From assembly GCF_029714425.1 (NCBI RefSeq), contig NZ_CP121668.1:6097501-6161500 (forward strand): a DNA stretch of 64,000 nt, read 5' to 3'. The position numbers were made by a program, and so were the translations under genes. Within the stretch, counting starts at the first letter, position 1, and each line of letters starts with the position of its first letter. Positions 1 to 64,000 of the stretch are shown here, piece after piece. The notes below the pieces were generated by a model. The model saw only the letters and a program-made list of their open reading frames with translations, was not told where the DNA came from and made no database searches. This DNA comes from Bradyrhizobium sp. CB2312 (GTDB taxonomy: Bacteria; Pseudomonadota; Alphaproteobacteria; Rhizobiales; Xanthobacteraceae).

Positions 1-1
1 G

Positions 2-1036
2 CTCGGCCGCTGCGGGCACGATCACGGCAGCGTCTCGGAAGCGATCCGTGCCGTGGCCGGCATGAAGAAGGATTTTACCATCAAGGACGTCTACACGCGC
101 GGGGCAAAAGTGCTCGAGCGAGCGATCGTGCACGGCACGACGCGGATGCGCACGCATGTCGAGATCGACCCGCGCATTGGCCTCCGCGGCTTTGAAGCGG
201 TCAAGGCGCTGAAGCGTGACTATGCCTGGGCGATTGACCTGCAGCTCTGCGTCTTCCCGCAGGAAGGCCTGACCAACGATCCCGGCGCCGAGGAGCTGCT
301 GGTCCAGGCGCTGCGCGATGGCGGCGAAGCGGTCGGCGGCTGCCCCTACATGGACACCGACCCGAACGCCCATCTCGCGCGCATCTTCGATCTTGCGCAG
401 GAATTCGACGTCGACGTCGACCTCCATCTCGACTTCGACCTCGATCCCTCCTGGTGGCATCTCGACGAAGTCTGCCGGCAGACCGAGCGGCGCAACTATG
501 GGGGACGCGTCGCGATCGGCCATGCGACAAAGCTCTCGGCATTGCCGCCGGAGCGGCTGAAGGCCGCCACAGCGCAACTGGCGAAAGCGGGCGTTGCCGT
601 CACCGTGTTGCCGGCGACCGATCTCTACCTCATGGGCCGCGAAGCCACCCACAACGCGCCGCGCGGGTTGACGCTGGCCCACAAGCTCGCCGGCGACGGC
701 GTGCTGTGCTCGGTCGCGACCAACAACGTGCTCAATCCCTTCACGCCGTTCGGCGACGCCTCGCTGCTGCGCATGGCGAACTTTTACGCCAATGTCGCGC
801 ACGCCGCGGTCAGCGATTTCGACACCTGCCTCGATCTCGTGACCGAGCTGCCGGCCCGGCTGATGAATCTTGGCGACTACGGCATCAAAGTCGGCAACCC
901 TGCCGATCTCGTCGTGCTCGACACCCAAGACAGCCGTTTTGCCATCGCCGAGCTGCCGGATGTCGTGATGGGGTTCAAGCGCGGCCGGCAGACGTTTGAA
1001 CGGCAGCGCCCGGCACTGTTCCGGCCCGAGCACTGA
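2..1036 (+). CDS. Cytosine-deaminase-like amidohydrolase, 5' end outside window
   Basis: The reading frame is open to the left edge, so this is the C-terminal part (about 344 residues) of a longer protein. An internal GTG at 53 could be taken as a start, but homologous-looking sequence (a Gly-Arg-Cys-Gly-His stretch) continues upstream of it. Features typical of the cytosine deaminase/CodA branch of amidohydrolases are the THVEIDP stretch, the acidic DLHLDFDLDP segment, GHATKLS and a late ATNNVLNPF(T)PFG segment. The family hydrolyses exocyclic amino or ring amide groups of pyrimidines and related heterocycles in the cytosol with a bound metal. The true substrate cannot be read from sequence. 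It stops 196 nt before the next gene. Confidence 0.75.
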   Translation, partial: LGRCGHDHGSVSEAIRAVAGMKKDFTIKDVYTRGAKVLERAIVHGTTRMRTHVEIDPRIGLRGFEAVKALKRDYAWAIDLQLCVFPQEGLTNDPGAEELLVQALRDGGEAVGGCPYMDTDPNAHLARIFDLAQEFDVDVDLHLDFDLDPSWWHLDEVCRQTERRNYGGRVAIGHATKLSALPPERLKAATAQLAKAGVAVTVLPATDLYLMGREATHNAPRGLTLAHKLAGDGVLCSVATNNVLNPFTPFGDASLLRMANFYANVAHAAVSDFDTCLDLVTELPARLMNLGDYGIKVGNPADLVVLDTQDSRFAIAELPDVVMGFKRGRQTFERQRPALFRPEH

Positions 1037-1232
1037 ACCACCGCCGCGCGGTTCCGACGGTAAGATGGTCGGGAGGCGCGCATCCTCATTGCGCTGCATC
1101 CATCCGCTTTCGGCTGCAATCGCTCACAAAATCCGAACCCGGTAGAATTCCGGACCGTAGCCGTGCGCATTGCACATTGGGCCTGCAGGATCATACTACA
1201 GGGCGCTCTGATCAGCGTTCTCTGAGGAAGTT

Positions 1233-1577
1233 ATGGATTTGTTCAGCGCATTCGGCAGCATCGACTATCAGTCGATTCGGGCCAGCACGCCCGCCGAGAC
1301 GGCCATCAAGCGATTGAACGGCATCGGCGAAGTACTGTCGGGCCTCGATGTCTCGGCGATCCGGACGGAGGGCGAGATGGCTCACGCGCTCTTGGCGCTC
1401 GATACGGCCGACAAGTGCATTCGCGTGATCCTGACCGAGTTCCGCGCCGAGCACAGCACCGAGGTCGTCCGCAAGGCCAAGAGCCTGATCGGCTTGATCG
1501 AGCAAGCGCGCGACGAAATTTCCGGCTATGGCGACGGCGGCAACACCCTGGGCCGAACGCGCGCGGTCAGCGCCTGA
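1233..1577 (+). CDS. Hypothetical protein, 114 aa
   Basis: No family recognised. The start is supported by a GAGGA motif seven bases upstream of the ATG. The protein is mostly charged and predicted helical (long stretches such as the region around residues 40-95), with no signal peptide, membrane segment or cysteines, so it is probably a small cytosolic protein. It is convergent with the following minus-strand operon, and the two stop regions overlap by 11 nt. An antisense frame over the same bases is longer but lacks a convincing start, so the plus-strand reading is preferred. Confidence 0.6.
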   Translation: MDLFSAFGSIDYQSIRASTPAETAIKRLNGIGEVLSGLDVSAIRTEGEMAHALLALDTADKCIRVILTEFRAEHSTEVVRKAKSLIGLIEQARDEISGYGDGGNTLGRTRAVSA

Positions 1578-2481
1578 TCTTCGCGAGGATGCGGTCCGCC
1601 TCGGTGCGCCAATCGGCGCTGCGGGCGAACTCCTTCGTTCCCTTCGTGCCAAACAGCCCTTCATCGGCGAGATCGGCAACCCACGCCTGGCGCTCGGCCG
1701 TGCCCTGCGCCGACCACGGCGTCAGCCCCGCCTCGCGCACGGTCTCGGCGACTTCGCGCACCTCCTCGGCACGGCGGCGGCCGTGCTCGATCACGCGCTG
1801 GAAGAAATAGGCGCCCTGCTTCTCCCAATTGATGGCGGGAAACGTTTCCGCCAGCGAAGCCAGCACCGCATCCTCGACGCCATAGGCGCGTGCGGTGGTG
1901 AAGCTTTCGATGACCATGGCCTCAAGGCCCTTGATCATGATGCTGCGGCACATCTTGACGGCCGAGGACACACCTAACTTGTCGCTCGCAACCTTCGCCG
2001 CAAAGCCGATCGCATTCAGCAGCGGCTCGAGCTCCTTCGCGCCGGGACCACCGAGCAGCAGCGGGACCTTGATGCGATAAGGCGGCACCGAGGTCATGAC
2101 GGCGCCCTCGACGTAGCGCCCGGCGGCACCGTCGATCAACGCAGCGGCGCGCTGCTTGGCGCCGGGCGAGGCTGAATTGAAATCGAGAAACCAGGTGCCC
2201 TGGTTGATCGCGGCCGCGCAGGCCTTTGCGACCGGAACGGCCTGGCTCGCGGTGACGGCAGAGATGATGAAATCGGATTTTACGGTCAGCTCGGCGTGAG
2301 ACGCCGCGAGCGCCACGCCGTGCTTCGCCGCATGCTCAGTCAGCGGCGCGCCCTGCTCGCCTCCGAGCTTGATGTCATAGGCTGCGACCTTGATGTCCTG
2401 CTGGCGCAAATCCTCGGCCAAGATCCTGCCGACCTCGCCATAGCCGACCAGCCCGATCTGCCACCGTCTCGGATCCGCCAT
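1567..2481 (-). CDS. NAD(P)-binding oxidoreductase with DUF1932-type C-terminal domain
   Basis: This 304-residue protein has an N-terminal Rossmann fold (IGLVGYGEVGRILAEDL, residues about 9-25) of the 6-phosphogluconate/3-hydroxyisobutyrate dehydrogenase type. Its helical C-terminal half contains the VKMCRSIMIKGLEA segment typical of the DUF1932 domain. It is the last gene of the tetR-ligI operon and its start overlaps the stop of the preceding gene by one base, so translation is probably coupled. In a protocatechuate 4,5-type pathway an NAD(P) dehydrogenase (LigC) oxidises the ring-cleavage aldehyde. LigC belongs to a different family, so equivalence is only a possibility. The substrate is unknown. 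Confidence 0.75.
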   Translation of the reverse strand: MADPRRWQIGLVGYGEVGRILAEDLRQQDIKVAAYDIKLGGEQGAPLTEHAAKHGVALAASHAELTVKSDFIISAVTASQAVPVAKACAAAINQGTWFLDFNSASPGAKQRAAALIDGAAGRYVEGAVMTSVPPYRIKVPLLLGGPGAKELEPLLNAIGFAAKVASDKLGVSSAVKMCRSIMIKGLEAMVIESFTTARAYGVEDAVLASLAETFPAINWEKQGAYFFQRVIEHGRRRAEEVREVAETVREAGLTPWSAQGTAERQAWVADLADEGLFGTKGTKEFARSADWRTEADRILAKIRR

Positions 2482-3350
2482 CAGTTCAATCCTCGTGTCG
2501 TCTCGTCGAACAGCTCCTCGACCGCATAGCGGCGCGGGATCAGCGCCTGCTGGAATGCGTAGTCGACGATCAGCTCCAACGGCTTTCGGTTCGCCTCGAT
2601 CCCGAACGGTACGAGGTCGGGTGTCGTCGCAACGCCCATCTGCAGCTTGTTCCGCTTGAGCAGATCATAGACGCCCACGACCACATCGGGACGCGATTTC
2701 GCGAGGCTGGCGGTCACGACCACGAGATGATTGACCGGGACGACACCGCGCCGCGCGTACCATTTGGCGGCCTCCGCAGAGGGATCGGGGAAGAGCGGCT
2801 TCAGCTTGGGATTATCAGACGTCTCACCAAGGACGGCATCGAGCTCGCCGTCGATGAGCATCTGCAAGACCTTCTTGTCCTTTGGCGCGCGCTCGGTGGC
2901 ATCGACATATTCGGCGACGTGCGGATCCTCGGACGTCACCCAGTTGATCTTGTCGAGGTTGACGCCGTAGTCGTTGGCGAGGATGCCCCTGATCCAAGCG
3001 CCGGTCGTCGTCGTGAAGGAGCGGATGCCGACGCGCTTGCCTTCGAGATCGGACGGCCCGAGCAGCCCCTTCGCGGGATTGTAGAGGGCGTAGGCATGCT
3101 GGAAGCGGCCGAGCATGGTCGCCGGCAGCAGCACCAGCGGCTTGCCGTGCGCCTTTGCCATCAGATAGGTGACGATCGCCATCTCGCAGACGTCGAAGGC
3201 CTGCTCGCGCACCATCGGCTTGAATGCCGTGTTGGTCGGCGTGTACTCGACAAAGTCGAGATCGAAAAGGTCGGAGCGGAGCGCGCCGCTCTTCACCGCC
3301 TGGACATGGGGGTGACTGCCGAGCACGGCCTTCAGCTTGAGACGATCCAT
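2481..3350 (-). CDS. 4,5-dihydroxyphthalate decarboxylase-like / periplasmic-binding-fold protein
   Basis: This 289-residue protein resembles 4,5-dihydroxyphthalate decarboxylase (Pht5), which has the fold of a periplasmic solute-binding protein and is often annotated as an ABC substrate-binding protein. There is no signal peptide, which favours a cytosolic enzyme over a transporter component. Visible segments include EYTPTNTAFKPMVREQAFDVCEMAI and GKRVGIRSFTTTTGAW. It lies between ligK and the NAD oxidoreductase in one operon. If it is a decarboxylase, it would feed a dihydroxylated benzoate into ring cleavage. Alternatively it could decarboxylate another ring acid. Family assignment is good; the reaction is inference. 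Confidence 0.7.
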   Translation of the reverse strand: MDRLKLKAVLGSHPHVQAVKSGALRSDLFDLDFVEYTPTNTAFKPMVREQAFDVCEMAIVTYLMAKAHGKPLVLLPATMLGRFQHAYALYNPAKGLLGPSDLEGKRVGIRSFTTTTGAWIRGILANDYGVNLDKINWVTSEDPHVAEYVDATERAPKDKKVLQMLIDGELDAVLGETSDNPKLKPLFPDPSAEAAKWYARRGVVPVNHLVVVTASLAKSRPDVVVGVYDLLKRNKLQMGVATTPDLVPFGIEANRKPLELIVDYAFQQALIPRRYAVEELFDETTRGLN

Positions 3351-3368
3351 CCGCCCGCTCCGCTTGCC

Positions 3369-4052
3369 TTACATGTCCTCGGGATTGTCGACGTAGATGA
3401 GACCGGCCTTCGCCAGCGCTTCTCGCATGTTGTACATGTCGAGGCCCAGCTCGCCCGAGGCGAGACGCTTGCGCTTGCCGCCTTCGTCCGCGTTGCGCTT
3501 CCTGGCCTTCTCCGCGACCTCGGCCGCATAGCGCTTCGGCACCACGACGACGCCGTCGTCATCGGCGACAATGATGTCGCCGGGATCGACATTGACGCCG
3601 GCGCAAACTACGGGAACGTTGACCGAGCCGAGCGTCGCCTTCACCGTGCCCTTGGCCGAAACCGCGCGCGACCACACCGGAAAGTTCATCTCGTGCAGCG
3701 CTTTGACGTCGCGGCAGCCGGCGTCGATGATCAATCCCTGCACGCCCCGCGCCTGGAGCGAGGTCGCCAGCAGCTCGCCGAACATGCCGTCGGTATTGTC
3801 GGTGGTGCAGCCGACGACGAGGATGTCGCCCTTTTTGCACTGCTCGACCGCGACATGGATCATCCAATTGTCGCCGGGCTGCGCCAGCACGGTGACCGCG
3901 GGGCCGGCAATCGACGCCCCCGCCCAGATCGGACGCAGATAGGGCTTCATCAGCCCGATACGGCCATAGGCCTCGTGCACGGTCGAGACGCCGTATTCCG
4001 CCATGCCGGCGGGATCGGCGCGCTTGATGTTGCGAACGACGACGGGCTTCAT
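3369..4052 (-). CDS. ligK: 4-carboxy-4-hydroxy-2-oxoadipate aldolase / oxaloacetate decarboxylase
   Basis: This 227-residue RraA-fold class II aldolase cleaves 4-carboxy-4-hydroxy-2-oxoadipate to pyruvate and oxaloacetate, the last step of the protocatechuate 4,5-cleavage and gallate pathways. The characteristic [18 protein letters not shown] segment is present, with the Arg-Asp pair at about residues 114-115 that is catalytic in this family. The acidic [17 protein letters not shown] stretch follows. Length fits the family. The start overlaps the galB stop by 4 nt (ATGA), and galB makes its substrate, which strongly supports the call. Confidence 0.88.
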
Positions 4053-4762
4053 ACGAGCTCCTCAGCAACGGTCGGGAACAGGCGCTGATAGGCCTCGCCA
4101 TAGGTCATGGGCACGCCGGTATTGCGGCTGCCCTGGATGCCGCGGTTGAGCGCGACGCGCTCGTAATAGCCCCAGAGATGCTTCTGCGCCGCGAGGATCT
4201 GGAACGCCTCGTACTTCTGCGTCCAGACCTCGTCGATCTTGAGCAGCAGGTCCGGCTTGTAGTTGCACTGCTCGGGCTGGTGCGGCTCGAACAGGAACAC
4301 GGGCGGCGCCGAATATTTGTACTGCGCGCCGGGCTTGTGGCCCATGGCCTGCGCGACCACGCGCGTCTCCTGGGCGAAATGCGCCGCGTTCGGATGGTCG
4401 AAATTATAGGGGTCTTCCAGTGCGTGAGTCAGCACGAAGCTCGGATTGAGCTCGCGGTAGATATCGACCATGCGGTCGAAATGCGCTTCGGTCAGCTTGA
4501 GCGGATAGTCGCCGCAATCGAAGAACTCGATCTCGGCACCTAACAGCTTGGCCGCCCGCTCCGCCTCGTCCTTGCGGCCGGCCTTGACCGATTCCAGCGT
4601 CGCACCCTTCTCCTTCCAGGCGAACTGGCTCTCGCCGCGCTCGCCGAAGGACATGCACACGATCTTCATGCGATAGCCCTTCTTCGCATGCAGCGCGATG
4701 GCGCCGCCGGCGCGCCAGACGAAATCGCCAGGATGGGCGGTGACGACAAGACCTGTTTTCAT
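4049..4762 (-). CDS. galB: 4-oxalomesaconate hydratase, GalB type (PIG-L/LmbE fold)
   Basis: This 237-residue PIG-L-family protein has the zinc-binding AHPGD motif at residues 9-13 and a later HPNAAHF motif. GalB of Pseudomonas putida is the known member of this fold that hydrates 4-oxalomesaconate to 4-carboxy-4-hydroxy-2-oxoadipate in gallate breakdown. Position between ligI (which makes oxalomesaconate) and ligK (which uses the hydrated product) supports that role over a sugar deacetylase. This cluster uses GalB and not the unrelated LigJ hydratase of sphingomonads. Confidence 0.85.
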
Positions 4763-4829
4763 GGGACAAACTCCCCTCTTTCGTTCGTAGGCATTTCGGC
4801 TGCCTGCGTCATGCAGGAAGCCGGTTCAT

Positions 4830-6128
4830 TCAAGCCGCGGCGGCAGGTTGCTCGCCGTCGAGCACGCGCTTCAACCGCTCGCCGTCGAGCGCGCCTTCCC
4901 ATTTGGCAATCGCGATGGTCGCAACCGCGTTCCCGATCAGATTGGTCGGCGTCAGCCCCTGCGACATCAGGCGGTGAATGCCGAGCACCAGCGCGACGCT
5001 CGTCACCGGAATGGAGCCGGTCGCCGACAGCGTCGCCGCCAGCACGACGAAGGCCGCACCCGCGATCCCGGCCGCACCCTTGGAGGTCACGAGCAGGATC
5101 AGCAAAAGCTCGATCTGCTCGGCGAGCCCGAACGGCGTGTTAGTCGCCTGTGCCAGGAATACCGAGGCGGCGGCGAGATAGAGACAAGTGCCGTCGAGAT
5201 TGAACGAATAGCCGGTCGGGATCACCAGCCCCACCACGCTCTTCTCGCAGCCGGCCTTCTCCAGCTTGGTCAGCATTCGCGGCAGCACCGTCTCGGACGA
5301 CGTCGTAGCGATGCAGATCAGCAGCTCTTCCCAGATGTAGCGGATCAGCTTGAGCAGCGAGAAGCCGCAGAGCCGCGCGATGGGGCCGAGCGCCACGATG
5401 ATAAAGACCACGCAGGTGAGATAGAAGCCGCCGAGCAGCTTGCCGAGCGAGGCCAGCGAACCCGCGCCGAACTTGCCGACCGTAAAGGCGATGGCGCCGA
5501 ACGCGCCGATCGGCGCCGCCCACATCACGAAGCCGACGACGGCGAAGACCATTTTCGCCGCGATGTCGATCAGATGGACCAGCGGCGCGGCCCGATCGCC
5601 GAGCTGCACCAGCGCGAAGCCGCACAGCACGGAGATGAACAGCACCTGGAGGATGTTGCCTTCCGCAAAGGCGCCGATGAACGTCGCCGGCACAATGTTC
5701 ATCAGGAACGGCACGAAGCCGATCGCGCCGGTCTGCTTGACATAAGGCTCGATGGCGCTGGCATTGATACTGGCGGGATCGATGTTCATGCCGACGCCGG
5801 GCCTCAGCAGATTCACCGCGACGAGACCGATGATCAGCGCAATCGTCGTCATGATCTCGAAATAGATGATCGCCTTCACCGCGACGCGCCCGACCCGCGC
5901 CATGTCGGCCATATGGGCAATGCCGTGCACGACGGTGCAGAAGATGATCGGCGCGATCAGCATCCGGATCGCCTTGATGAAGGCATCCCCTAGCGGCTGC
6001 ATCTTCGCGCCCGCCTCGGGGCTGACGATCCCAAGCGCGATGCCGGCCGCCATGGCGATGAGCACCTGGATCCAGAGCTCCCTCCACCAGGCGCGGCCAC
6101 GCGGCTTGTCGATCGCCATCGCGGTCAT
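4830..6128 (-). CDS. Dicarboxylate/amino acid:cation symporter (DctA/GltP family)
   Basis: This 432-residue multi-pass membrane protein belongs to the DAACS family. It shows the GYSFNLDGTCLYLA segment and the serine-rich ATTSSETVLPRML hairpin that form the substrate site in DctA/GltPh. It imports carboxylates with protons or sodium across the inner membrane. It is embedded between ligI and galB, and its start ATGA overlaps the ligI stop by 4 nt. The substrate is therefore likely a pathway acid such as pyrone-dicarboxylate, a phthalate or protocatechuate, and not simply succinate. Substrate choice is inference. Confidence 0.85.
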   Translation of the reverse strand: MTAMAIDKPRGRAWWRELWIQVLIAMAAGIALGIVSPEAGAKMQPLGDAFIKAIRMLIAPIIFCTVVHGIAHMADMARVGRVAVKAIIYFEIMTTIALIIGLVAVNLLRPGVGMNIDPASINASAIEPYVKQTGAIGFVPFLMNIVPATFIGAFAEGNILQVLFISVLCGFALVQLGDRAAPLVHLIDIAAKMVFAVVGFVMWAAPIGAFGAIAFTVGKFGAGSLASLGKLLGGFYLTCVVFIIVALGPIARLCGFSLLKLIRYIWEELLICIATTSSETVLPRMLTKLEKAGCEKSVVGLVIPTGYSFNLDGTCLYLAAASVFLAQATNTPFGLAEQIELLLILLVTSKGAAGIAGAAFVVLAATLSATGSIPVTSVALVLGIHRLMSQGLTPTNLIGNAVATIAIAKWEGALDGERLKRVLDGEQPAAAA

Positions 6129-7009
6129 TGATCGAACTCGAACAGGCGCGCGGGATTGTCGACGAGGATTTTTTGCTGGAGCTCCGGCTCCGGCGCGAAC
6201 AGCGGGATCAGATCGACGAGGTCGCCGTCATTCGGCATCACCTTGACGTTGGGATGCGGCCAGTCGGTGCCCCAGATGACGCGGTCCGGCGCGGTCTCGA
6301 CGATTTTTCGCGCGAATCGCACCGCGTCGGTGAAGGGTGGACCGGCTGAGGAGACCCGCTCCGAGCCGCAGATCTTGACCCAGCACTTCTCGTCGCGCTG
6401 CATCAGCTCGATCAAAATCCTGAACGGTAGTTGGTCGAGCCCTTCGGAAGCCTTCACCCGGCCCATATGGTCGATGGTGTAGCTCAGCGGCAGCCTGGTC
6501 AGCATGTCGGCATATTCAGGCAGATCGATCGCATCGAAGTGCAGGTCGATGTGCCAGCCGAGCGGCGCGACCATCGCGATGATGCGGTTGAACACGTTCT
6601 TGTCGGGAACGCCACCGAGATGGTGGACGAAATTGAAACGGCAACCGCGGAACCCACCCTCGTGCAGCACACGAAGCTCGCGCTCGGTGATGGTGTCGTC
6701 GATATTGGCGACAGCGCGGTAGGCGCCATTGCTCTGCGCGATCGCATCGAGCGCCACCGTATTGTCGGTGCCGTGCACGCTGGCATTGACGATGACGGCC
6801 CGCTCGACGCCGAGCTTGGCGTGCAGCGCACGAAAATCCTCCAGCGGCGCATCCGGCGGCGTGTAGGACCGATCGGGCGCGTAAGGATATTTCGCGCCGG
6901 GCCCGAAGATGTGGCAATGCGCATCGCACGACAGTTTTGGCAACTTGAACTTCGGCGTGCGCGTGTTCGGATCGGGCGGCGGAATGGTCGGCGTGTACAT
7001 CATGGTCAT
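6125..7009 (-). CDS. ligI: 2-pyrone-4,6-dicarboxylate lactonase
   Basis: This 294-residue amidohydrolase-superfamily protein matches LigI, which hydrolyses the lactone 2-pyrone-4,6-dicarboxylate to 4-oxalomesaconate. Motifs are CDAHCHIFGPGAKYPYAPDRSYTPPDAP near the N-terminus (HxH at about residues 31-33), FNFVHHLGG, HIDLHFD, TIDHMGR and WGTDWPHPN near the end. It is the first enzyme gene of the operon behind tetR. Several ATG codons cluster at the start (7009, 7003, 7000), and no strong ribosome site separates them. The galB and ligK neighbours complete the route to central metabolites. Confidence 0.87.
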   Translation of the reverse strand: MTMMYTPTIPPPDPNTRTPKFKLPKLSCDAHCHIFGPGAKYPYAPDRSYTPPDAPLEDFRALHAKLGVERAVIVNASVHGTDNTVALDAIAQSNGAYRAVANIDDTITERELRVLHEGGFRGCRFNFVHHLGGVPDKNVFNRIIAMVAPLGWHIDLHFDAIDLPEYADMLTRLPLSYTIDHMGRVKASEGLDQLPFRILIELMQRDEKCWVKICGSERVSSAGPPFTDAVRFARKIVETAPDRVIWGTDWPHPNVKVMPNDGDLVDLIPLFAPEPELQQKILVDNPARLFEFDQ

Positions 7010-7039
7010 CAGGTAAGCCGCCGAACGTGAGCGCTGCTT

Positions 7040-7750
7040 TCAAGTCTTGCTGCTGACGACCGCTCGCCGCCGTGCCGGCGCGGCCTGATCGAGCGCCGGC
7101 GCCTGGAACGCGGCAACGGTCGCCTGCACCAGTTGCTCGATCGCGCCCGCGGCATCGCTGCCGTCGGCCTCGCCGCGCGACAGGCGCGAGACGCGGTCCG
7201 GCGTCACCAGCGAATAATAGAGTGCGCCGAGCAGGAAGTGGCTGCGCCAGACGATGTCGGTGCGCGGAATGTGCGGCAGGCTCTCGTGGATCGCGTCGAT
7301 GAAGGCATGGCTGGTGTCGTCGAAGGTCTGCGCGATGATTTTTCGCGCGACTTCGTTGCCCTCGGCGGACATCACGGCGCGCAGGCGCGTGAAGCGTGCG
7401 CCCCCGCCGGCGAGATCGCTGCCGGAGGTGAAGGCCGGCACAATATAGGCGCGAACGATCGCTTCCAGCCGGTCCTGGAGATCGCGCACGCGTTTTGCTG
7501 CGGCCAGCAGCTCGGAGCGGCGCAAATTCATCGGCCCGCAATGGCGCCGGTAGATCTCCAGCAGCAGGCCGTCCTTGGTCTTGAAATGATAGGTGACGCT
7601 GCCGGGATTGGCTCCGGCGGCCTGGGCGATATCGCGCACCGAGACGGCGTTGAAGCCGTTGGTGGCGAACAGCTCTTCCGCCGCGGCGAGGATCGCCTCG
7701 CGCATGTTCGGCTTGCGGGCCGTTTCCTTGCTGGTGGGCTTGCGTACCAT
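7040..7750 (-). CDS. TetR-family regulator of the ligI-galB-ligK operon
   Basis: This protein has an N-terminal TetR helix-turn-helix (MREAILAAAEELFATNGFNAVSVRDIAQAAGANPGSVTYHFKTKDGL) and a ligand-binding C-terminal half, about 236 residues in all. The ATG at 7750 (MVRKPTS) is chosen over an upstream start at 7792 because the latter would place coding sequence across the operator at 7755-7772. The start is only a few bases from that operator, so the message may be almost leaderless. It is the first gene of its operon, so it probably represses itself together with the pathway. A twin operator lies before the extradiol dioxygenase at 30287. Confidence 0.82.
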   Translation of the reverse strand: MVRKPTSKETARKPNMREAILAAAEELFATNGFNAVSVRDIAQAAGANPGSVTYHFKTKDGLLLEIYRRHCGPMNLRRSELLAAAKRVRDLQDRLEAIVRAYIVPAFTSGSDLAGGGARFTRLRAVMSAEGNEVARKIIAQTFDDTSHAFIDAIHESLPHIPRTDIVWRSHFLLGALYYSLVTPDRVSRLSRGEADGSDAAGAIEQLVQATVAAFQAPALDQAAPARRRAVVSSKT

Positions 7751-7754
7751 GTGA

Positions 7755-7789
7755 TTTGTACTATCGTACAAAAGATCAGGTCTCGTCAA
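7755..7789 (-). promoter_or_regulatory. TetR-type operator with overlapping promoter (site A)
   Basis: A perfect inverted repeat, TTTGTAC-TATC-GTACAAA, occupies 7755-7772. On the minus strand a TTGACG (-35-like) lies at 7789-7784, so the palindrome covers the expected -10 region. This is a classic repression geometry for the tetR operon. The same module, with matching flanks and spacing, occurs at 30403-30438. The divergent binding-protein gene starts at 7862 and may share control. Confidence 0.75.
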
Positions 7790-7861
7790 CAAAAACCATG
7801 GGCAGCGTCAGGACGGCTCGGAGACGCCGTCAGGCGCAAATGCCCGCAAGGAGTGCTGGGA

Positions 7862-8842
7862 ATGCTGGGTTTGAACAAGACAATCGGCGGTCTAATGCTG
7901 GGTGCCGGTCTGCTGCTGGCGGGCGGCGCCGCGCAGGCTGCCGAAACTTATCCGAGCAAGCCCGTTCATATCCTGGTGCCATACGCCGCCGGCGGCGCGG
8001 TCGACGTCCTCGCCCGCACGTTGGGACAGGCGCTCGCAAAAACCTGGGGCCAGCAGCCGGTGATCGACAACCGCCCCGGCGCCGGCGGCATCGTCGCCTC
8101 GCAGGCGCTGACGCAGGCTGCGCCGGACGGCTACACGCTGATCCTGGTCGCCAGCGGCCATCCGCTCAACCAGTTCATCTATCCGAGCGTGCCCTACGAC
8201 ACGTTCAAGGATTTTACCGCGATCACCGAAGTCGCCTCCTCGCCGCTCGCGATCGTGGTGGCCAAGGACAGCCCCTACAAGACGCTCGGCGATCTCCTCA
8301 CTGCTGCGAAGAAGGACCCGGACAAGCTCTCCTACGGCATGTCCGGCAATGGCACCTCGGCGCATCTCGCCGGCGAGCTGCTCAAATACATGTCCGGCAC
8401 CAAGATCGTCGCGATCCCCTACAAGGGCGGCGCGCCGGCGCTGACCGCCGTGATCGCCGGCGAGATCCCGCTCAGCATCAATCCTCTCGCGGAGGCGATC
8501 GGCCAGCTCGAAGGCGGCCCGGTACGCGCGCTGGCGGTGACCTCGGCCGAGCGCTCCAAGGCGCTGCCGAACGTCCCGACCGTCGCAGAATCCGGCGTCC
8601 CCGGCTACGACGTCTCGGTCTGGTGGGGCGTGCTTGGACCTGCCAAGATGCCGCCGGAGATCGTCGCAAAGCTCGAGACCGATCTGAAGGCAGCGCTGCA
8701 GGATGCGAACGTACTGTCGACGCTCGGCAAGATCGGTGCGGCCCCAGTCGGCTCGTCCGCCAAGGATTTTGACGCCTACATGCACACTGAAGCGACCAAA
8801 TGGGAGCCGGTGCTGAAGGCCGCCGACATTCGCGCACAGTGA
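7862..8842 (+). CDS. Tripartite tricarboxylate transporter-type (Bug) substrate-binding protein
   Basis: This 326-residue periplasmic protein has a clear signal peptide (hydrophobic residues about 8-22, then AAQA/AE). Bug-family signatures follow: YPSKPVHILVPYAAGGAVDVLAR, NRPGAGGIVASQ, PDGYTLI and GTSAHLAGELLK. Such proteins bind carboxylates or aromatic acids for TctAB-type importers, but no tctA/tctB genes lie nearby, so it may be an orphan receptor. The start has an AAGGAG site eight bases upstream. It diverges from the tetR-ligI operon across the shared operator, which suggests it captures a substrate of that pathway. Confidence 0.85.
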   Translation: MLGLNKTIGGLMLGAGLLLAGGAAQAAETYPSKPVHILVPYAAGGAVDVLARTLGQALAKTWGQQPVIDNRPGAGGIVASQALTQAAPDGYTLILVASGHPLNQFIYPSVPYDTFKDFTAITEVASSPLAIVVAKDSPYKTLGDLLTAAKKDPDKLSYGMSGNGTSAHLAGELLKYMSGTKIVAIPYKGGAPALTAVIAGEIPLSINPLAEAIGQLEGGPVRALAVTSAERSKALPNVPTVAESGVPGYDVSVWWGVLGPAKMPPEIVAKLETDLKAALQDANVLSTLGKIGAAPVGSSAKDFDAYMHTEATKWEPVLKAADIRAQ

Positions 8843-8852
8843 GGCACTTCCT

Positions 8853-9647
8853 ATGAAGACCTCCTCCGCTCACCTTGCGCGTATCGCCCTGCTCGCGGTC
8901 GCAATCGTCACCCTGCTCGGCGCGCCCGCGCGCGCCGATGGCGAGGCAAAGCTGCTGGCGCCGAGCGGCACCTTGCGCGTCGGCATCTATCCGGGCAGCC
9001 CGACCTCGATGGTGACGGATGCCACCGGCAAGCCGCACGGCCTCGCCTACGATCTCGGCGGCGAACTGGCCAAACGGCTCGGAGTTGGCGTCGACTATGT
9101 CCGCTTCCAGCGCGTCGCCGACATCGTCACTGCGATCCATGACGGCCAGGTCGATTTTACCGTGACCAATGCCACGCCGGCCCGCGCCAATGAGGTCAGC
9201 TTCAGCCAGCCGGTGCTCTCGATCGAGCTCGGCTATCTCGTTCCCGCGAATTCGCCGATCGGCAGCATCGAGGACATCGACAAGCCGGGCGTGAAGATCG
9301 GCGTCACCAAGGGCTCGACCTCCGAGCGCACCCTGCCCGCCAGGTTCAGGAACGCCACCATCGTCCCCGCCGAAAGCGTCAAGGTCGCCATCGGCATGTT
9401 CGGTAGCGGTGAGATCGATCTCTACGCCACCAACAAGCCGACGCTGTTCGAGATGTCCGACCAGATGCCGGGCGCAAAGATCCTCGAGGGCAATTGGGGC
9501 GCCGAGCATATGGCGATCGCGATCCCCAAGGGGCGCGAAGATACCCTCCCCCTGCTCAACCGCTTCGTGGCCGAAAAGCAGTCATCCGGCGCGCTCGACA
9601 CGATCCAGCAACAGGCCGGCCTCCGCGGCGCGACCAAGGCTCAATAA
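8853..9647 (+). CDS. Amino-acid-type ABC transporter substrate-binding protein (family 3)
   Basis: This 264-residue secreted protein has a signal peptide ending near APARA/DG. It is a solute-binding family 3 domain: GTLRVGIYPGSPTSMV, AYDLGGELAKRLGVGVDYVRF and DIVTAIHDGQVDFTVTNATPAR. It lies 10 nt behind the Bug-type gene, so the two are probably cotranscribed. No permease or ATPase gene accompanies it. Members usually bind polar amino acids, but some act as sensors of other small molecules. Confidence 0.82.
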   Translation: MKTSSAHLARIALLAVAIVTLLGAPARADGEAKLLAPSGTLRVGIYPGSPTSMVTDATGKPHGLAYDLGGELAKRLGVGVDYVRFQRVADIVTAIHDGQVDFTVTNATPARANEVSFSQPVLSIELGYLVPANSPIGSIEDIDKPGVKIGVTKGSTSERTLPARFRNATIVPAESVKVAIGMFGSGEIDLYATNKPTLFEMSDQMPGAKILEGNWGAEHMAIAIPKGREDTLPLLNRFVAEKQSSGALDTIQQQAGLRGATKAQ

Positions 9648-9661
9648 GGAAGCCGCGCCAA

Positions 9662-10807
9662 TCAATTGTGGGCGCTCGCCCGCATCTTTTCCGGCGCGGT
9701 GGGGTGCTGGACCAGTTCGATGTCGTCGCCACCGCCCTGCGGGATCAGGATCGCGCGTTCGCGCGGCAGGGCTTCCGGCATCTCGTCGCGGATGAAGGCG
9801 ATCAGCTTCTCCCGCATCTCGCAGCGCAGGTCCCAGGATTGCGGCGCATTCCGCGCGCTGACCAGCGCGCGCAGCTCGATGGTGCGCGAATCCGCGTCGA
9901 TCACCTGGAGATTGACCACCGCGCCATCCCACAGCTTGGATTCCTTTACCGCGCCCTCCAGCCAGCGCCGGATCCGCGGCACGTCGGCGCGATAGTCGAC
10001 ATGGAGCGCGATCACGCCGATCAGGGAGGCGGTGTCACGGGTCCAGTTCTGGAACGGCTTTTCGATGAAATAGGACAGCGGCACCACCATGCGGCGCCAG
10101 TCCCACAGCCGGATCACCACATAGGTCGCGGCGATGTCTTCGACCCAGCCCCACTCGTTCTCGATAATCACGGCATCCTCGATGCGGATCGGCTGGGTGA
10201 TGGCGATCTGAAGGCCCGCGATCAGATTGCTGAGTAGCGGCCGTGCGGCGAGGCCGACGATGATACCGGCGGCACCGGCGGAGGCGAACAGGCTGACGCC
10301 ATATTGCCTGACCGAGTCGAACGTCATCAGCGCGGTCGAGACCGTGATGATGACGATGATGATGTCGGTGACGCGCTTGAAGACGCGCACCTGGGTGACG
10401 TGCTTGCGCGCGACGAAGTTTTCGGTGACGTCGCGATAGTTCTGCAAGTAGCGCGCCGCGCTCATGTCGACGATCCGGATCGAGATCCAGCCGATCAGCG
10501 CGATGAAGGCGACCACGAACAGCCGGGTCAACGGCGTGCGGAACGCGTCGTCGAGCGGCGCGAGCGGCAGGACCAATGCGACCGCGGCAAGGCAAAGGGC
10601 CAGTTGGGCGGGACCCGACGTGCGCTCGATGAATACGCTGATGAGAGGCAGGCGAGTTCCGAAAGCGCGGTTGAGCAGCCAGGCCGCGAATCGATGGAGC
10701 GACAGCGCAAGCAGGATTGCCCCGGCAACCAGCCCGAGACCGACGATCCACGAGGGAATCCACCCGAACATCTTGTCGATGTCGGCCATGAGGGCCTGCC
10801 AATTCAT
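9662..10807 (-). CDS. MscS-family mechanosensitive ion channel
   Basis: This 381-residue inner-membrane protein has about five hydrophobic segments. The last is the glycine/alanine-rich pore helix (YGVSLFASAGAAGIIVGLAARPLLSNLIAGLQIA, residues about 180-214). A cytosolic beta domain follows, including IRIEDAVIIENEWGWVEDI. Members open on hypo-osmotic membrane tension. It is convergent with the preceding binding-protein gene and has no functional neighbours here. Confidence 0.85.
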   Translation of the reverse strand: MNWQALMADIDKMFGWIPSWIVGLGLVAGAILLALSLHRFAAWLLNRAFGTRLPLISVFIERTSGPAQLALCLAAVALVLPLAPLDDAFRTPLTRLFVVAFIALIGWISIRIVDMSAARYLQNYRDVTENFVARKHVTQVRVFKRVTDIIIVIITVSTALMTFDSVRQYGVSLFASAGAAGIIVGLAARPLLSNLIAGLQIAITQPIRIEDAVIIENEWGWVEDIAATYVVIRLWDWRRMVVPLSYFIEKPFQNWTRDTASLIGVIALHVDYRADVPRIRRWLEGAVKESKLWDGAVVNLQVIDADSRTIELRALVSARNAPQSWDLRCEMREKLIAFIRDEMPEALPRERAILIPQGGGDDIELVQHPTAPEKMRASAHN

Positions 10808-10930
10808 TCACGTCCCCGGATTTGCATTCGCTGCTCGGCAACGCGTTCCGCGGGGCTTCGCTCCCCTGCGTCACGCAACGCAGCATTCTCCTGGTGCAAC
10901 CGTGCCGAATTGCGCTAATTTGAAGCGTAC

Positions 10931-12184
10931 ATGACCAGACGCACCGGCAGCGCCGATCTTCCTCTCCATACCGGGCGGGTTCCGCCTTGGCTTGCGAGTC
11001 GCATGGCCTCGCTCGGCGCGATCGTCACGCAGGCGATCGTGCTTCATTACGGACGCGATGCATTCCTCCAGCGGCTGTCGCACCCGTTCTGGTTCCAGTC
11101 GTTCGGCGCCGTGATGGGGATGGACTGGCACTCCTCCGGCATCACCACCTCGGTGATCGGTGCGCTGAAGCGCGGGCTCGGACCGCTCCAGGACGAGCTC
11201 GGCATCTATGTCTGCGGCGGCCGCGGCCAGCATTCGCGCAAGACGCCGGACGAGCTGTTGCAGCTCGGCGACCGCGTCGGCTTCGACGGCGCCAAGCTGA
11301 CGCGCGCCAGCCGTCTGGTGGCGAAAGTCGACAGTGCCGCCGTCCAGGACGGCTTCGATCTCTATCTCCACGGCTTCTTCGTCACAGCCGACGGCAAGTG
11401 GACCGTCGTGCAGCAGGGCATGAACGGCGACAAGCGGCAGGCCCGCCGCTATCACTGGCATTCCGAGGCGCTGAAGAGTTTTGTCGATGCGCCACACAGC
11501 GCGATCGACGGCCCACAGCAGGGCGAGATCGTCAACCTGACCGACCATCGCGCCGATGTCTCGCGCACCGCTCAGCTCGAGCTGCTCTCCGATCTCGGCC
11601 CGGATCGCATCCTCACCGAATTCGAGCGGCTCAGCGGAACGGCGGCAGAACCTGCGCAGGCCATGCTGCCGCACCTCATCATGCCAGCGCATCACGATGT
11701 CCGGCCGAAGGACGTGTTCGCGCGACGCCTGCACGGCACCCTCGCCGCGGCCGCCGAGCGCGGCCCGGTCGATTTCCCGGAACTGTTGCTGACGCCCGGC
11801 GTCGGCGCGCGCACGGTGCGCTCGCTGGCGATGGTCGCCGAGGTCGTGCATGGCGCGCCCTATCGTTTCAGGGATCCGGCGCGCTTCTCGCTCGCCCATG
11901 GCGGCAAGGACCGGCATCCCTATCCCGTCCCGATCAAGGTCTATGACGAGACCATCCGTGTGTTGAAGGGTGCGATCCAGAACGCAAAGCTCGGACGCGA
12001 GGAAGAGATGCAGGCGATCAAGCGCCTCGACGACCAGGCGCGGCGGCTCGAGCGCACCGCGCGCGGGCCGTCGGTCGAATCGTTCATCGCAGGTGAACGG
12101 GCCGCGTCGCCGGAACTCGACGGCCGCTCCGTGTTCGGATGGGAACGCGATCTCGTCGCGTCGCGTAAATCGACGGGATCCTGA
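10931..12184 (+). CDS. DUF763 domain protein
   Basis: This 417-residue protein is recognised as the DUF763 family by GSADLPLHTGRVPPWLASRMASLG, GMDWHSSGITTSVIGALKRGL, GIYVCGGRGQHSRKTP and GVGARTVRSLAMVAEVVHGAP. The last resembles a helix-hairpin-helix DNA-binding element (residues about 293-314). Family function is not established; archaeal and bacterial members are often thought to act on nucleic acid, which is only suggestion. There is no signal peptide or membrane span. It diverges from mscS. Confidence 0.8.
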   Translation: MTRRTGSADLPLHTGRVPPWLASRMASLGAIVTQAIVLHYGRDAFLQRLSHPFWFQSFGAVMGMDWHSSGITTSVIGALKRGLGPLQDELGIYVCGGRGQHSRKTPDELLQLGDRVGFDGAKLTRASRLVAKVDSAAVQDGFDLYLHGFFVTADGKWTVVQQGMNGDKRQARRYHWHSEALKSFVDAPHSAIDGPQQGEIVNLTDHRADVSRTAQLELLSDLGPDRILTEFERLSGTAAEPAQAMLPHLIMPAHHDVRPKDVFARRLHGTLAAAAERGPVDFPELLLTPGVGARTVRSLAMVAEVVHGAPYRFRDPARFSLAHGGKDRHPYPVPIKVYDETIRVLKGAIQNAKLGREEEMQAIKRLDDQARRLERTARGPSVESFIAGERAASPELDGRSVFGWERDLVASRKSTGS

Positions 12185-12190
12185 GCGCGC

Positions 12191-12439
12191 CTAGTCTTCG
12201 GCCTCCTCGTCGTCGGTGAGCCGGTTGGCCGAATGATCCTGATATTGTTCGGTCTGGATGAATTTGCTGTCCATACCTCTGATGTCGGAGTGCTGCGCCT
12301 TATCGCGGTTCGACAGGATCATGTTGTCGCCGATCTTGTCCTTGGGGATGTCCGTCAGCGCGCCGTTGCCGGCGCCCTTGCCATGCGCGCCTGAACCGAT
12401 ATGCGTCTTGCCGCCGTGGGGCATGGATTGCTCCATCAT
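12191..12439 (-). CDS. Small hydrophilic hypothetical protein, 82 aa
   Basis: The call is for the short form beginning MMEQSMPHGGKTHIGSGAHGKG; the open frame runs further upstream but turns arginine-rich and unnatural there. The protein is glycine-rich at the N-terminus and acidic at the C-terminus (LTDDEEAED), with no membrane segment. It is probably disordered. No family is recognised. A GGAAAC stretch before 12439 is a weak ribosome site, and the second ATG at 12436 is equally possible. It is convergent with the DUF763 gene, leaving 6 nt between the stops. Confidence 0.55.
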   Translation of the reverse strand: MMEQSMPHGGKTHIGSGAHGKGAGNGALTDIPKDKIGDNMILSNRDKAQHSDIRGMDSKFIQTEQYQDHSANRLTDDEEAED

Positions 12440-12510
12440 TGTTTCCACATCTGGCCAACGCCGACGCCGCGGAGTTTGTTTCGCGGTTGCATGCGGGAAC
12501 GACGGTTCCC

Positions 12511-13746
12511 TCAGCTTGCAAGCAATGACTCGGCCTTGGCCGGGTCCGGATTGGCGCGGTGGCTCGCGCCGGCATCGGCGACGACGGGCAATTTTGCAAT
12601 CGCGCGGATGCCCGGCCGCTTGCGCCAGTGAATCTGCGAAGCATCGACCGCGAGGCCAAGCCGCGGCCAGCGGGTGAACAGCGCCTGGAGCGCGCACGCT
12701 CCCTCGATCCGCGCGAGCTGATGTCCCAGGCAGAAATGGATTCCCGTGCCAAAGGAGATGTGCCGGTTGGGCTTGCGTTCGAGATCGAGCCGTTCGGGCT
12801 GCTCGTGTACCGCCGGATCCATGTTCGCCGCCGCGAGCATGACCATGACGCGATCGCCTTTCCTCAGCCGCACGCCTTCGAGCTCGACATCCCGCCGCAC
12901 ATAGCGCGGTTTTGAAAATTGCACCGGCGAGACGAACCGCAGGAACTCCTCGACCGCGAGCCCAGCGCGGCTCCAGTCCTGTTCCAGCCAGTCACGCAGG
13001 CGCGGATTTCTGAGCAGCTCGTAAACCGAGCCGCTAATCAGATGCGTGGTGGTCTCGGAGCCCGCCGCGAGCAGCAGGAACACCATCGAGACCATTTCGT
13101 CCGGCGTGATCTCGCCGCCTTCGCGCTCGACCTGGACCAACTCGGCAATCAGGCCCTCACCGCCCCGCTCGCGCGCGATCTGCAATTGCTGTTCGAGATA
13201 GAAGCGCATCTTGCGGAATGCGAACATGAGCCGAAAGAAGCTGAACACGTTCGTCAGCGAGGACATCGCATTGGCCCAGGCGATGAAGCGCGGGCGATCG
13301 GCCATGGGCAGGCCGAGTAGCTCCGAGATCACCGAGAGCGGCAGGATGCGCGCATAGCTCTGGACGAGATCAGCCGGGCTCCCCTTCGCAAACAGCTCAT
13401 CGGCCAGGCCGTCCGCGATGGCGCGGATGCGCGGCTCCATCGCGACGATGCTGCGCAGCCTGGTGTGATCCGGCTCGTCCATCGTCAGCATGTTGTTGGC
13501 GATGGTCCTGACCAGCGCAGGCATCCACCAGCGCAGGCCCGCAACGTCGCCGTCTTCCTTGCGCAGCGTGAAGATCGTGCTGTCCTTCAGCACCTGCGCG
13601 GTCGCATCGTGGGTCGTGGTGACCCAGACGTCGCCGACAAGAGGGAAACGTGTTGCGATGACGGGGCCGGCCGTCCGCAGGGCCGCGATGGCCTTGGCCG
13701 GATCGCGAAAGAAGGTCTCGCTGGTGAAATCGAGGCGCGGTGCCAT
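12511..13746 (-). CDS. Cytochrome P450
   Basis: This soluble bacterial P450 has 411 residues. The I-helix oxygen-binding motif AAGSETT lies at about residues 227-233, the K-helix ExxR within EEFLRF near 267-270, and the haem-binding loop [18 protein letters not shown] with the axial Cys339. It catalyses NAD(P)H-dependent monooxygenation with external ferredoxin and reductase partners, none of which is adjacent. The ferredoxin-NADP reductase at 14354-15127 might serve but is better explained by the nicotinate island. Substrate unknown. Confidence 0.9.
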
Positions 13747-13826
13747 AGGATCACCGGAGTGGTTGGTGGCGCCTCAACCAGATGGTGAGTGGGGTCGCCG
13801 GCGCAAGGGCCGGAACCAGCGCTTCG

Positions 13827-14153
13827 CTATCCCCGCCCCGACGAGCGCTGGCCGGTCTTGCGCTGCTGCTGGTTGGTGTAGGAGTCCCAATGGCTCCAGC
13901 TGCCACTGCTCAGGCTTTGGAGGTCGGTGCCGAGCGGACGGCGCGTGCGCTTGTCGTGATCGGCGATGGCGCGCTCGGACTGCGCGATCTTGCGCTTGAG
14001 TTCCGCGATCGCCTTCTGGGTCTGCCCGTTCCGCTTCGAGGACGCGATCTCGCCCATTGTGAAGCGCGCGGTCTCGAGCGCCTTCAACTCGGCGCGGTTC
14101 TTCTTCAACTGGACCCGGTGCCAGGCGATGTTGCTGTCGCTGTCCGCAACCAT
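13827..14153 (-). CDS. Hypothetical charged coiled-coil protein, about 108 aa
   Basis: The start at 14153 (MVADSDSNIAWHRVQLKKNR) is chosen because GGAG lies eight bases upstream; a longer form from 14180 is possible. The middle is rich in Lys, Glu, Arg and Ala with heptad-like spacing (residues about 15-70), suggesting a helical or coiled-coil region. The tail is polar and serine/glutamine-rich. No family is recognised, and neither signal peptide nor membrane span is visible. Confidence 0.55.
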   Translation of the reverse strand: MVADSDSNIAWHRVQLKKNRAELKALETARFTMGEIASSKRNGQTQKAIAELKRKIAQSERAIADHDKRTRRPLGTDLQSLSSGSWSHWDSYTNQQQRKTGQRSSGRG

Positions 14154-14264
14154 GTGGGAACTCCGCTGATTCGTTCCCACAGTGTATCAAGCGCCGAATC
14201 GGCGGGGCAACGGGCGCCCCGCGGCAAAAATGCGGTGTTATTGTGCGGGAATTCCGGGCCCATA

Positions 14265-14308
14265 GCGTTTTCAAGCGAAGTGGATACCGGTTCGCGTGAG
14301 GAAAACGC
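14265..14308. repeat. Intergenic palindromic repeat (GCGTTTTC...GAAAACGC)
   Basis: An imperfect palindrome whose outer 8-bp arms are GCGTTTTC (14265-14272) and GAAAACGC (14301-14308), enclosing AAGCGAAGTGGATACCGGTT-like sequence. From general familiarity this is a common dispersed element between genes of Bradyrhizobium and relatives. It lies between the hypothetical gene and fpr. Confidence 0.6.
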
Positions 14309-14321
14309 GCCAAATAAGACT

Positions 14322-14357
14322 CTAGAGCCTGTTCCGCTTCAGCGGAATTGGCTCTAG
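14322..14357. repeat. Palindrome at the 3' end of fpr, possible terminator
   Basis: Nested inverted repeat: CTAGAGCC (14322-14329) pairs with GGCTCTAG (14350-14357), and TTCCGCT pairs with AGCGGAA inside. It includes the fpr stop codon (14354-14356), so the hairpin forms at the very end of that message. It is adjacent to the element at 14265 and may be part of the same composite repeat. There is no T-run. Confidence 0.55.
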
Positions 14358-15127
14358 CGCTCGGCAAAGGCCTTTTCGACGACGAACTGGGCCGGCTCGC
14401 CGTGATTGCCCTCAACGAAGCCGCGCTCGCCGAGCAGCACGCGGGTGTCCGCCACCAGCGCCGGGCTGCCGCAGATCATGACGCGGTCATGCGCGGCTCC
14501 CAGCACCGGCAGGCCGATATCGCTGAACAGCTTGCCCGACGTGATGAGGTCGGTGATGCGGCCGCGGTTGCGGAAGGGGTCGCGCGTCACGGTCGGGTAG
14601 TAGATCAGCTGCTCGCGGATGTATTCGCCGAGCAGCTCGTCCTGCGGCAGGTGCTCGGTGATCATCTCGCCATAGGCGAGCTCCTTCACGTGCCGGCAGC
14701 CGTGCAGGAGCACCACCTTCTCGAACCGCTCGTAGGTCTCGGGGTCCTTGATCACGCTCAGGAACGGCGCAAGGCCCGTGCCGGTGCCGATCAGGTAGAG
14801 GTTGCGACCTTCTTCCAGGTTGTCGATCACGAGCGTGCCGGTGGCCTTGCGGCTGACGATGATCTCGTCACCTTCCTTGAGGTGCTGAAGGCGCGAGGTG
14901 AGCGGGCCGTCAGGCACCTTGATCGAGAAGAATTCGAGGGTGTCCTCGTAATTGGCGCTGGCGACGCTGTATGCCCGCAGCAGGGGCTTCTCGCCGACCT
15001 TGAGCCCGATCATGGTGAACTCGCCGTTGCGGAAACGGAAGGTCGGGCTGCGGGTGGTCTTGAAGGAGAACAGCGTGTCGGTCCAGTGGTGGACGCTCAA
15101 AACGCTTTCCTGATTGAAATTGCTCAT
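14354..15127 (-). CDS. fpr: Ferredoxin--NADP+ reductase
   Basis: This 257-residue FAD enzyme of the bacterial Fpr type shows FAD-binding LLRAYSVASANYEDTLEFFSIKV (RAYSVAS, about residues 51-57), the NADP-binding GTGTGLAPFLSVIKDPE (about 114-130) and the C-terminal FVVEKAFAER. It moves electrons between NADPH and ferredoxin or flavodoxin. It diverges from the enamidase gene with a MarR-type palindrome between them, which ties it to the nicotinate island. There it could keep ferredoxin reduced for the 6-hydroxynicotinate reductase. A general housekeeping role is the alternative. Confidence 0.88.
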   Translation of the reverse strand: MSNFNQESVLSVHHWTDTLFSFKTTRSPTFRFRNGEFTMIGLKVGEKPLLRAYSVASANYEDTLEFFSIKVPDGPLTSRLQHLKEGDEIIVSRKATGTLVIDNLEEGRNLYLIGTGTGLAPFLSVIKDPETYERFEKVVLLHGCRHVKELAYGEMITEHLPQDELLGEYIREQLIYYPTVTRDPFRNRGRITDLITSGKLFSDIGLPVLGAAHDRVMICGSPALVADTRVLLGERGFVEGNHGEPAQFVVEKAFAER

Positions 15128-15192
15128 CTCACCTTCCCTGTCGCGTCAATTGCGGTTCTCGAGGCGGGCAGCTATGCGTCGTTTGTACACGA

Positions 15193-15210
15193 TCATTCGT
15201 ATACTAATGA
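15193..15210. promoter_or_regulatory. Candidate MarR-type operator between fpr and ena (site 1)
   Basis: An 18-bp palindrome, TCATTCGTATACTAATGA, has one mismatched pair around a GTATAC core. Sixteen of 18 bases match the palindrome before the hydroxynicotinate reductase gene. It lies 66 nt before fpr and 75 nt before ena, so it could control both divergent genes. Confidence 0.65.
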
Positions 15211-15284
15211 ATAATCCTGCTTGATCCCGCGGTCAAGCCTGCCCAAGATCGAAAGCGTTGCAGTTAGGAATAAGGAGCCCTTCC

Positions 15285-16481
15285 ATGGCGCATGACGCAC
15301 CCCAGGCCACCGGACCCTCGAAGCTCGTGATCCGCAATATCGGCCTGATCCTGTCCGGCGCCCTGGAAAAGCCGATCCTGGACGGCGACACCATCGTCGC
15401 CGAGAACGGCAAGATCACCGCGATCGGCCGCTTCAAGGACTGCAACGTCGAGGGCGCGACCACCATCGTCGACGCCCAGGGCACCACGGTCGCGCCCGGC
15501 CTGATCGACAGCCACGTCCACCCCGTCGCGGGCGACTGGACGCCGCGGCAGAACCAGATCAACTGGATCGACAGCTACCTCCATGGCGGCGTCACCACCA
15601 TGATCTCCGCCGGCGAAGTGCACATGCCCGGCCGGCCCCGCGACGTCGTCGGCCTCAAGGCCATGGCCGTGTTCGCCCAGCGCGCGTTCTGGACCCTGCG
15701 GCCGGGCGGCGTGAAGGTTCACGCCGGCGCGCCGGTGATCGAATGCGAGATGGTCGAGGAAGACTTCAAGGAGATGGCCGCCAACGGCGTCAAGCTGCTC
15801 GGCGAGGTTGGCCTCGGCGGCGTGAAAGACGGGCCTACCGCGCGGAAAATGGTCGGCTGGGCGCGCAAATACGGCATTCAGAGCACGATCCATACCGGTG
15901 GCCCCTCGATCCCCGGCTCCGGCCTGATCGACAAGGACGTGGTGCTGGAGGCCGACACCGACGTGGTCGGCCACATCAATGGCGGCCACACCGCCCTTCC
16001 CGACGACCAGATCCGTTGCATCTGCGAGGGCTGCAAGCGCGGCCTCGAGCTCGTGCACAACGGCAATGAGCGCTCGGCCCTATTCACGCTGCGCACCGCG
16101 CGCGAGATGGGCGATCTGCATCGGGTGATCCTCGGCACCGACGCGCCCGCTGGCTCCGGCGTGCAGCCGCTCGGCATTTTGCGCATGGTCTCGATGCTGT
16201 CCTCGCTCGGCGAGCTGCCGGCCGAGATCGCATTCTGCCTTGCCACGGGCAACACCGCGCGGATGCGACAGCTCGATTGCGGCCTCATTGAAGTGGGCCG
16301 CTCCGCCGATTTCGTCATCATGGACAAGGCGCAGCACTCGCCCGGCAAGAACATCCTGGACAGCGTCCAGCTCGGCGACCTCCCCGGCATCGGCATGACC
16401 ATCATCGACGGCATCGTGCGCACCCAGCGCAGCCGCAACACGCCGCCGGCCGGCAAGGTGCCGGAGGTGGTGGCGAAGTAG
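15285..16481 (+). CDS. ena: Enamidase (6-oxo-1,4,5,6-tetrahydronicotinate amidohydrolase) homologue
   Basis: This 398-residue amidohydrolase resembles, over its length, the Eubacterium barkeri enamidase that opens the ring of 6-oxo-1,4,5,6-tetrahydronicotinate to 2-formylglutarate. Shared stretches recalled from that enzyme are LHGGVTTMISAGEVH, GGVKVHAGAPVI, GEVGLG, HTGGPSIPGSG, VVGHINGG, GTDAPAGSGVQPLGILR and the C-terminal SRNTPPA. Metal ligands are visible: HxH at 77/79, His203, His230, Asp286. The start at 15285 has AAGGAG eight bases upstream. Its place beside a hydroxynicotinate reductase homologue supports the specific call over a generic imidazolonepropionase-like enzyme. Confidence 0.8.
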   Translation: MAHDAPQATGPSKLVIRNIGLILSGALEKPILDGDTIVAENGKITAIGRFKDCNVEGATTIVDAQGTTVAPGLIDSHVHPVAGDWTPRQNQINWIDSYLHGGVTTMISAGEVHMPGRPRDVVGLKAMAVFAQRAFWTLRPGGVKVHAGAPVIECEMVEEDFKEMAANGVKLLGEVGLGGVKDGPTARKMVGWARKYGIQSTIHTGGPSIPGSGLIDKDVVLEADTDVVGHINGGHTALPDDQIRCICEGCKRGLELVHNGNERSALFTLRTAREMGDLHRVILGTDAPAGSGVQPLGILRMVSMLSSLGELPAEIAFCLATGNTARMRQLDCGLIEVGRSADFVIMDKAQHSPGKNILDSVQLGDLPGIGMTIIDGIVRTQRSRNTPPAGKVPEVVAK

Positions 16482-16496
16482 CCAAGGAAATAGTGC

Positions 16497-16592
16497 CGTA
16501 GGGTGGGCAAAGCGACAGCGTGCCCACCAATACGTCGGCAAAGCAGTGAAAGATGGTGGGCACGGCGCAAGCGCGCCTTTGCCCACCCTACG
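16497..16592. repeat. Long inverted repeat with CGTAGGGTGGGCAAAG arms
   Basis: The arms CGTAGGGTGGGCAAAG (16497-16512) and CTTTGCCCACCCTACG (16577-16592) are perfectly complementary over 16 bp. They enclose a further GTGCCCACC/GGTGGGCAC pair. The element lies between the convergent ena and marR genes and may act as a bidirectional terminator. A related element is at 20491-20580. Confidence 0.75.
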
Positions 16593-16598
16593 AGACCT

Positions 16599-17066
16599 TC
16601 ACCGCAGCTTGTTCAACAGCGCCATCAGCGTCTCACGCTCCTTGGCATCGAGCGGCGCCAGCGTCTCGCGCGTGATCGCCAGCGCGTTCGGCGCGAGCTT
16701 TTCCGCGAGCTGCTGGCCGGCGCGCGTGAGACTCACCAGCAGCCGCCGGCCGTCCTCGGGGTCCTGACTTGTCTCGGTCAGGCCGCGCGCGGTCAGGCGG
16801 TCGATCACGCCCTTGATGGTCGCGACGTCCATCGCCGTGAGCCGTCCAAGCTGGTTCTGCGAGCACGCGCCGGTCTCGGCGAGCTTCGACAACGCCGCCC
16901 ATTGCGTCGGCGTCAGGTTGGTGCCGATGTCGCGGGAGAAGATCGCGCTGTGGCGCTGCCAGACCTGGCGCAGGATGAAGCCGACCTGCTCGTCGAGCAC
17001 GTAAGGCGACCTGAAAGGCGATTTGGCCGGCTTGACGCCCTTCTTCACCGCGACGCTTCTCGCCAT
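16599..17066 (-). CDS. MarR-family transcriptional regulator
   Basis: About 155 residues with a winged helix typical of MarR: LTPTQWAALSKLAETGACSQNQLGRLTAMDVATIKGVIDRLTARGLTETSQDPEDGRRLLVSLT. The start at 17066 (MARSVAV) follows GGGGAAGG; a GTG at 17084 overlapping the upstream stop is also possible. It is the last gene of the reductase-importer operon. In Pseudomonas the nicotinate genes are controlled by a MarR protein (NicR). The palindromes of consensus TTYGTRTACRAA in this island are plausible targets; the link is inference. Confidence 0.82.
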   Translation of the reverse strand: MARSVAVKKGVKPAKSPFRSPYVLDEQVGFILRQVWQRHSAIFSRDIGTNLTPTQWAALSKLAETGACSQNQLGRLTAMDVATIKGVIDRLTARGLTETSQDPEDGRRLLVSLTRAGQQLAEKLAPNALAITRETLAPLDAKERETLMALLNKLR

Positions 17067-17080
17067 GCCTTCCCCACCCC

Positions 17081-17785
17081 TCACAACGACAGATGCGCGT
17101 CGCGGATATCCGGACGCGCATCGAGCTCGGCCATGGTGCCGCCGAAGCAGATGCGGCCGCGCTCGATGATGTAGGCGCGATCGGAGATCAACCGCGCGAA
17201 ATGCAAATTCTGCTCGGAGACGACGATGCTGACGCCCTCCTTCTTCATGGTCAGGATGGCATCGACCATCTGCTCCACGATCTTCGGCGACAGGCCTTCC
17301 GAGGGCTCGTCCAGCAGCACCAGCGACGGATTGCCCATCAATGTGCGCGCAATCGTCAACATCTGCTGCTCGCCACCGCTCATGCGGCCGCCCGGGCGGT
17401 TCTTCATCTCGCCGAGATTGGGAAACAGCGCGAACAACTTTTCGCGCGTCCAGTGCGGCGCATTCCGCCGCTTCGGCTGCCGGCCGACTTCGAGATTTTC
17501 CTCCACCGTCAAATCAGTGAAGATGCGCCGCTCCTCCGGCACATAGCCGAGGCCCTCGCGCACGATCTCGTGGGTCGGCTTCGCCGAAACGTCCTTGCCC
17601 TCGAACGTGATGCGGCCGGAGCGCTGCGCCACGAGCCCGACGATGGACCGGAACGTCGTCGACTTGCCGGCGCCGTTGCGACCGAGCAGCGCGACGACTT
17701 CGCCCTCGCCGACCTCGAAACCGATGTCGAACAGGATATGCGCGGGGCCGTAATGGCTGTTGAGGTCCTGCACCGAGAGCTTCAT
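17081..17785 (-). CDS. Branched-chain-type ABC transporter ATPase (LivF-like)
   Basis: This 234-residue ATPase has Walker A GRNGAGKST (about residues 35-43), signature MSGGEQQ and Walker B LVLLDEPSEGLSP. It is the LivF-type partner of a hydrophobic-amino-acid-type importer. Its start overlaps the preceding ATPase stop by 4 nt. Cotranscription with the reductase operon suggests the importer carries nicotinate or a related ring acid and not leucine. Confidence 0.85.
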   Translation of the reverse strand: MKLSVQDLNSHYGPAHILFDIGFEVGEGEVVALLGRNGAGKSTTFRSIVGLVAQRSGRITFEGKDVSAKPTHEIVREGLGYVPEERRIFTDLTVEENLEVGRQPKRRNAPHWTREKLFALFPNLGEMKNRPGGRMSGGEQQMLTIARTLMGNPSLVLLDEPSEGLSPKIVEQMVDAILTMKKEGVSIVVSEQNLHFARLISDRAYIIERGRICFGGTMAELDARPDIRDAHLSL

Positions 17786-18573
17786 GCCGAGGTCCCCTCG
17801 CGATGGCGGGCATCGTAGACGAGGCCCTCGCCGAGATAGACCGCCTGCACCTGCGGATTGCCGCGCACTTCGGCCGGCGAGCCCTCGGCGATCAGCGTGC
17901 CGCGGTTGAGCACGATGATGCGGTCGGCATGCTCGAACACCACGTCCATGTCGTGCTCGGTGAAGAGCACGCCGATCGATTTCTCGCGCGCGATTTGTGC
18001 CGTGAGCCGCATGAGGTCGACGCGCTCGCGCGGCGCCATGCCGGCGGTCGGCTCGTCCATCAGCAAGAGCTTCGGCTGGTTGGCGAGCGCCACCGCAAGC
18101 TCGAGCCGCTTGAGGTCGCCATAGGCGAGCTCGCCGCAGGGCCGATCGGCATAGCCGCCCATGCCGACCAGCTCCAGCAGCCGGCCGGCCTCGCCGCGAT
18201 CGAAATTCGGCGCCGAGCCGAACAGATTGAACAGTTGCTTGCCATGCGAGATCAGCGCGACCTGCACGTTCTCGCGCACGGTCATGGTGGCGAAGGTCGC
18301 CGTGATCTGGAAAGTGCGCCCGACGCCCATACGCCAGATATCGCGCGGCTTCTTGCCGGTGGTCTCTTCGCCAAGCAGCCGGACATGACCGCTATCCGGC
18401 CTGTTCTGGCCGTTGAGCATGTCGAAGCAGGTGCTCTTGCCCGCGCCGTTCGGGCCGATCAGCGCAAGTATCTCACCGGCGCGCAGCGAGAACGAGACGC
18501 CGCGTACGGCGTGGATGCCGCCGTAGGATTTGGTCAGGCCTTCGACCGCGAGAAGTGGGGGTGCGACGCTCAT
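17782..18573 (-). CDS. Branched-chain-type ABC transporter ATPase (LivG-like)
   Basis: This 263-residue ATPase has Walker [10 protein letters not shown], Walker [15 protein letters not shown] and the C-terminal extension typical of LivG ([30 protein letters not shown]). It overlaps the permease gene by 4 nt upstream and the LivF-like gene downstream. Together with the fused permease and the binding protein it makes a complete importer. Confidence 0.85.
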
Positions 18574-20459
18574 TCGGCGGACTCGATCGGCTTGGCAAGC
18601 AAGGAGGATCCCGGCGGGGATGACTTCCGGCGGCGCTGCGCCAGCATCTCCAGCATGCCGACGATGCCCTTGGGGAAGACGACAACGATCAGCACGATGA
18701 AGCCGCCGAGCACGAGCTTCGAAAGATCGGTCTGGCTCACCAGCCAGATGTTCAATGCCTTGTAGACGATCGCGCCGATCACCGCGCCCGACACGGTCTC
18801 GACGCCGCCGAGCAGCACCATGACCAGCGCATCGACCGACAGCGAGATGCCGAGATTGTCAGGGAAGACGCTGCCCTTCAGGTACGCGAACAGCGCGCCG
18901 CCAATGCCGGCGGTGGTGCCCGCGATCACGAAGGCGGTCCACTGGATGCGCTTGGCGTTGATGCCGACCGCTTCGCTGCGCAGCAGCGAGTCGCGGGTCG
19001 CACGGAGCGCATAGCCGAACGGCGAGAACACCATGATCCGCAGCGCGATGGTGACGAGCGCGGCGACGCCGAGCGCCAGCCAGTAGAAATGCGACGGGCT
19101 CGCCGCCCACTTCTCGGGCCAGACGCCCAGAATGCCGTTGTCACCGCCCGTGACGCTCACCCATTGGAACGCGATCGACCAGACGATCTGGGCGAAGGCG
19201 AGCGTCAGCATGGCAAAATAGACGCCGGAGAGCTGCACGGCGAAGAAGCCGAACACGGCGGCACCCATGCAGCCGAGCAGCGGCCCGAGCAAGAGGCACA
19301 CGATCATCGGCAGCCCCGCCATCTTGGCGAGGAAGGCGATGCCGTAGGCGCCGAGGCCAAAATAGGCGGCGTGGCCGAACGATGCGAGCCCGCCGACCGA
19401 CATCAGGAAGTGCAAGGAGACGGCGAAGATCACGAAGATCGCGATCTCCGAGCCGACGGTGAGGAGATAATTGCCGGCAAACAGCGGCAGCATCGCCGCG
19501 AACACGACCGCGGCCAGCGCGGCCAGCCGCTCGTTCGAGGTCAGCGGCCGCCAGGGATTGACGGTGAGGCCCGGCGTCTTGCGCGCGGCCGCCTCCGGCT
19601 TGCCGAACAGGCCCCAGGGCCGGACGATCAGCACCACCGCCATCACCAGGAAGACAAGGATGATGGAGATTTTCGGAAAGATCAGGATGCCGAAGGCATT
19701 GAGCTCCGACACCAGCACGGCGGCGACGAACGCACCGACGATGCTGCCGAGGCCGCCAATCACGACCACCACGAAGACCTCGACGATGATGCGCAGGTCC
19801 ATGGCGTGATGCACGGCATCGCGCGGGATCTGGAGCGCGCCGCCGAGGGCTGCGAGAAAGACGCCGACCGCGAACACCGACGTGAACAGCCATTTTTGGT
19901 TCACGCCAAGCGCGGCCACCATGTCGCGGTCCTGCGTCGCGGCGCGTACCAGCACACCCCAGCGCGTGCGCTGGAACAACAGCCAGAGAATGCCGAGCAC
20001 GACCGGGCCGAGCACGATCAGGAACAGGTCATAGCTCGGGATGTTCTGGCCGAAGAAATCGATCGCACCCTTGAAGCCCGGCGCGCGGCGGCCGACGAGG
20101 TCGTCGGGGCCCCAGATCAGCACGACGAGATCCTCGACCATCAGGGTCAGGCCAAAGGTCGCGAGCAGCTGGAACAGTTCGGGCGCATGATAGATGCGGC
20201 GGAGCAAGACCATCTCGACCAGCACACCGATTAGCGCAACGGCCAGCGCCGCCAGCACGATGCTGCCCCAGAAGCCGAACGCGCCCGACAGCCGCTCGGT
20301 CAGCGTGAAGGCGATATAGGCGCCGATCATGTAGAAGGCGCCATGCGCGAAATTCACGATCCGCGTCACGCCAAAGATGATCGACAGGCCCGAGGCCACC
20401 AGGAACAGCGACGCTGCGCTGGCAAGACCTGTCAGAAACTGTACGACGTAAAAGGCCAT
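18570..20459 (-). CDS. Fused LivH-LivM permease of a branched-chain-type ABC importer
   Basis: This 629-residue inner-membrane protein joins both permeases in one chain. Residues about 1-290 are LivH-like (GLSIIFGVTRIVNFAHGAFYMIGAYIAF, with RAATQDRDMVAALGVN). Residues about 310-610 are LivM-like (GLASFGHAAYFGLGAYG, LRATRDSLLRSEAVGINAKRIQWTAFVIAG). The linker is near residue 290-310. In E. coli these are two proteins; fusion is seen in other bacteria. It sits in the operon between the binding protein and the ATPases. Confidence 0.87.
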   Translation of the reverse strand: MAFYVVQFLTGLASAASLFLVASGLSIIFGVTRIVNFAHGAFYMIGAYIAFTLTERLSGAFGFWGSIVLAALAVALIGVLVEMVLLRRIYHAPELFQLLATFGLTLMVEDLVVLIWGPDDLVGRRAPGFKGAIDFFGQNIPSYDLFLIVLGPVVLGILWLLFQRTRWGVLVRAATQDRDMVAALGVNQKWLFTSVFAVGVFLAALGGALQIPRDAVHHAMDLRIIVEVFVVVVIGGLGSIVGAFVAAVLVSELNAFGILIFPKISIILVFLVMAVVLIVRPWGLFGKPEAAARKTPGLTVNPWRPLTSNERLAALAAVVFAAMLPLFAGNYLLTVGSEIAIFVIFAVSLHFLMSVGGLASFGHAAYFGLGAYGIAFLAKMAGLPMIVCLLLGPLLGCMGAAVFGFFAVQLSGVYFAMLTLAFAQIVWSIAFQWVSVTGGDNGILGVWPEKWAASPSHFYWLALGVAALVTIALRIMVFSPFGYALRATRDSLLRSEAVGINAKRIQWTAFVIAGTTAGIGGALFAYLKGSVFPDNLGISLSVDALVMVLLGGVETVSGAVIGAIVYKALNIWLVSQTDLSKLVLGGFIVLIVVVFPKGIVGMLEMLAQRRRKSSPPGSSLLAKPIESAE

Positions 20460-20490
20460 CGGCGGTCCGGGTTAGTTAAGTCTGAGAAGT

Positions 20491-20580
20491 CGTAGGGTGG
20501 GTTAGCGCAGCGTAACCCACCACTTTTTCTCGTATGGTACCGAAAGCGGTGGGTTACGCCTTCGGCTAACCCACCCTACG
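20491..20580. repeat. Long inverted repeat with CGTAGGGTGG arms
   Basis: CGTAGGGTGGGTTAGC (from 20491) is complementary to GCTAACCCACCCTACG (ending 20580), with an inner GTAACCCACC/GGTGGGTTAC pair. It lies inside the operon between the binding-protein and permease genes. It could stabilise the upstream message or cut down expression of downstream genes, as intercistronic palindromes do in other bacteria. Confidence 0.75.
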
Positions 20581-20590
20581 GCAGTGGAGA

Positions 20591-21793
20591 TCAATCCTTC
20601 GGCCGCAGCTTCTCGACTTCGGCATCACCAGGCAGATAGTCCGAGCCCTTCTTGTAGGACGAATCCACCATCACGCCCTTGCCGTCCTTCAGCGCGGTCT
20701 TGCCGACATAGGCGCCGAGCGTCGACTGATGGTCGATCTTGCGGAACGTGATCTCGCCGAACGGCGACGGCATCGACAGCCCTTCCGCCGCGGCAATCAG
20801 CTTCTCCGGATCGGTCGAGCCCGCCTTGGCCAAAATCGCCGCCGCCGCCTTGATGGTCTGGTAGCCGACGATCGAGCCGAGGCGCGGATAGTCGTTGTAC
20901 TTGGCCTGGTAGGCCTTCAGGAACGCGTCGTGCTCGGGCGTCTTGATCGAGTACCAGGGATAGCCGGTGACGATCCAGCCCTCGGGCGTCTCGTCCTTGA
21001 GCGGGTCGAGATATTCGGGCTCGCCGGTCAGGAACGACACGACCTCGCGGCCCTTGAACAGACCGCGGGTGTTGCCTTCACGCACGAGCTTGACGAGGTC
21101 GGCGCCGAAGGTGACGTTGAGGATGGCTTCGGGGTTGGCGGCGGCAACCGCCTGCACCACCGGGCCCGCGTCGATCTTGCCCTGCGGCGGCCACTGCTCG
21201 TCGACCCACTGGATGTCAGGGCGCTTCTCCGACATCAGCTTCTTGAACACCGATACCGCCGACTGGCCGTATTCGTAGTTCGGCGCGATCGTCGCCCAGC
21301 GCTTGGCCGGCAGTTTTGCGGCGGCTTCCACCAGCATCGCGGCCTGCATGTAGTTCGAGGGGCGCAGGCGGAACGTGTACTTGTTGCCCTTCGCCCAGGT
21401 GACGGCGTCCGTCAGCGGCTCGGCCGCGAGGAAGAACACCTTCTTCTGGTTGGCGAAGTCGCTGACGGCCAGACCGATGTTGGACAGGAACGTGCCCGTC
21501 AGCATCGCCACGCCTTCGCTGGAGACGAGCTCATTGGCCGCAGTCTGCGCATCGGCCGGCTTGCCGCCGTCGTCCTTGGAGATCACGACGAGCTTCTTGC
21601 CGTTGATGCCGCCGGCCGCGTTGATCTCCTCGACCGCGAGCTGCCAGCCCTTGCGATAGGGCTCGGTGAACGCCGGCAGCAGCGAATAGCTGTTGATCTC
21701 GCCGATCTTGATGTCCTGCGCCATGGCCGAATGGGCCATGCCGCCGGCCAGAAGCGCGAAGGCCGCGCCGACGAAGTAATTTCTTGCTCGCAT
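20591..21793 (-). CDS. Branched-chain-type ABC transporter substrate-binding protein
   Basis: About 400 residues. The start at 21793 (MRARNYFVGAAFALLAGGMAHSAMA) follows GGAGG and gives a clean signal peptide cut before QDIKIGEINSY. It is a type I periplasmic binding protein of the LivJ/amide-sensing group: PYRKGWQLAVEEINAAGGINGKK, SKDDGGKPADAQTAANEL and YGQSAVSVFKKLMSEKRP. Context within the reductase operon makes a pyridine or aromatic acid the likely ligand. Confidence 0.87.
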   Translation of the reverse strand: MRARNYFVGAAFALLAGGMAHSAMAQDIKIGEINSYSLLPAFTEPYRKGWQLAVEEINAAGGINGKKLVVISKDDGGKPADAQTAANELVSSEGVAMLTGTFLSNIGLAVSDFANQKKVFFLAAEPLTDAVTWAKGNKYTFRLRPSNYMQAAMLVEAAAKLPAKRWATIAPNYEYGQSAVSVFKKLMSEKRPDIQWVDEQWPPQGKIDAGPVVQAVAAANPEAILNVTFGADLVKLVREGNTRGLFKGREVVSFLTGEPEYLDPLKDETPEGWIVTGYPWYSIKTPEHDAFLKAYQAKYNDYPRLGSIVGYQTIKAAAAILAKAGSTDPEKLIAAAEGLSMPSPFGEITFRKIDHQSTLGAYVGKTALKDGKGVMVDSSYKKGSDYLPGDAEVEKLRPKD

Positions 21794-21865
21794 CCCAACC
21801 TCCAGTTTTGAACTTTTTCGCCTCGAACATGTCCCGAGAGCTGTGCCCGCCCCCCGGATCATGCC

Positions 21866-22450
21866 TCATCTCAAACCGTCTTCGCCCTTCACTTCCGCAA
21901 CCGTCAGCCCGCCGACGCGCGGCAGCGGACGGCCGCTGTCTGTGACGGCGACCGCGACCATGATCTCGTTGGCGCGCGGGGCGTCGTTGATCTGCACTTC
22001 CATGCCATCGAAATGACTGCGGACGAAGGCCGCGTCCTTGTGCCCGAGCGGGATGTCCAGCGTCGTGCCGGGACCGCTGCGCTTTTTCGACGACGGGATC
22101 AGCGCCGCGCCCTTGCTCAAAACTTTCCGCACCGGCGCGCCCATCTTCGGATGAAGGATCGCGGCGGCGTGCTCCAGCTCACCATTCTCGCCGACGGCCG
22201 CGGCCTTGCCGTAGCTCTGCGCCTTCGCGCCATCGATACCCAGCGCGGCCACCGCGCGCTTCGACAAGAGCTCACCGAGCTCCTCGCCGATCGCGATCAA
22301 GGGCGAGAGATCCTCGACATATTTTCCGGCAAAGGGATTTTCGATCACGGCGATCGCGGCGGCGCGCCGCGTCGGCGGCGAGACCTGGCGGCCCATCTCC
22401 ATCTGCGTCTCTTCGACGACGGTGACGATCTTGCGGATGATCGCGCTCAT
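21866..22450 (-). CDS. 'Amino acid synthesis' family protein (DUF1185)
   Basis: This 194-residue protein belongs to the family named after an amino-acid-synthesis annotation. It is marked by AIAVIENPFAGKYVEDLSPLIAIGEELGELLSKRA, the MGAPVRKVLSKGAALIPSSKKRSGPGTTLDIPLGHKDAAFVRSHFDGMEVQI core and APRANEIMVAVAVTDSGRPLPRVGG. The biochemical role of the family is not settled. Here it is 15 nt behind the UPF0280 gene, inside the nicotinate island. A role in handling a ring-opened intermediate is possible but unproven. Confidence 0.75.
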   Translation of the reverse strand: MSAIIRKIVTVVEETQMEMGRQVSPPTRRAAAIAVIENPFAGKYVEDLSPLIAIGEELGELLSKRAVAALGIDGAKAQSYGKAAAVGENGELEHAAAILHPKMGAPVRKVLSKGAALIPSSKKRSGPGTTLDIPLGHKDAAFVRSHFDGMEVQINDAPRANEIMVAVAVTDSGRPLPRVGGLTVAEVKGEDGLR

Positions 22451-22465
22451 GTTTCGCTTCCCTGT

Positions 22466-23365
22466 TCAGGCACTGACCGCATTCTCCAGCACGAGCGGGC
22501 GCGGCCGTTGCTCTTCTATATCCTTGGTTCCGATGACAAGCATATCACCACAAAGCCTGAGCATGGCACCCTCGATCAGTCCACGATCGAATAATTGCCG
22601 TGCACATTCCGCGCCAGATTCCAGCGCAGCCGTGATCTCGTCTTGCGACAATTCACCGACGTCGCGGGTGACGAGACGTGGGCCGAGATCGCTGTCGGGC
22701 TGAAGCTCGTTCGCAGGCGTGCGCGTGATGGCGGGATGCCCGGGCAGATCGACAGCATTGGCGATGATCGTCGCCGCCGCATCGGCCTGCGACGCCGTCG
22801 CCGCCAGCACCGTCACCGCATCGGCAATGCCGAGCGAGAAGCTGCGGCCGTGGCGTCCGCTGGTCGCAATGCCCCGCACGGGATCATCCGAATCGATCCG
22901 CATGGCCCGCATCACGCCGTTCCGGTCAGGCCGGTCCATCAGGCCGACCGAGAAATGTTCGCCCGCGCCGAGGTGCAGCGCGATGTCGCCACCATTGTTG
23001 ACATAGGCCTGGTCGAGCGTCGCGACGTGAAGCATCGCGCCCAGAATTTCCTCGGCCACGCTGCCCGCCACCGCGGCCATCGGCGTGATGAAGCGATCCC
23101 AGGCGTAGGGAGTGACGGCAGCAAACATGCGCCGAGCCACCGTGCCTTCCAGCGAACACGCCGCCGGCAGCGCCGCCCGCCGTAATTCCGGCAGCTCCGC
23201 GCAGAGTTCGTCGAGAAGGCCCGTGAACCTTCGCGCCGCAGCTTCATAAGCTGCGCGCACCTCGTCCGCGTGCCCCCTCGCCTCAACGATCAGATCAATC
23301 GGTCCATCCTGCAAATGCAGCCGCCGGCCATCAGACAGCAATGCGATTTGCGGGAGCCGTGTCAT
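22466..23365 (-). CDS. UPF0280 family protein (ApbE-like fold)
   Basis: This 299-residue protein matches UPF0280: EGTVARRMFAAVTPYAWDRFITPMAAVAGSVAEEILGAM, AYVNNGGDIALHL and GIATSGRHGRSFSLGIADAVTVLAATASQADAAATIIANAVD. The last segments resemble the nucleotide-binding region of ApbE, the FAD:protein FMN transferase. Its start overlaps the reductase stop by 4 nt (ATGA), so the two are translationally coupled. A maturation role for the flavoprotein encoded upstream is a reasonable hypothesis. A direct catabolic role is the alternative. Confidence 0.8.
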   Translation of the reverse strand: MTRLPQIALLSDGRRLHLQDGPIDLIVEARGHADEVRAAYEAAARRFTGLLDELCAELPELRRAALPAACSLEGTVARRMFAAVTPYAWDRFITPMAAVAGSVAEEILGAMLHVATLDQAYVNNGGDIALHLGAGEHFSVGLMDRPDRNGVMRAMRIDSDDPVRGIATSGRHGRSFSLGIADAVTVLAATASQADAAATIIANAVDLPGHPAITRTPANELQPDSDLGPRLVTRDVGELSQDEITAALESGAECARQLFDRGLIEGAMLRLCGDMLVIGTKDIEEQRPRPLVLENAVSA

Positions 23366-24819
23366 GCCCGCGGTCCCGGAATCGGGTTCTGCCAGGGCAA
23401 CTGGCGGACGTCGTCACCGTTCTGCACCTCGGCGAGCGGCTTGACGTAATCCATGTGCCCGCCGAGCGCGGCATAGTCGGTCAGCTTCATCGTGAACTCG
23501 ATCGGCGCGACCAGCGCCGGCGTCGGCACATAGCCGAACGCCCCCGCCGGCATCTGCGTGACGTCGACCATGTAGGTGATACCGCCGCCGGGCCAGACAT
23601 AAACCGGTGCACCGCCGCTGGTGACGCGCGTGAGTGCATCCTTCACCGAGCGCGTCAGCCGCACCGGATTGTCGGTGACACCGGCGCGCAACGAGCCGCC
23701 GGCCCCCGCCATGAACAGCACCGTGCACAGCGCCGGCTCGCAATTCTCCTGGATCCGCTCGACCGAGAATTTCAGGTCGGCCGGCATCTCGGTCTCGACC
23801 GGGTTCAAGGTCTCGTCGAGCACGTAATAGGACGAATGCTCGCCGGTCGTGGAGACCATCAGCATGGTCAACCCGGCCTTCGCCTCCTTCTTGTCGAAGG
23901 GCCCGAGAATCGCCAGGGGATCGGAGATGTTGGTACCGCCCCAGCCCGTGCCGGGATCGGCGACCTGGAAATAGCGGCCGGGTGTCGAGCGCCGGCCCTT
24001 CATCTTGATGCCGGTGTCGGCGATGTCGAGCAGCTTGCCGGCCTGGTGCTCCGAGAGCACGCCGGTGATGTGGTCATCGACCACGACGACCTCGTCAACT
24101 TTGCCATGCCACTGCTTGGCGAACATGCCGATCGTCGCCGAACCGCAGCCGACGCGCATGCGCTCTTCCCTGACGCCATTGACGATCGGCGGCTGGCCGG
24201 CCTGCACCACGACCGTGGCGCCGCCGTCGATGGTGAGCTCGACCGCCTTGCAATTGGCGAGGTCCATCAACGTGTCGCAGGTGACGCGGCCCTCCTTCTT
24301 GGAGCCGCCGGTGAGATGATGCACGCCGCCGAGCGACAGCATCTGCGAGCCGTATTCACTGGTGGTGACATGGCCGACCGCCTCGCCCTGTGCGCGCACG
24401 GTCGCGGTTTCAGGGCCGAGATAGCGGTCGGTGTCGATCTTCACCTTGATGCCGCAATAGGAGAAGATGCCCTCGGTGACCACGGTCACCATGTCGACGC
24501 CATCGACCTCCGCGGAAACGATGAACGGCGCCGGCTTGTAATCGGGATAGGTCGTGCCCGCGCCGATCGCGGTGACGAAAGTGGAGGGCTCGTGGACGAT
24601 CTTGCCGTCCCAGTCTTCGGTGCGGCTAAACGGCACCAGCTTCCCGCCGTGCTCGACGGTGCGCTCCAGGATCACGTGCGGATCGACGCGGACGAGCTTG
24701 CCGTCATGGTTGGCATAGCGGTCGCAAGCGCCCGCCGCGCCCGGCTTGATATAGCACATCACCGGACAGGCATCGCAGCGGATCTTGTCGGTGGCAGCGC
24801 TCGTTGTTTCCATCACCAT
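23362..24819 (-). CDS. hnr: 6-hydroxynicotinate reductase homologue
   Basis: About 485 residues. An N-terminal iron-sulfur motif, Cys15-x2-Cys18-x3-Cys22-x9-Cys32, is followed by long segments typical of the clostridial-type 6-hydroxynicotinate reductase family (TEGIFSYCGIKVKIDTDRYLG, VGCGSATIGMFAKQWHGKVDEVVVVDDHITGVLSEHQAG, ISDPLAILGPF). The enzyme reduces 6-hydroxynicotinate to 6-oxo-1,4,5,6-tetrahydronicotinate with reduced ferredoxin. Starts at 24819 or 24813 are both possible; no good ribosome site is seen. The frame continues upstream of the operator, but that part is not protein-like. First gene of an eight-gene operon. Confidence 0.78.
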   Translation of the reverse strand: MVMETTSAATDKIRCDACPVMCYIKPGAAGACDRYANHDGKLVRVDPHVILERTVEHGGKLVPFSRTEDWDGKIVHEPSTFVTAIGAGTTYPDYKPAPFIVSAEVDGVDMVTVVTEGIFSYCGIKVKIDTDRYLGPETATVRAQGEAVGHVTTSEYGSQMLSLGGVHHLTGGSKKEGRVTCDTLMDLANCKAVELTIDGGATVVVQAGQPPIVNGVREERMRVGCGSATIGMFAKQWHGKVDEVVVVDDHITGVLSEHQAGKLLDIADTGIKMKGRRSTPGRYFQVADPGTGWGGTNISDPLAILGPFDKKEAKAGLTMLMVSTTGEHSSYYVLDETLNPVETEMPADLKFSVERIQENCEPALCTVLFMAGAGGSLRAGVTDNPVRLTRSVKDALTRVTSGGAPVYVWPGGGITYMVDVTQMPAGAFGYVPTPALVAPIEFTMKLTDYAALGGHMDYVKPLAEVQNGDDVRQLPWQNPIPGPRA

Positions 24820-24837
24820 ATGGGGCCAGGAGACGTT

Positions 24838-24857
24838 ATCATTCGTATACGAACGAT
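24838..24857. promoter_or_regulatory. Candidate MarR-type operator before hnr (site 2)
   Basis: The 20-bp sequence ATCATTCGTATACGAACGAT is palindromic with one mismatched pair; its inner TTCGTATACGAA is perfect. It lies about 20 bp before the hnr start. It shares TCATTCGTATAC with the site between fpr and ena. Confidence 0.7.
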
Positions 24858-24993
24858 GTTGCGCGCGGTCCCCCGGCGCTGTCAAGCACCGGTGCAGCGC
24901 AAAAGATGCCGCTGCCGCATAAAACCTCATTTGCCTAGCCGCGCTGTCCATAAACAAGGCAACCGCGCTGCAGTGCGGCATGCACGGCTTGCA

Positions 24994-25009
24994 CGTTTGT
25001 GTACAAACG
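24994..25009. promoter_or_regulatory. Candidate operator before nicA (site 3)
   Basis: CGTTTGT-GT-ACAAACG is an inverted repeat with 7-bp arms. Its core TTTGTGTACAAA fits the consensus TTYGTRTACRAA shared with the sites at 15193 and 24838. It lies about 55 bp before nicA. Confidence 0.6.
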
Positions 25010-25062
25010 GTATCGTCGCGACATAGATTTGGCAGCACTTCGCCGAGCGCTTGGAAACGAGG

Positions 25063-25545
25063 ATGACGCAGACACCGATCCGCCTCACCGTGAACGGAGG
25101 GATCCACGAGGTCACTGCGGCGCGGGACACGCCGTTGCTCTACGTGCTGCGCAACGATCTCGCGCTCAACGGTCCGAAGTACGGTTGCGGTCTCGGTGAA
25201 TGCGGCACCTGTACTGTCCTGATCGACGGCGCCGCCGCGCGCTCGTGCGTGATTCCGGTCGGCGGCTGCACCGGGCGCGACATCGTGACGCTCGAAGGGC
25301 TCGGCACCCGCGACAAGCCTGACGTGGTGCAGCAGGCCTTCATCGACGAGCAGGCCGCGCAATGCGGTTACTGCCTCAACGGCATGATCATGACCACCAA
25401 GGCGCTGCTTGCGATCAATCCGCGGCCGACCGAGCAGGAGGCGCTGGCGGCGCTGCGCTACAATCTCTGCCGTTGCGGCACCCATGTCGAAATTCTGCAC
25501 GCCGTGATGCGCGCCTCCGGCCAGCTCACCGAGGCCGAAGATTGA
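25063..25545 (+). CDS. nicA: Nicotinate dehydrogenase small subunit, [2Fe-2S] protein (NicA-like)
   Basis: This 160-residue protein has the xanthine-oxidase-type two-cluster pattern: Cys42-x4-Cys47-x2-Cys50 with Cys62, then Cys101-x2-Cys104 and Cys136-x-Cys138 (LRYNLCRCGTH). It passes electrons from the molybdenum site to the cytochrome part of its partner. The ATG at 25063 is preferred; a TTG at 25051 would add four residues. Its TGA overlaps the ATG of the large subunit (TGATG). Other two-subunit hydroxylases with haem domains, such as isoquinoline-1-oxidoreductase types, are possible; context favours nicotinate. Confidence 0.82.
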   Translation: MTQTPIRLTVNGGIHEVTAARDTPLLYVLRNDLALNGPKYGCGLGECGTCTVLIDGAAARSCVIPVGGCTGRDIVTLEGLGTRDKPDVVQQAFIDEQAAQCGYCLNGMIMTTKALLAINPRPTEQEALAALRYNLCRCGTHVEILHAVMRASGQLTEAED

Positions 25546-28500
25546 TGGCCTTCCCTGCCTCGAACGGAGCTGAGCGGCCATCGGGTTCGCTCGTCGTCGT
25601 CCGCACCGTGGACGAGATCACATCCGAGACGTTCGTCCGCATCACCGCGGACGGCTCGGTCAGCGCCTATAACGGTCATGTCGATCTCGGCACCGGCATC
25701 CGCACCGCGCTCGGCCAGATCGTCGCCGAAGAGCTAGATGTGTCCTTTGCGCGCGTCGTCGTCGTGCTCGGCGACACCGCCGTGGTGCCGAACCAGGGCG
25801 CGACGATTGCCAGCGAAACCATCCAGATCACCGCCGTGCCCCTGCGCAAGGCCGCAGCCCAGGCGCGGCACTTCCTGATCGCGCGCGCGGCCGAGCGGCT
25901 GGAGCTGCCGGCGGCTGAGCTGAAGATCGAGGACGGTCTCGTCCGCGGGCATAATCGCAGCGTCAGCTACGGGGAGTTGATCGGCGGCGAAGAGATCCGG
26001 CTCGAGCTTGCCGACGACGTTGAGGTCAAGCCTGTCGGCGATTACGCCATCGTCGGCCAATCCGTCCCGCGCGTCGACCTGCCCGCCAAGGCCACGTGCG
26101 AATTGACTTTCGTGCACGATATCCGCCTGCCCGGCATGCTGCACGGCCGCGTGGTGCGCCCGCCCTATGCCGGCGTCGATGCCGGCCCGTTCGTCGGCAC
26201 CAGCCTGATCGCCGTCGATGAATCGTCCGTCCGAGATATTCCCGGCATCGTGGCCGTGGTGCACATCGGTGATTTCGTCGGCGTCGTTGCCGAGCGCGAG
26301 GAAAATGCGATCCGCGCAGCCGAGCAGCTCAAGGTGAGCTGGAGGCCGACGCCTGCCCTCACCGACCTTGCCGACGTCGAGACCGCGCTGCGGGCCAATC
26401 CGTCGACGCCCCGGACGCTGATCGACAAGGGCGACGTCGACAAGGCGCTATCAGGCGCGGCGAAGCCGATGCAGCGCACCTACGTCTGGCCGTATCAGAT
26501 GCACGCCTCGATCGGCCCGTCCTGCGCCGTCGCCGATGTCCAGGACGGCAATATCCGGGTCTGGTCGGGCACGCAGAACCCGCACCTCCTCCGCGCCGAT
26601 CTCGCGCTGCTGATCGAGCGTCCCGAGAGCGAGATCGAGGTCATCCGCCTCGAGGCCGCCGGCTGCTACGGCCGCAACTGCGCCGACGATGTCACCGCCG
26701 ACGCGCTGCTGCTCTCGCGCGCGGTCGGCCGTCCCGTCCGTGTCCAGCTGACACGCGAGCAGGAGCACACCTGGGAGCCCAAGGGCACCGCGCAACTCAT
26801 CGACGTCAATGGCGGCCTCGATGCCGACGGCGGCATTGCCGGTTACGATCTCGCCACGCGCTATCCCTCGAATGCCGCACCGACGCTCGCACTGCTGCTG
26901 ACTGGGCGCATTCCATCCGAGCCCGCCGTGCTCCAGATGGGCGACCGCACCGCGATCCCGCCTTACGATTACGACAATATGCGCGTGGTCGCCCACGACA
27001 TGCCGCCGATCGTGCGCGCCTCCTGGTTTCGTGGAGTCTCGGCGCTGCCGAACACCTTTGCGCATGAATCCTATATCGACGAGGCCGCGACCGAGGCCGG
27101 CGTCGATCCCATCGAATACCGCCTGCGCTATCTGAAGGACCCGCGCGCGGTCGATCTCGTCAATGCGGTCGCCGAACGCGCGGGCTGGACGCCGCGCCCA
27201 ATGCGCGAGGAGAAGGACGGCGAGATCGTGCACGGGCGCGGTTTTGCTTACGCGCTCTACGTCCACAGCAAGTTTCCCGGCTATGGCGCGGCGTGGTCGG
27301 CCTGGATCGCCGACGTCGCGGTGAACAAGACCACCGGCGATGTCAGCGTGACGCGCGTCGTCGCGGGACAGGACTCCGGACTGATGATCAATCCGGACGG
27401 CGTGCGCCACCAGATCCACGGCAACGTCATCCAGTCCACCAGCCGCGCGCTGATGGAGGAGGTCTCGTTCGAGCGCGGCGCGGTGGCGGCGCGCGAATGG
27501 GGCGCCTATCCGATCATCCCCTTCCCCGATGTTCCCAAGATCGACGTGTTGATGCTGCCGCGGCCGGACCAGCCGCCGCTCGGCGTCGGCGAGTCCGCAT
27601 CGGTGCCCAGCGCAGCCGCGATTGCGAACGCCATCTTCGATGCCACCGGCGTTCGCTTTCGCGAGCCGCCATTCACGCCGGAGCGCATCCTGAAGGGCTT
27701 GCACGGCGAGACATCGCCCGTGCCGCAGGCCCTGCCCCCGCCCGCTGCGCCAAAGCCGTCGCGCATCTGGGAAATTCCCTTCGCCAAAAGCGTTGGCATT
27801 GTCGCAACGATCGCGGCGGTCTGCACCGCCGCCATCGGCATCGGCGCGGCGCTGCTACCCGGCCGCGCCATCGCGCCGATCGCGCGGCCCGATGCATCGG
27901 TCTACTCCGCCGCGACCATCGCGCGCGGCCAGCAGCTTGCGGCGCTGGGCAATTGCGCGGAGTGCCACACCAGCTTCAATGGCGTGCTCAACGCCGGCGG
28001 CCGTGCGCTGGAGACGCCGTTCGGCACAATCTATTCAACCAACATCACACCCGACGTCGAGACTGGCATCGGCGCCTGGTCCTATCCCGCCTTCGAGCGC
28101 GCGATGCGCGACGGACTGCATCGAGACGGACGGCAGCTCTACCCCGCCTTCCCGTACACGCATTTTGCCAGGACCAACGATGCCGACATGCAGGCGCTCT
28201 ACGCCTATCTGATGGCGCAACCAGCGGTGCGCGCGACGCGGCCTGCGAACACGCTCGCCTTCCCATTCAATCTCCGCCCGCTGCTGGCCGGATGGAACGC
28301 GCTGTTCCATCAAGCAAAAGAGTTCAAGCCTGATCCCGCCAAATCGGAGGCATGGAATCGCGGCGCCTATCTCGTCGAGAGTCTCGGCCATTGCAGCGGC
28401 TGCCATTCGCCGCGCAATGCGCTCGGCGCCGAGCAGCGCAATGCTTATCTCGCCGGCGGCTTCGCCGAGGGCTGGGAGGCCCCGCCGCTGACCTCGCTCT

Positions 28501-29063
28501 CGCACGCGCCGATCCCCTGGAGCGAGGACGAGCTGTTCGCTTATTTGCGCACCGGCCATTCGCGTTATCACGGCGTCGCGGCCGGCCCGATGGCGCCGAT
28601 CGTGAAGGACCTCAAGGCCCTGCCCGACCAGGATATCCGCGCGATGGCGGTCTATCTCAACTCGTTCAACGACACCGCGGACGAAGTGCCCGCACTGGCG
28701 GCGAAGCTCGAGAGCGCGACACAAGTCAGCGTCACCTCGTCCCCCGGCGCACGGCTTTACCAGGGCGCCTGCGCCGTCTGCCACGAGGTCGGCGGCCTGC
28801 CGCTGTTCGGCAGCCGGCCCTCGCTCGCGCTCAACAGCAACCTTCACAGTGCGAAGCCGGACAATCTCGTGCAGGTGATCCTGCACGGCATCATTGATCC
28901 CGTGTCGAGCGATCTCGGCTACATGCCCGCGTTCAGAAACAGCATGAGCGACACGCAGGTCGAGGAGCTCGTCAGCTTCCTGCGCGGGCAGTTTGCACCG
29001 GACAAGCCGGCCTGGACCGGCGTGCGGGAGACGATCGCGCGGGTGCGGGCGTCGGTGCACTAG
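25545..29063 (+). CDS. nicB: Nicotinate dehydrogenase large subunit: molybdopterin domain fused to three c-haem domains (NicB-like)
   Basis: This 1172-residue protein, close to the length of P. putida NicB, hydroxylates an N-heterocycle at the carbon next to nitrogen. Residues 1-735 are a molybdopterin aldehyde-oxidase-type domain ending with the active-site loop GVGESAS (Glu near 683). A membrane anchor follows at about 740-765. Three cytochrome c domains carry CAECH (about 804), CSGCH (about 950) and CAVCH (about 1076). Electrons would leave to the respiratory chain, so the reaction is aerobic or respiration-linked. Translation is coupled to nicA. Confidence 0.83.
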   Translation: MAFPASNGAERPSGSLVVVRTVDEITSETFVRITADGSVSAYNGHVDLGTGIRTALGQIVAEELDVSFARVVVVLGDTAVVPNQGATIASETIQITAVPLRKAAAQARHFLIARAAERLELPAAELKIEDGLVRGHNRSVSYGELIGGEEIRLELADDVEVKPVGDYAIVGQSVPRVDLPAKATCELTFVHDIRLPGMLHGRVVRPPYAGVDAGPFVGTSLIAVDESSVRDIPGIVAVVHIGDFVGVVAEREENAIRAAEQLKVSWRPTPALTDLADVETALRANPSTPRTLIDKGDVDKALSGAAKPMQRTYVWPYQMHASIGPSCAVADVQDGNIRVWSGTQNPHLLRADLALLIERPESEIEVIRLEAAGCYGRNCADDVTADALLLSRAVGRPVRVQLTREQEHTWEPKGTAQLIDVNGGLDADGGIAGYDLATRYPSNAAPTLALLLTGRIPSEPAVLQMGDRTAIPPYDYDNMRVVAHDMPPIVRASWFRGVSALPNTFAHESYIDEAATEAGVDPIEYRLRYLKDPRAVDLVNAVAERAGWTPRPMREEKDGEIVHGRGFAYALYVHSKFPGYGAAWSAWIADVAVNKTTGDVSVTRVVAGQDSGLMINPDGVRHQIHGNVIQSTSRALMEEVSFERGAVAAREWGAYPIIPFPDVPKIDVLMLPRPDQPPLGVGESASVPSAAAIANAIFDATGVRFREPPFTPERILKGLHGETSPVPQALPPPAAPKPSRIWEIPFAKSVGIVATIAAVCTAAIGIGAALLPGRAIAPIARPDASVYSAATIARGQQLAALGNCAECHTSFNGVLNAGGRALETPFGTIYSTNITPDVETGIGAWSYPAFERAMRDGLHRDGRQLYPAFPYTHFARTNDADMQALYAYLMAQPAVRATRPANTLAFPFNLRPLLAGWNALFHQAKEFKPDPAKSEAWNRGAYLVESLGHCSGCHSPRNALGAEQRNAYLAGGFAEGWEAPPLTSLSHAPIPWSEDELFAYLRTGHSRYHGVAAGPMAPIVKDLKALPDQDIRAMAVYLNSFNDTADEVPALAAKLESATQVSVTSSPGARLYQGACAVCHEVGGLPLFGSRPSLALNSNLHSAKPDNLVQVILHGIIDPVSSDLGYMPAFRNSMSDTQVEELVSFLRGQFAPDKPAWTGVRETIARVRASVH

Positions 29064-29108
29064 CGCCTGACTGGGATCAGCCCCGATGCCGCCTCAGCGG
29101 AGGTGTGT

Positions 29109-29257
29109 TCCCTCCCCCCTTGTGGGGGAGGGCTAGGGAGAGGGGTGGCCCAGGAAAAGGCGCCAGTTGTTGACGATGCACCAAGTGCGGGTGCGCGACG
29201 GATAGAGTCCCCGTATGGTACCCCCCTCCCTGCCCCTCCCCCACAAGGGGGGAGGGA
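29109..29257. repeat. Inverted repeat with C/G-tract arms behind nicB
   Basis: TCCCTCCCCCCTTGTGGGGG (29109-29128) pairs with CCCCCACAAGGGGGGAGGGA (29238-29257). The arms are complementary over 22 bp (29109-29130 with 29236-29257), and inner GGGAGAGGGG/CCCCTCCC sequence also pairs. It fills most of the gap between the convergent nicB and dioxygenase genes. Strings of this type are common dispersed elements in Bradyrhizobium. A short open frame inside it is not a gene. Confidence 0.7.
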
Positions 29258-29318
29258 ACGGATAGAGCGCCGCTGTCGGTCCGACTGAATTCGACATCAA
29301 TCCGGTACGCTCAAATGC

Positions 29319-30287
29319 TCACCTGTGCTTCTTCATCTCCACCGGCGGGGTGCCGTGGGTGTGGAAGGACTCGATCGTCTTCAAGCCCCAGGCCTGGCCC
29401 TTCTTGCGCTCCTCTTCCGTCCACACGATCGGCTTCCAGTCGGGCGCAAGGATGAGGCGGGCGCCGGCGTTGGCGACCTCGACGCGGTTGCCGCCGGGCT
29501 CGTAGACATAGAGGAAGAAGGTCTGCTGGATCGCGTGCTTGTGCGGTCCGGTCTCGATATGCACGCCATTCTCCAGGAAGATGTCGGCGGCGCGAAGAAT
29601 CTCCTCGCGGCTGTCGAGCGCGTAGGTGACGTGGTGAAAGCGGCCGGGCGTGCCGGAATGGTCGAGCGAATAGGCGAAGTCGTAGCTTTTGTTCGACATC
29701 GTCAGCCACATCGCGGCCTCGCGGCCATCATTGAGCACGATCTGCTCGGTCAGGCGGCAGCCGAGATAATTCTCGAAGAACTCGCGGTTGGCCTTGATGT
29801 CGACGGCGAGGCAGTTGAGATGATCGAGCCGGCGGACATTGACGCCGCGCGCGGGAAAACGTTGCGCCTGGTTCTTCAGCGCAGGCTTCAGCTCGGGCGG
29901 CGCCTGATACCACTCGGTCTCGTAATAGAGCTCGACGATGTGGCCGTCGGGGTCGCGGCAGCGGAAGGTCGGCCCCTGCCCCATGTCGCCGTCGATCCAG
30001 CCGATGTCGAAGCCAGAGCCCTTCAGCGCGGCGACGCGGCGCTCCAGCGCCTGCTGGCTGCGCGCGCGCAGCGCCATATGCTCCATGCCTGAGGTCTTCG
30101 ATGCCGTGAGCTTGAGCGAATAGCGCTCGTAATCGTCCCAGCCCCGCAAGTACACCGACTCGCCCTTTTGCCCGCTCACCGTCATGCCCATGACGTCGAC
30201 GAAGAATTTCAGGCTCTCGTCGGGCTTCGGCGTCAGCAGTTCCATGTGGCCGAGATGGGCGAGATCGAGGATCGGTTCGGGCTGCAT
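29319..30287 (-). CDS. Extradiol ring-cleavage dioxygenase of the VOC type (catechol 2,3-dioxygenase family)
   Basis: This 322-residue protein has two glyoxalase-like halves. The iron ligands are His156 (RRLDHLNCL), His219 (GRFHHVTYA) and Glu270 (NRVEVANAG), spaced as in catechol/biphenyl-diol 2,3-dioxygenases. It would open a catecholic ring next to the hydroxyls using Fe(II) and O2. The start at 30287 follows GGAGGA, and the open frame upstream of it is not protein-like. It is a single-gene unit. Its promoter carries the same operator as the tetR-ligI operon, suggesting it supplies that pathway. Confidence 0.85.
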   Translation of the reverse strand: MQPEPILDLAHLGHMELLTPKPDESLKFFVDVMGMTVSGQKGESVYLRGWDDYERYSLKLTASKTSGMEHMALRARSQQALERRVAALKGSGFDIGWIDGDMGQGPTFRCRDPDGHIVELYYETEWYQAPPELKPALKNQAQRFPARGVNVRRLDHLNCLAVDIKANREFFENYLGCRLTEQIVLNDGREAAMWLTMSNKSYDFAYSLDHSGTPGRFHHVTYALDSREEILRAADIFLENGVHIETGPHKHAIQQTFFLYVYEPGGNRVEVANAGARLILAPDWKPIVWTEEERKKGQAWGLKTIESFHTHGTPPVEMKKHR

Positions 30288-30297
30288 CTTGTCCTCC

Positions 30298-30327
30298 AGG
30301 TCAGCTGCGATCAGGTCAGCTGCGATC
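30298..30327. repeat. Perfect 15-bp tandem duplication in the dioxygenase leader
   Basis: AGGTCAGCTGCGATC occurs twice in direct succession (30298-30312 and 30313-30327), immediately 5' of the ribosome site of the dioxygenase gene. It lengthens the untranslated leader and looks recent because the copies are identical. Confidence 0.8.
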
Positions 30328-30402
30328 CGCTGCACCGGGTCGCGCCATCGGGCGCGGCGCTGCAAGCGGCTCGCGCCGGGGCGGCACCGAGGCCGCGGGC
30401 TC

Positions 30403-30438
30403 ATTTGTACTAATGTACAAATGATTAGGTCCCGTCAA
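30403..30438 (-). promoter_or_regulatory. TetR-type operator with overlapping promoter (site B)
   Basis: The perfect inverted repeat ATTTGTAC-TAAT-GTACAAAT lies at 30403-30422. A minus-strand TTGACG lies at 30438-30433, with the palindrome over the -10 region. Sequence and spacing closely match 7755-7789. Between the palindrome and the -35 box one copy reads GATCAGGTCT and the other GATTAGGTCC. It drives the extradiol dioxygenase gene, giving a leader of roughly 110 nt. Confidence 0.75.
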
Positions 30439-30735
30439 CAAATCAAACCGCGGAGCTTTTGATCGAGGGCCGCCCGTCCCCGATGACAACAATCCGTCAA
30501 ACGACGGACCGACTGGCCGAATGGTAAAATCTTCCTTAAGCGTTTTCGGCCGCGCCGGCCCAGAAAAGCAGCATTTTCCAGCCGATTCCGCCGGCAAGTA
30601 TGCATTGGGAACAAAGCGACGGGCCGAATTGTCGCGGATTTAACGAAGCGGGCGCGCCTGCCGTTTAACCGTTTGTCCAGCGACGGCCACGCATAGTTCG
30701 GACCAAACCCCTTGCTCTTGCCAGGTTCATTCATC
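30439..30735. other. Intergenic stretch without a supported gene
   Basis: Between the dioxygenase promoter and the HerA-like gene no frame has a convincing start or protein-like sequence. A minus-strand frame reading MNEPGKSKGFGPNYAWPSLDKR begins near the HerA-like start, but its continuation looks like noise. The region presumably holds the HerA-like gene's promoter; no clear box was identified. Confidence 0.4.
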
Positions 30736-32475
30736 GTGACATCCTTTGGACGCGTGATTTCGGTTCGCGGATCGCTCGCCCGGGTCGGGCTTCTGGCGGA
30801 AAGCCGGATGCCCATCTCGGAAGTTCGGGCGACAGTCGGCCGCTTCGTCAGCATTCGTTGCGCCAGCTCGGTCATCGTCGCCATGATCACCGAGGTCTCC
30901 TGCGAGAATTTGTCGAGCGCCGACAATTACATCGCCATCGCCTCGGTCGACCTGCTCGGCGAGATCCTCAACGCCGCCGACAAGGCCAAATTCCAGCGCG
31001 GCGTCACCAATTATCCGACCATCGGCGATGCCGTCGACCTGATCACCAGCCAGGAGCTGCGCACGATCTACGCGCCGACCGGCTCGGACCAGATCAATGT
31101 CGGTTTCCTCCAGCAGGACCGCTCCGTCGTCGCCTATGTCGACGTCGAGGAAATGCTGTCCAAGCATTTTGCCGTGCTGGGATCGACCGGCGTCGGTAAG
31201 TCCACCGGCGTGTCGCTGCTGCTCAACGAGATCCTCAAGGCGCGCCCGAACCTGCGCATCTTCCTGCTCGACGTCCACAACGAATATGGCCGCTGCTTCG
31301 GCGACCGCGCGCTGGTGCTGAACCCGCGGAACCTGAAGCTGCCGTTCTGGCTGTTCAATTTCGAGGAGATCGTCGACGTGCTGTTCGGCGGCCGCGCCGG
31401 CGTGCCCGACGAGCTCGACATCCTCGCCGAGGTGATCCCGCTCGCCAAAGGCGTCTACACCCAGTACCAGAACGCCGATCGCATCGGCCTCAAGCGCATC
31501 GATCCCAAGCAGATCGGCTACACCGTCGACACGCCGGTGCCGTACCGTCTCGTCGACCTGCTGTCGCTGATCGACGAGCGCATGGGCAAGCTGGAGAACC
31601 GCTCCTCGCGCATCATCTATCACAAGCTGATCTCGCGCATCGAAGCCGTACGCAATGATCCGCGCTACGCCTTCATGTTCGACAACGCCAATGTCGGCGG
31701 CGACACCATGGCCGAAGTGATCAGCCATCTGTTCCGCCTGCCGGCCAACGGCAAGCCGATGACGGTGATGCAGCTCGCCGGCTTCCCGGCCGAGGTCATC
31801 GATTCCGTCGTGTCCGTGCTCTGCCGCATGGCCTTCGACTTCGGCCTGTGGAGCGACGGCGTCTCGCCGCTGCTGTTCGTCTGCGAGGAGGCGCACCGCT
31901 ACGCCTCCGCCGACCGCAACGTCGGCTTCGGCCCGACCCGCAAGGCGGTGTCGCGCATCGCCAAGGAAGGCCGCAAATACGGCGTCTATCTCGGCCTCAT
32001 CACCCAGCGTCCGGCCGAGCTCGACGCCACCATCATCTCCCAGTGCAACACGCTGTTCACGATGCGTCTTGCCAACGACCGCGACCAGGCGCTGCTGCGC
32101 GCCGCGGTTTCGGATGCGGCCGCGAACCTGCTGTCCTTCGTGCCCTCGCTCGGCACCCGTGAGGTGCTGGCGTTCGGTGAAGGTGTCGCGCTGCCGACCC
32201 GCCTGCGTTTCAAGGAGGTGCCGCCGCACCAGCTGCCGCGCGGCGAAGCCACCATCTCGAGCGTGCCGTCGATGACCTCCGGTCACGATATGCATTTCGT
32301 CAGCGCCGTGCTCGAGCGCTGGCGCGGCGCCACCTCGCAGCGCGACGTGCCGAACGACCCGGTGTTCTCGGCCCCGCCGGCCAAGACGATGTCGAGCCTC
32401 GAAGCCCCGATGCTGCAACCGTCGATGGGCCTCGACCCCGATCGCTTCTCGCTGCTGAAGAAGCCGCTGCGGTAA
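30736..32475 (+). CDS. HerA-like ATPase (DUF87 type)
   Basis: About 579 residues. An N-terminal beta-barrel-like region precedes the FtsK/HerA ATPase core: Walker A GSTGVGKST (about residues 150-158), Walker B PLLFVCEEAH, and the arginine-bearing RKAVSRIAKEGRKYGVYLGLITQRPAEL. HerA ATPases translocate DNA; archaeal forms work with the nuclease NurA in end resection. No nuclease partner is adjacent here. The start is uncertain: GTG at 30736 or TTG at 30712, neither with a good ribosome site. Confidence 0.8.
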   Translation: MTSFGRVISVRGSLARVGLLAESRMPISEVRATVGRFVSIRCASSVIVAMITEVSCENLSSADNYIAIASVDLLGEILNAADKAKFQRGVTNYPTIGDAVDLITSQELRTIYAPTGSDQINVGFLQQDRSVVAYVDVEEMLSKHFAVLGSTGVGKSTGVSLLLNEILKARPNLRIFLLDVHNEYGRCFGDRALVLNPRNLKLPFWLFNFEEIVDVLFGGRAGVPDELDILAEVIPLAKGVYTQYQNADRIGLKRIDPKQIGYTVDTPVPYRLVDLLSLIDERMGKLENRSSRIIYHKLISRIEAVRNDPRYAFMFDNANVGGDTMAEVISHLFRLPANGKPMTVMQLAGFPAEVIDSVVSVLCRMAFDFGLWSDGVSPLLFVCEEAHRYASADRNVGFGPTRKAVSRIAKEGRKYGVYLGLITQRPAELDATIISQCNTLFTMRLANDRDQALLRAAVSDAAANLLSFVPSLGTREVLAFGEGVALPTRLRFKEVPPHQLPRGEATISSVPSMTSGHDMHFVSAVLERWRGATSQRDVPNDPVFSAPPAKTMSSLEAPMLQPSMGLDPDRFSLLKKPLR

Positions 32476-32493
32476 GGACGCGCTTTTCCCACA

Positions 32494-32575
32494 CCGTCAT
32501 TGCGAGCGTAGCGAAGCAATCCAGAGTCTTTCCGCGGAGGGATTCTGGATTGCTTCGCTGCGCTCGCAATGACGG
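32494..32575. repeat. Intergenic palindrome (CCGTCATTGCGAGCG...CGCTCGCAATGACGG)
   Basis: CCGTCATTGCGAGCG (from 32494) pairs with CGCTCGCAATGACGG (ending 32575), and the inner CGAAGCAATCCAGA pairs with TCTGGATTGCTTCG. It is a REP-like element of a kind widespread between genes in Bradyrhizobium and many other proteobacteria. It lies just behind the HerA-like gene and may terminate its message. Confidence 0.75.
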
Positions 32576-32682
32576 CGGACGGAGCGTCGCTCATAACTCG
32601 CACGTTCGTCGCGGCCAGTTCGGAAGGCCAGATTGAGCCCGCCGCCCGCATCGACTATGGTTGCCGGCCCCAAGCCGGAACC

Positions 32683-33270
32683 ATGCCAATGACAAAGCCC
32701 GCCGCGCAACGCTTCCCCGCACCCGCCCTCGACACGCTGCCCGAGGACATCCGCACGCGCCTCCTCGCCGTGCAGGAGAAGAGCGGCTTCGTGCCGAACG
32801 TGTTCCTGACGCTGGCCTACCGTCCGGACGAGTTCCGCGCCTTCTTCGCCTATCACGACGCGCTGATGGAGAAGGACAGCGGGCTGTCCAAGGCCGAGCG
32901 CGAGATGATCGTGGTCGCGACCTCCGCGGCCAACCAGTGCCAGTATTGCGTGATCGCGCATGGCGCGATCCTGCGCATCCGCGCCAAGAACCCGCTGATT
33001 GCCGACCAGGTCGCGGTGAACTACCGCAAGGCCGACATCACGCCCCGCCAGAAGGCGATGCTCGATTTTGCGATGAAGGTGTCTGCCGACGCACAGCGCG
33101 TCTCCGAGGATGATTTTGCCGCGCTTCAACCCCACGGCTTCAGCGACGACGACATCTGGGACATCGCCGCGATCTCCGCCTTCTTCGCGCTCTCGAACCG
33201 CCTCGCGAACTTCACCGGCATGCGTCCGAACGAGGAGTTCTACCTGATGGGACGGCTGCCGAAGACGTGA
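32683..33270 (+). CDS. Peroxidase-related AhpD-like protein (carboxymuconolactone decarboxylase fold)
   Basis: This 195-residue protein has the AhpD motif CQYCVIAH (Cys-x2-Cys-x3-His), preceded by EMIVVATSAAN, as in the 'peroxidase-related enzyme' group. The cysteine pair is the redox centre in AhpD relatives, which act in peroxide or alkylhydroperoxide defence. The ATG at 32683 or the one at 32689 may be used. It ends 10 nt before the MgtC-like gene. Confidence 0.82.
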   Translation: MPMTKPAAQRFPAPALDTLPEDIRTRLLAVQEKSGFVPNVFLTLAYRPDEFRAFFAYHDALMEKDSGLSKAEREMIVVATSAANQCQYCVIAHGAILRIRAKNPLIADQVAVNYRKADITPRQKAMLDFAMKVSADAQRVSEDDFAALQPHGFSDDDIWDIAAISAFFALSNRLANFTGMRPNEEFYLMGRLPKT

Positions 33271-33280
33271 CCGACAAGAC

Positions 33281-33742
33281 ATGACCGAGCTGGACTGGCC
33301 CGAAATCCTGCTGCGCCTCGGCACGGCGACGCTCGCCGCCGGCGCGATCGGCCTCGACCGCGACCTGCACGACAAGCCGATCGGGCTGAAGACGCTCGGC
33401 ATCGTCGGGCTCTCCACCGCCACTGTCGTGCTGCTCGCCGTGCAGTTCGCCGAGCCCGGCAAGATCACCGATGCGGCCAGCCGCGTGATCCAGGGCATCC
33501 TCACCGGAATCGGCTTTCTCGGCGCCGGCGTCATCGTGCGCGAGGGCCATCGCTTCCGCGTCCATGGCTTGACCAGCGCAGCCTGCGCCTTCCTCGCCGC
33601 CTGCCTCGGCATCGCCTGCGGCGCCGGCGAATGGAAGATCGTCCTGGTCGCGGTGGTGATCGCAATTGTACTGCTCACGGTCGGCCGGCCCGTCGAACGC
33701 TGGCTGCACCGCCTGCTTGGCGGCAATGACAGTCACACCTAG
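33281..33742 (+). CDS. MgtC/SapB family membrane protein
   Basis: This 153-residue protein has about four membrane segments and the family hallmarks GAIGLDRDLHDKPIGLKTLGIVGL, ILTGIGFLGAGVIVREGHRFRVHGLTSAACAFLAACLG. Members are linked to growth in low magnesium and to ATPase or acid-stress regulation. This short version lacks the C-terminal ACT-like domain found in MgtC itself. It probably shares a message with the AhpD-like gene. Confidence 0.85.
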   Translation: MTELDWPEILLRLGTATLAAGAIGLDRDLHDKPIGLKTLGIVGLSTATVVLLAVQFAEPGKITDAASRVIQGILTGIGFLGAGVIVREGHRFRVHGLTSAACAFLAACLGIACGAGEWKIVLVAVVIAIVLLTVGRPVERWLHRLLGGNDSHT

Positions 33743-34063
33743 GCCGGAAGCGACGCCATAAGTCTGATGCGTGCGCGCAGATGCAGATCGAGATTGCAGG
33801 GTTCCATTCGTCGTTCACGTCCAGGCACGATTATGTTCGAAATCGCCATCATCGCGCTTTAGACCGTTGTTCGCGCGTGGTCTTTTCGACAAGCGATTGC
33901 GTCATCGTCCGCGTCATGCGCGGACGCTCGCGCGCCGACATCCTGTTGGCGTAATCGCTTCGACGTGCACGTGTCACATGCGCGTCGTCGGCCGCACTCG
34001 ATAATCGCTCCCCGTTGCAGACAACATCCGCGCAGATTGCGCAGTCAGCCTGGGGGCGATCAC
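33743..34063. other. Intergenic region with a GC-rich hairpin
   Basis: No supported gene. The main feature is CGTCCGCG-TCATG-CGCGGACG at 33906-33926, a perfect 8-bp stem with a 5-base loop and no T-run. It could be part of a terminator for the MgtC-like gene or another dispersed palindrome. The rest presumably holds the promoter of the phosphodiesterase-type gene. Confidence 0.5.
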
Positions 34064-36277
34064 ATGAACAAGAAGATTCTTCTTTCCCTGATTGCGGCGA
34101 TGTCGCTCGCCACATCGCTGGCCGGTGTTGCGACGCCTGTGCGTGCGGGCGATGACGACCAGGACCGCGACTTCGGCAATTTCCGCAATCGCGATCACGG
34201 TGGCGGCCATCATGGCCACAAGTCGAAGCAGGTCGTGCTGATCTCGCTCGACGGCGCCAAGCCCAATTTCATCCAGCAATTCATCGAGGAAGGCGTGTTG
34301 CCGCGTGACGGCGGCCTGGCGCGGCTGAGCCGCCACGGCGCAGTGGCGCTGCAGAACGTGACGGCCTCGCCATCGCTCACGGCAGTGTCGCATATCGAGA
34401 TCGCCACCGGCTCGAACGCGGTTCACAACGACATCCCCTCGAACACGTTCCAGGCCGCCGTCGCGCCGATCTCCTCGAGCATCAGCGGCTTCGCGGCCCC
34501 GATTGGCGGTTATCAGGAGAGCCCGCTCGGGCCTTCGCCGCACCCGACGGCCGAACCGCTGTGGGTGCAGCTCCGCCAGCAGGGCAAGAAAGTCGCCACC
34601 GCGACCTGGCCCGGCGGCGACGGCGCCGACATCTCCATCAACGGCACCGTGGTGCAACCGGCGCAGCCGACCCGTGTGACCAACTACACCGTGCCGTTCG
34701 GTGCGTTCGGCGGCCTCTCCGCCCAGGGCTTCTCGCTGACCCAATCCGACTTCGCGCCCGATGCCGGCGTCGTCGCAGGACTCCAGGCAGCCGGCCATTT
34801 CTCCTTCAGCCCGGTGCTGGTGACGACCAACCCGATCGAGTCGTTCTCGTGCTCCTCGGCGCAGACCTCGACCTGCTCCAGCAACGCGGCGACGTTCGAC
34901 GTCAAATATTCGATCCGCGTCGCGGCGATCGACACCACCAACGACAACAAGGTGAACTACGACACGCTGGTGTTCTTCGATACCACGCAGGGCATCAAGC
35001 GAGGACCGTTCCACGCTCCCTCGACCGGACCTGCCTATGCCAAGTTCGGCGACGAGAACGCGCCGTTCTTCTTCGAGGGCAGCGGCGCCAAGGTCGGTGC
35101 CGCCTATTACGTCTCGCAGCTGTCGCCCGATCTCTCCGTGGTGCGCTTCGCCCGCTACGGTGCCAACTACATCCCGCGCAACACGCCGGTGCTGGCCGAT
35201 GTCGACGACATCAACAACAACATCGGCTTCTGGCGTCCGCAGGCCGATTTCCGCATTCCGGAGCGGCTGAGCCCCGGCTTCACCAATTTCCCCGACATCG
35301 AGATCGAGGCGATGTTCGAGGACATGGTCAAGACCTTCGTGCGCTACCAGGCCGAGATCGGTGAGCGCGCGATCCAGAATCATCCCGACGCCGACCTCGT
35401 CATGGTCTATATCGAGCAGCCGGACGGCTCCGAGCATCAGTTCCTGCTCACCGATCCGCGCCAGGGCACCAACCCGAAGGATCCGAACTCGATCGGCGCC
35501 GGCCAGGATCCTGCCAAGGTCAAGCGCTACGCCTCCTACATCCGCTTCGCCTATCAGGTCGCCGACAAGGCGGTGAAGAAGATCGCCGATGCGGCGGGCT
35601 CCGACAGCAACGTCATCGTGGTCTCCGACCACGGCTTCGCCCCGTTCCACACCTCGGTCAGCATGACCAACATCCTGAAGAACGCCGGCATCGACACCAC
35701 GAAGCTCGCGATCCGCACCTCGGGTCCGGCGGTCAACATCTACGTCAACCTCCAGAACCGCGAACAGGGCGGCACCGTCGATCTTTCGACCTATAAGGCG
35801 CTGGTCGCGCAGATCGCTGACGCAGTGAAGAACGCGGTCGATCCCAATCCGAAGTTCAACTACTCGCTCGACAGTGGACGCATCTTCAACGTAGTGGAGA
35901 CCCGGCCGCTGCAATGCAACGCCGGAACCGGGCTGTGCACCAGCAAGACCATCGGCCAGGATTTCGGCGATGTGTTCGCGCTGATGGCGCCGGGTTACAA
36001 TTTCGACGGCATCCAGAACCCCGGCGTCGCGCGCCTCGGCGACCCCGCGTTCAACGCGGCAACGACCATGCTGTCGATGCCGAACTTCTACGGCGCGCAC
36101 GGCCATGATCCCGAGCTGCCGGTGATGAGCGCGACCTTCATCGCCGCAGGTCCCGATATCCGCAAGACCACGATCCGGCGCATGCGCAACCTCGACGTCG
36201 CGCCGACGATCATGCAGATCCTCGGCGTCAGGCCGCACCAGGTCGACGGCGAGGTGCTGCGCGAGATCCTGCGCTGA
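34064..36277 (+). CDS. Secreted alkaline-phosphatase-superfamily protein (type I phosphodiesterase/nucleotide pyrophosphatase type)
   Basis: About 737 residues. The N-terminus MNKKILLSLIAAMSLATSLAGVATPVRAG is a signal peptide, followed by a His/Asp-rich stretch (DDDQDRDF...HGGGHHGHK) that may bind metal. The core starts VVLISLDGAKPNF (first metal aspartate about residue 63), with TASPSLTAVSHIEIATG carrying the nucleophile Ser/Thr. Later come MVYIEQPDGSEHQ, VIVVSDHGFAPFH and FYGAHGHDPELPVMSATFIAAGPDIR. Such enzymes split phosphate diesters or monoesters outside the inner membrane. Substrate unknown. Confidence 0.83.
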   Translation: MNKKILLSLIAAMSLATSLAGVATPVRAGDDDQDRDFGNFRNRDHGGGHHGHKSKQVVLISLDGAKPNFIQQFIEEGVLPRDGGLARLSRHGAVALQNVTASPSLTAVSHIEIATGSNAVHNDIPSNTFQAAVAPISSSISGFAAPIGGYQESPLGPSPHPTAEPLWVQLRQQGKKVATATWPGGDGADISINGTVVQPAQPTRVTNYTVPFGAFGGLSAQGFSLTQSDFAPDAGVVAGLQAAGHFSFSPVLVTTNPIESFSCSSAQTSTCSSNAATFDVKYSIRVAAIDTTNDNKVNYDTLVFFDTTQGIKRGPFHAPSTGPAYAKFGDENAPFFFEGSGAKVGAAYYVSQLSPDLSVVRFARYGANYIPRNTPVLADVDDINNNIGFWRPQADFRIPERLSPGFTNFPDIEIEAMFEDMVKTFVRYQAEIGERAIQNHPDADLVMVYIEQPDGSEHQFLLTDPRQGTNPKDPNSIGAGQDPAKVKRYASYIRFAYQVADKAVKKIADAAGSDSNVIVVSDHGFAPFHTSVSMTNILKNAGIDTTKLAIRTSGPAVNIYVNLQNREQGGTVDLSTYKALVAQIADAVKNAVDPNPKFNYSLDSGRIFNVVETRPLQCNAGTGLCTSKTIGQDFGDVFALMAPGYNFDGIQNPGVARLGDPAFNAATTMLSMPNFYGAHGHDPELPVMSATFIAAGPDIRKTTIRRMRNLDVAPTIMQILGVRPHQVDGEVLREILR

Positions 36278-36298
36278 AGCAGGCCGCAGTGAAGACTC

Positions 36299-36330
36299 AG
36301 CCGATGGACGCCCAGCAGCGCCCATCGGCT
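36299..36330 (+). terminator. Candidate terminator hairpin behind the phosphodiesterase-type gene
   Basis: AGCCGATGG (36299-36307) pairs with CCATCGGCT (36322-36330) across a 14-base loop, followed by a short TCTTG. The hairpin lies 21 nt behind the stop, a normal terminator position. The T-run is weak. Confidence 0.5.
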
Positions 36331-36392
36331 TCTTGCGGCCGCGGGTTCCACTCCTGGATGCCGTCCTGTCTCGAATGGTCTTATCCGATCAA

Positions 36393-38945
36393 CTAGAACC
36401 GAAGCCGGCGCGCCCAGAGCGGCTTCAGAAATTCCAGCGCTGTCAGCACCAGCAGTCCCGCACCAAGCGGGACCATCAGATCGTTCAGATGCAACGGTCC
36501 GAATCGAAACAGCGCGGTGACCGGAGGCCAGAACAGCGTGGTGGCGAGGATGAGGGCGATCGACAGGAATATCCAGAGCAGTGCGCGATTGGGACGGAAG
36601 AATGCCGACAGGAATGATGCGCTGAAAGACCGGTTGACCAGAACCAGTGCGACGACACAGACGACCAGCGCAACGAAGGCGAGCGCCCGCGCCTCGTCCG
36701 GGGGCACCCCGGAGCGAAGCGCGACGACGAAGATGACGGCAATCAGCGCAAGGGACGGCGCACCCTGCAGAACGCTCCAGCCGACCAATGGCCACGAGAA
36801 CAGCTCGGAATCGGCCCGCCGCGGCGGACGCGACATCACATCGCGCTCTTCGCGCTCGGCCTCGAACACGAGTGAGCAGACCGGATCGATGATCAATTCC
36901 AGAAACGCGATGTGAACGGGCCCAAGAATCAGGGGAAGCCCTAGCACCAGTGGGAGCAGCGCAAGCCCCGCTATCGGGACGTGAACGGCGAAGATGAAGG
37001 CCATCGCCTTGCGCAGATTGTCGTAGATTCTGCGGCCCAGGCGAATGGCCGACACGATCGAGTCGAAATCGTCGTCGAGCAGGACGATCGAAGACGCCTC
37101 CCGCGCAACGTCAGTCCCGCGCCCTCCCATCGCGATGCCGATGTGGGCCGCTTTCAGCGAGGGAGCGTCGTTGACGCCGTCACCGGTCATCGCCACGATC
37201 TCGCCGTTGCGTTTCATGGCTTCGACGATGCGCAACTTCTGTTCCGGCAGCACCCGTGCGAACACGTTCACATGCCGGACGCGCTCCGCAAGCTCCAGAT
37301 CGTCCGCCAGCTTGATCTGATCGCCAGTCATGACGTCCCGGACGTCGATCCCTGCCTGGCTCGCGATGGCAACAGCCGTCGCCGGATAGTCGCCCGTGAT
37401 CATGACGACGCGAATCCCCGCCGCACGGCATTCACGAACCGCCTCGGGCACATGGGGGCGCAGCGGATCGGCAAGCCCGACCAGGCCGACAAAGCGAAAC
37501 GCGAAAGCCTCCTGGGACGGCGGGAGTGCCGCGTCCTCGCAGATGGCAACCGCCATTCCGAGCACGCGAAGCCCGTCCTTTGCCATTGCGCCGACGGCAT
37601 CTCTCACCGTCTCTTGACCCGCGTCGCTGAGCCTGCACAGGCGCGCAATCGCCTCAGGCGCGCCTTTGGCGCAGACGAGGAGGTCCGCCCGGACGGACGT
37701 CCGCCAGACCTGCGTCATGGCGAGCAGTTCAGGGCGCAGACCATAGGTGCGCACGAGCGCCCTCTCGCGATCCGGCGCCTCGTCGTGCCGCAACGCATCG
37801 CGCGCAAACAGGTGCAGCGCCTTCTCCATCGGATCGAACGGGTCCAGCGAACTCGCCAGGGCGCCGCAGCGCGCCAACTCGACAAATTCGGGCCTGACGC
37901 GATCTGATCGGGCTGCCGCCGGGCGCATGCGTGCTCCATCGAGCAGTCGTAGTTCTGCGACAGACATCCGATTTTGCGTCAGTGTTCCGGTCTTGTCGGT
38001 GCAGAGGACGCTCGCAGAACCGAGGACCTCGATGGCTGCGCCTCGCCGCGTCAGAACGCGGGCTTGCGAAATCCGCCATGCTCCCATCGCCATGAAGACC
38101 GTGAGCACGACGCCAAACTCTTCCGGAAGCATCGACATGCCGATGGCGACGCCCGCAAGCAATGCTTGCAGCCAATCCCCCCGCAAGACGCCGTAGAGCG
38201 CAATGGCGGCCAGACTGACCGCAAGCCCGCCGAGGAAGCAAAGCCGCACCAGTCTTGCGGTCTGCTGCTGAAGCCGGGGCGGCTCGGCCTGTAAGCCACG
38301 CAGCGACAGACCGATCTTCCCGATCTCGCTGCGCGGTCCGGTGGCCTCGACCAACGCCCGTCCCTCGCCGCGCACGACAAGCGAGCCGGAATACGCGAAG
38401 GGCTGATCCTCCCCGCCTGGCCGGTGATCGACCACAGCGCCCTTGTCGAAGACCAGCTTGCTGACCGGCACCGACTCGCCCGTCAGCAGGGACTCGTCGA
38501 TTTGCAAATCGCGCGCGTCGACAAGGACAGCGTCGGCTGGAATCCGGTCGCCTTCACCAAGGACGAGGAGGTCGCCGCGTACGACCTCACGGCCCGGGAT
38601 TCGCTGAGCCGTGCCGTCCCGCACCACGAGCGCGCGCGGGCTGGTCAGGTCACGCAAGGCGTCGAGCACGCGCTCGGTCCGGGTCTCCTGCACCACCGTG
38701 ATCACGATGGACATCGCACCGAATGCGAGGAGGATCAGCGCCTCCTTGAGGTCGCCGAGCACGAGGTAGATCAGCCCGCCGCAAAGGAGCAGCAAGAGCA
38801 TCGGCTCGCGGAGCACTTCCACGACGATGCGCAAGGGGTTGCGTCGTTCGGGCCGAGGCAGCTCGTTGTAGCCGTCCTTTTCCAGCCGCGCCCGGGCCTC
38901 GGCCTGGCTCAGCCCGGATGGTCGCGTGCTCGCCGTGCCGCTCAC
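36393..38945 (-). CDS. Cation-translocating P-type ATPase
   Basis: This 850-residue P-type ATPase carries TGES (about 155-158), the phosphorylation motif CTDKTGTLTQNRM (Asp317) and GDGVND in the hinge, plus a C-terminal membrane domain. Transmembrane helix 4 reads SMLPEEFGVVLT instead of the PEGLP of typical calcium pumps, so the ion is uncertain. The GTG at 38945 is chosen because it overlaps the stop of the small upstream gene (GTGA) and begins protein-like sequence. The N-terminus is Ser/Thr-rich, then a cation ATPase N-terminal domain (GLSQAEARARLEKDGYNELP). Confidence 0.83.
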   Translation of the reverse strand: MSGTASTRPSGLSQAEARARLEKDGYNELPRPERRNPLRIVVEVLREPMLLLLLCGGLIYLVLGDLKEALILLAFGAMSIVITVVQETRTERVLDALRDLTSPRALVVRDGTAQRIPGREVVRGDLLVLGEGDRIPADAVLVDARDLQIDESLLTGESVPVSKLVFDKGAVVDHRPGGEDQPFAYSGSLVVRGEGRALVEATGPRSEIGKIGLSLRGLQAEPPRLQQQTARLVRLCFLGGLAVSLAAIALYGVLRGDWLQALLAGVAIGMSMLPEEFGVVLTVFMAMGAWRISQARVLTRRGAAIEVLGSASVLCTDKTGTLTQNRMSVAELRLLDGARMRPAAARSDRVRPEFVELARCGALASSLDPFDPMEKALHLFARDALRHDEAPDRERALVRTYGLRPELLAMTQVWRTSVRADLLVCAKGAPEAIARLCRLSDAGQETVRDAVGAMAKDGLRVLGMAVAICEDAALPPSQEAFAFRFVGLVGLADPLRPHVPEAVRECRAAGIRVVMITGDYPATAVAIASQAGIDVRDVMTGDQIKLADDLELAERVRHVNVFARVLPEQKLRIVEAMKRNGEIVAMTGDGVNDAPSLKAAHIGIAMGGRGTDVAREASSIVLLDDDFDSIVSAIRLGRRIYDNLRKAMAFIFAVHVPIAGLALLPLVLGLPLILGPVHIAFLELIIDPVCSLVFEAEREERDVMSRPPRRADSELFSWPLVGWSVLQGAPSLALIAVIFVVALRSGVPPDEARALAFVALVVCVVALVLVNRSFSASFLSAFFRPNRALLWIFLSIALILATTLFWPPVTALFRFGPLHLNDLMVPLGAGLLVLTALEFLKPLWARRLRF

Positions 38946-39109
38946 GTCTTCCGCCGCAGGCTCCAAAGCGTTCCGGCGCCCAGAGCGGCGGTCACGAGCA
39001 GGATGGCGACGAAGGTCTGGATGATGGTGAAGTTGAGCGCGTCGCGCGCGACGAACAGCGCGGTAATGGCGCCGGCCGCGACAAAGAGAATGCGAAAGAT
39101 CAGACTCAT
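38942..39109 (-). CDS. Small two-span membrane protein, 55 aa, coupled to the P-type ATPase
   Basis: The start at 39109 follows GGAGG at a good distance. The sequence has two hydrophobic helices (LIFRILFVAAGAITALFVA and FTIIQTFVAILLVTAALGAG) separated by RDALNF, and a basic tail LWSLRRKT. Its stop overlaps the GTG start of the ATPase, so the two are translated together. It may be a small regulatory or assembly subunit of the pump, like KdpF or other pump microproteins. No family was recognised. Confidence 0.7.
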   Translation of the reverse strand: MSLIFRILFVAAGAITALFVARDALNFTIIQTFVAILLVTAALGAGTLWSLRRKT

Positions 39110-39257
39110 GGCCACGCCTCCAGGTTGGCATGACCTGGAGCCCGCGCCCTCGATATCGGGGCGCAGCGCGCCGTAGCCGATCATGCGGGGCGTACCTTAA
39201 CTGGACGCCACGGCCCGGATTTTGCGGCAGATCAAGCCTGCCCTGAAGCGGATACCG

Positions 39258-39401
39258 CTACTGCTTCGCCATCAGATCGAGCGCCGGAGCAAAGCGCTCG
39301 GCAAACGTCAAGGTCTTGGCGTGGTGTACCGCGGCGAACGACGCCGATATTCCTGCCGAGGCAACTGCGAGCAAGGCAACGGCGAAAACCAGACGGCGCA
39401 T
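39258..39401 (-). CDS. Small exported protein, 47 aa
   Basis: A perfect AGGAGG lies five bases before the ATG at 39401. The peptide has a signal sequence (MRRLVFAVALLAVASAGISASFA) and a mature part of only about 24 residues (AVHHAKTLTFAERFAPALDLMAKQ). No family recognised. It lies between the ATPase operon and a DUF2188-like gene, on its own promoter. The strong ribosome site is the main evidence that it is real. Confidence 0.6.
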   Translation of the reverse strand: MRRLVFAVALLAVASAGISASFAAVHHAKTLTFAERFAPALDLMAKQ

Positions 39402-39678
39402 TACGGCCTCCTGTGTGAGCTCGACTACCCCCAACACATGGGGCGGCTCTGTTTCAGGACGGTTTCGTCGCTGCGGAAAATGATGTCGCTCAAGCGGCTG
39501 TGATGAGAGCCACCTTATCGGGCCGCGCGCCGTGACCAACTAACGAAGTATCGCGATTGTCTTGCAGCGGACGCGGGCCGCATCGGGAATTTCGCACGCG
39601 CGATGACGATCGCGATTAGCAGGACCGCCGCGACAGGCGGCGTTTGCTGGAGTGCGGAGGTATCGAGGAATTACGCAG

Positions 39679-39834
39679 ATGAAAATCGTCATCCGGAAGC
39701 TCAATGGCCTGTGGCACCTCTTCGTCGGATCGAGCCAGATCCGAACGCCCTTCCTGGACACCCAGGACCGCGCGCTGGTCGTCACTTACGCCCGTCGCGC
39801 CTATCCCGGCGCCAAGATCTTCCAACGCGATTGA
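39679..39834 (+). CDS. Small protein, 51 aa, DUF2188-like
   Basis: The sequence MKIVIRKLNGLWHLFVGSSQIRTPFLDTQDRALVVTYARRAYPGAKIFQRD resembles small DUF2188-type proteins: a basic beta hairpin, then a helix and a final strand. The ATG at 39679 is preceded by GAGG at a somewhat long distance. Function unknown. It is convergent with the ParB-like gene, 15 nt away. Confidence 0.55.
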   Translation: MKIVIRKLNGLWHLFVGSSQIRTPFLDTQDRALVVTYARRAYPGAKIFQRD

Positions 39835-39849
39835 TATGGGCGCTGACGC

Positions 39850-40479
39850 CTAATCATCGTCCGCCGGACCGCACCAGCCGGGCAGATAGATTGCATCCTT
39901 GCTCTTGGCCGATGACAATGCCTTTTCCAGCGCCTTGTCGAAATTGGCGTCCACCGCCTTGCGCGTCAGCTTCCGGCGCAGAAAGTCGGCCCACAGGAAT
40001 TCCGAGAACGGCGTGGTGTCCTTGGCAAAGCCGCCCATGCGGCGGAGCTCGCCGGCAAGGCTGCGGAACGGGTCGTCCTTGAGATCGGCGACCGATTTCG
40101 GCAGATCGCGGAACGGACGGCGCTCGCCCTTGGCGTCGTAGGGATAGACCCAGCGCTTGTTGTCCATCACGCCCCAGAACGCCTCGCGCTCGACCATCCG
40201 GAGGTCGCCGACGACGGTCACCAGCACCTCCTTGATGCCCTCGTCATGCAGCGCGCGGCCGAGATGATGATGGTCGATCACGTAGTAGCGCAGGTCCGGC
40301 CCGTAGACGACGGGGATCATGTGCGTGCCGAGCAGATCGGACTGCTTCTTCTTGCCATGCTCGCGCCAGCGCTTGCGCTTCTCCTTGACCTCCCGCATGC
40401 CGACCGTCATCTGCGTCGGCCGCAACGACAGGATCGGCACCGGATGCACTCTCGGCTCGCGCGCGTTGGTGGTGGTCAT
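39850..40479 (-). CDS. ParB-like nuclease-fold protein (ParBc_2 type)
   Basis: This 209-residue protein begins with a ParB/sulfiredoxin-like domain: VHPVPILSLRPTQMTVGMREVKEKRKRWRE and the IDHHHLGRALHDEGIKEVLVTVVGD segment, in which the catalytic-type motif is DHHHL. It lacks the helix-turn-helix of chromosome-partition ParB, so it is not a segregation protein. This stand-alone family is uncharacterised; a nucleotide-hydrolysing role is possible by analogy to ParB CTPases. A perfect 16-bp palindrome lies in the region upstream. Confidence 0.75.
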   Translation of the reverse strand: MTTTNAREPRVHPVPILSLRPTQMTVGMREVKEKRKRWREHGKKKQSDLLGTHMIPVVYGPDLRYYVIDHHHLGRALHDEGIKEVLVTVVGDLRMVEREAFWGVMDNKRWVYPYDAKGERRPFRDLPKSVADLKDDPFRSLAGELRRMGGFAKDTTPFSEFLWADFLRRKLTRKAVDANFDKALEKALSSAKSKDAIYLPGWCGPADDD

Positions 40480-40796
40480 GGTCGAAGATCCCTCGCATCG
40501 TTTCGCAACCGGTGGTCCCGGTTCCCGGATTATGACACGGGCCCGTTAGCGGGAAAATGCATTCGGTTCCGGCAGCGGGGTCACAAGCCGATGTATACGC
40601 GATAACGCCGTGGCCGTTGCTGCAGCGCAAACCGCACCTTCCTGACTCAGAGATGACAACCGGCTCCGCGCTCGTCCACAGGGTCCCGCCGAAATAGTGC
40701 GAACGCATAATGCACGCGTGCATTGAGAAGATTTTCTGCAACGCCTTCACCACGTGTGCTATCTAAAAATCGCTGCTTCGGAGTTGATCCTCACAC
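40480..40796. other. Divergent intergenic region with a 16-bp palindrome
   Basis: No supported gene. The main element is AATGCACGCGTGCATT, a perfect palindrome at 40709-40724, about 70 bp before the gene at 40797 and 230 bp from the ParB-like start. It could be an operator for the lipid A operon's first gene. The rest is unremarkable. Confidence 0.5.
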
Positions 40797-41138
40797 ATGA
40801 AGACCCAGCGGCCCATAAGCTCTGATGACGAGCACCGGGTGCTCCAGTTCAGGCCGCGCAATTCGCCCTCCCCGACGGTCCACCGGGGCAGCGGTACCGT
40901 GCAGCCGCTGCGCGTTACGCCCGAGCAGCTCGACCTGTCGCGCTACGAGCAGCCCCGCACCGAGCCGGACGATTTCCGCCACCGTATGCTCGCCAACATC
41001 GCCGCCCTCGCCTTCACCGTCGCGCTGACCGCGATCGGGATCTGGCTCGCGGTGAGCATCGCCGATCTCAGGCGGACCCAGGATTGCGTGCTGATGGGCC
41101 GCCGCGACTGCGTCAAGATCACGACGCCGCATATCTAG
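40797..41138 (+). CDS. Hypothetical single-span membrane protein, 113 aa
   Basis: A polar N-terminal region (residues 1-62) is followed by one transmembrane helix (MLANIAALAFTVALTAIGIWLAVSIADL, about 64-91) and a short tail with two cysteines (TQDCVLMGRRDCVKI). No family is recognised. It is 222 nt before acpXL on the same strand and may belong to the same transcription unit, possibly as an envelope accessory protein. Confidence 0.65.
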   Translation: MKTQRPISSDDEHRVLQFRPRNSPSPTVHRGSGTVQPLRVTPEQLDLSRYEQPRTEPDDFRHRMLANIAALAFTVALTAIGIWLAVSIADLRRTQDCVLMGRRDCVKITTPHI

Positions 41139-41360
41139 GCCCATCCCCCCGCCGGTCCCGGCCCGAAACGGCTCCGGCAAGCATCCCCAGCCCTGTCCGA
41201 GGGGCCCGTCCGGCTCCATTGAACTCGGGGCGGCGCTCCGATATACGGGCTTTCGACCCGGCCAGAGGGGGGTTTGAGGGCGTCATCTGGGGCGCGATGC
41301 CCGCCCACCGTGCCACTCTGGAAATCTGACAAATATCCGCAATATATCAAAGGCTTAGTG

Positions 41361-41648
41361 ATGTCTTCCACATTCGATCAGGTCGCCACGATCATCGCTG
41401 AAACCTGCGACATCCCGCGCGACACGATCACGCCGGATAGCCATGCCATCGACGATCTCGGCATCGACAGCCTCGATTTTCTCGACATCGCGTTTGCGAT
41501 CGACAAGCAGTTCGGCATCAAGCTGCCGCTGGAAAAGTGGACCCAGGAGGTCAACGACGGCAAGGCGACCACCGAGCAGTATTTCGTGCTGAAGAATCTG
41601 TGCGCCCGCATCGACGAACTGGTTGCGGCCAAGGGCGCGAGCGCCTAA
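41361..41648 (+). CDS. acpXL: Specialised acyl carrier protein for very-long-chain fatty acids
   Basis: This 95-residue acyl carrier protein has the 4'-phosphopantetheine serine at about residue 37 within [14 protein letters not shown]. The DFLDI motif and a longer C-terminal half ([29 protein letters not shown]) mark it as AcpXL and not housekeeping AcpP. In rhizobia AcpXL carries the 27-hydroxyoctacosanoate chain that is attached to lipid A. It opens the acpXL-fabZ-fabF-fabF-lpxXL operon. Confidence 0.9.
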
Positions 41649-41658
41649 GGGCGCAGTC

Positions 41659-42129
41659 ATGCAACTCGAATACTTCCACATGATCGATCGCATCGTCGAC
41701 CTCAAGGTCGACGAGAAGACGATCGTCGTCGAGGCCCAGGTTCCGAAGGAGAGCACCATCTTCGAGGGGCACTTCCCGGGCTATCCCCTGATGCCTGGCG
41801 TGCTCCTGATCGAATCGATGGCGCAGGCCTCGGGCTGGCTTCAACTCGGCGTGTTCAAGTTCGAGCGCATGCCGATCCTGGCCGCCGTCAAGGAGGCCAA
41901 GGTCCGCGGCTCGGTGTTCCCAGGCGACCTCATGAGCATCGAGGCCACGCTGGCCCATGAGGGTTCCGGCTACGCCATGACCGAGGCCAAGATCAGGGTT
42001 GGCGGCAAGCTGCGCGCGAATTCGACGCTCACTTTTACGCTGATCCCCTTCCCCAATGCGGATATGCGCGGATACATGGCGCAGGTCGCCCAGCGCGTCG
42101 GATTTCCGCAACAGGCCGTATCGCCATGA
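41659..42129 (+). CDS. fabZXL: 3-hydroxyacyl-ACP dehydratase of the long-chain lipid A pathway
   Basis: This 156-residue hotdog-fold dehydratase has the catalytic His38 in FEGHFPGYPLMPGVL and Glu52 in ESMAQASG. It is the FabZ-like enzyme that dehydrates 3-hydroxyacyl-AcpXL during chain extension to C26-C30. It lies 10 nt behind acpXL, and its stop overlaps the start of the next gene by 4 nt (ATGA). Confidence 0.88.
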   Translation: MQLEYFHMIDRIVDLKVDEKTIVVEAQVPKESTIFEGHFPGYPLMPGVLLIESMAQASGWLQLGVFKFERMPILAAVKEAKVRGSVFPGDLMSIEATLAHEGSGYAMTEAKIRVGGKLRANSTLTFTLIPFPNADMRGYMAQVAQRVGFPQQAVSP

Positions 42130-43331
42130 CTGAGACTGCTTCGAAGCCCGGCCAGACGGAAGTCTGGATCACCGGCATTGGGCTTGCCACCTCGCTCGGC
42201 GAGGGCCTGGACGCCAACTGGGCCGCGCTTGAAGACAAGCGCATCAATGTCGACGAGAAGGGCTTTGCGCCCAACGTCGTGCATCCCTTGATGCCCGTCT
42301 CCTTCGACAGCCAGATCCCGAAGAAGGGCGACCAGCGCCAGATGGAAGCCTGGCAGCGCATCGGCACCTACGCTGCCGGCCTGGCGCTCGACTCCGCGGG
42401 AATCAAGGGCAACAAGGACATCCTGGCGAAGATCGACATGGTGGTCGCCGCCGGCGGCGGCGAGCGCGATCTCAACGTCGACAGCGGCGTGCTCTCGGCC
42501 GAGGCCAAGGGGGCGAACGCGCCCGGTTTCCTCAATGAGCGGCTGATGAGCGACCTCAGGCCGACGCTGTTCCTGGCGCAGCTCTCCAATTTGCTCGCCG
42601 GCAACATCGCCATCGTGCACGGCTTGGGCGGCACCTCGCGCACCTTCATGGGCGAAGAGGTCGCGGGCGCAGATGCGGCCCGCATTGCGCTTGCGCGCAT
42701 CGCCTCGGGCGAGAGCGACATTGCGCTGGTCGGCGGCTCGCATAATGGCGAGCGCAAGGACCTGATGGTCCTCTACGAATTCGGCGACTTCAATTTGAAG
42801 GACAAGTTCGCGCCCGTCTGGGCGCGCAAGGACCACGCCGGCTTCGCGCTCGGCTCGGCCGGCGCCTTCCTGGTGCTGGAATCGAAGGCGCATGCACAAG
42901 CGCGCGGCGCCAAGCCGTTCGCAAAGCTGACGAGCGTCGTTGCCGACCTCGCCCGGCGCAAGCAGCCGGGCGACATGGCCGCGACCTTGGAGAAGCTTTG
43001 GGAAAAGCTGCCGAAGCGCGAGGGCAAGGGCGCGATCATCTCGGGCGCGACCGGCACCGAGCCCGCGACCAGCGAGGAGCGCAGCTTCCTGAAGAACCAT
43101 GCCGACTTCCCGGTCCGCGCGACCGGCACGATGTTCGGTCACACCATGGAAACGCAGTTCCCGCTCGGCATCGCGCTCGCCGCGCTGTCGATCTCGCGCG
43201 GCGCGCTGTTCCCGCCGAACGATTCGACCGGGACCGAGATTGAAATGCAGGGGGCGCCCACCCAGATTGTTGTCGTGGGAGCCGGACACTGGCGCGGCGA
43301 AGGCATGGCGCTGGTCGAGGCGGTGAGCTGA
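42126..43331 (+). CDS. fabF2XL: Ketosynthase-like protein with altered active site (FabF2XL type)
   Basis: This 401-residue thiolase-fold protein belongs to the ketoacyl-ACP synthase family. By eye alignment to the neighbour at 43384, the nucleophilic Cys is replaced: the segment reads SRTFMGEEVAGADAARIALARIASGESD, placing Glu178 at the Cys site. The first catalytic His region (normally NAHGT) reads SGATGTEPATSEE. The second His is kept (FGHTMETQ). It is probably a non-condensing partner, comparable to the chain-length factor of type II polyketide synthases. A short hairpin at 43331-43346 follows it. Confidence 0.82.
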   Translation: MTETASKPGQTEVWITGIGLATSLGEGLDANWAALEDKRINVDEKGFAPNVVHPLMPVSFDSQIPKKGDQRQMEAWQRIGTYAAGLALDSAGIKGNKDILAKIDMVVAAGGGERDLNVDSGVLSAEAKGANAPGFLNERLMSDLRPTLFLAQLSNLLAGNIAIVHGLGGTSRTFMGEEVAGADAARIALARIASGESDIALVGGSHNGERKDLMVLYEFGDFNLKDKFAPVWARKDHAGFALGSAGAFLVLESKAHAQARGAKPFAKLTSVVADLARRKQPGDMAATLEKLWEKLPKREGKGAIISGATGTEPATSEERSFLKNHADFPVRATGTMFGHTMETQFPLGIALAALSISRGALFPPNDSTGTEIEMQGAPTQIVVVGAGHWRGEGMALVEAVS

Positions 43332-43383
43332 AGCGCGTTCGCGCTTTGGCTGGATGACGCTGTAGCTCTATCGGGGGAACGAC

Positions 43384-44661
43384 ATGACTGCACCACGCGA
43401 CAAACTCGGGCGTCCCGTCGTCGTCGTCACCGGCATGGGCATCATGACCTCGCTCGGCGCCGGCAAGGCCGACAATTGGGCCAAGCTCGTGGCCGGCGAA
43501 TCCGGCATTCGCACCATCACCCGCTTTCCGATCGAGGGCCTGAAGACCACGATGGCCGGTACCGTCGATTTTGTCAGCGTCGATCCGTTCTCCTCCACCG
43601 CCCTGTCCGAACGGATGGCCGAGATCGTGACGGAGGAAGCGCTCGAGCAGGCCGGCATCGGCGCCAAGGCCGATTTCCCGGGCCCCCTCTTCCTGGCGGT
43701 TGCGCCTGTCGAGGTCGAATGGCCGCAGCGCCGCGAGCTCGGCCGCGCCGTCGGCGCGCTCGACATCAATTATGACGATTTGCTGCGCATCTCCGGCGGC
43801 GGCAAGTACACAGCCTATCACCACCGCTTCATGTTCGGCTCGGTCGCAGCCCACCTCGCCGAGACCTTCGGCACCAAGGGCTCGCCGATCTCGCTGTCGA
43901 CGGCGTGTGCGTCCGGAGCCACCTCGATCCAGCTCGGCGTCGAGGCGATTCGCCGCGGCGAGACCGATGCTGCACTGTGCGTTGCGACCGACGGCACCGT
44001 GAATCCGGAAGCGCTGGTGCGCTTCTCGCTGCTCTCGGCGCTGTCGACCCAGAACGATCCGCCGCAGGCGGCCTCCCGTCCCTTCTCCAAGAACCGCGAC
44101 GGCTTCGTCATGGCCGAAGGCGCCGGCGCGCTCGTGCTGGAAAGCTATGAGGCGGCAACTGCGCGCGGCGCGAAGATCCTCGGCGTGATCGCCGGCTGCG
44201 GCGAGCTCACCGATTCCTTCCATCGCACCCGCTCCTCGCCCGACGGCAAGCCGATCATCGGCTGCATGAACAAGACGCTGGCCGATGCCGGCATGACGCC
44301 GGACCAGATCGACCACATCAACGCGCACGGCACCGCGACGCCCGAGAACGACAAGATGGAGTTCAACACGACATCGGCCGTGTTCGGCGATCTCGCGCAG
44401 AAGATCCCGGTCACCTCCAACAAGTCGATGGTCGGCCACACCATCTCGGCCGCAGGCGCAGTGGAGGCGATCTTCTCGCTGCTCACGCTCGAGCATCAGC
44501 GCATCCCGCCGACGATCAACTACGACAATCCGGATCCCACGATCCTGTTCGACGTCGTCGGCAACAAGGCGCGCGATGCCCGCGTCACCGCGGTGATGTC
44601 GAACTCGTTCGGCTTCGGCGGCCAGAACGCCTCGCTGATCCTCACGCGCGAACCGGCCTGA
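43384..44661 (+). CDS. fabF1XL: 3-oxoacyl-ACP synthase of the long-chain lipid A pathway (FabF1XL type)
   Basis: This 425-residue ketosynthase has an intact catalytic triad: Cys175 (LSTACASGATS), His315 (INAHGTATPENDKME) and His352 (SMVGHTISAAGA). It condenses malonyl units onto AcpXL-bound chains. Together with the altered ketosynthase before it, it may form a heterodimer that sets the unusual chain length. It ends 9 nt before lpxXL. Confidence 0.9.
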   Translation: MTAPRDKLGRPVVVVTGMGIMTSLGAGKADNWAKLVAGESGIRTITRFPIEGLKTTMAGTVDFVSVDPFSSTALSERMAEIVTEEALEQAGIGAKADFPGPLFLAVAPVEVEWPQRRELGRAVGALDINYDDLLRISGGGKYTAYHHRFMFGSVAAHLAETFGTKGSPISLSTACASGATSIQLGVEAIRRGETDAALCVATDGTVNPEALVRFSLLSALSTQNDPPQAASRPFSKNRDGFVMAEGAGALVLESYEAATARGAKILGVIAGCGELTDSFHRTRSSPDGKPIIGCMNKTLADAGMTPDQIDHINAHGTATPENDKMEFNTTSAVFGDLAQKIPVTSNKSMVGHTISAAGAVEAIFSLLTLEHQRIPPTINYDNPDPTILFDVVGNKARDARVTAVMSNSFGFGGQNASLILTREPA

Positions 44662-44670
44662 ACCGGACGC

Positions 44671-45603
44671 ATGGCGCTGATTTCTCTCGGCACGAAGATC
44701 CGCGCACGCAATGCTGCCAAATCGATCAGCGGAAGCCTGATCGGCGCTGCCACCGTCGGCATGCTGCGCACCACGCGCTATTTCGATCCGGTCAAGACCT
44801 CGGACTTTTTCGCGCGGATGACGAAGCTGATCGGGCCGCGCCTGCGCGAGCATCGCATCGGCCGCGCCAACCTCACCGCGGCGTTTCCCGAGAAATCGCC
44901 GGAGGAGATCGAGCAGATCCTGATGGGCGTGTGGGACAATCTCGGCCGCGTCGGCGCCGAATTCGCCCATATGGACCACGTCTGGGACTACGACCGCGAC
45001 CATCCGGAGAAAAGCCGGATCGAAATCCCGGCGCGCAGCATCGAGCTGTTCAACCAGATCCGCGACGACGGCAAGCCAGCGCTGATCTTCGCCGCGCATC
45101 TGGCCAATTGGGAATTGCCGGCGCTCGCCGGCGTCGCGCACGGGCTGGACGCCGCGATCCTCTATCGCCGCCCGAACATCGCCTCCGCCGACCGCATCAT
45201 CCAGGAGATGCGCCAGGTCAACATGGGCACGCTGATCCCGGCGGGCCGCGACGCCCCGTTCCGGCTCGGTCAGGCGCTGAAAGAGGGCAAGCATGTCGCG
45301 ATGCTGATCGACCAGTATCTGACCGGCGGCGTCGAGGTCACCTTCTTCGGCCGCAAGACCCGCGCCAACCCGACGCTGGCCCGCCTGCTCCGCCAGGTCG
45401 AATGCCCCATCCACGGCGTCCGCATCATCCGCCTGCCCGACGGCCGCTTCACCGGCGAGCTGACCGAGGAAATCCCGCCGGTGCGCGATGCCGACGGCAA
45501 GATCGACATCCAGGGCACGATGCAGGCAGTCACCAGCGTGGTGGAGAGTTGGGTGCGCGAGCATCCCGAACAGTGGCTGTGGCTGCACAGAAGGTGGCGG
45601 TAG
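44671..45603 (+). CDS. lpxXL: Lipid A very-long-chain acyltransferase (LpxL/HtrB family)
   Basis: This 310-residue membrane-associated acyltransferase carries the HxxxxE-type motif in FAAHLANWELPALAG (about residues 139-153), a GTLIPAGRDAP(F)R stretch and VAMLIDQYLTGGVEVTFFGRKT. In rhizobia LpxXL transfers the 27-hydroxyoctacosanoyl chain from AcpXL to lipid A, which strengthens the outer membrane and matters in symbiosis. In Rhizobium a dehydrogenase gene (adh2XL) lies before lpxXL; here the ketosynthase gene leads straight into it. Confidence 0.9.
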   Translation: MALISLGTKIRARNAAKSISGSLIGAATVGMLRTTRYFDPVKTSDFFARMTKLIGPRLREHRIGRANLTAAFPEKSPEEIEQILMGVWDNLGRVGAEFAHMDHVWDYDRDHPEKSRIEIPARSIELFNQIRDDGKPALIFAAHLANWELPALAGVAHGLDAAILYRRPNIASADRIIQEMRQVNMGTLIPAGRDAPFRLGQALKEGKHVAMLIDQYLTGGVEVTFFGRKTRANPTLARLLRQVECPIHGVRIIRLPDGRFTGELTEEIPPVRDADGKIDIQGTMQAVTSVVESWVREHPEQWLWLHRRWR

Positions 45604-45619
45604 CCAGCACTGCTTTCTC

Positions 45620-45717
45620 CGTCATGGCCGGGCTTGTCCCGGCCATCCACGCGCTTCCAGAGGCGAGATCAAGGACGTGGATGCCCGGGACAAGCCCGGG
45701 CATGACGACTGAGCACG
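45620..45717. repeat. Intergenic inverted repeat (CGTCATGGCCGGGC...GCCCGGGCATGACG)
   Basis: CGTCATGGCCGGGCTTGTCC (from 45620) pairs imperfectly with GGACAAGCCCGGGCATGACG (ending 45717), and CCATCCACG pairs with CGTGGATG inside. It lies between the convergent lpxXL and regulator genes and may be a two-way terminator. From general familiarity it is another dispersed element of Bradyrhizobium type. Confidence 0.75.
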
Positions 45718-45733
45718 CCGCCTGCGCCGCCCC

Positions 45734-47493
45734 TCACTGCTCCGGCAATCCTGCATCCACCTCGGCCTGCACGACACGCTCCCAGGCCGCGATACAAACC
45801 GGACTTGCGTTCTTCATCGGCGGCCAGACGCTTTGCCGCGTCGTGCCGGGCCGCAAGCGCAATCCCTCCGCAATCGCGGCCTTCGCCTCCTCGGCCCGGC
45901 CCGTTCTCTGATAGGCAGCAGCGAGCAGGAAATGCGAGCGGCCGGTTCCCGGCGTGATGGCGATCGAGCGCTGCAGCCACGGCAGCGCCTCCTCGTAGCG
46001 GCCCATCAAGGCATGCGCCGTGCCTGCGCCGAGCAACCAGGTCCAGCGCGAGGCCGGTGGCGTGTCGTAACGATCGGCTTGCTGGAATGTCGCGAGCGCA
46101 TCGTCGAAGCGGCCGAGATAGATCTGGCCCAACCCGATCAGATAGAGCGCAGACCCGTTCCACGGATCGAAGCTCAAGGCCTTGGCGCAGGTGACGAGGC
46201 TTTCGACGAAATGGTTGGTCGCGCTGAGGAAGCGGCAATAGGCCTCGAGCACCGGAATCGAATTCGGCTTCGACCGCAGCGCCTGCTCGAGCGTCGCATT
46301 GGCCCTCGCCTCGACCGCAGCAGCCTCCTCCGGGCCGAACCAGACCATCTGGATGCCGCGCATCTGCAGCGAGGCGAGCGCGACCGCGATGTCGAGATTG
46401 TCAGGATCGTCAGCGAGCGCCTTTTGCAGCATGGCCTGCGCCGCGCCAAAACGCTCGCGCGTGGTCTGGTTGATCGAGGCGAGCGCCTGCTCGACGGCCT
46501 CTTGTCGCCGCCGACCGAGGATTTGCGGCTCGCAGATGACGATACGCGCGGCTCCAGAATCTCGTTGAGACGGCGCGCGAGCACATGACCGACGCCGGCG
46601 ACCAGCCGTGACTGCGCGAGTTGCGCGTCCGCATCGTCCGCGGCGACCGAAGCTGCAACGACCGACTGAACCTCGCCAGTGGCGGCCTTGATGATACGCG
46701 CGCGCAGCGTCCAGGATCGATCGCCATGCTGCAACTCACCATGCAGCTCGTAATCGGATGATCCGGCGGAGGAAGCTTTGCTCTCGCCGCCGGCGACCGT
46801 CAATCGTGGCGCAACCACGCTGATGTTCTGGATCTTGGCAAAACCATCCGTGAGGCGGGCGGTGACGTCTGCCGCCATCGCCGCGCCACGCGGGTCGTTG
46901 CTGTCATCAGCGATCGGCATCACGGCGAGCCGCGGCGGCGCTCGCCTGAACAGAAGGTCCGGCTTCAGCACGGGCGCGGCAACCGCAAGCCCCATGACGA
47001 TCACGCAGAGCCCGGCCACGGCGGCGACCGTGGCCTGCCGGCTCAAGCCGAACATCGCGCGCCGCGGCCTCACGGGCGGCACAGCAACCTCGGCCGGCGG
47101 CAGGGGCGCGACCTCGTCGCCGGGGTCCGGCCGGGTCTCCTCGGCCTGCACCGGGCCGGATTCGGGCGCAGCCTCAACCTCCGCCGCCAGCAGATAGCCG
47201 CCGCCGGAGGCGAGCTTGATCAGCTGCCGCCGGTCGTCGCCGAGCGCGTTCCGAAGCTCTCGGATGCATTGAAACAGGCTGTCCTCGCCGACATGGACGT
47301 TCGGCCAGACCGCCTCCATCAGCTCCTGCTTGCTCAGCACGCGGCCGCCGCTGGTGGCAAAGAGCCGGAGCATCTCGAACGTCTTGGGCCGGAGCTTGAT
47401 CGGAGCGCCATCGGCCCCGCGCAGCTCCGCGCGCTGCAGGTCCAGCTCGAAGCCGGCGAAACGAAGCAAGCTATCCCCCAAAACGTCTCTCAA
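45734..47493 (-). pseudogene. Winged-helix (CadC-like) regulator with TPR domain, split by a frameshift
   Basis: The first part (from 47493) has an OmpR/CadC-type winged helix (LRPKTFEMLRLFATSGGRVLSKQELMEAVWPNVHVGEDSLFQCIRELRNALGDD), a membrane helix (about residues 155-175) and a periplasmic region. From about 46500 the frame turns arginine/serine-rich, while another frame gives clean TPR-like sequence (AVEQALASINQTTRERFGAAQAMLQKALADDPDNLDIAVALASLQ) to the stop at 45734. One missing base near 46497-46503 would restore a protein of about 585 residues. It may be a true mutation or a sequencing error. It diverges from the autotransporters and may regulate them. Confidence 0.75.
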
Positions 47494-47540
47494 GGTGGCC
47501 CATATAGCGGAAGTCTGCCGAAAATGCCCGGAAATCGGGT

Positions 47541-47573
47541 CTGAAACTGAAATATCAGAAACTTTCAGAAACT
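47541..47573. promoter_or_regulatory. Iterated GAAACT direct repeats between regulator and autotransporter
   Basis: Three direct copies, CTGAAACT (47541-47548), CAGAAACT (47556-47563) and CAGAAACT (47566-47573), are spaced 15 and 10 bp apart in the 148-bp divergent region. Winged-helix OmpR/CadC-type proteins often bind tandem direct repeats about 10 bp apart, so this is a candidate site for the adjacent regulator. Confidence 0.5.
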
Positions 47574-47641
47574 AGCCAACCCCTTATCAGGACACCACTC
47601 CCGCCCGGTGCGAAGAATCCTGTCGAGGACTCGGGACCCGC

Positions 47642-50600
47642 GTGTTGGGGGAAGTGGTGAGGACGGGGAAACATTATTTCAAAGCGACCCGCCACCTGCG
47701 GGCCGCCCTGCTGACGTCGTCGGCGCTGGCCCTGGCCTGGACGCTGCCGGCCGGGCCGGCGCGCGCCGCGTCGAATGGCACCTGGCTCGCCTCGCCCGGC
47801 AGCAACGACTATGGCACCGGATCCAATTGGGACGGCCGCTTCGTGCCTGTCAGCGAGGCCTCCTTCGGCACCTCTGCGACCACCAGCCTGACGATTTCAA
47901 GCGCCAGCGTCGGCGACTGGACGTTCAACGCCGGCGCCTCGAACTACACGTTTGACGTCAGCGGTCCGTTGAATTTCACCGGCACCGGCATCACGGTCAA
48001 CGGCGGCAGCGTTACGATCAACTACGCCAACAGCGGGGCCCTCAACACGTTCAGTGGTTCAAGCACCGCCGGCAGCGCCACCATCAACAACAGTGGAAGC
48101 CTATCGTTCACACAGAGCAGCACCGCCGGCAGCGCCACCGTCACCAACAACGGCACTCTGGAATTCCACGACACCAGCACGGCGGGCAGCGCCGCCATCA
48201 CCAACAACGGCGGCCGCGCGCTGAATTTCTACCTGACCAGCACGGCTGGCAATGCCAGCATCACCAACAACGGCAGCGTGACTTTCTTCGAGGCCAGCAC
48301 GGCTGGCAATGCCGCCATCACCAACAATAGCAACGGCACCCTGCAATTCTACGGCAGCAGCACGGCGGGCAGCGCCACCATCACCAACAACCACGTCGTG
48401 GATTTCCTTGGCACCAGCACGGCGGGCAACGCCACCATCACCAACAACAGCAACGGCACCCTGACTTTCTACAACTCCAGCACGGCGGGCAATGCCGCCC
48501 TCATCAACAATGCCGGAGGAGTGGTAAACTTCACCTATACTGCCGGGTTGAACAACGACAGCAAGGTGAGCGCCGGCTCGATCGCGGGCGCCGGCTCCTA
48601 CAACCTCGGCAGCAACGAACTGACGGTCGGCAGCAACAATTCCTCGACCGAGGTCAGCGGCGTCATCTCCGGCAGCGGCTCGCTGGTCAAGACCGGCATG
48701 GGCATCTTGTACCTGACCGGCGCCAACACCTATACCGGCGGCACCACCGTCAATGGCCTCGGTAGCGAACTATGGCTTGGCAATAACACCGGTGGGGTTG
48801 GCTCCATTCTGGGGGCGGTCACCGTCGGTGGTGGAGGCACGTTCAGGATCCTCAACGCCGACACAAGCGGCATCACGACGATCACGAACAATGCCACCAC
48901 GGCTTTCTACAAGACCAGCACGGCGGGCAGCGCCACCATCACCAACAACGGCGAGCTGCTTTTCCTTGGCACCAGCACGGCGGGCAGCGCCACCATCACC
49001 AACACCAACACCATGGAGTTCGTTGACACCAGCACGGCGGGCCACGCCGCCATCACCAACAACGGCACGCTGTATTTCTACGCCTCCAGCACGGCAGGCA
49101 GCGCGAGCATCACCAACAACAGCGGCCTGCAATTCTTAAACACCAGTACTGCCGGCAGCGCAAACATCACCAACACCAGTGGCGGCTCCACGACGTTCTA
49201 CGGCACCAGCACCGCCGGCAACGCGACGATCAACAACGATGGCACAATCAATTTCAGCCAAACAAGCACGGCGGGAAGCGCCGGCATCACCAACAACGGC
49301 ACCTTGAACTTCAATGCTTCGAGCACGGCCGCAAGCGCAACCATCACCAACAACTTTTCGATGGCGTTCGTCGGCGTCAGCACGGCTGGCAGCGCGACCA
49401 TCACCAACACCTATAATCTACTCTTCATGGGCTGGAGCACGGCCGGCAACGCGGTCATCACCAACAATGGCGGCGGTCCCTTCCACAATTCCATCGGAAC
49501 GACCTATTTCCGGAACAACGCGACCGCGGGGAATGCGCAGCTGATCAACAACGACCCGGGCGCCGGCTTCGATTTTTCCGGCAGCACCGGCCCGAACGGC
49601 GACAACAAGCTCAGCGCCGGCTCGATCGCCGGCAACGGCACCTTCTCACTCGGCGCCAACGAGCTGACGGTCGGCGGCAACAATCTGTCGACCACCGTCA
49701 GCGGCGTGATCGCCGATGGCGGCTACTTCGGCGGCACCGGCGGTTCGCTGGTGAAGACGGGCACCGGCACGCTGACGCTTTCGGGCACCAACACCTATAT
49801 CGGCGGCACCACCTTCGCCGGCGGAACGGTCAGCGTCTCCTCGGACGCCAATCTCGGCGACCTCGCGGGCAGCCTGACCTTCAACGGCGGCACCTTGCAG
49901 ATAGCAGGCACCGCTTTCAACGCCACCACGCGCAGCATCTCCTTCGGTGCCGGCGGCGGCACGCTGGAGATTGCAGCGGCAGCCAACAATTTCGTCATCA
50001 GCCAGAATCTCAGTGGCGGCGCGCTGACCAAGTCCGGCGCCGGCACGCTGACCTTGACCGGCGCGGACAATTTGTCCGCCCTGACGATTTCTGCCGGCAC
50101 GCTGGTGTTCAGCGGCAATGCCACGGCCGGCGGCACTCAAATCACCAACAACGCGCAGCTGACCTTCGATACCAACGCCACGGCCGGGAGCGCCACCATC
50201 ACCAACAACGGCAACGTACTGTTCGACGGCAACGCCACGGCCGGCAGCGCACAGCTCATCAACGGCACGCCCAGCGCCGTCTTCGACTTCTCGATGAGCA
50301 CCGGCCCGAACAGCGACAACAAGCTCAGCGCCGGCTCGCTCGCCGGTGGCGGCACCTTCGACCTCGGCGGCAAGGAGCTGACGGTCGGCAGCAACAACCT
50401 GTCGACCAACGTCACCGGCGTGCTTGCCGATGGCGGATCCGGCGGCGGCACCGGCGCCTCGCTGGTGAAGGTCGGCACCGGCAGGCTGACCCTGTCGGGC
50501 GTCAACACCTACACCGGCGCGACCCAGATCGACGGCGGCACGCTGGCGGTGAACGGCTCGATCGCGTCCTCCAGCAGCGTCACCGTGAACAGCGGCGGCA

Positions 50601-52204
50601 CGCTCGGTGGCACCGGCACCGTCGGCAACACGACGATCGCGAGCGGCGGCACGCTGGCGCCGGGCAATTCCGTCGGCACCCTCACCGTCAGCGGCAACCT
50701 GACCTTCAACGCCGGCAGCTTCTACACCGTCGAGGTCTCGCCGAGCGCCGCCGACCGCACCAATGTCACCGGCATTGCGACGCTCACCGGCGCCACCGTG
50801 CAGGCGGTCGCCCTGCCCGGCAGCTTTCGGCAGCAGACCTACACCATCCTGAACGCCAGCGGCGGCTTCGGTGGAACACATTTCGCCAGCCTCACCGGCA
50901 GCAGCTTCGCGCCCGGCGCCCGCAATCCGCATCTCACCTACGACCTCAACAACGTCTACCTCGTGCTCGATCCCGGCGCGATCGTGCTGCCGGCGGGCAC
51001 CGGCGCCAACCAGAGCAACGTGGCCGGCGCCATCAACGGAGCCGTCGCGAGCGGCGGGACGCCGCCGGCCGGCTTCGATGCGCTGCTCAACATGGGCCAG
51101 CCGCAGCTCAACCACGGGCTCAGCCAGGTCTCCGGCCAGCCCGGCGCCGCCGGCACGCAGGCCGCGTTCAATGCCACGCAGCAGTTCGTGGACATGCTTG
51201 ATCCGTTCGGCGGCGGCTCGGACGGCGAGCGCGGCGGCACGGCCAGCGACGGCGGGACGCTGGGCTATGCTTCCACCGCACCAAACGACGCAAAAGTGCG
51301 CGAAGCTTACGCAGCAGTCACGCCGCGCGACGCGAGCGGCGATGTCGTCGACCGCCGCTGGGGCGTCTGGGCCTCCGGCTATGGCGGTGCCAGCACGTTG
51401 AACGGCAACGCCGCGGCAGGTTCGACCACCACCACCAGCCACATCTACGGCACCGTCGTGGGCGCCGATTATCGCGCCGCGCCGAACACGCTGCTCGGCT
51501 TCGCGCTCGGCGGCGCCGGCTACAATTTTGCGCTGTCGGACAGTCTCGGCGGCGGCCGCGCCGATCTGTTCCAGGCCGGCTTCTACGGCCGCCACACATT
51601 CGGGCCGGCGTATATCTCAGCAGCCCTCGCCTATGGCTGGCAGGACGTCACCACGGATCGCACTGTGACGGTCTCAGGCACCGACAAGCTCACTGCCAAC
51701 TTCAAGGCCAGCACCTTCTCGGGCCGCTTTGAGGCCGGCTGGCGCTTCGCACCGATCCCCGCCTCCAGCTTCGGCGTCACGCCCTATGCAGCCGTTCAGG
51801 CGACCACCTTCCACCTCCCCGGCTACGGCGAAACCGCGATCGTCGGCAGCAACCAGTTCGCGCTGTCCTACACCGCGCAGGACACCACGAATATCCGCAC
51901 CGAGTTCGGCGCGCGCACCGACCAGCGCTTCCTCGTCAGCGACGGCGTGCTCACGCTGCGCGGCCGACTCGCCTGGGCGCACGATTCCAACACCAACCGC
52001 CTCGTGAACGCCGCCTTCCAGACGCTCCCCGGCGCGGCGTTCACGGTCAACGGCGCGCAACCGGCGGCCGACTCCGCACTCGTTGGAGGCCGCGCCGAGA
52101 TGAAGTGGAGGAATGGCTTCTCGCTCGCTGGAACAGTCGAGGGCGAGTTCTCGCAGAGCACGCAGACTTATACGGGCAAGGGCACGGTGCGTTATGAGTG
52201 GTAA
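47642..52204 (+). CDS. Autotransporter adhesin-like protein, copy 1 (about 1520 aa)
   Basis: This type V secretion protein has a long signal sequence (RHLRAALLTSSALALAWTLPAGPARA). The passenger contains about 22 degenerate 19-21-residue repeats (pattern STAGSATITNNGxLxF) in three blocks, interspersed with autotransporter-associated strand repeats (GTLTLSGxNTYTGGTT). The C-terminal beta-barrel begins near DRRWGVWASGYGG and ends in VRYEW, an aromatic terminus recognised by the Bam machinery. The passenger should form a beta-helix on the cell surface. GTG codons at 47642, 47654 and 47657 are possible starts; GGGGGAAG favours the later ones. There is no visible enzyme domain. Confidence 0.85.
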   Translation: MLGEVVRTGKHYFKATRHLRAALLTSSALALAWTLPAGPARAASNGTWLASPGSNDYGTGSNWDGRFVPVSEASFGTSATTSLTISSASVGDWTFNAGASNYTFDVSGPLNFTGTGITVNGGSVTINYANSGALNTFSGSSTAGSATINNSGSLSFTQSSTAGSATVTNNGTLEFHDTSTAGSAAITNNGGRALNFYLTSTAGNASITNNGSVTFFEASTAGNAAITNNSNGTLQFYGSSTAGSATITNNHVVDFLGTSTAGNATITNNSNGTLTFYNSSTAGNAALINNAGGVVNFTYTAGLNNDSKVSAGSIAGAGSYNLGSNELTVGSNNSSTEVSGVISGSGSLVKTGMGILYLTGANTYTGGTTVNGLGSELWLGNNTGGVGSILGAVTVGGGGTFRILNADTSGITTITNNATTAFYKTSTAGSATITNNGELLFLGTSTAGSATITNTNTMEFVDTSTAGHAAITNNGTLYFYASSTAGSASITNNSGLQFLNTSTAGSANITNTSGGSTTFYGTSTAGNATINNDGTINFSQTSTAGSAGITNNGTLNFNASSTAASATITNNFSMAFVGVSTAGSATITNTYNLLFMGWSTAGNAVITNNGGGPFHNSIGTTYFRNNATAGNAQLINNDPGAGFDFSGSTGPNGDNKLSAGSIAGNGTFSLGANELTVGGNNLSTTVSGVIADGGYFGGTGGSLVKTGTGTLTLSGTNTYIGGTTFAGGTVSVSSDANLGDLAGSLTFNGGTLQIAGTAFNATTRSISFGAGGGTLEIAAAANNFVISQNLSGGALTKSGAGTLTLTGADNLSALTISAGTLVFSGNATAGGTQITNNAQLTFDTNATAGSATITNNGNVLFDGNATAGSAQLINGTPSAVFDFSMSTGPNSDNKLSAGSLAGGGTFDLGGKELTVGSNNLSTNVTGVLADGGSGGGTGASLVKVGTGRLTLSGVNTYTGATQIDGGTLAVNGSIASSSSVTVNSGGTLGGTGTVGNTTIASGGTLAPGNSVGTLTVSGNLTFNAGSFYTVEVSPSAADRTNVTGIATLTGATVQAVALPGSFRQQTYTILNASGGFGGTHFASLTGSSFAPGARNPHLTYDLNNVYLVLDPGAIVLPAGTGANQSNVAGAINGAVASGGTPPAGFDALLNMGQPQLNHGLSQVSGQPGAAGTQAAFNATQQFVDMLDPFGGGSDGERGGTASDGGTLGYASTAPNDAKVREAYAAVTPRDASGDVVDRRWGVWASGYGGASTLNGNAAAGSTTTTSHIYGTVVGADYRAAPNTLLGFALGGAGYNFALSDSLGGGRADLFQAGFYGRHTFGPAYISAALAYGWQDVTTDRTVTVSGTDKLTANFKASTFSGRFEAGWRFAPIPASSFGVTPYAAVQATTFHLPGYGETAIVGSNQFALSYTAQDTTNIRTEFGARTDQRFLVSDGVLTLRGRLAWAHDSNTNRLVNAAFQTLPGAAFTVNGAQPAADSALVGGRAEMKWRNGFSLAGTVEGEFSQSTQTYTGKGTVRYEW
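48057..49560 (+). repeat. In-frame 57-63 bp repeats in autotransporter copy 1
   Basis: About nineteen degenerate units code for the pattern (T/S)STAGSATITNNG-x-L-x-F-x-x. They lie in two runs (about 48057-48540 and 48912-49560), and three more units lie near 50116-50290. The core AGCACGGCGGGCAGCGCC is well kept, while the second half of each unit varies. Most units are 57 bp. Confidence 0.85.
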
Positions 52205-55200
52205 GCGGAAAGATCGTCTCGCAGCGACCCGCCACCTGCGGGCCGCGCTGCTGACGTCGTCGGCGCTGGCCCTGGCCTGGGCGCTGCCGGTCGGGCCGGC
52301 GCGCGCCGCGTCGGATGGCACCTGGCTCGCCTCCCCCGGCAGCAACGACTATGGCACCGGCTCCAACTGGGACGGCGTTTTCGTGCCGGTCGGCACGGCC
52401 TCCTTCGGCACCTCTGATACCACCAGCCTGGTGATCTCCAGCGCCAGCGTCGGCGGCTGGACCTTCAATGCCGGCGCCTCGAGCTACACGTTTGACGTCG
52501 GCACGCTGAACTTCACGGGTGCCGGCATCACGGTCAACGGCGGTAGTGTCACGATCAACTACAACTTCGCCATGTCGTCATCGTTCACCGGTTCAAGCAC
52601 CGCCGGCGACGCTACCCTCAACATCAACTACCTCGCCGACCTTGTGTTCTCCGGCAACAGCACGGCCGGCAATGCCGCCATCAACAACAACGGTCAAATC
52701 GAGTTTGCCACGACCGGTCCCGTCACGGCCGGCTCGATCTCGGGCAGCGGGTACTTCGACCTCGCCGGCAACCAACTGACGGTCGGCTCCAACAATCTGT
52801 CGACCGCCGTGACCGGCGATATTCTAAACGGCTCGCTGGTCAAGATCGGCAGCGGCACGCTGACCTTGTTGGGCGCCAAGACCTATGCCGGCGGCACCAC
52901 GATCAACGGCGGCACGTTACAGCTCGGCAGTGCCGCCGGCGGCGGCGCCATTCTGGGGCCCGTCACCGTTGGCGTCAGCGGCACGTTCAGCGTCTTCAAC
53001 GGCGACACCAGCGGCATCACCAGCATCACCAACAGCGGAACCACGATCTTCCACAACGGAAGCGGCGCCAGCTCCGCCAATATCTCAAACAGCGGCGGCC
53101 TCTCGTTCTACGACGACAGCACGGCCGGGAGCGCAACCATCACCAACACGGCCGCCGGCACCGTCAACTTCTACGACCGCAGCACGGGCGGAAGCGCAAC
53201 AATCGCCAACATCGGCACCTTGACCTTCAACGGCTCAAGTACCGCCGGCAACGCGGCTATCACCAACAGCGGCTCCTTTGCCATGACGATTTTCGGCGAA
53301 AGCAGCACTGCTGGCAGCGCGACCATCACCAACAATATGTTGCTGAGTTTCGTCGACAACAGCACGGCTGGCAGCGCCACCCTCGTCAATAACTACAATA
53401 TGTATTTCGGCGGCTCGAGCACGGCCGGAAGCGCCAGCATCACCAACACCGGCACCATCACCTTCAACCAATCGAGCACGGCCGGCAGTTCGACGATCAC
53501 CAACCACGCCATCATCCATTTCTTGGACAACAGCACGGCGGGCACCGCCACGATCGTCAGCGACGGCACTCTGTCGTTCAATGCGAACTCCACGGCTGGC
53601 AACGCCACGATCGCCAATAACCACCTCCTCATTTTCGACGACAATAGCACCGCTGGCAGCGCCAACATCAGCAACCGCGACCGTGTGGAATTCCACGGCA
53701 GCAGCTCGGCCGGCAACGCGGCCCTCACCAACGGTCAGTACTTGCGATTCTTTGATGGGAGCACGGCTGGTGCCGCGACCATCACCACTGTCGGCAGCGG
53801 CACTCTGGAATTCCGCGACACCAGCACGGCCGGTAACGCCACAATCGTCAGCACCGGCAGCGCCACGCTGACTTTCTTCAACACCAGCAGCGCCGGCAGC
53901 GCAACCATCACGAACGAATATTTCGGGCTCTTCAGGGACAACAGCACGGCGGGCAGCGCCACGATCTCCAACGTCGGCTCTGGCACCATGAATTTCCTCG
54001 ACGCCAGCAGCGCCGGCGGCGCAACCATCACGAACGCGAATGCTCTGTACTTCCGGGACAGCAGCACGGCGGCGAGCGCTAATATCACCAACAATGGCGG
54101 CATCGCATTCTACGGCTCCGCCACTGGCGGCAACGCAACCATCACCAACAACGGCAGCATAACGTTCTTCGCCAACAGCACAGCCGGCAACGCGGTCATC
54201 ATCAGTAATGCCAGCAGCTTGGTCGATTTCAGTCCCGCCGCGGGCCCCAACGGCGACAACAAAATCAGCGCCGGTTCCATCGCGGGCGCTGGCCTCTACC
54301 TGCTCGGTGCCAATGAGCTAACCGTCGGCTCGAACAATCTCTCGACCGAGGTGAGCGGCGATATCAACGGCGCCGGCGGCTCGCTGGTGAAGATCGGCTC
54401 CGGCACGCTGACCCTGTCGGGGACCAATGCGTATACCGGCGGCACCACAATCAATGCGGGCACGCTGAAGATCGCGGGCGCCGGCACGCTGGGCGCCAGC
54501 AGTGCCGGCACAACTGTTGCGGGTGGCACGCTCGATCTTGGCGGCACGGCCCAGACCCAGGACGGCGGCGTGACGGTGACGGGCGGTCGCATAACCAACG
54601 GCACGCTGTCATCGTCCGGCTTGTTCGACGTACGAGCCGGCATTATCGACGCCAATCTCGCGGGCAACGGCGCGCTGACCAAGGGCGGCAGCGGCACGTT
54701 GACGCTGTCGGGCGCAAATACCTACACCGGTGCGACGATCGTGAACGACGGCACGCTGGCGGTGAACGGCTCGATCGCGTCCTCCAGCAGCGTCACCGTG
54801 AACAGCGGCGGCACGCTCAGTGGCACAGGCATCGTCGGCAATACGACGATCGCGAGCGGCGGCACGCTGTCGCCGGGCAATTCCATCGGCACCCTCACCG
54901 TCAGCGGCAGCCTCGCCTTCGGTGCAGGCAGCTTCTACCGGGTCGAGGTCTCCACGACCGCCGCGGACCGGACCAACGTCTCGGGCACGGCGACGCTCAC
55001 CGGCGCCACCGTGCAGGCGGTGGCGCTGCCCGGCAGCTTCCGCAGCCAGACCTACACCATCCTCAATGCGACCGGCGGCTTCGGCGGAACGAAGTTCGCC
55101 GGACTGAGCGTGAGCGGCAGCTTCAGCCCCACCCGCAACCCGCACCTCACCGACGATCCGAACAACGTCTACCTCGTGCTCGATCCCAGCGCGATCGTGC

Positions 55201-56420
55201 TACCGGCCGGCACCGGCGCCAACCAGAGCAACGTTGCCGGCGCCATCAACGGAGCCGTCGCGAGCGGCGGGACGCCGCCGGCCGGCTTCGATGCGCTGCT
55301 CAACATGGGCCAGCCGCAGCTCAACCACGGGCTCAGCCAAGTCTCCGGCCAGCCCGGCGCCGCCGGCACGCAAGCCGCGTTCAATGCCACGCAGCAGTTC
55401 GTGGGCATGCTCGATCCACTCGGTGGTGGCGGCACAGATGGCGAGCGTGGCGCGACCGCCGGCGATGGCGGAGCAATGGGCTACGCGTCCACCGGCAATG
55501 CCGACGCCAGGGTGCGCGAGGCCTACGCCGCGGTGACACCCCGCGACGCCAGCGGCGACGTCGTCGACCGGCGCTGGGGCGTGTGGGCCTCTGCTTACGG
55601 CGGCGCCAGCACGTTGAATGGCAACACTGCGGCCGGCTCGAGCACCACCACCAGCCACATCTACGGCACCGTGGTCGGCGCCGATTATCGCGTCTCGCCG
55701 AACACGCTGCTCGGCTTCGCGCTCGGCGGCGCCGGCTACAACTTTGCGCTGTCCGACAGTCTCGGCAGCGGCCGCGCCGATCTGTTCCAGGCCGGCTTCT
55801 ATGCCCGCCACAATTTTGGACCGGCGTACCTCTCCGCCGCCCTCGCCTATGGCTGGCAGGACGTCACCACCGACCGCACCGTGACGGTGTCGGGCACCGA
55901 CAAGCTCACCGCCAACTTCAAGGCCAGCACCTTCGCCGGCCGCCTCGAAGCCGGCTGGCGCTTCGCACCGATCCCCGCCTCCAGCTTCGGCGTCACGCCC
56001 TATGCAGCCGTGCAGGCGACCACCTTCCACGTCCCCGGCTACGGCGAAACCGCGATCGTCGGCAGCAACCAGTTCGCGCTGTCCTACACCGCGCAGGACA
56101 CCACCAATGTCCGCACCGAGCTCGGCGCCCGCACTGACCAGCGATTCCTCGTCAATGACGGCGTGCTCACGCTGCGCGGCCGGCTCGCCTGGGCGCACGA
56201 CACCAACACCAGCCGCCTCGTGAACGCCGCCTTCCAGACGCTCCCCGGCGCAGCGTTCACAGTCAACGGCGCGCAACCGGCAGCAGACTCCGCGCTGGTC
56301 GGCGGCCGCGCCGAGATGAAATGGCGGAACGGCCTGTCGCTCGCAGGCACCGTCGAGGGTGAGTTCTCCCAGAGCACGCAGACCTACACGGGCAAGGGCA
56401 CGGTGCGTTATGAATGGTAG
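52194..56420 (+). CDS. Autotransporter adhesin-like protein, copy 2 (about 1408 aa)
   Basis: This is a tandem paralogue of the preceding gene. The ATG at 52194 (MSGKRKDRLAATRHLRAALLTSS) lies inside the last codons of copy 1, overlapping by 11 nt. The signal peptide and first 80 residues, and the last roughly 450 residues (barrel and stalk, ending VRYEW), are almost the same as copy 1. The passenger repeats in between differ strongly in number and sequence (about 21 units of the STAG type). It also contains a GGTLDLGGTAQTQDGGVTVTGG segment that copy 1 lacks. Cotranslation is likely. Confidence 0.85.
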   Translation: MSGKRKDRLAATRHLRAALLTSSALALAWALPVGPARAASDGTWLASPGSNDYGTGSNWDGVFVPVGTASFGTSDTTSLVISSASVGGWTFNAGASSYTFDVGTLNFTGAGITVNGGSVTINYNFAMSSSFTGSSTAGDATLNINYLADLVFSGNSTAGNAAINNNGQIEFATTGPVTAGSISGSGYFDLAGNQLTVGSNNLSTAVTGDILNGSLVKIGSGTLTLLGAKTYAGGTTINGGTLQLGSAAGGGAILGPVTVGVSGTFSVFNGDTSGITSITNSGTTIFHNGSGASSANISNSGGLSFYDDSTAGSATITNTAAGTVNFYDRSTGGSATIANIGTLTFNGSSTAGNAAITNSGSFAMTIFGESSTAGSATITNNMLLSFVDNSTAGSATLVNNYNMYFGGSSTAGSASITNTGTITFNQSSTAGSSTITNHAIIHFLDNSTAGTATIVSDGTLSFNANSTAGNATIANNHLLIFDDNSTAGSANISNRDRVEFHGSSSAGNAALTNGQYLRFFDGSTAGAATITTVGSGTLEFRDTSTAGNATIVSTGSATLTFFNTSSAGSATITNEYFGLFRDNSTAGSATISNVGSGTMNFLDASSAGGATITNANALYFRDSSTAASANITNNGGIAFYGSATGGNATITNNGSITFFANSTAGNAVIISNASSLVDFSPAAGPNGDNKISAGSIAGAGLYLLGANELTVGSNNLSTEVSGDINGAGGSLVKIGSGTLTLSGTNAYTGGTTINAGTLKIAGAGTLGASSAGTTVAGGTLDLGGTAQTQDGGVTVTGGRITNGTLSSSGLFDVRAGIIDANLAGNGALTKGGSGTLTLSGANTYTGATIVNDGTLAVNGSIASSSSVTVNSGGTLSGTGIVGNTTIASGGTLSPGNSIGTLTVSGSLAFGAGSFYRVEVSTTAADRTNVSGTATLTGATVQAVALPGSFRSQTYTILNATGGFGGTKFAGLSVSGSFSPTRNPHLTDDPNNVYLVLDPSAIVLPAGTGANQSNVAGAINGAVASGGTPPAGFDALLNMGQPQLNHGLSQVSGQPGAAGTQAAFNATQQFVGMLDPLGGGGTDGERGATAGDGGAMGYASTGNADARVREAYAAVTPRDASGDVVDRRWGVWASAYGGASTLNGNTAAGSSTTTSHIYGTVVGADYRVSPNTLLGFALGGAGYNFALSDSLGSGRADLFQAGFYARHNFGPAYLSAALAYGWQDVTTDRTVTVSGTDKLTANFKASTFAGRLEAGWRFAPIPASSFGVTPYAAVQATTFHVPGYGETAIVGSNQFALSYTAQDTTNVRTELGARTDQRFLVNDGVLTLRGRLAWAHDTNTSRLVNAAFQTLPGAAFTVNGAQPAADSALVGGRAEMKWRNGLSLAGTVEGEFSQSTQTYTGKGTVRYEW
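52592..54230 (+). repeat. In-frame 57-66 bp repeats in autotransporter copy 2
   Basis: Two units near 52592-52700 and about nineteen between 53064 and 54230 code for the same STAG-type motif as copy 1. The variable positions are more diverse (for example SSSAGNAALTN, GSTAGAATITT, SATGGNATITN). A strand-repeat segment separates the groups. Confidence 0.83.
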
Positions 56421-56553
56421 GCGGGCATTTTTCGGAGCCTCTGACAGTTGGGACTCTCGGAAAGGTCCGGCAGCGTCGGTGTGTCGGGATCGTGGTTGGG
56501 ATCGTACCTGACTTGCCAGAAGCGCTCGGGTATCTTGTCTGCTGCGATGCTCT

Positions 56554-57069
56554 TCATCTTCCACCGATCCGGAGAGCGTAATAGCGTGAGTGGGCCTCGC
56601 CGCCCGGGTCCCATGAGGCCGTGAGCTGGAAGCCCATCCTTTCGTAAAGCCGATGCGAGGCCGTCAGCGCGTTGTTGCTGGACAAGCGTATACGATCGTA
56701 TCCCGCATTCCCGGCAAAGCTGATGAGGCCATCGGCGATCGTCCGCGCGATGCCGCGGCCTCGGTAGATTGGGGCGACAAACATGCGAACCATTTCGCAC
56801 TCCCGATCGTTGAAACCCTTGATTGCGCCGGTGCCGATGATTGCGCCTTCGGCAATCGCGCACAAAAAGAGAGCTCGATCGGCGTAGACCGTGTCCGCGT
56901 TGTCGACGTCCGACAGGCGCGAATAAATGAAGTCCCGGACGAAGGCGTCCGGGTGTTCGTGAAAATGCTCGCGCCAGACGGATTCGATGAGCCGCCGGAC
57001 CGCTAGCGCGTCACCAGGCCGGAACGGCCGAATTGTCCAATTTGGCTCCATATGTGTTGGCGCCGCCAT
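56554..57069 (-). CDS. GNAT-family N-acetyltransferase
   Basis: This 171-residue protein has the acetyl-CoA-binding motif MFVAPIYRGRGIARTIADGLISFAGNAGY (V-x-P-x-YRGRGIA) and the following RLYERMGFQ. The start at 57069 (MAAPTHMEPNW) follows GGGAGGG with six bases between; the ATGs at 57075 and 57051 are alternatives. Substrate unknown. It lies 56 nt behind folB on the same strand. Confidence 0.85.
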   Translation of the reverse strand: MAAPTHMEPNWTIRPFRPGDALAVRRLIESVWREHFHEHPDAFVRDFIYSRLSDVDNADTVYADRALFLCAIAEGAIIGTGAIKGFNDRECEMVRMFVAPIYRGRGIARTIADGLISFAGNAGYDRIRLSSNNALTASHRLYERMGFQLTASWDPGGEAHSRYYALRIGGR

Positions 57070-57125
57070 GCGCATCCCTCCCGAGATCATGAGCCCAGAA
57101 GTCATTTCCAAGACATTGGAGGGTG

Positions 57126-57527
57126 TCAGGCGCCGGCGATCTCGCCCTGGCATAATGCGAGGTCGGCGCGTCGAAGGCTGACCTGGACGCCGACCTGGTC
57201 TATCGCATGAGCAATCGGCGGACTGGATTTCGCAACGGCGACTGTCACGCTATCCATCCTGATGAAGCGCCGCAGCAGACCTGCAGCGATCGTCTCGCCC
57301 AGAGCCTCCAGAGTCTGGAACTTGCCTGACCCAGCAATTTGCACGGCTTCATCAACGACGGCGTCGTATCTCACTGAAGAATCCAGATCGTCACTGAGGT
57401 GCGTCCGGACCTCTTGCAGATCGGCGGAAATATCGAAACTGAATTTCTGTCCGAGCGTTCGCTCTTCCTCGAACAGGCCGTGATAGCCGTAAGTCTGAAG
57501 TCCGGTGATTTTGATCGACGTCAGCAT
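57126..57527 (-). CDS. folB: Dihydroneopterin aldolase
   Basis: This 133-residue FolB-type protein has all key positions: Glu22 in GYHGLFEEER, the TLEALGETIA segment with Glu74, and catalytic Lys100 in VAVAKSSPPI. It converts dihydroneopterin to hydroxymethyl-dihydropterin and glycolaldehyde for folate synthesis. The start at 57527 follows GGAG. It is away from other folate genes here, so it may be a second copy. Confidence 0.85.
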   Translation of the reverse strand: MLTSIKITGLQTYGYHGLFEEERTLGQKFSFDISADLQEVRTHLSDDLDSSVRYDAVVDEAVQIAGSGKFQTLEALGETIAAGLLRRFIRMDSVTVAVAKSSPPIAHAIDQVGVQVSLRRADLALCQGEIAGA

Positions 57528-57948
57528 GGGCAGCTCCGGATGAAGCATTTTGATTCGGGGTTTCCCCAAATCGCCCAGGCGAGCGGCAATTGCCCCGCGC
57601 TTCCCGATGGTGCTCCATCCGACGTCGCCAGTCACGCGAGGTCTAAACGATATCAGCTTTCCGCAATGCCCACAATGAACATCGTTCCTGCTCGGGAGGC
57701 GGCAGGATACTCTTCTGCTCCTGTTTTGCCCGACGAGTCAAACGACCGGAGCCTGATGACGTCAGGCGCGCCCAGCGGTTGATTTCTCGCCGCTCGGGAG
57801 CTGCCTCACGTCCTTGCGCCCGCGCATCGATTAGACCAGATCGCACCGCAACTTAAGCACTGCCACCGCCGGCAACGCCGCCGGTCGCAGTTCTACTGTG
57901 CATGGGGTTGTTTTGCAGGATTTGGTTTTGAGAGTGATCCCGGAGCGC
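57528..57948. other. Intergenic region, no supported gene
   Basis: About 420 bases separate folB from the polyamine-type binding-protein gene. The open frames are arginine-rich, without ribosome sites or family likeness. A minus-strand stretch near 57640-57680 (ending in codons for RKADIV) looks like the remains of a dispersed repeat. The folB promoter is presumably here. Confidence 0.45.
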
Positions 57949-59058
57949 CTACCGCCCCGTCTTCACCTTGGTCCAGAGCCGGTTGATGATGCGCTGGGTG
58001 GCCGGCTCGCGCGCCGTGATGACGAACAGTTTTGCAAGCGTCGCCTCGTCCGGATAGATGTTCTTGTCGTTCAGGATCTTTGGATCGACCAGCTTCTGGC
58101 TGGCGAGGTTGCCGCTCGCGTAGGACAGGAAGTCCGAGTTCTTGGCGGCGACATCCGGGCGGTAGAGATAGTTGATCAGCTCGTAGGCCTCCTTGACGTT
58201 CTTGGCATCCGCGGGAATCGCGAGATTGTCGAAGAACATCTGCGCGCCCTCCTTCGGAATGGTGTAGCCGATCTCGATGCCGCTCTTGGCCTCCGCCGCG
58301 CGGGCGCGGGCCTGCATGATGTCGCCGGACCAGCCGACCACGAAGCAGATCTCGCCGGTGGCAAGCGCGCTCAAATATTCCGACGAGTGAAACTTGCGCA
58401 CCGACGGGCGGACCTTGGCGACGACGTCTGCGGCCTTCTCGAGGTCGGCCTGCTTGGTCGAGTTCGGATCGAGCCCGAGATAGTTCAGCGCCGCCGGAAA
58501 GATGTCGTCGGCGGAGTCCAGCATGTGCACGCCGCAGTCTTTGAATTTCGCGAGGTTCTCCGGCTTGAAGACGATGTCCCAGCTGTCGATCTTCGCGTCG
58601 GGGCCGAGGATCTGCTTCACCTTGGCGACGTTGTAGCCGATGCCCGTCGTACCCCACATATAGTTCGCAGCGAAGTCGTTGCCGGGATCGTAGGTCGCAA
58701 GATGCCTGGTCACCATCGGCCAGGCGTTGGCGAGGTTCGGCAGCTTCGACTTGTCGAGCTTCTGGAAGATGTTGGCCTTGATCTGGCGCTGCAGGAAATA
58801 GGCCGTGGGCACCACGACGTCATAGCCGGACTTGCCGGCCATCAGGCGCGTCTCCAGCGTCTCGTTGGCGTCGAAGGTGTCGTAGACCACCTTGATGCCG
58901 GTCTCCTTGGTGAAGGCCTCAAGGACATCCGGCGCCATGTAGTTGGACCAATTGTAGAAGTTGACGACGCGTTCCTCGGCCCCGGCGGGAGGCGAAAGCA
59001 ACGTCAGCGCGGCGATTGCAAGACCAAGGCAAAATCCCGAGCGGCTGACGTTCGTCAT
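57949..59058 (-). CDS. Polyamine-type (PotD/PotF) ABC substrate-binding protein
   Basis: This 369-residue secreted protein has a signal peptide (MTNVSRSGFCLGLAIAALTLLSPPAGA) and the spermidine/putrescine-binding pattern VVNFYNWSNYMAPDVLEAFTKETGIKVVYDTFDANETLETRL, with later AANYMWGTTGIGYN and GEICFVVGWSGDIMQA. It lies 7 nt behind an aminotransferase gene on the same strand, so both are probably cotranscribed. No permease or ATPase is next to it. A putrescine-like ligand is likely but not certain. Confidence 0.87.
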   Translation of the reverse strand: MTNVSRSGFCLGLAIAALTLLSPPAGAEERVVNFYNWSNYMAPDVLEAFTKETGIKVVYDTFDANETLETRLMAGKSGYDVVVPTAYFLQRQIKANIFQKLDKSKLPNLANAWPMVTRHLATYDPGNDFAANYMWGTTGIGYNVAKVKQILGPDAKIDSWDIVFKPENLAKFKDCGVHMLDSADDIFPAALNYLGLDPNSTKQADLEKAADVVAKVRPSVRKFHSSEYLSALATGEICFVVGWSGDIMQARARAAEAKSGIEIGYTIPKEGAQMFFDNLAIPADAKNVKEAYELINYLYRPDVAAKNSDFLSYASGNLASQKLVDPKILNDKNIYPDEATLAKLFVITAREPATQRIINRLWTKVKTGR

Positions 59059-59065
59059 CTCAAAC

Positions 59066-60244
59066 CTACCTCTTGCGTCCACGCACCGCGTCCGACAGCC
59101 GCTCCAGCGCGATGTCGAGGGTCTCGTCCTTCTTGGCAAAGCAGAAGCGCACCACCGAGGTCACCGGGTCCTGCTCGTAGAACGCCGAAACCGGGATCGC
59201 GGCGACCTTGTAGTCCTTCACGATACGCCAGCAGAACTCGGTGTCGCTCTCGTTCAGCCCGAGCGGCGACAGGTCGACGGTGAGGAAGTAGGTGCCTTGC
59301 GACTTCAGCACGGGGAAGCCGAGGCTCTCGAGGCCCTTGGTCAGACGGTCCCTGCTCCGCGTCAAATCCTTACGCATCGACAGGAAGTAGTCGTCGGACT
59401 TGCCGAGGCCGTAGGCGACGGCGGCCTGCAGGTTCGGGGCGGTGGTGAAGGTCAGGAACTGGTGCACCTTGGCGGCGACGCGCAACAGCTGTGGCGCGGC
59501 GCAGACGAAGCCGATCTTCCAGCCCGTCAGCGAGAAGATCTTGCCGGCCGAACCGACCTTGATGGTGCGCTCGCGCATGCCGGGAATGGTGATCAGCGGG
59601 ATGTGCTTGTGCTCGTCGAAGGTGACGTGCTCCCAGACCTCGTCGCAGATCGCGATGACGTCGAACTCCTGGCAGTAGCGCGCGAGCAGCTCGAGGTCCT
59701 CGCGCGGATAGACCACCGCAGAGGGATTCAAGGGGTTGTTGAACAGCACCGCCTTGGTCTTTGAATTGAACACGCTTTTCAGCATGTCCTCATTCAGCCG
59801 CCAGTGCGGCGGCTCGAGCCGGACGAGGCGCGGAATGCCGCCGGCCTGGCGGATGATCGGCAGATAGGAATCATAGACCGGCTGGAAGCAGACCACCTCG
59901 TCGCCGGGCTGGACCACGGCGAGGATCGCCGAGGTCAAAGCCTCCGTGCCGCCGGAGGTCACCATCACCTCGCTCATCGGATCGAGCTTGAGCCCGTGCC
60001 AGTGGCCGTAATGGGTCGCGATCGCCTGGCGCAGCTCAGGCAAGCCCATCATCGACGGATACTGGTTGTAGCCGTTCAGCGACGCCTCGGCCGCGGCGCG
60101 GCGGATATCCTCCGGGCCGGGATCGTCAGGAAAGCCCTGGCCGAGATTGATGGCGGCATTGTCGCGCGCGGCCTGCGACATCGCCTCGAAGATGGTGACA
60201 GGAAGGTCGGCGAAGACCTTGTTCAGGGACGAGCTTTTCGACAT
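59066..60244 (-). CDS. PLP-dependent aminotransferase, class I/II
   Basis: This 392-residue fold-type I aminotransferase has SGGTEAL (phosphate/ring pocket, about 97-103), NNPLNPS (169-175), the CDEVWEH aspartate (Asp201) and the PLP lysine Lys235 in GSAGKIFSLTGWKIGF. The pattern is closest to the kynurenine/methionine-type aminotransferases (YbdL-like). It is flanked by a polyamine-type binding protein and a rhodanese 8 nt upstream, which hints at use of sulfur or polyamine-derived amines. Substrate unproven. Confidence 0.87.
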   Translation of the reverse strand: MSKSSSLNKVFADLPVTIFEAMSQAARDNAAINLGQGFPDDPGPEDIRRAAAEASLNGYNQYPSMMGLPELRQAIATHYGHWHGLKLDPMSEVMVTSGGTEALTSAILAVVQPGDEVVCFQPVYDSYLPIIRQAGGIPRLVRLEPPHWRLNEDMLKSVFNSKTKAVLFNNPLNPSAVVYPREDLELLARYCQEFDVIAICDEVWEHVTFDEHKHIPLITIPGMRERTIKVGSAGKIFSLTGWKIGFVCAAPQLLRVAAKVHQFLTFTTAPNLQAAVAYGLGKSDDYFLSMRKDLTRSRDRLTKGLESLGFPVLKSQGTYFLTVDLSPLGLNESDTEFCWRIVKDYKVAAIPVSAFYEQDPVTSVVRFCFAKKDETLDIALERLSDAVRGRKR

Positions 60245-60252
60245 CGGGCCGA

Positions 60253-60579
60253 TCAGCCACCGACCTTGCTGGGAAGACCCGCCGCCTTCCAGCCGAGCAT
60301 GCCGCCGGCCAGGTGCTTGTCGTAAGGCAGGCCCGCCGCCTGAGCCGCGAGCGAGGCCGTCACCGAGCGTTTGCCGGAGCGGCAGGCGAACACGACCTCT
60401 TTGCCTTGCGGATCGGGGATCGCTTTGGGATCGAAGGTCGAGAGCGGCACGACGACGCCATAGGGATAGGCCTCGGCCTCGACCTCGTTCGGCTCGCGCA
60501 CGTCGACGAGGAGATAGCGGCCTTCCGCGACACCCTTGGAGACCTCGTCCGGGGTCAGATCCTGTACTTGATTTGCCAC
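60253..60579 (-). CDS. Rhodanese-like domain protein, 108 aa
   Basis: A single rhodanese domain with LLVDVREPNEVEAEAYPYGVVVPLSTF and the active-site loop FACRSGKRS (Cys66), followed by GLPYDKHLAGGMLGWKAAGLP. Such proteins carry persulfide sulfur. The GTG start at 60579 has GGAGG six bases upstream and gives the normal domain length. It is followed by the aminotransferase and binding-protein genes on the same strand. Confidence 0.87.
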   Translation of the reverse strand: MANQVQDLTPDEVSKGVAEGRYLLVDVREPNEVEAEAYPYGVVVPLSTFDPKAIPDPQGKEVVFACRSGKRSVTASLAAQAAGLPYDKHLAGGMLGWKAAGLPSKVGG

Positions 60580-60731
60580 ATCATCCTCCAACGTCGCGGG
60601 GCCCTCGCCGGGGCGATCCCGGCGGGCGGCAACCTCGCCTCTCGGCAGACGAAAATCAAGCGCTACAAAGGCTTGAGCTGCCTTGCGCAAGTTAAGGCTA
60701 AATCGCAGCGACTTGAAGTGTGCTTTGAATC

Positions 60732-60754
60732 CTAGGCCGGGATGGCCGGCCTAG
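60732..60754 (-). terminator. Hairpin at the end of the first kup gene
   Basis: CTAGGCCGG-GATGG-CCGGCCTAG is a perfect 9-bp stem with a five-base loop. It includes the kup stop codon (60751-60753). No T-run follows on the minus strand, so termination would be imperfect. Confidence 0.5.
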
Positions 60755-62679
60755 ATCGTGACCTGCGTTCCGACCTCGACCACGCGGCCGCTCGGGATCT
60801 GGAAATAGTCGGTGGCGTCGTTGGCGGAGCGGCTCAGCGAGATGAACAGCCGGTCCTGCCAGCGCGGCATACCGGAATGGGCGGCGGGCTTGAGCGCCCT
60901 ACGCGACAGGAAGAACGAGGTCGACATGATGTCGAACTGCCAGCCCAGCTTGCGGGCGATGGCGAGGGCCTTCGGCACGTTGGGCGATTCCATGAAACCG
61001 AACTTCAGCGTCACCTTGGAGAAGGTCGGCGAGATCTGCTCCAGCCTGACGCGCTCGGCCGGATCGATGCGCGGGGTCTGCGCGGTCTCGATGGTGAGAA
61101 TGACGTTCTTCTCGTGCAGCACCTTGTAGTGCTTCAGACTGTGCATCAGCGCGGTCGGCGCGCTGAGCGGATCCGAGGTCAGGAACACGGCGGTGCCTGA
61201 CACACGCTGCGGCGGGCGCTTTTCGAGCATCGCCACGAGGTCGGCGAGCGGGAACTCGAGCTTGCGCGACTTCTCGAACAGCAGCCGGCTGCCGCGACGC
61301 CAGGTGTACATCAGCAGGATCATCAGCGAGCCGAGCGCCAGCGGCACCCAGCCGCCCTCGAACACCTTGAGCAGATTGGCGGCAAGGAAGGTGAAGTCGA
61401 GGAACAGGAACGGGATGATCAGCGCCGCGGCGGCGACCGGCGACCAGCGCCAGGCCTTCCAGACCACGACGAAGCCCATCATCCCCGTAACCACCATCGT
61501 GCCGGTCACGGCGATGCCATAGGCGGAGGCGAGCGCGCTGGAGGAGCGGAACAGCAGCACCATCAGGATCACGGCGACCAGCAGCAGCTGGTTGATGCGC
61601 GGGATGAAGATCTGGCCGGAATGGGCCTCGGACGTATGGCGAATTTCGAATCGCGGCAGCAGACCGAGCTGGATTGCCTGGCGCGTCAGCGAATAGGCGC
61701 CGGTGATGACGGCCTGGCTTGCGATCACGGTCGCCATGGTGGCCAGCACGACCATGCTGCCGCGCAGCCAGCCTTGCGGAAACAGCTGGAAGAACGGGCT
61801 CACGATCGCGCCGGGATCGTCGAGGACGAGCGCGCCCTGCCCCAGATAGTTGAGCGCCAGCGACGGCAGCACGATGAACAGCCAGGCGGTCTGGATCGGC
61901 CGCTTGCCGAAATGGCCGAGGTCGGCATAGAGCGCCTCGGCGCCGGTCACGGCCAGGAACACCGCGCCCAGCGTGACGAAGCCGATGATGCCGTGGTGGA
62001 GCATGAAGGACACCGCATAGAGCGGGTTCAGCGCGAACAGGATCTGCGGCTGCCGGATGATCGGGCCGATCGCCGCGATCGCAATCACGGCAAACCAGAC
62101 GCACATCACCGGGCCGAAGAACGCCGCAACGCGCGCGGTGCCGCGCGACTGCACGGCGAACAGGCAGACCAGAATCACCACCGTCAGCGGAACGATATAG
62201 GGCTCGAAGGTCAGCGTGACGTCCTTCATGCCTTCGATCGCCGACAGCACCGAGACCGCCGGGGTGATCACGGCATCGCCGTAGAATAGCGCGCCGGAGA
62301 TGATGCCGAGCAGGACGATGGTGGCCCCGCCGGTACCCACCGCACGCTGGGCCAGCGCCATCAGGGCGAGCGTGCCGCCCTCGCCGTTGTTGTCGGCGCG
62401 CAGCAGGATCACGACGTATTTGAGCGTCACCACGACGATGAGCGCCCACAGGATGAGGGAGACCACGCCGAGCACGGCCGCCGTCGTCGGCGACCCTTCC
62501 GCGCCCGCGGCCACCGTCACCGCCTCGCGGAACGCGTAGAGCGGGCTGGTGCCGATGTCGCCATAGACGACGCCGATGCTGCCGAGCGTCAGCGCGCCGA
62601 AACCGGCGGTGGTGTGGGCGTCGCCATGCCCATTGGCCGCCGCCGTTTCCGGGGCGGGAACTGCTACGTCGCTTGTCAT
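60751..62679 (-). CDS. kup: Kup/HAK potassium transporter, copy 1
   Basis: This 642-residue potassium:proton symporter has about 12 membrane helices and a cytosolic tail. Family marks are [60 protein letters not shown] and [25 protein letters not shown]. The C-terminus [17 protein letters not shown] is almost the same as in the next copy. It takes up K+ at the inner membrane, mainly at low potassium or low pH. Confidence 0.93.
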
Positions 62680-62822
62680 GGGAGAGCCCGATGGCCTCTA
62701 AAAATGCTTCACTGCACAACGGCGGAAGAGCGCGCGGCTTATAGTCCTGCGCTACCGGCATAGCCTAGCCCGATTTTGGGCCCTCGCCATGCGAATTTCG
62801 CATGGGTTCAGCAGTTGCGTTT

Positions 62823-64000
62823 TCAAATAGTCACTTGGGTTCCGACTTCAACCACCCGCCCGGTGGGAATCTGGAAATAGTCGGTGGCGTCGTTCGCGGA
62901 CCGGCTCAAGGCGATGAACAGATGGTCCTGCCACAGCGGCATGCCCGACTGTGCCGACGCCTTCAGCGACCTCCGCGACACGAAGAACGACGTCGACATG
63001 ATGTCGAACTGCCATCCCTGCTTGCGCGCGATCGCCAGCGCCTTCGGCACGTTCGGCTGCTCCATGAAGCCGAAGCGCAGGCGGACCTTCGAGAACTTGT
63101 CGCTGATCTTCTCCATCCGGAATCGCTCGGAGAGATCGACCCGCGGCGTATGCGCGGTCTCGATGGTCAGGATCACGTTGTGCTCGTGCAGCACCTTGTT
63201 GTGCTTGAGATTGTGCAGCAGCGCGGTCGGCACGAAAGCGGGATCGCTGGTCAGGAACACCGCGGTGCCCTTGACGATGTGCGGAGGCCGCTTCTCCAGG
63301 CTGCGGATCAGGTCGTCGAGCGGCACCTCGATCCGGCGCGTCTTCTGGATCAGGATTCCCGAGCCCTTCCGCCAGGTCCAGATCGTGCCGGCCATGGCCG
63401 CACCGAACAGCAGCGGCACCCAGGCGCCTTCGAGCAGCTTGAGCAGGTTGGCGCTGAAGAAGGTCATGTCCACCATGACGAAGGGCAGGATCACGGCCGC
63501 GGCGGTCGCGGCGCGCCAATTCCACAGCTTCCAGATCACGACGAAGCCCATGATGCCGTCGGCCACCATGGTGGTGGAGACCGCGATGCCATAGGCCGAA
63601 GCCAGATTGCTCGGCGTGTGGAACAGCAGGACCAGCAGCATCACGCCGATCAGCAGCAGCCGGTTCACCCGCGGCAGATAGATCTGGCCGGCATGGGTCT
63701 CGGAGGTGTAGCGCACCTCGAAGCGCGGCAGCAGGCCGAGCTGCACCGCCTGATAGACCAGCGAATAGGCGCCGGTGATCACCGCCTGGCTCGCGATCAC
63801 CGTGGCCGCGGTCGCAAGCCCGACCAGCGGCAGCACGAGGTTCTCGGGCACCATGCGATAGAAGGAGTGCTCGATCGCGCTGGGATCGGACAGCACCAGG
63901 GCGCCTTGTCCGAAATAGTTGATCAGCAGCGAGGGCAGCACGAAGAACATCCAGGCCGACTGGATCGGTTTGCGGCCGAAATGGCCGAGGTCGGCGTAGA
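62823..64000 (-). CDS. kup: Kup/HAK potassium transporter, copy 2, 5' end outside window
   Basis: This is the C-terminal part (about 392 residues) of a second Kup protein. The frame continues through the window end, where it reads [16 protein letters not shown] just before [16 protein letters not shown]; an apparent start at 63950 is therefore internal. It has the family tail [23 protein letters not shown]. It is a tandem paralogue of the kup gene 143 nt away, on the same strand. Tandem kup pairs suggest division of labour by affinity or pH. Confidence 0.92.

Follow-up and report, generated by a model that had tools for sequence, protein, structure and literature searches.

The window, which is the whole stretch of 64,000 nucleotides analysed here from a host genome of 9.78 Mb, carries a gene cluster that very probably serves aerobic nicotinate catabolism via tetrahydro-oxonicotinate, along the entire scheme proposed below. 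The cluster is of an already described type, and the window clearly exemplifies the reductive route of aerobic nicotinate breakdown. Comparison of hnr loci across genomes makes two further ideas testable, namely that UPF0280 acts as a maturation or partner protein of an iron–sulfur ring reductase and that an ATP-dependent lactamase stands in the place of enamidase in some of the bacteria that carry hnr, including Rhizobium and Agrobacterium (loci L124, L126 and L128).

In the proposed scheme, the ABC importer would take up nicotinate, and NicA/NicB would convert it to 6-hydroxynicotinate, with electrons passing via three c haems to the respiratory chain. Reducing power would flow from NADPH to FNR and on, probably through a ferredoxin, to Hnr, which would reduce the 6-hydroxynicotinate ring to 1,4,5,6-tetrahydro-6-oxonicotinate. 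This enamide would be opened by the enamidase to 2-formylglutarate and ammonia, and 2-formylglutarate would be processed onward via glutarate. UPF0280 would be required for making or running Hnr, its most likely function being that of a maturation or cofactor protein, and DUF1185 would act in a subsequent or side reaction. Both divergent promoter regions would be under the control of the MarR protein via the TTYGTRYACRAA inverted repeat.

Gene content of the cluster

Open reading frames and domain scans with Pfam and NCBIfam concurred on the gene set that a preliminary description of this DNA had placed at 14354..29063 (Table 1). The MarR regulator was upheld by Pfam, and the importer by its binding protein, together with the open frames of fused LivHM, LivG and LivF. 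That description did not mention the DUF1185/AA_synth and UPF0280 genes between the importer and hnr, as well as a catechol 2,3-dioxygenase (C23O)-like gene just beyond the cluster. The true start of ena may lie a few codons downstream of 15258; that of hnr is best placed at 24819, and a longer frame reaching 25581 overlaps nicA.

Table 1. Features of the cluster, in order along the window, with the evidence for each assignment.
Feature	Position	Strand	Evidence
FNR, ferredoxin(flavodoxin)-NADP reductase	14354..15127	-	NF008178 162.7 bits, under cut-off 390
Operator-like site TCGTGTACAAA	15182..15192	-	FNR/ena intergenic region; pattern search
ena, predicted enamidase, putative ring opening of tetrahydro-6-oxonicotinate	15258..16481	+	PDB 2VUN, E=1.9e-109
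MarR-family regulator	16599..17084	-	PF01047
LivF-like ABC ATPase	17081..17785	-	Open frame, kept in hnr loci; named by inspection
LivG-like ABC ATPase	17782..18573	-	Open frame, kept in hnr loci; named by inspection
Fused LivH-LivM permease	18570..20459	-	Open frame, kept in hnr loci; named by inspection
Importer periplasmic binding protein	20591..21862	-	PF13458 E=7.7e-70
DUF1185/AA_synth protein	21866..22450	-	PF06684 E=3.1e-75; PDB 2qtp, 3byq
UPF0280 ApbE-like protein	22466..23365	-	NF003322 430.1 bits, cut-off 290
hnr, 6-hydroxynicotinate reductase homologue	23362..24819	-	Names given to relatives in several sources
Inverted repeat TTCGTATACGAA, putative operator, upstream of hnr	24842..24853	.	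Pattern search
Inverted repeat TTTGTGTACAAA, putative operator, between hnr and nicA	24996..25007	.	Pattern search
nicA-like [2Fe-2S] subunit	25051..25545	+	PF01799, PF00111
nicB-like molybdopterin subunit, three c-type haem sites	25542..29063	+	PF02738, PF20256, cytochrome c domains
Catechol 2,3-dioxygenase-like gene, just outside 14354-29063	29319-30404		TIGR03211 370.6 bits, cut-off 320.2

Hydroxylase, reductase and enamidase

The three c-haem motifs previously ascribed to NicB were found as CxxCH at residues 805, 951 and 1077 of the 1,173-residue frame from 25542, accompanied by Pfam cytochrome c domains. A [2Fe-2S] subunit combined with a molybdopterin subunit bearing three CxxCH motifs is the arrangement of Pseudomonas-type NicAB.

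The enamidase assignment, likewise made beforehand, was borne out by a match to Eubacterium barkeri enamidase (2VUN) across almost the whole protein, with residues 21–403 of 407 aligned at E=1.9e-109. The strength of this match matters because KpiC, an enamidase relative at 28% identity, is treated as a dioxygenase in the available text of PMC7356986.

Hnr is 98% identical to its counterpart in Bradyrhizobium sp. cir1 and 96% to that in Bradyrhizobium sp. USDA 4472. Relatives of Hnr carry the name 6-hydroxynicotinate reductase in several sources and are entered as hypothetical protein in others. The four-Cys N-terminal motif noted earlier is present (Cys 15, 18, 22 and 32) and invariant in alignments of 18 and of 59 sequences. 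Homologues of two enzymes of the tetrahydro-oxonicotinate (THON) pathway are thereby recognised in the cluster, Hnr by the naming of its relatives and the alignment, and the enamidase by 2VUN. Domain searches with Hnr returned no Pfam or NCBIfam family at E<=0.001 and one weak Pfam match (E=0.011), and the PDB yielded no credible relative, with two unrelated capsid chains at E about 0.25. A known fold was also sought by a five-model prediction from 18 homologues, and it was rejected: the mean pLDDT reached only 70.4, and comparison of the predicted fold with the PDB produced 0 matches at E<=0.001, so that no fold is claimed for Hnr.

Distribution of hnr loci

Within the window's own family, 44 of 149 genomes and 14 of 47 genera yielded hnr (E<=1e-50), which is therefore patchy even there. 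The 18-sequence Hnr alignment served as the query in a scan of genome contigs, giving at least 592 confirmed places, of which the best 80 were used (L049–L128); no clostridial title appeared among these best 80, in which Firmicutes were looked for. They were joined by 22 stretches of about 20 kb from a phylum sample of 398 Pseudomonadota genomes, representing 22 of its 32 hnr-bearing genomes, the remaining 10 being of the window's own genus. The resulting 102 listed loci reach the same gene twice in two cases (L093/L175 and L112/L176). Gene content was assigned by tblastn at E<=1e-20. Genes reported with an internal TGA were counted as present (Ena in G505, UPF0280 in G311, HyuA and hnr in G284), as was the hnr of G164, which lies in two frames.

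The 102 listed loci contained UPF0280 in 100 cases, MarR in 75, LivHM in 73, NicB in 53 (including the copy of L111, at just 27–28% identity), Ena in 50, a FusMo hydroxylase in 40, FNR in 39, pncB in 17, C23O in 16 and HyuA in 12; DUF1185 occurred as type AAs in 78 and as type AAs2 in 53. Many loci are cut by contig ends, and the 77 of at least 19.8 kb were therefore tallied separately, with UPF0280 in 75, Ena in 46, NicB in 42, FusMo in 30 and HyuA in 12. The gene set recurs in 80 named hnr loci, with its order kept in close relatives and reshuffled in more distant ones, so that its assembly is not due to chance.

The hydroxylase is exchanged across hnr loci between a cytochrome type and an FAD type. 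The alternative, seen for example at L112:6231-9941, comprises an FAD subunit and a protein in which the [2Fe-2S] and molybdopterin parts are fused, 915 residues long in L112; cytochrome NicB and FusMo occurred together in none of the 102 listed loci.

UPF0280, a constant companion of hnr

In the phylum sample, hnr and UPF0280 (both at E<=1e-10) occupied the identical 32 of 398 genomes, spread over 15 genera and nine families (Fisher p = 6e-48, kinship ignored); up to five best candidates per genome were scored for UPF0280, so that a very divergent copy in an hnr-less genome could escape. Both genes shared one stretch in 100 of the 102 listed loci, always on the same strand (100/100) and in 98 with a gap of at most 510 bases. 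For the two loci lacking a nearby copy, L090 and L111, the gene was found elsewhere in the genome (six of six genomes checked, four of them as extras). We infer that UPF0280 is a maturation or partner protein of Hnr, either function being compatible with this pairing. A fusion of Hnr with UPF0280 was discarded as evidence, because it is represented by a single 764-residue database protein (P0064) whose junction resembles a frame slip.

A narrower possibility is that UPF0280 is a covalent flavin transferase for Hnr, rather than a general maturation or partner protein. Covalent flavin on the E. barkeri Hnr was reportedly described by Alhapel in 2006, and the constant pairing with hnr would suit such a role, as would a distant likeness to ApbE, with the stretches NxGGD, ATSG and ADxxAT retained across an alignment of 99 UPF0280 proteins. 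Against it, UPF0280 scored 21.9 bits with the ApbE model PF02424, below the cut-off of 25.6, and the flavin-binding loop of ApbE, HxxDPxTG, is not conserved in the same 99 proteins. The Thr of the GCGSAT motif of Hnr was considered as a universal covalent flavin site and rejected, as it is replaced by Ala in 2 of 18 homologues. We accordingly regard the transferase function as doubtful, though conceivable, and retain the broader reading of a maturation or partner protein.

A parallel exists for COG2122, which we take to be the UPF0280 family. Desulfovibrio needs both COG2122 and DUF39 to make homocysteine, and the resemblance of COG2122 to ApbE seems not to extend to the flavin-binding region, according to the available text of PMC5764234. 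In that account an ApbE-like protein of unknown function is likewise required with a partner enzyme, which is DUF39 there and would be Hnr in the window's cluster. If UPF0280 is a new kind of enzyme-maturation protein, as in the more general proposal set out below, this would also explain the part of COG2122 in homocysteine synthesis.

Alternation of enamidase and HyuAB

Ena (E<=1e-40) was detected in 20 of the 398 genomes. Of these, 18 are among the 32 hnr-bearing genomes, and the other 2, whose copies are 41–42% identical, are among the 366 that lack hnr. Loci L124, L126 and L128, which have no ena, carry HyuA and HyuB after their DUF1185 genes. HyuA at 61–80% identity was present in 16 of the 32 hnr-bearing genomes, the next best match standing at 45%. 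At E<=1e-185, a threshold chosen after this identity gap was seen and lying just above the 45% matches, 16 of 398 genomes gave HyuA; every one of these carries hnr, and none of the 366 hnr-less genomes gave a match. Some HyuA relative at E<=1e-60 occurred in 30 of the 32, and the window's own genome has two, at 35–38%. The 32 hnr-bearing genomes thus divide into 16 with Ena only, 14 with HyuA only, 2 with both and 0 with neither (Fisher p = 5e-7, kinship ignored).

The same alternation was seen at the level of loci, since Ena and HyuA shared a locus in 0 of the 102 listed. In the two genomes with both types (G268 and G338), each gene lies away from hnr. Of the 77 loci measuring at least 19.8 kb, 19 had neither gene within the stretch; eight of these belong to phylum-sample genomes with Ena and/or HyuA elsewhere, and the other 11 were judged by the stretch alone. 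A quick Hnr tree of 101 rows, 34 of them unlabelled, implied at least 3 changes of the Ena/Hyu label and 7 of the hydroxylase label, counts that are rough as long branches meet in the tree. Of 8 fetched places where HyuAB lies off the hnr locus, 6 show it divergent to an FNR gene with 49–51% identity to that of the window, an arrangement comparable to that of ena in the window; these six all belong to one family (f3) and are hence non-independent.

HyuA and HyuB of the hnr-bearing relatives are kin of CapA and CapB, as well as of PDB chains of N-methylhydantoinase and 5-oxoprolinase, and so share a superfamily with caprolactamase CapAB and N-methylhydantoinase HyuAB. They scored 483.8 and 326.8 bits with the CapA/CapB models NF050156 and NF050157, below the cut-offs of 1000 for both, and genes of this type are absent from the window's cluster. 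Tetrahydro-oxonicotinate is a six-ring lactam and would thus fit a lactamase of the HyuA/HyuB superfamily. The sequence comparison suggests that an ATP-dependent, caprolactamase-like HyuA/HyuB replaces enamidase in part of the hnr-bearing bacteria; a literature search found no paper describing a HyuAB variant of nicotinate breakdown.

A more general proposal combines these observations. The aerobic core would consist of hnr and a dedicated, indispensable UPF0280, to which a metal-dependent Ena or an ATP-dependent HyuAB and a cytochrome or FAD hydroxylase are added as exchangeable modules. On this view, HyuAB would represent a novel hydrolase of tetrahydro-oxonicotinate, and UPF0280 a novel type of maturation protein. 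We consider this proposal evenly balanced between being right and wrong.

DUF1185 type AAs was present in 50 of 50 Ena loci, and AAs2 alone in 13 of 18 loci of HyuA genomes, a pattern that kinship may explain. As a guess, DUF1185 could be a candidate for an enamine, tautomer or decarboxylation step; the available text of PMC2954203 suggests no more than amino-acid metabolism. Two tandem DUF1185 paralogues were observed in L080, L088, L112 and others. In G268 and G338, second sites (L189 and L190) carry ena with a DUF1185 pair and no hnr within the fetched 14 kb.

Regulation and electron supply

The 11-base pattern TYGTRYACRAA gave 6 matches in the window versus 0.15 expected and, as two places match on both strands, these correspond to 4 places. 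Two of them lie between hnr and nicA, a third falls in the FNR/ena intergenic region, and the fourth is inside nicB (26109). An inverted repeat is therefore common to both divergent promoter regions. In its 12-base form, it occurred at 106 sites in the 1.93 Mb of the 102 listed loci, 103 of which fall no more than 400 bp upstream of a cluster gene, including 2 that precede hyuA. Any repeat site was found in 53 of the 102 listed loci and upstream of hnr in 44, nearly all near relatives of the window's copy (L049–L086), so that the evidence for the putative operator covers that lineage and does not extend to distant ones. The place inside nicB and this limited spread weigh against the scheme. 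The MarR protein is the putative binder of the TTYGTRYACRAA repeat.

A second FNR gene, 64% identical to that of the cluster, lies elsewhere in the genome (G000:C1:9475324-9476094). The cluster FNR is thus an extra copy, consistent with a dedicated electron supply, and is likely the NADPH-side electron source for Hnr.

Substrate and relation to known systems

The earlier proposal of a route from nicotinate through 6-hydroxynicotinate and tetrahydro-oxonicotinate to 2-formylglutarate finds support in homology, conserved clustering and the growth of a published strain. This strain, SG-6C, grows on nicotinate and 6-hydroxynicotinate and forms 6-hydroxynicotinate transiently from nicotinate, and its Hnr is 42% identical to that of E. 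barkeri; the reductive aerobic nicotinate route also lets it mineralise 6-chloronicotinate, which arises from the breakdown of neonicotinoid insecticides (available text of PMC3511419). The substrate of the window's hydroxylase is predicted from its neighbours and the literature. A point against the scheme is that, in a comparison with PDB chains, the top-scoring solved relatives of the hydroxylase are subunits of aldehyde, glucose, fructose and alcohol dehydrogenases. A nicotinate phosphoribosyltransferase gene (pncB, assigned by two NCBIfam models above their cut-offs) adjoins nicB in 16 of the 102 listed loci, and in a further locus the distance to the hydroxylase is about 5 kb; its position beside nicB supports nicotinate as the substrate.

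These dehydrogenase relatives, together with DUF1185 and UPF0280, which known chemistry leaves unexplained, could alternatively indicate a different N-heterocycle, for which Hnr and Ena would have been taken over to carry out a comparable reduction and hydrolysis; a cyclic amide or a pyridine carboxylate other than nicotinate would be examples. The pncB neighbourhood, the SG-6C growth data (available text of PMC3511419) and the enamidase match all speak against this reading, which we deem improbable, and nicotinate is retained as the probable substrate.

The gene set had been thought little known, but such a cluster was listed in 2012 as common to Azorhizobium ORS571, B. japonicum USDA110, R. 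palustris HaA2 and SG-6C (Shettigar 2012, PMC3511419). Its mixed character is thus a described feature of aerobic alphaproteobacteria and no surprise. The Azorhizobium caulinodans/Bradyrhizobiaceae cluster would follow the same tetrahydro-oxonicotinate route and, judged from the available text rather than by a gene-by-gene comparison with the published figure, presents no essential difference; two of its members are presumably DUF1185 and UPF0280 (PMC3511419). With the fermentation cluster of Eubacterium barkeri, the window has Hnr and enamidase homologues in common. That cluster was reportedly described by Alhapel in 2006 with a hydroxylase of Se/FAD type, in contrast to the c-haem type of the window, and belongs to a fermentative metabolism, whereas that of the window would be respiratory. 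The Pseudomonas putida nic cluster, said to have been described by Jimenez in 2008 with oxidative NicC/X/D/F steps, shares by architecture the two-subunit NicA/NicB-type c-haem hydroxylase; ring opening is oxidative there but would be reductive in the window. The tetrahydro-oxonicotinate chemistry of nicotinate in Azorhizobium reportedly goes back to Kitts and others (1989, 1992; cited in PMC3511419).

Flanking genes

A general NCBIfam scan of 20 window proteins listed no match named NicC, NicX, NicD or NicF. Oxidative ring opening of hydroxylated nicotinate with help from the C23O-like gene, which adjoins nicB and exceeds its TIGR03211 cut-off, is highly improbable, given that C23O is confined to 16 of the 102 listed loci, all of close Bradyrhizobium, compared with 100 of 102 for UPF0280 with hnr, and that a LigK-type aldolase gene elsewhere in the window suggests ordinary aromatic catabolism. 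The dioxygenase was therefore rejected as part of the route.

Elsewhere in the window, a HerA-like ATPase at 30712-32475 scored below the HerA-model cut-offs. A region of aromatic-acid catabolism at 1567-7009 includes an amidohydrolase like 4-sulfomuconolactone hydrolase, below cut-off, along with a 4-carboxy-4-hydroxy-2-oxoadipate aldolase and a DctA transporter, both above a cut-off.
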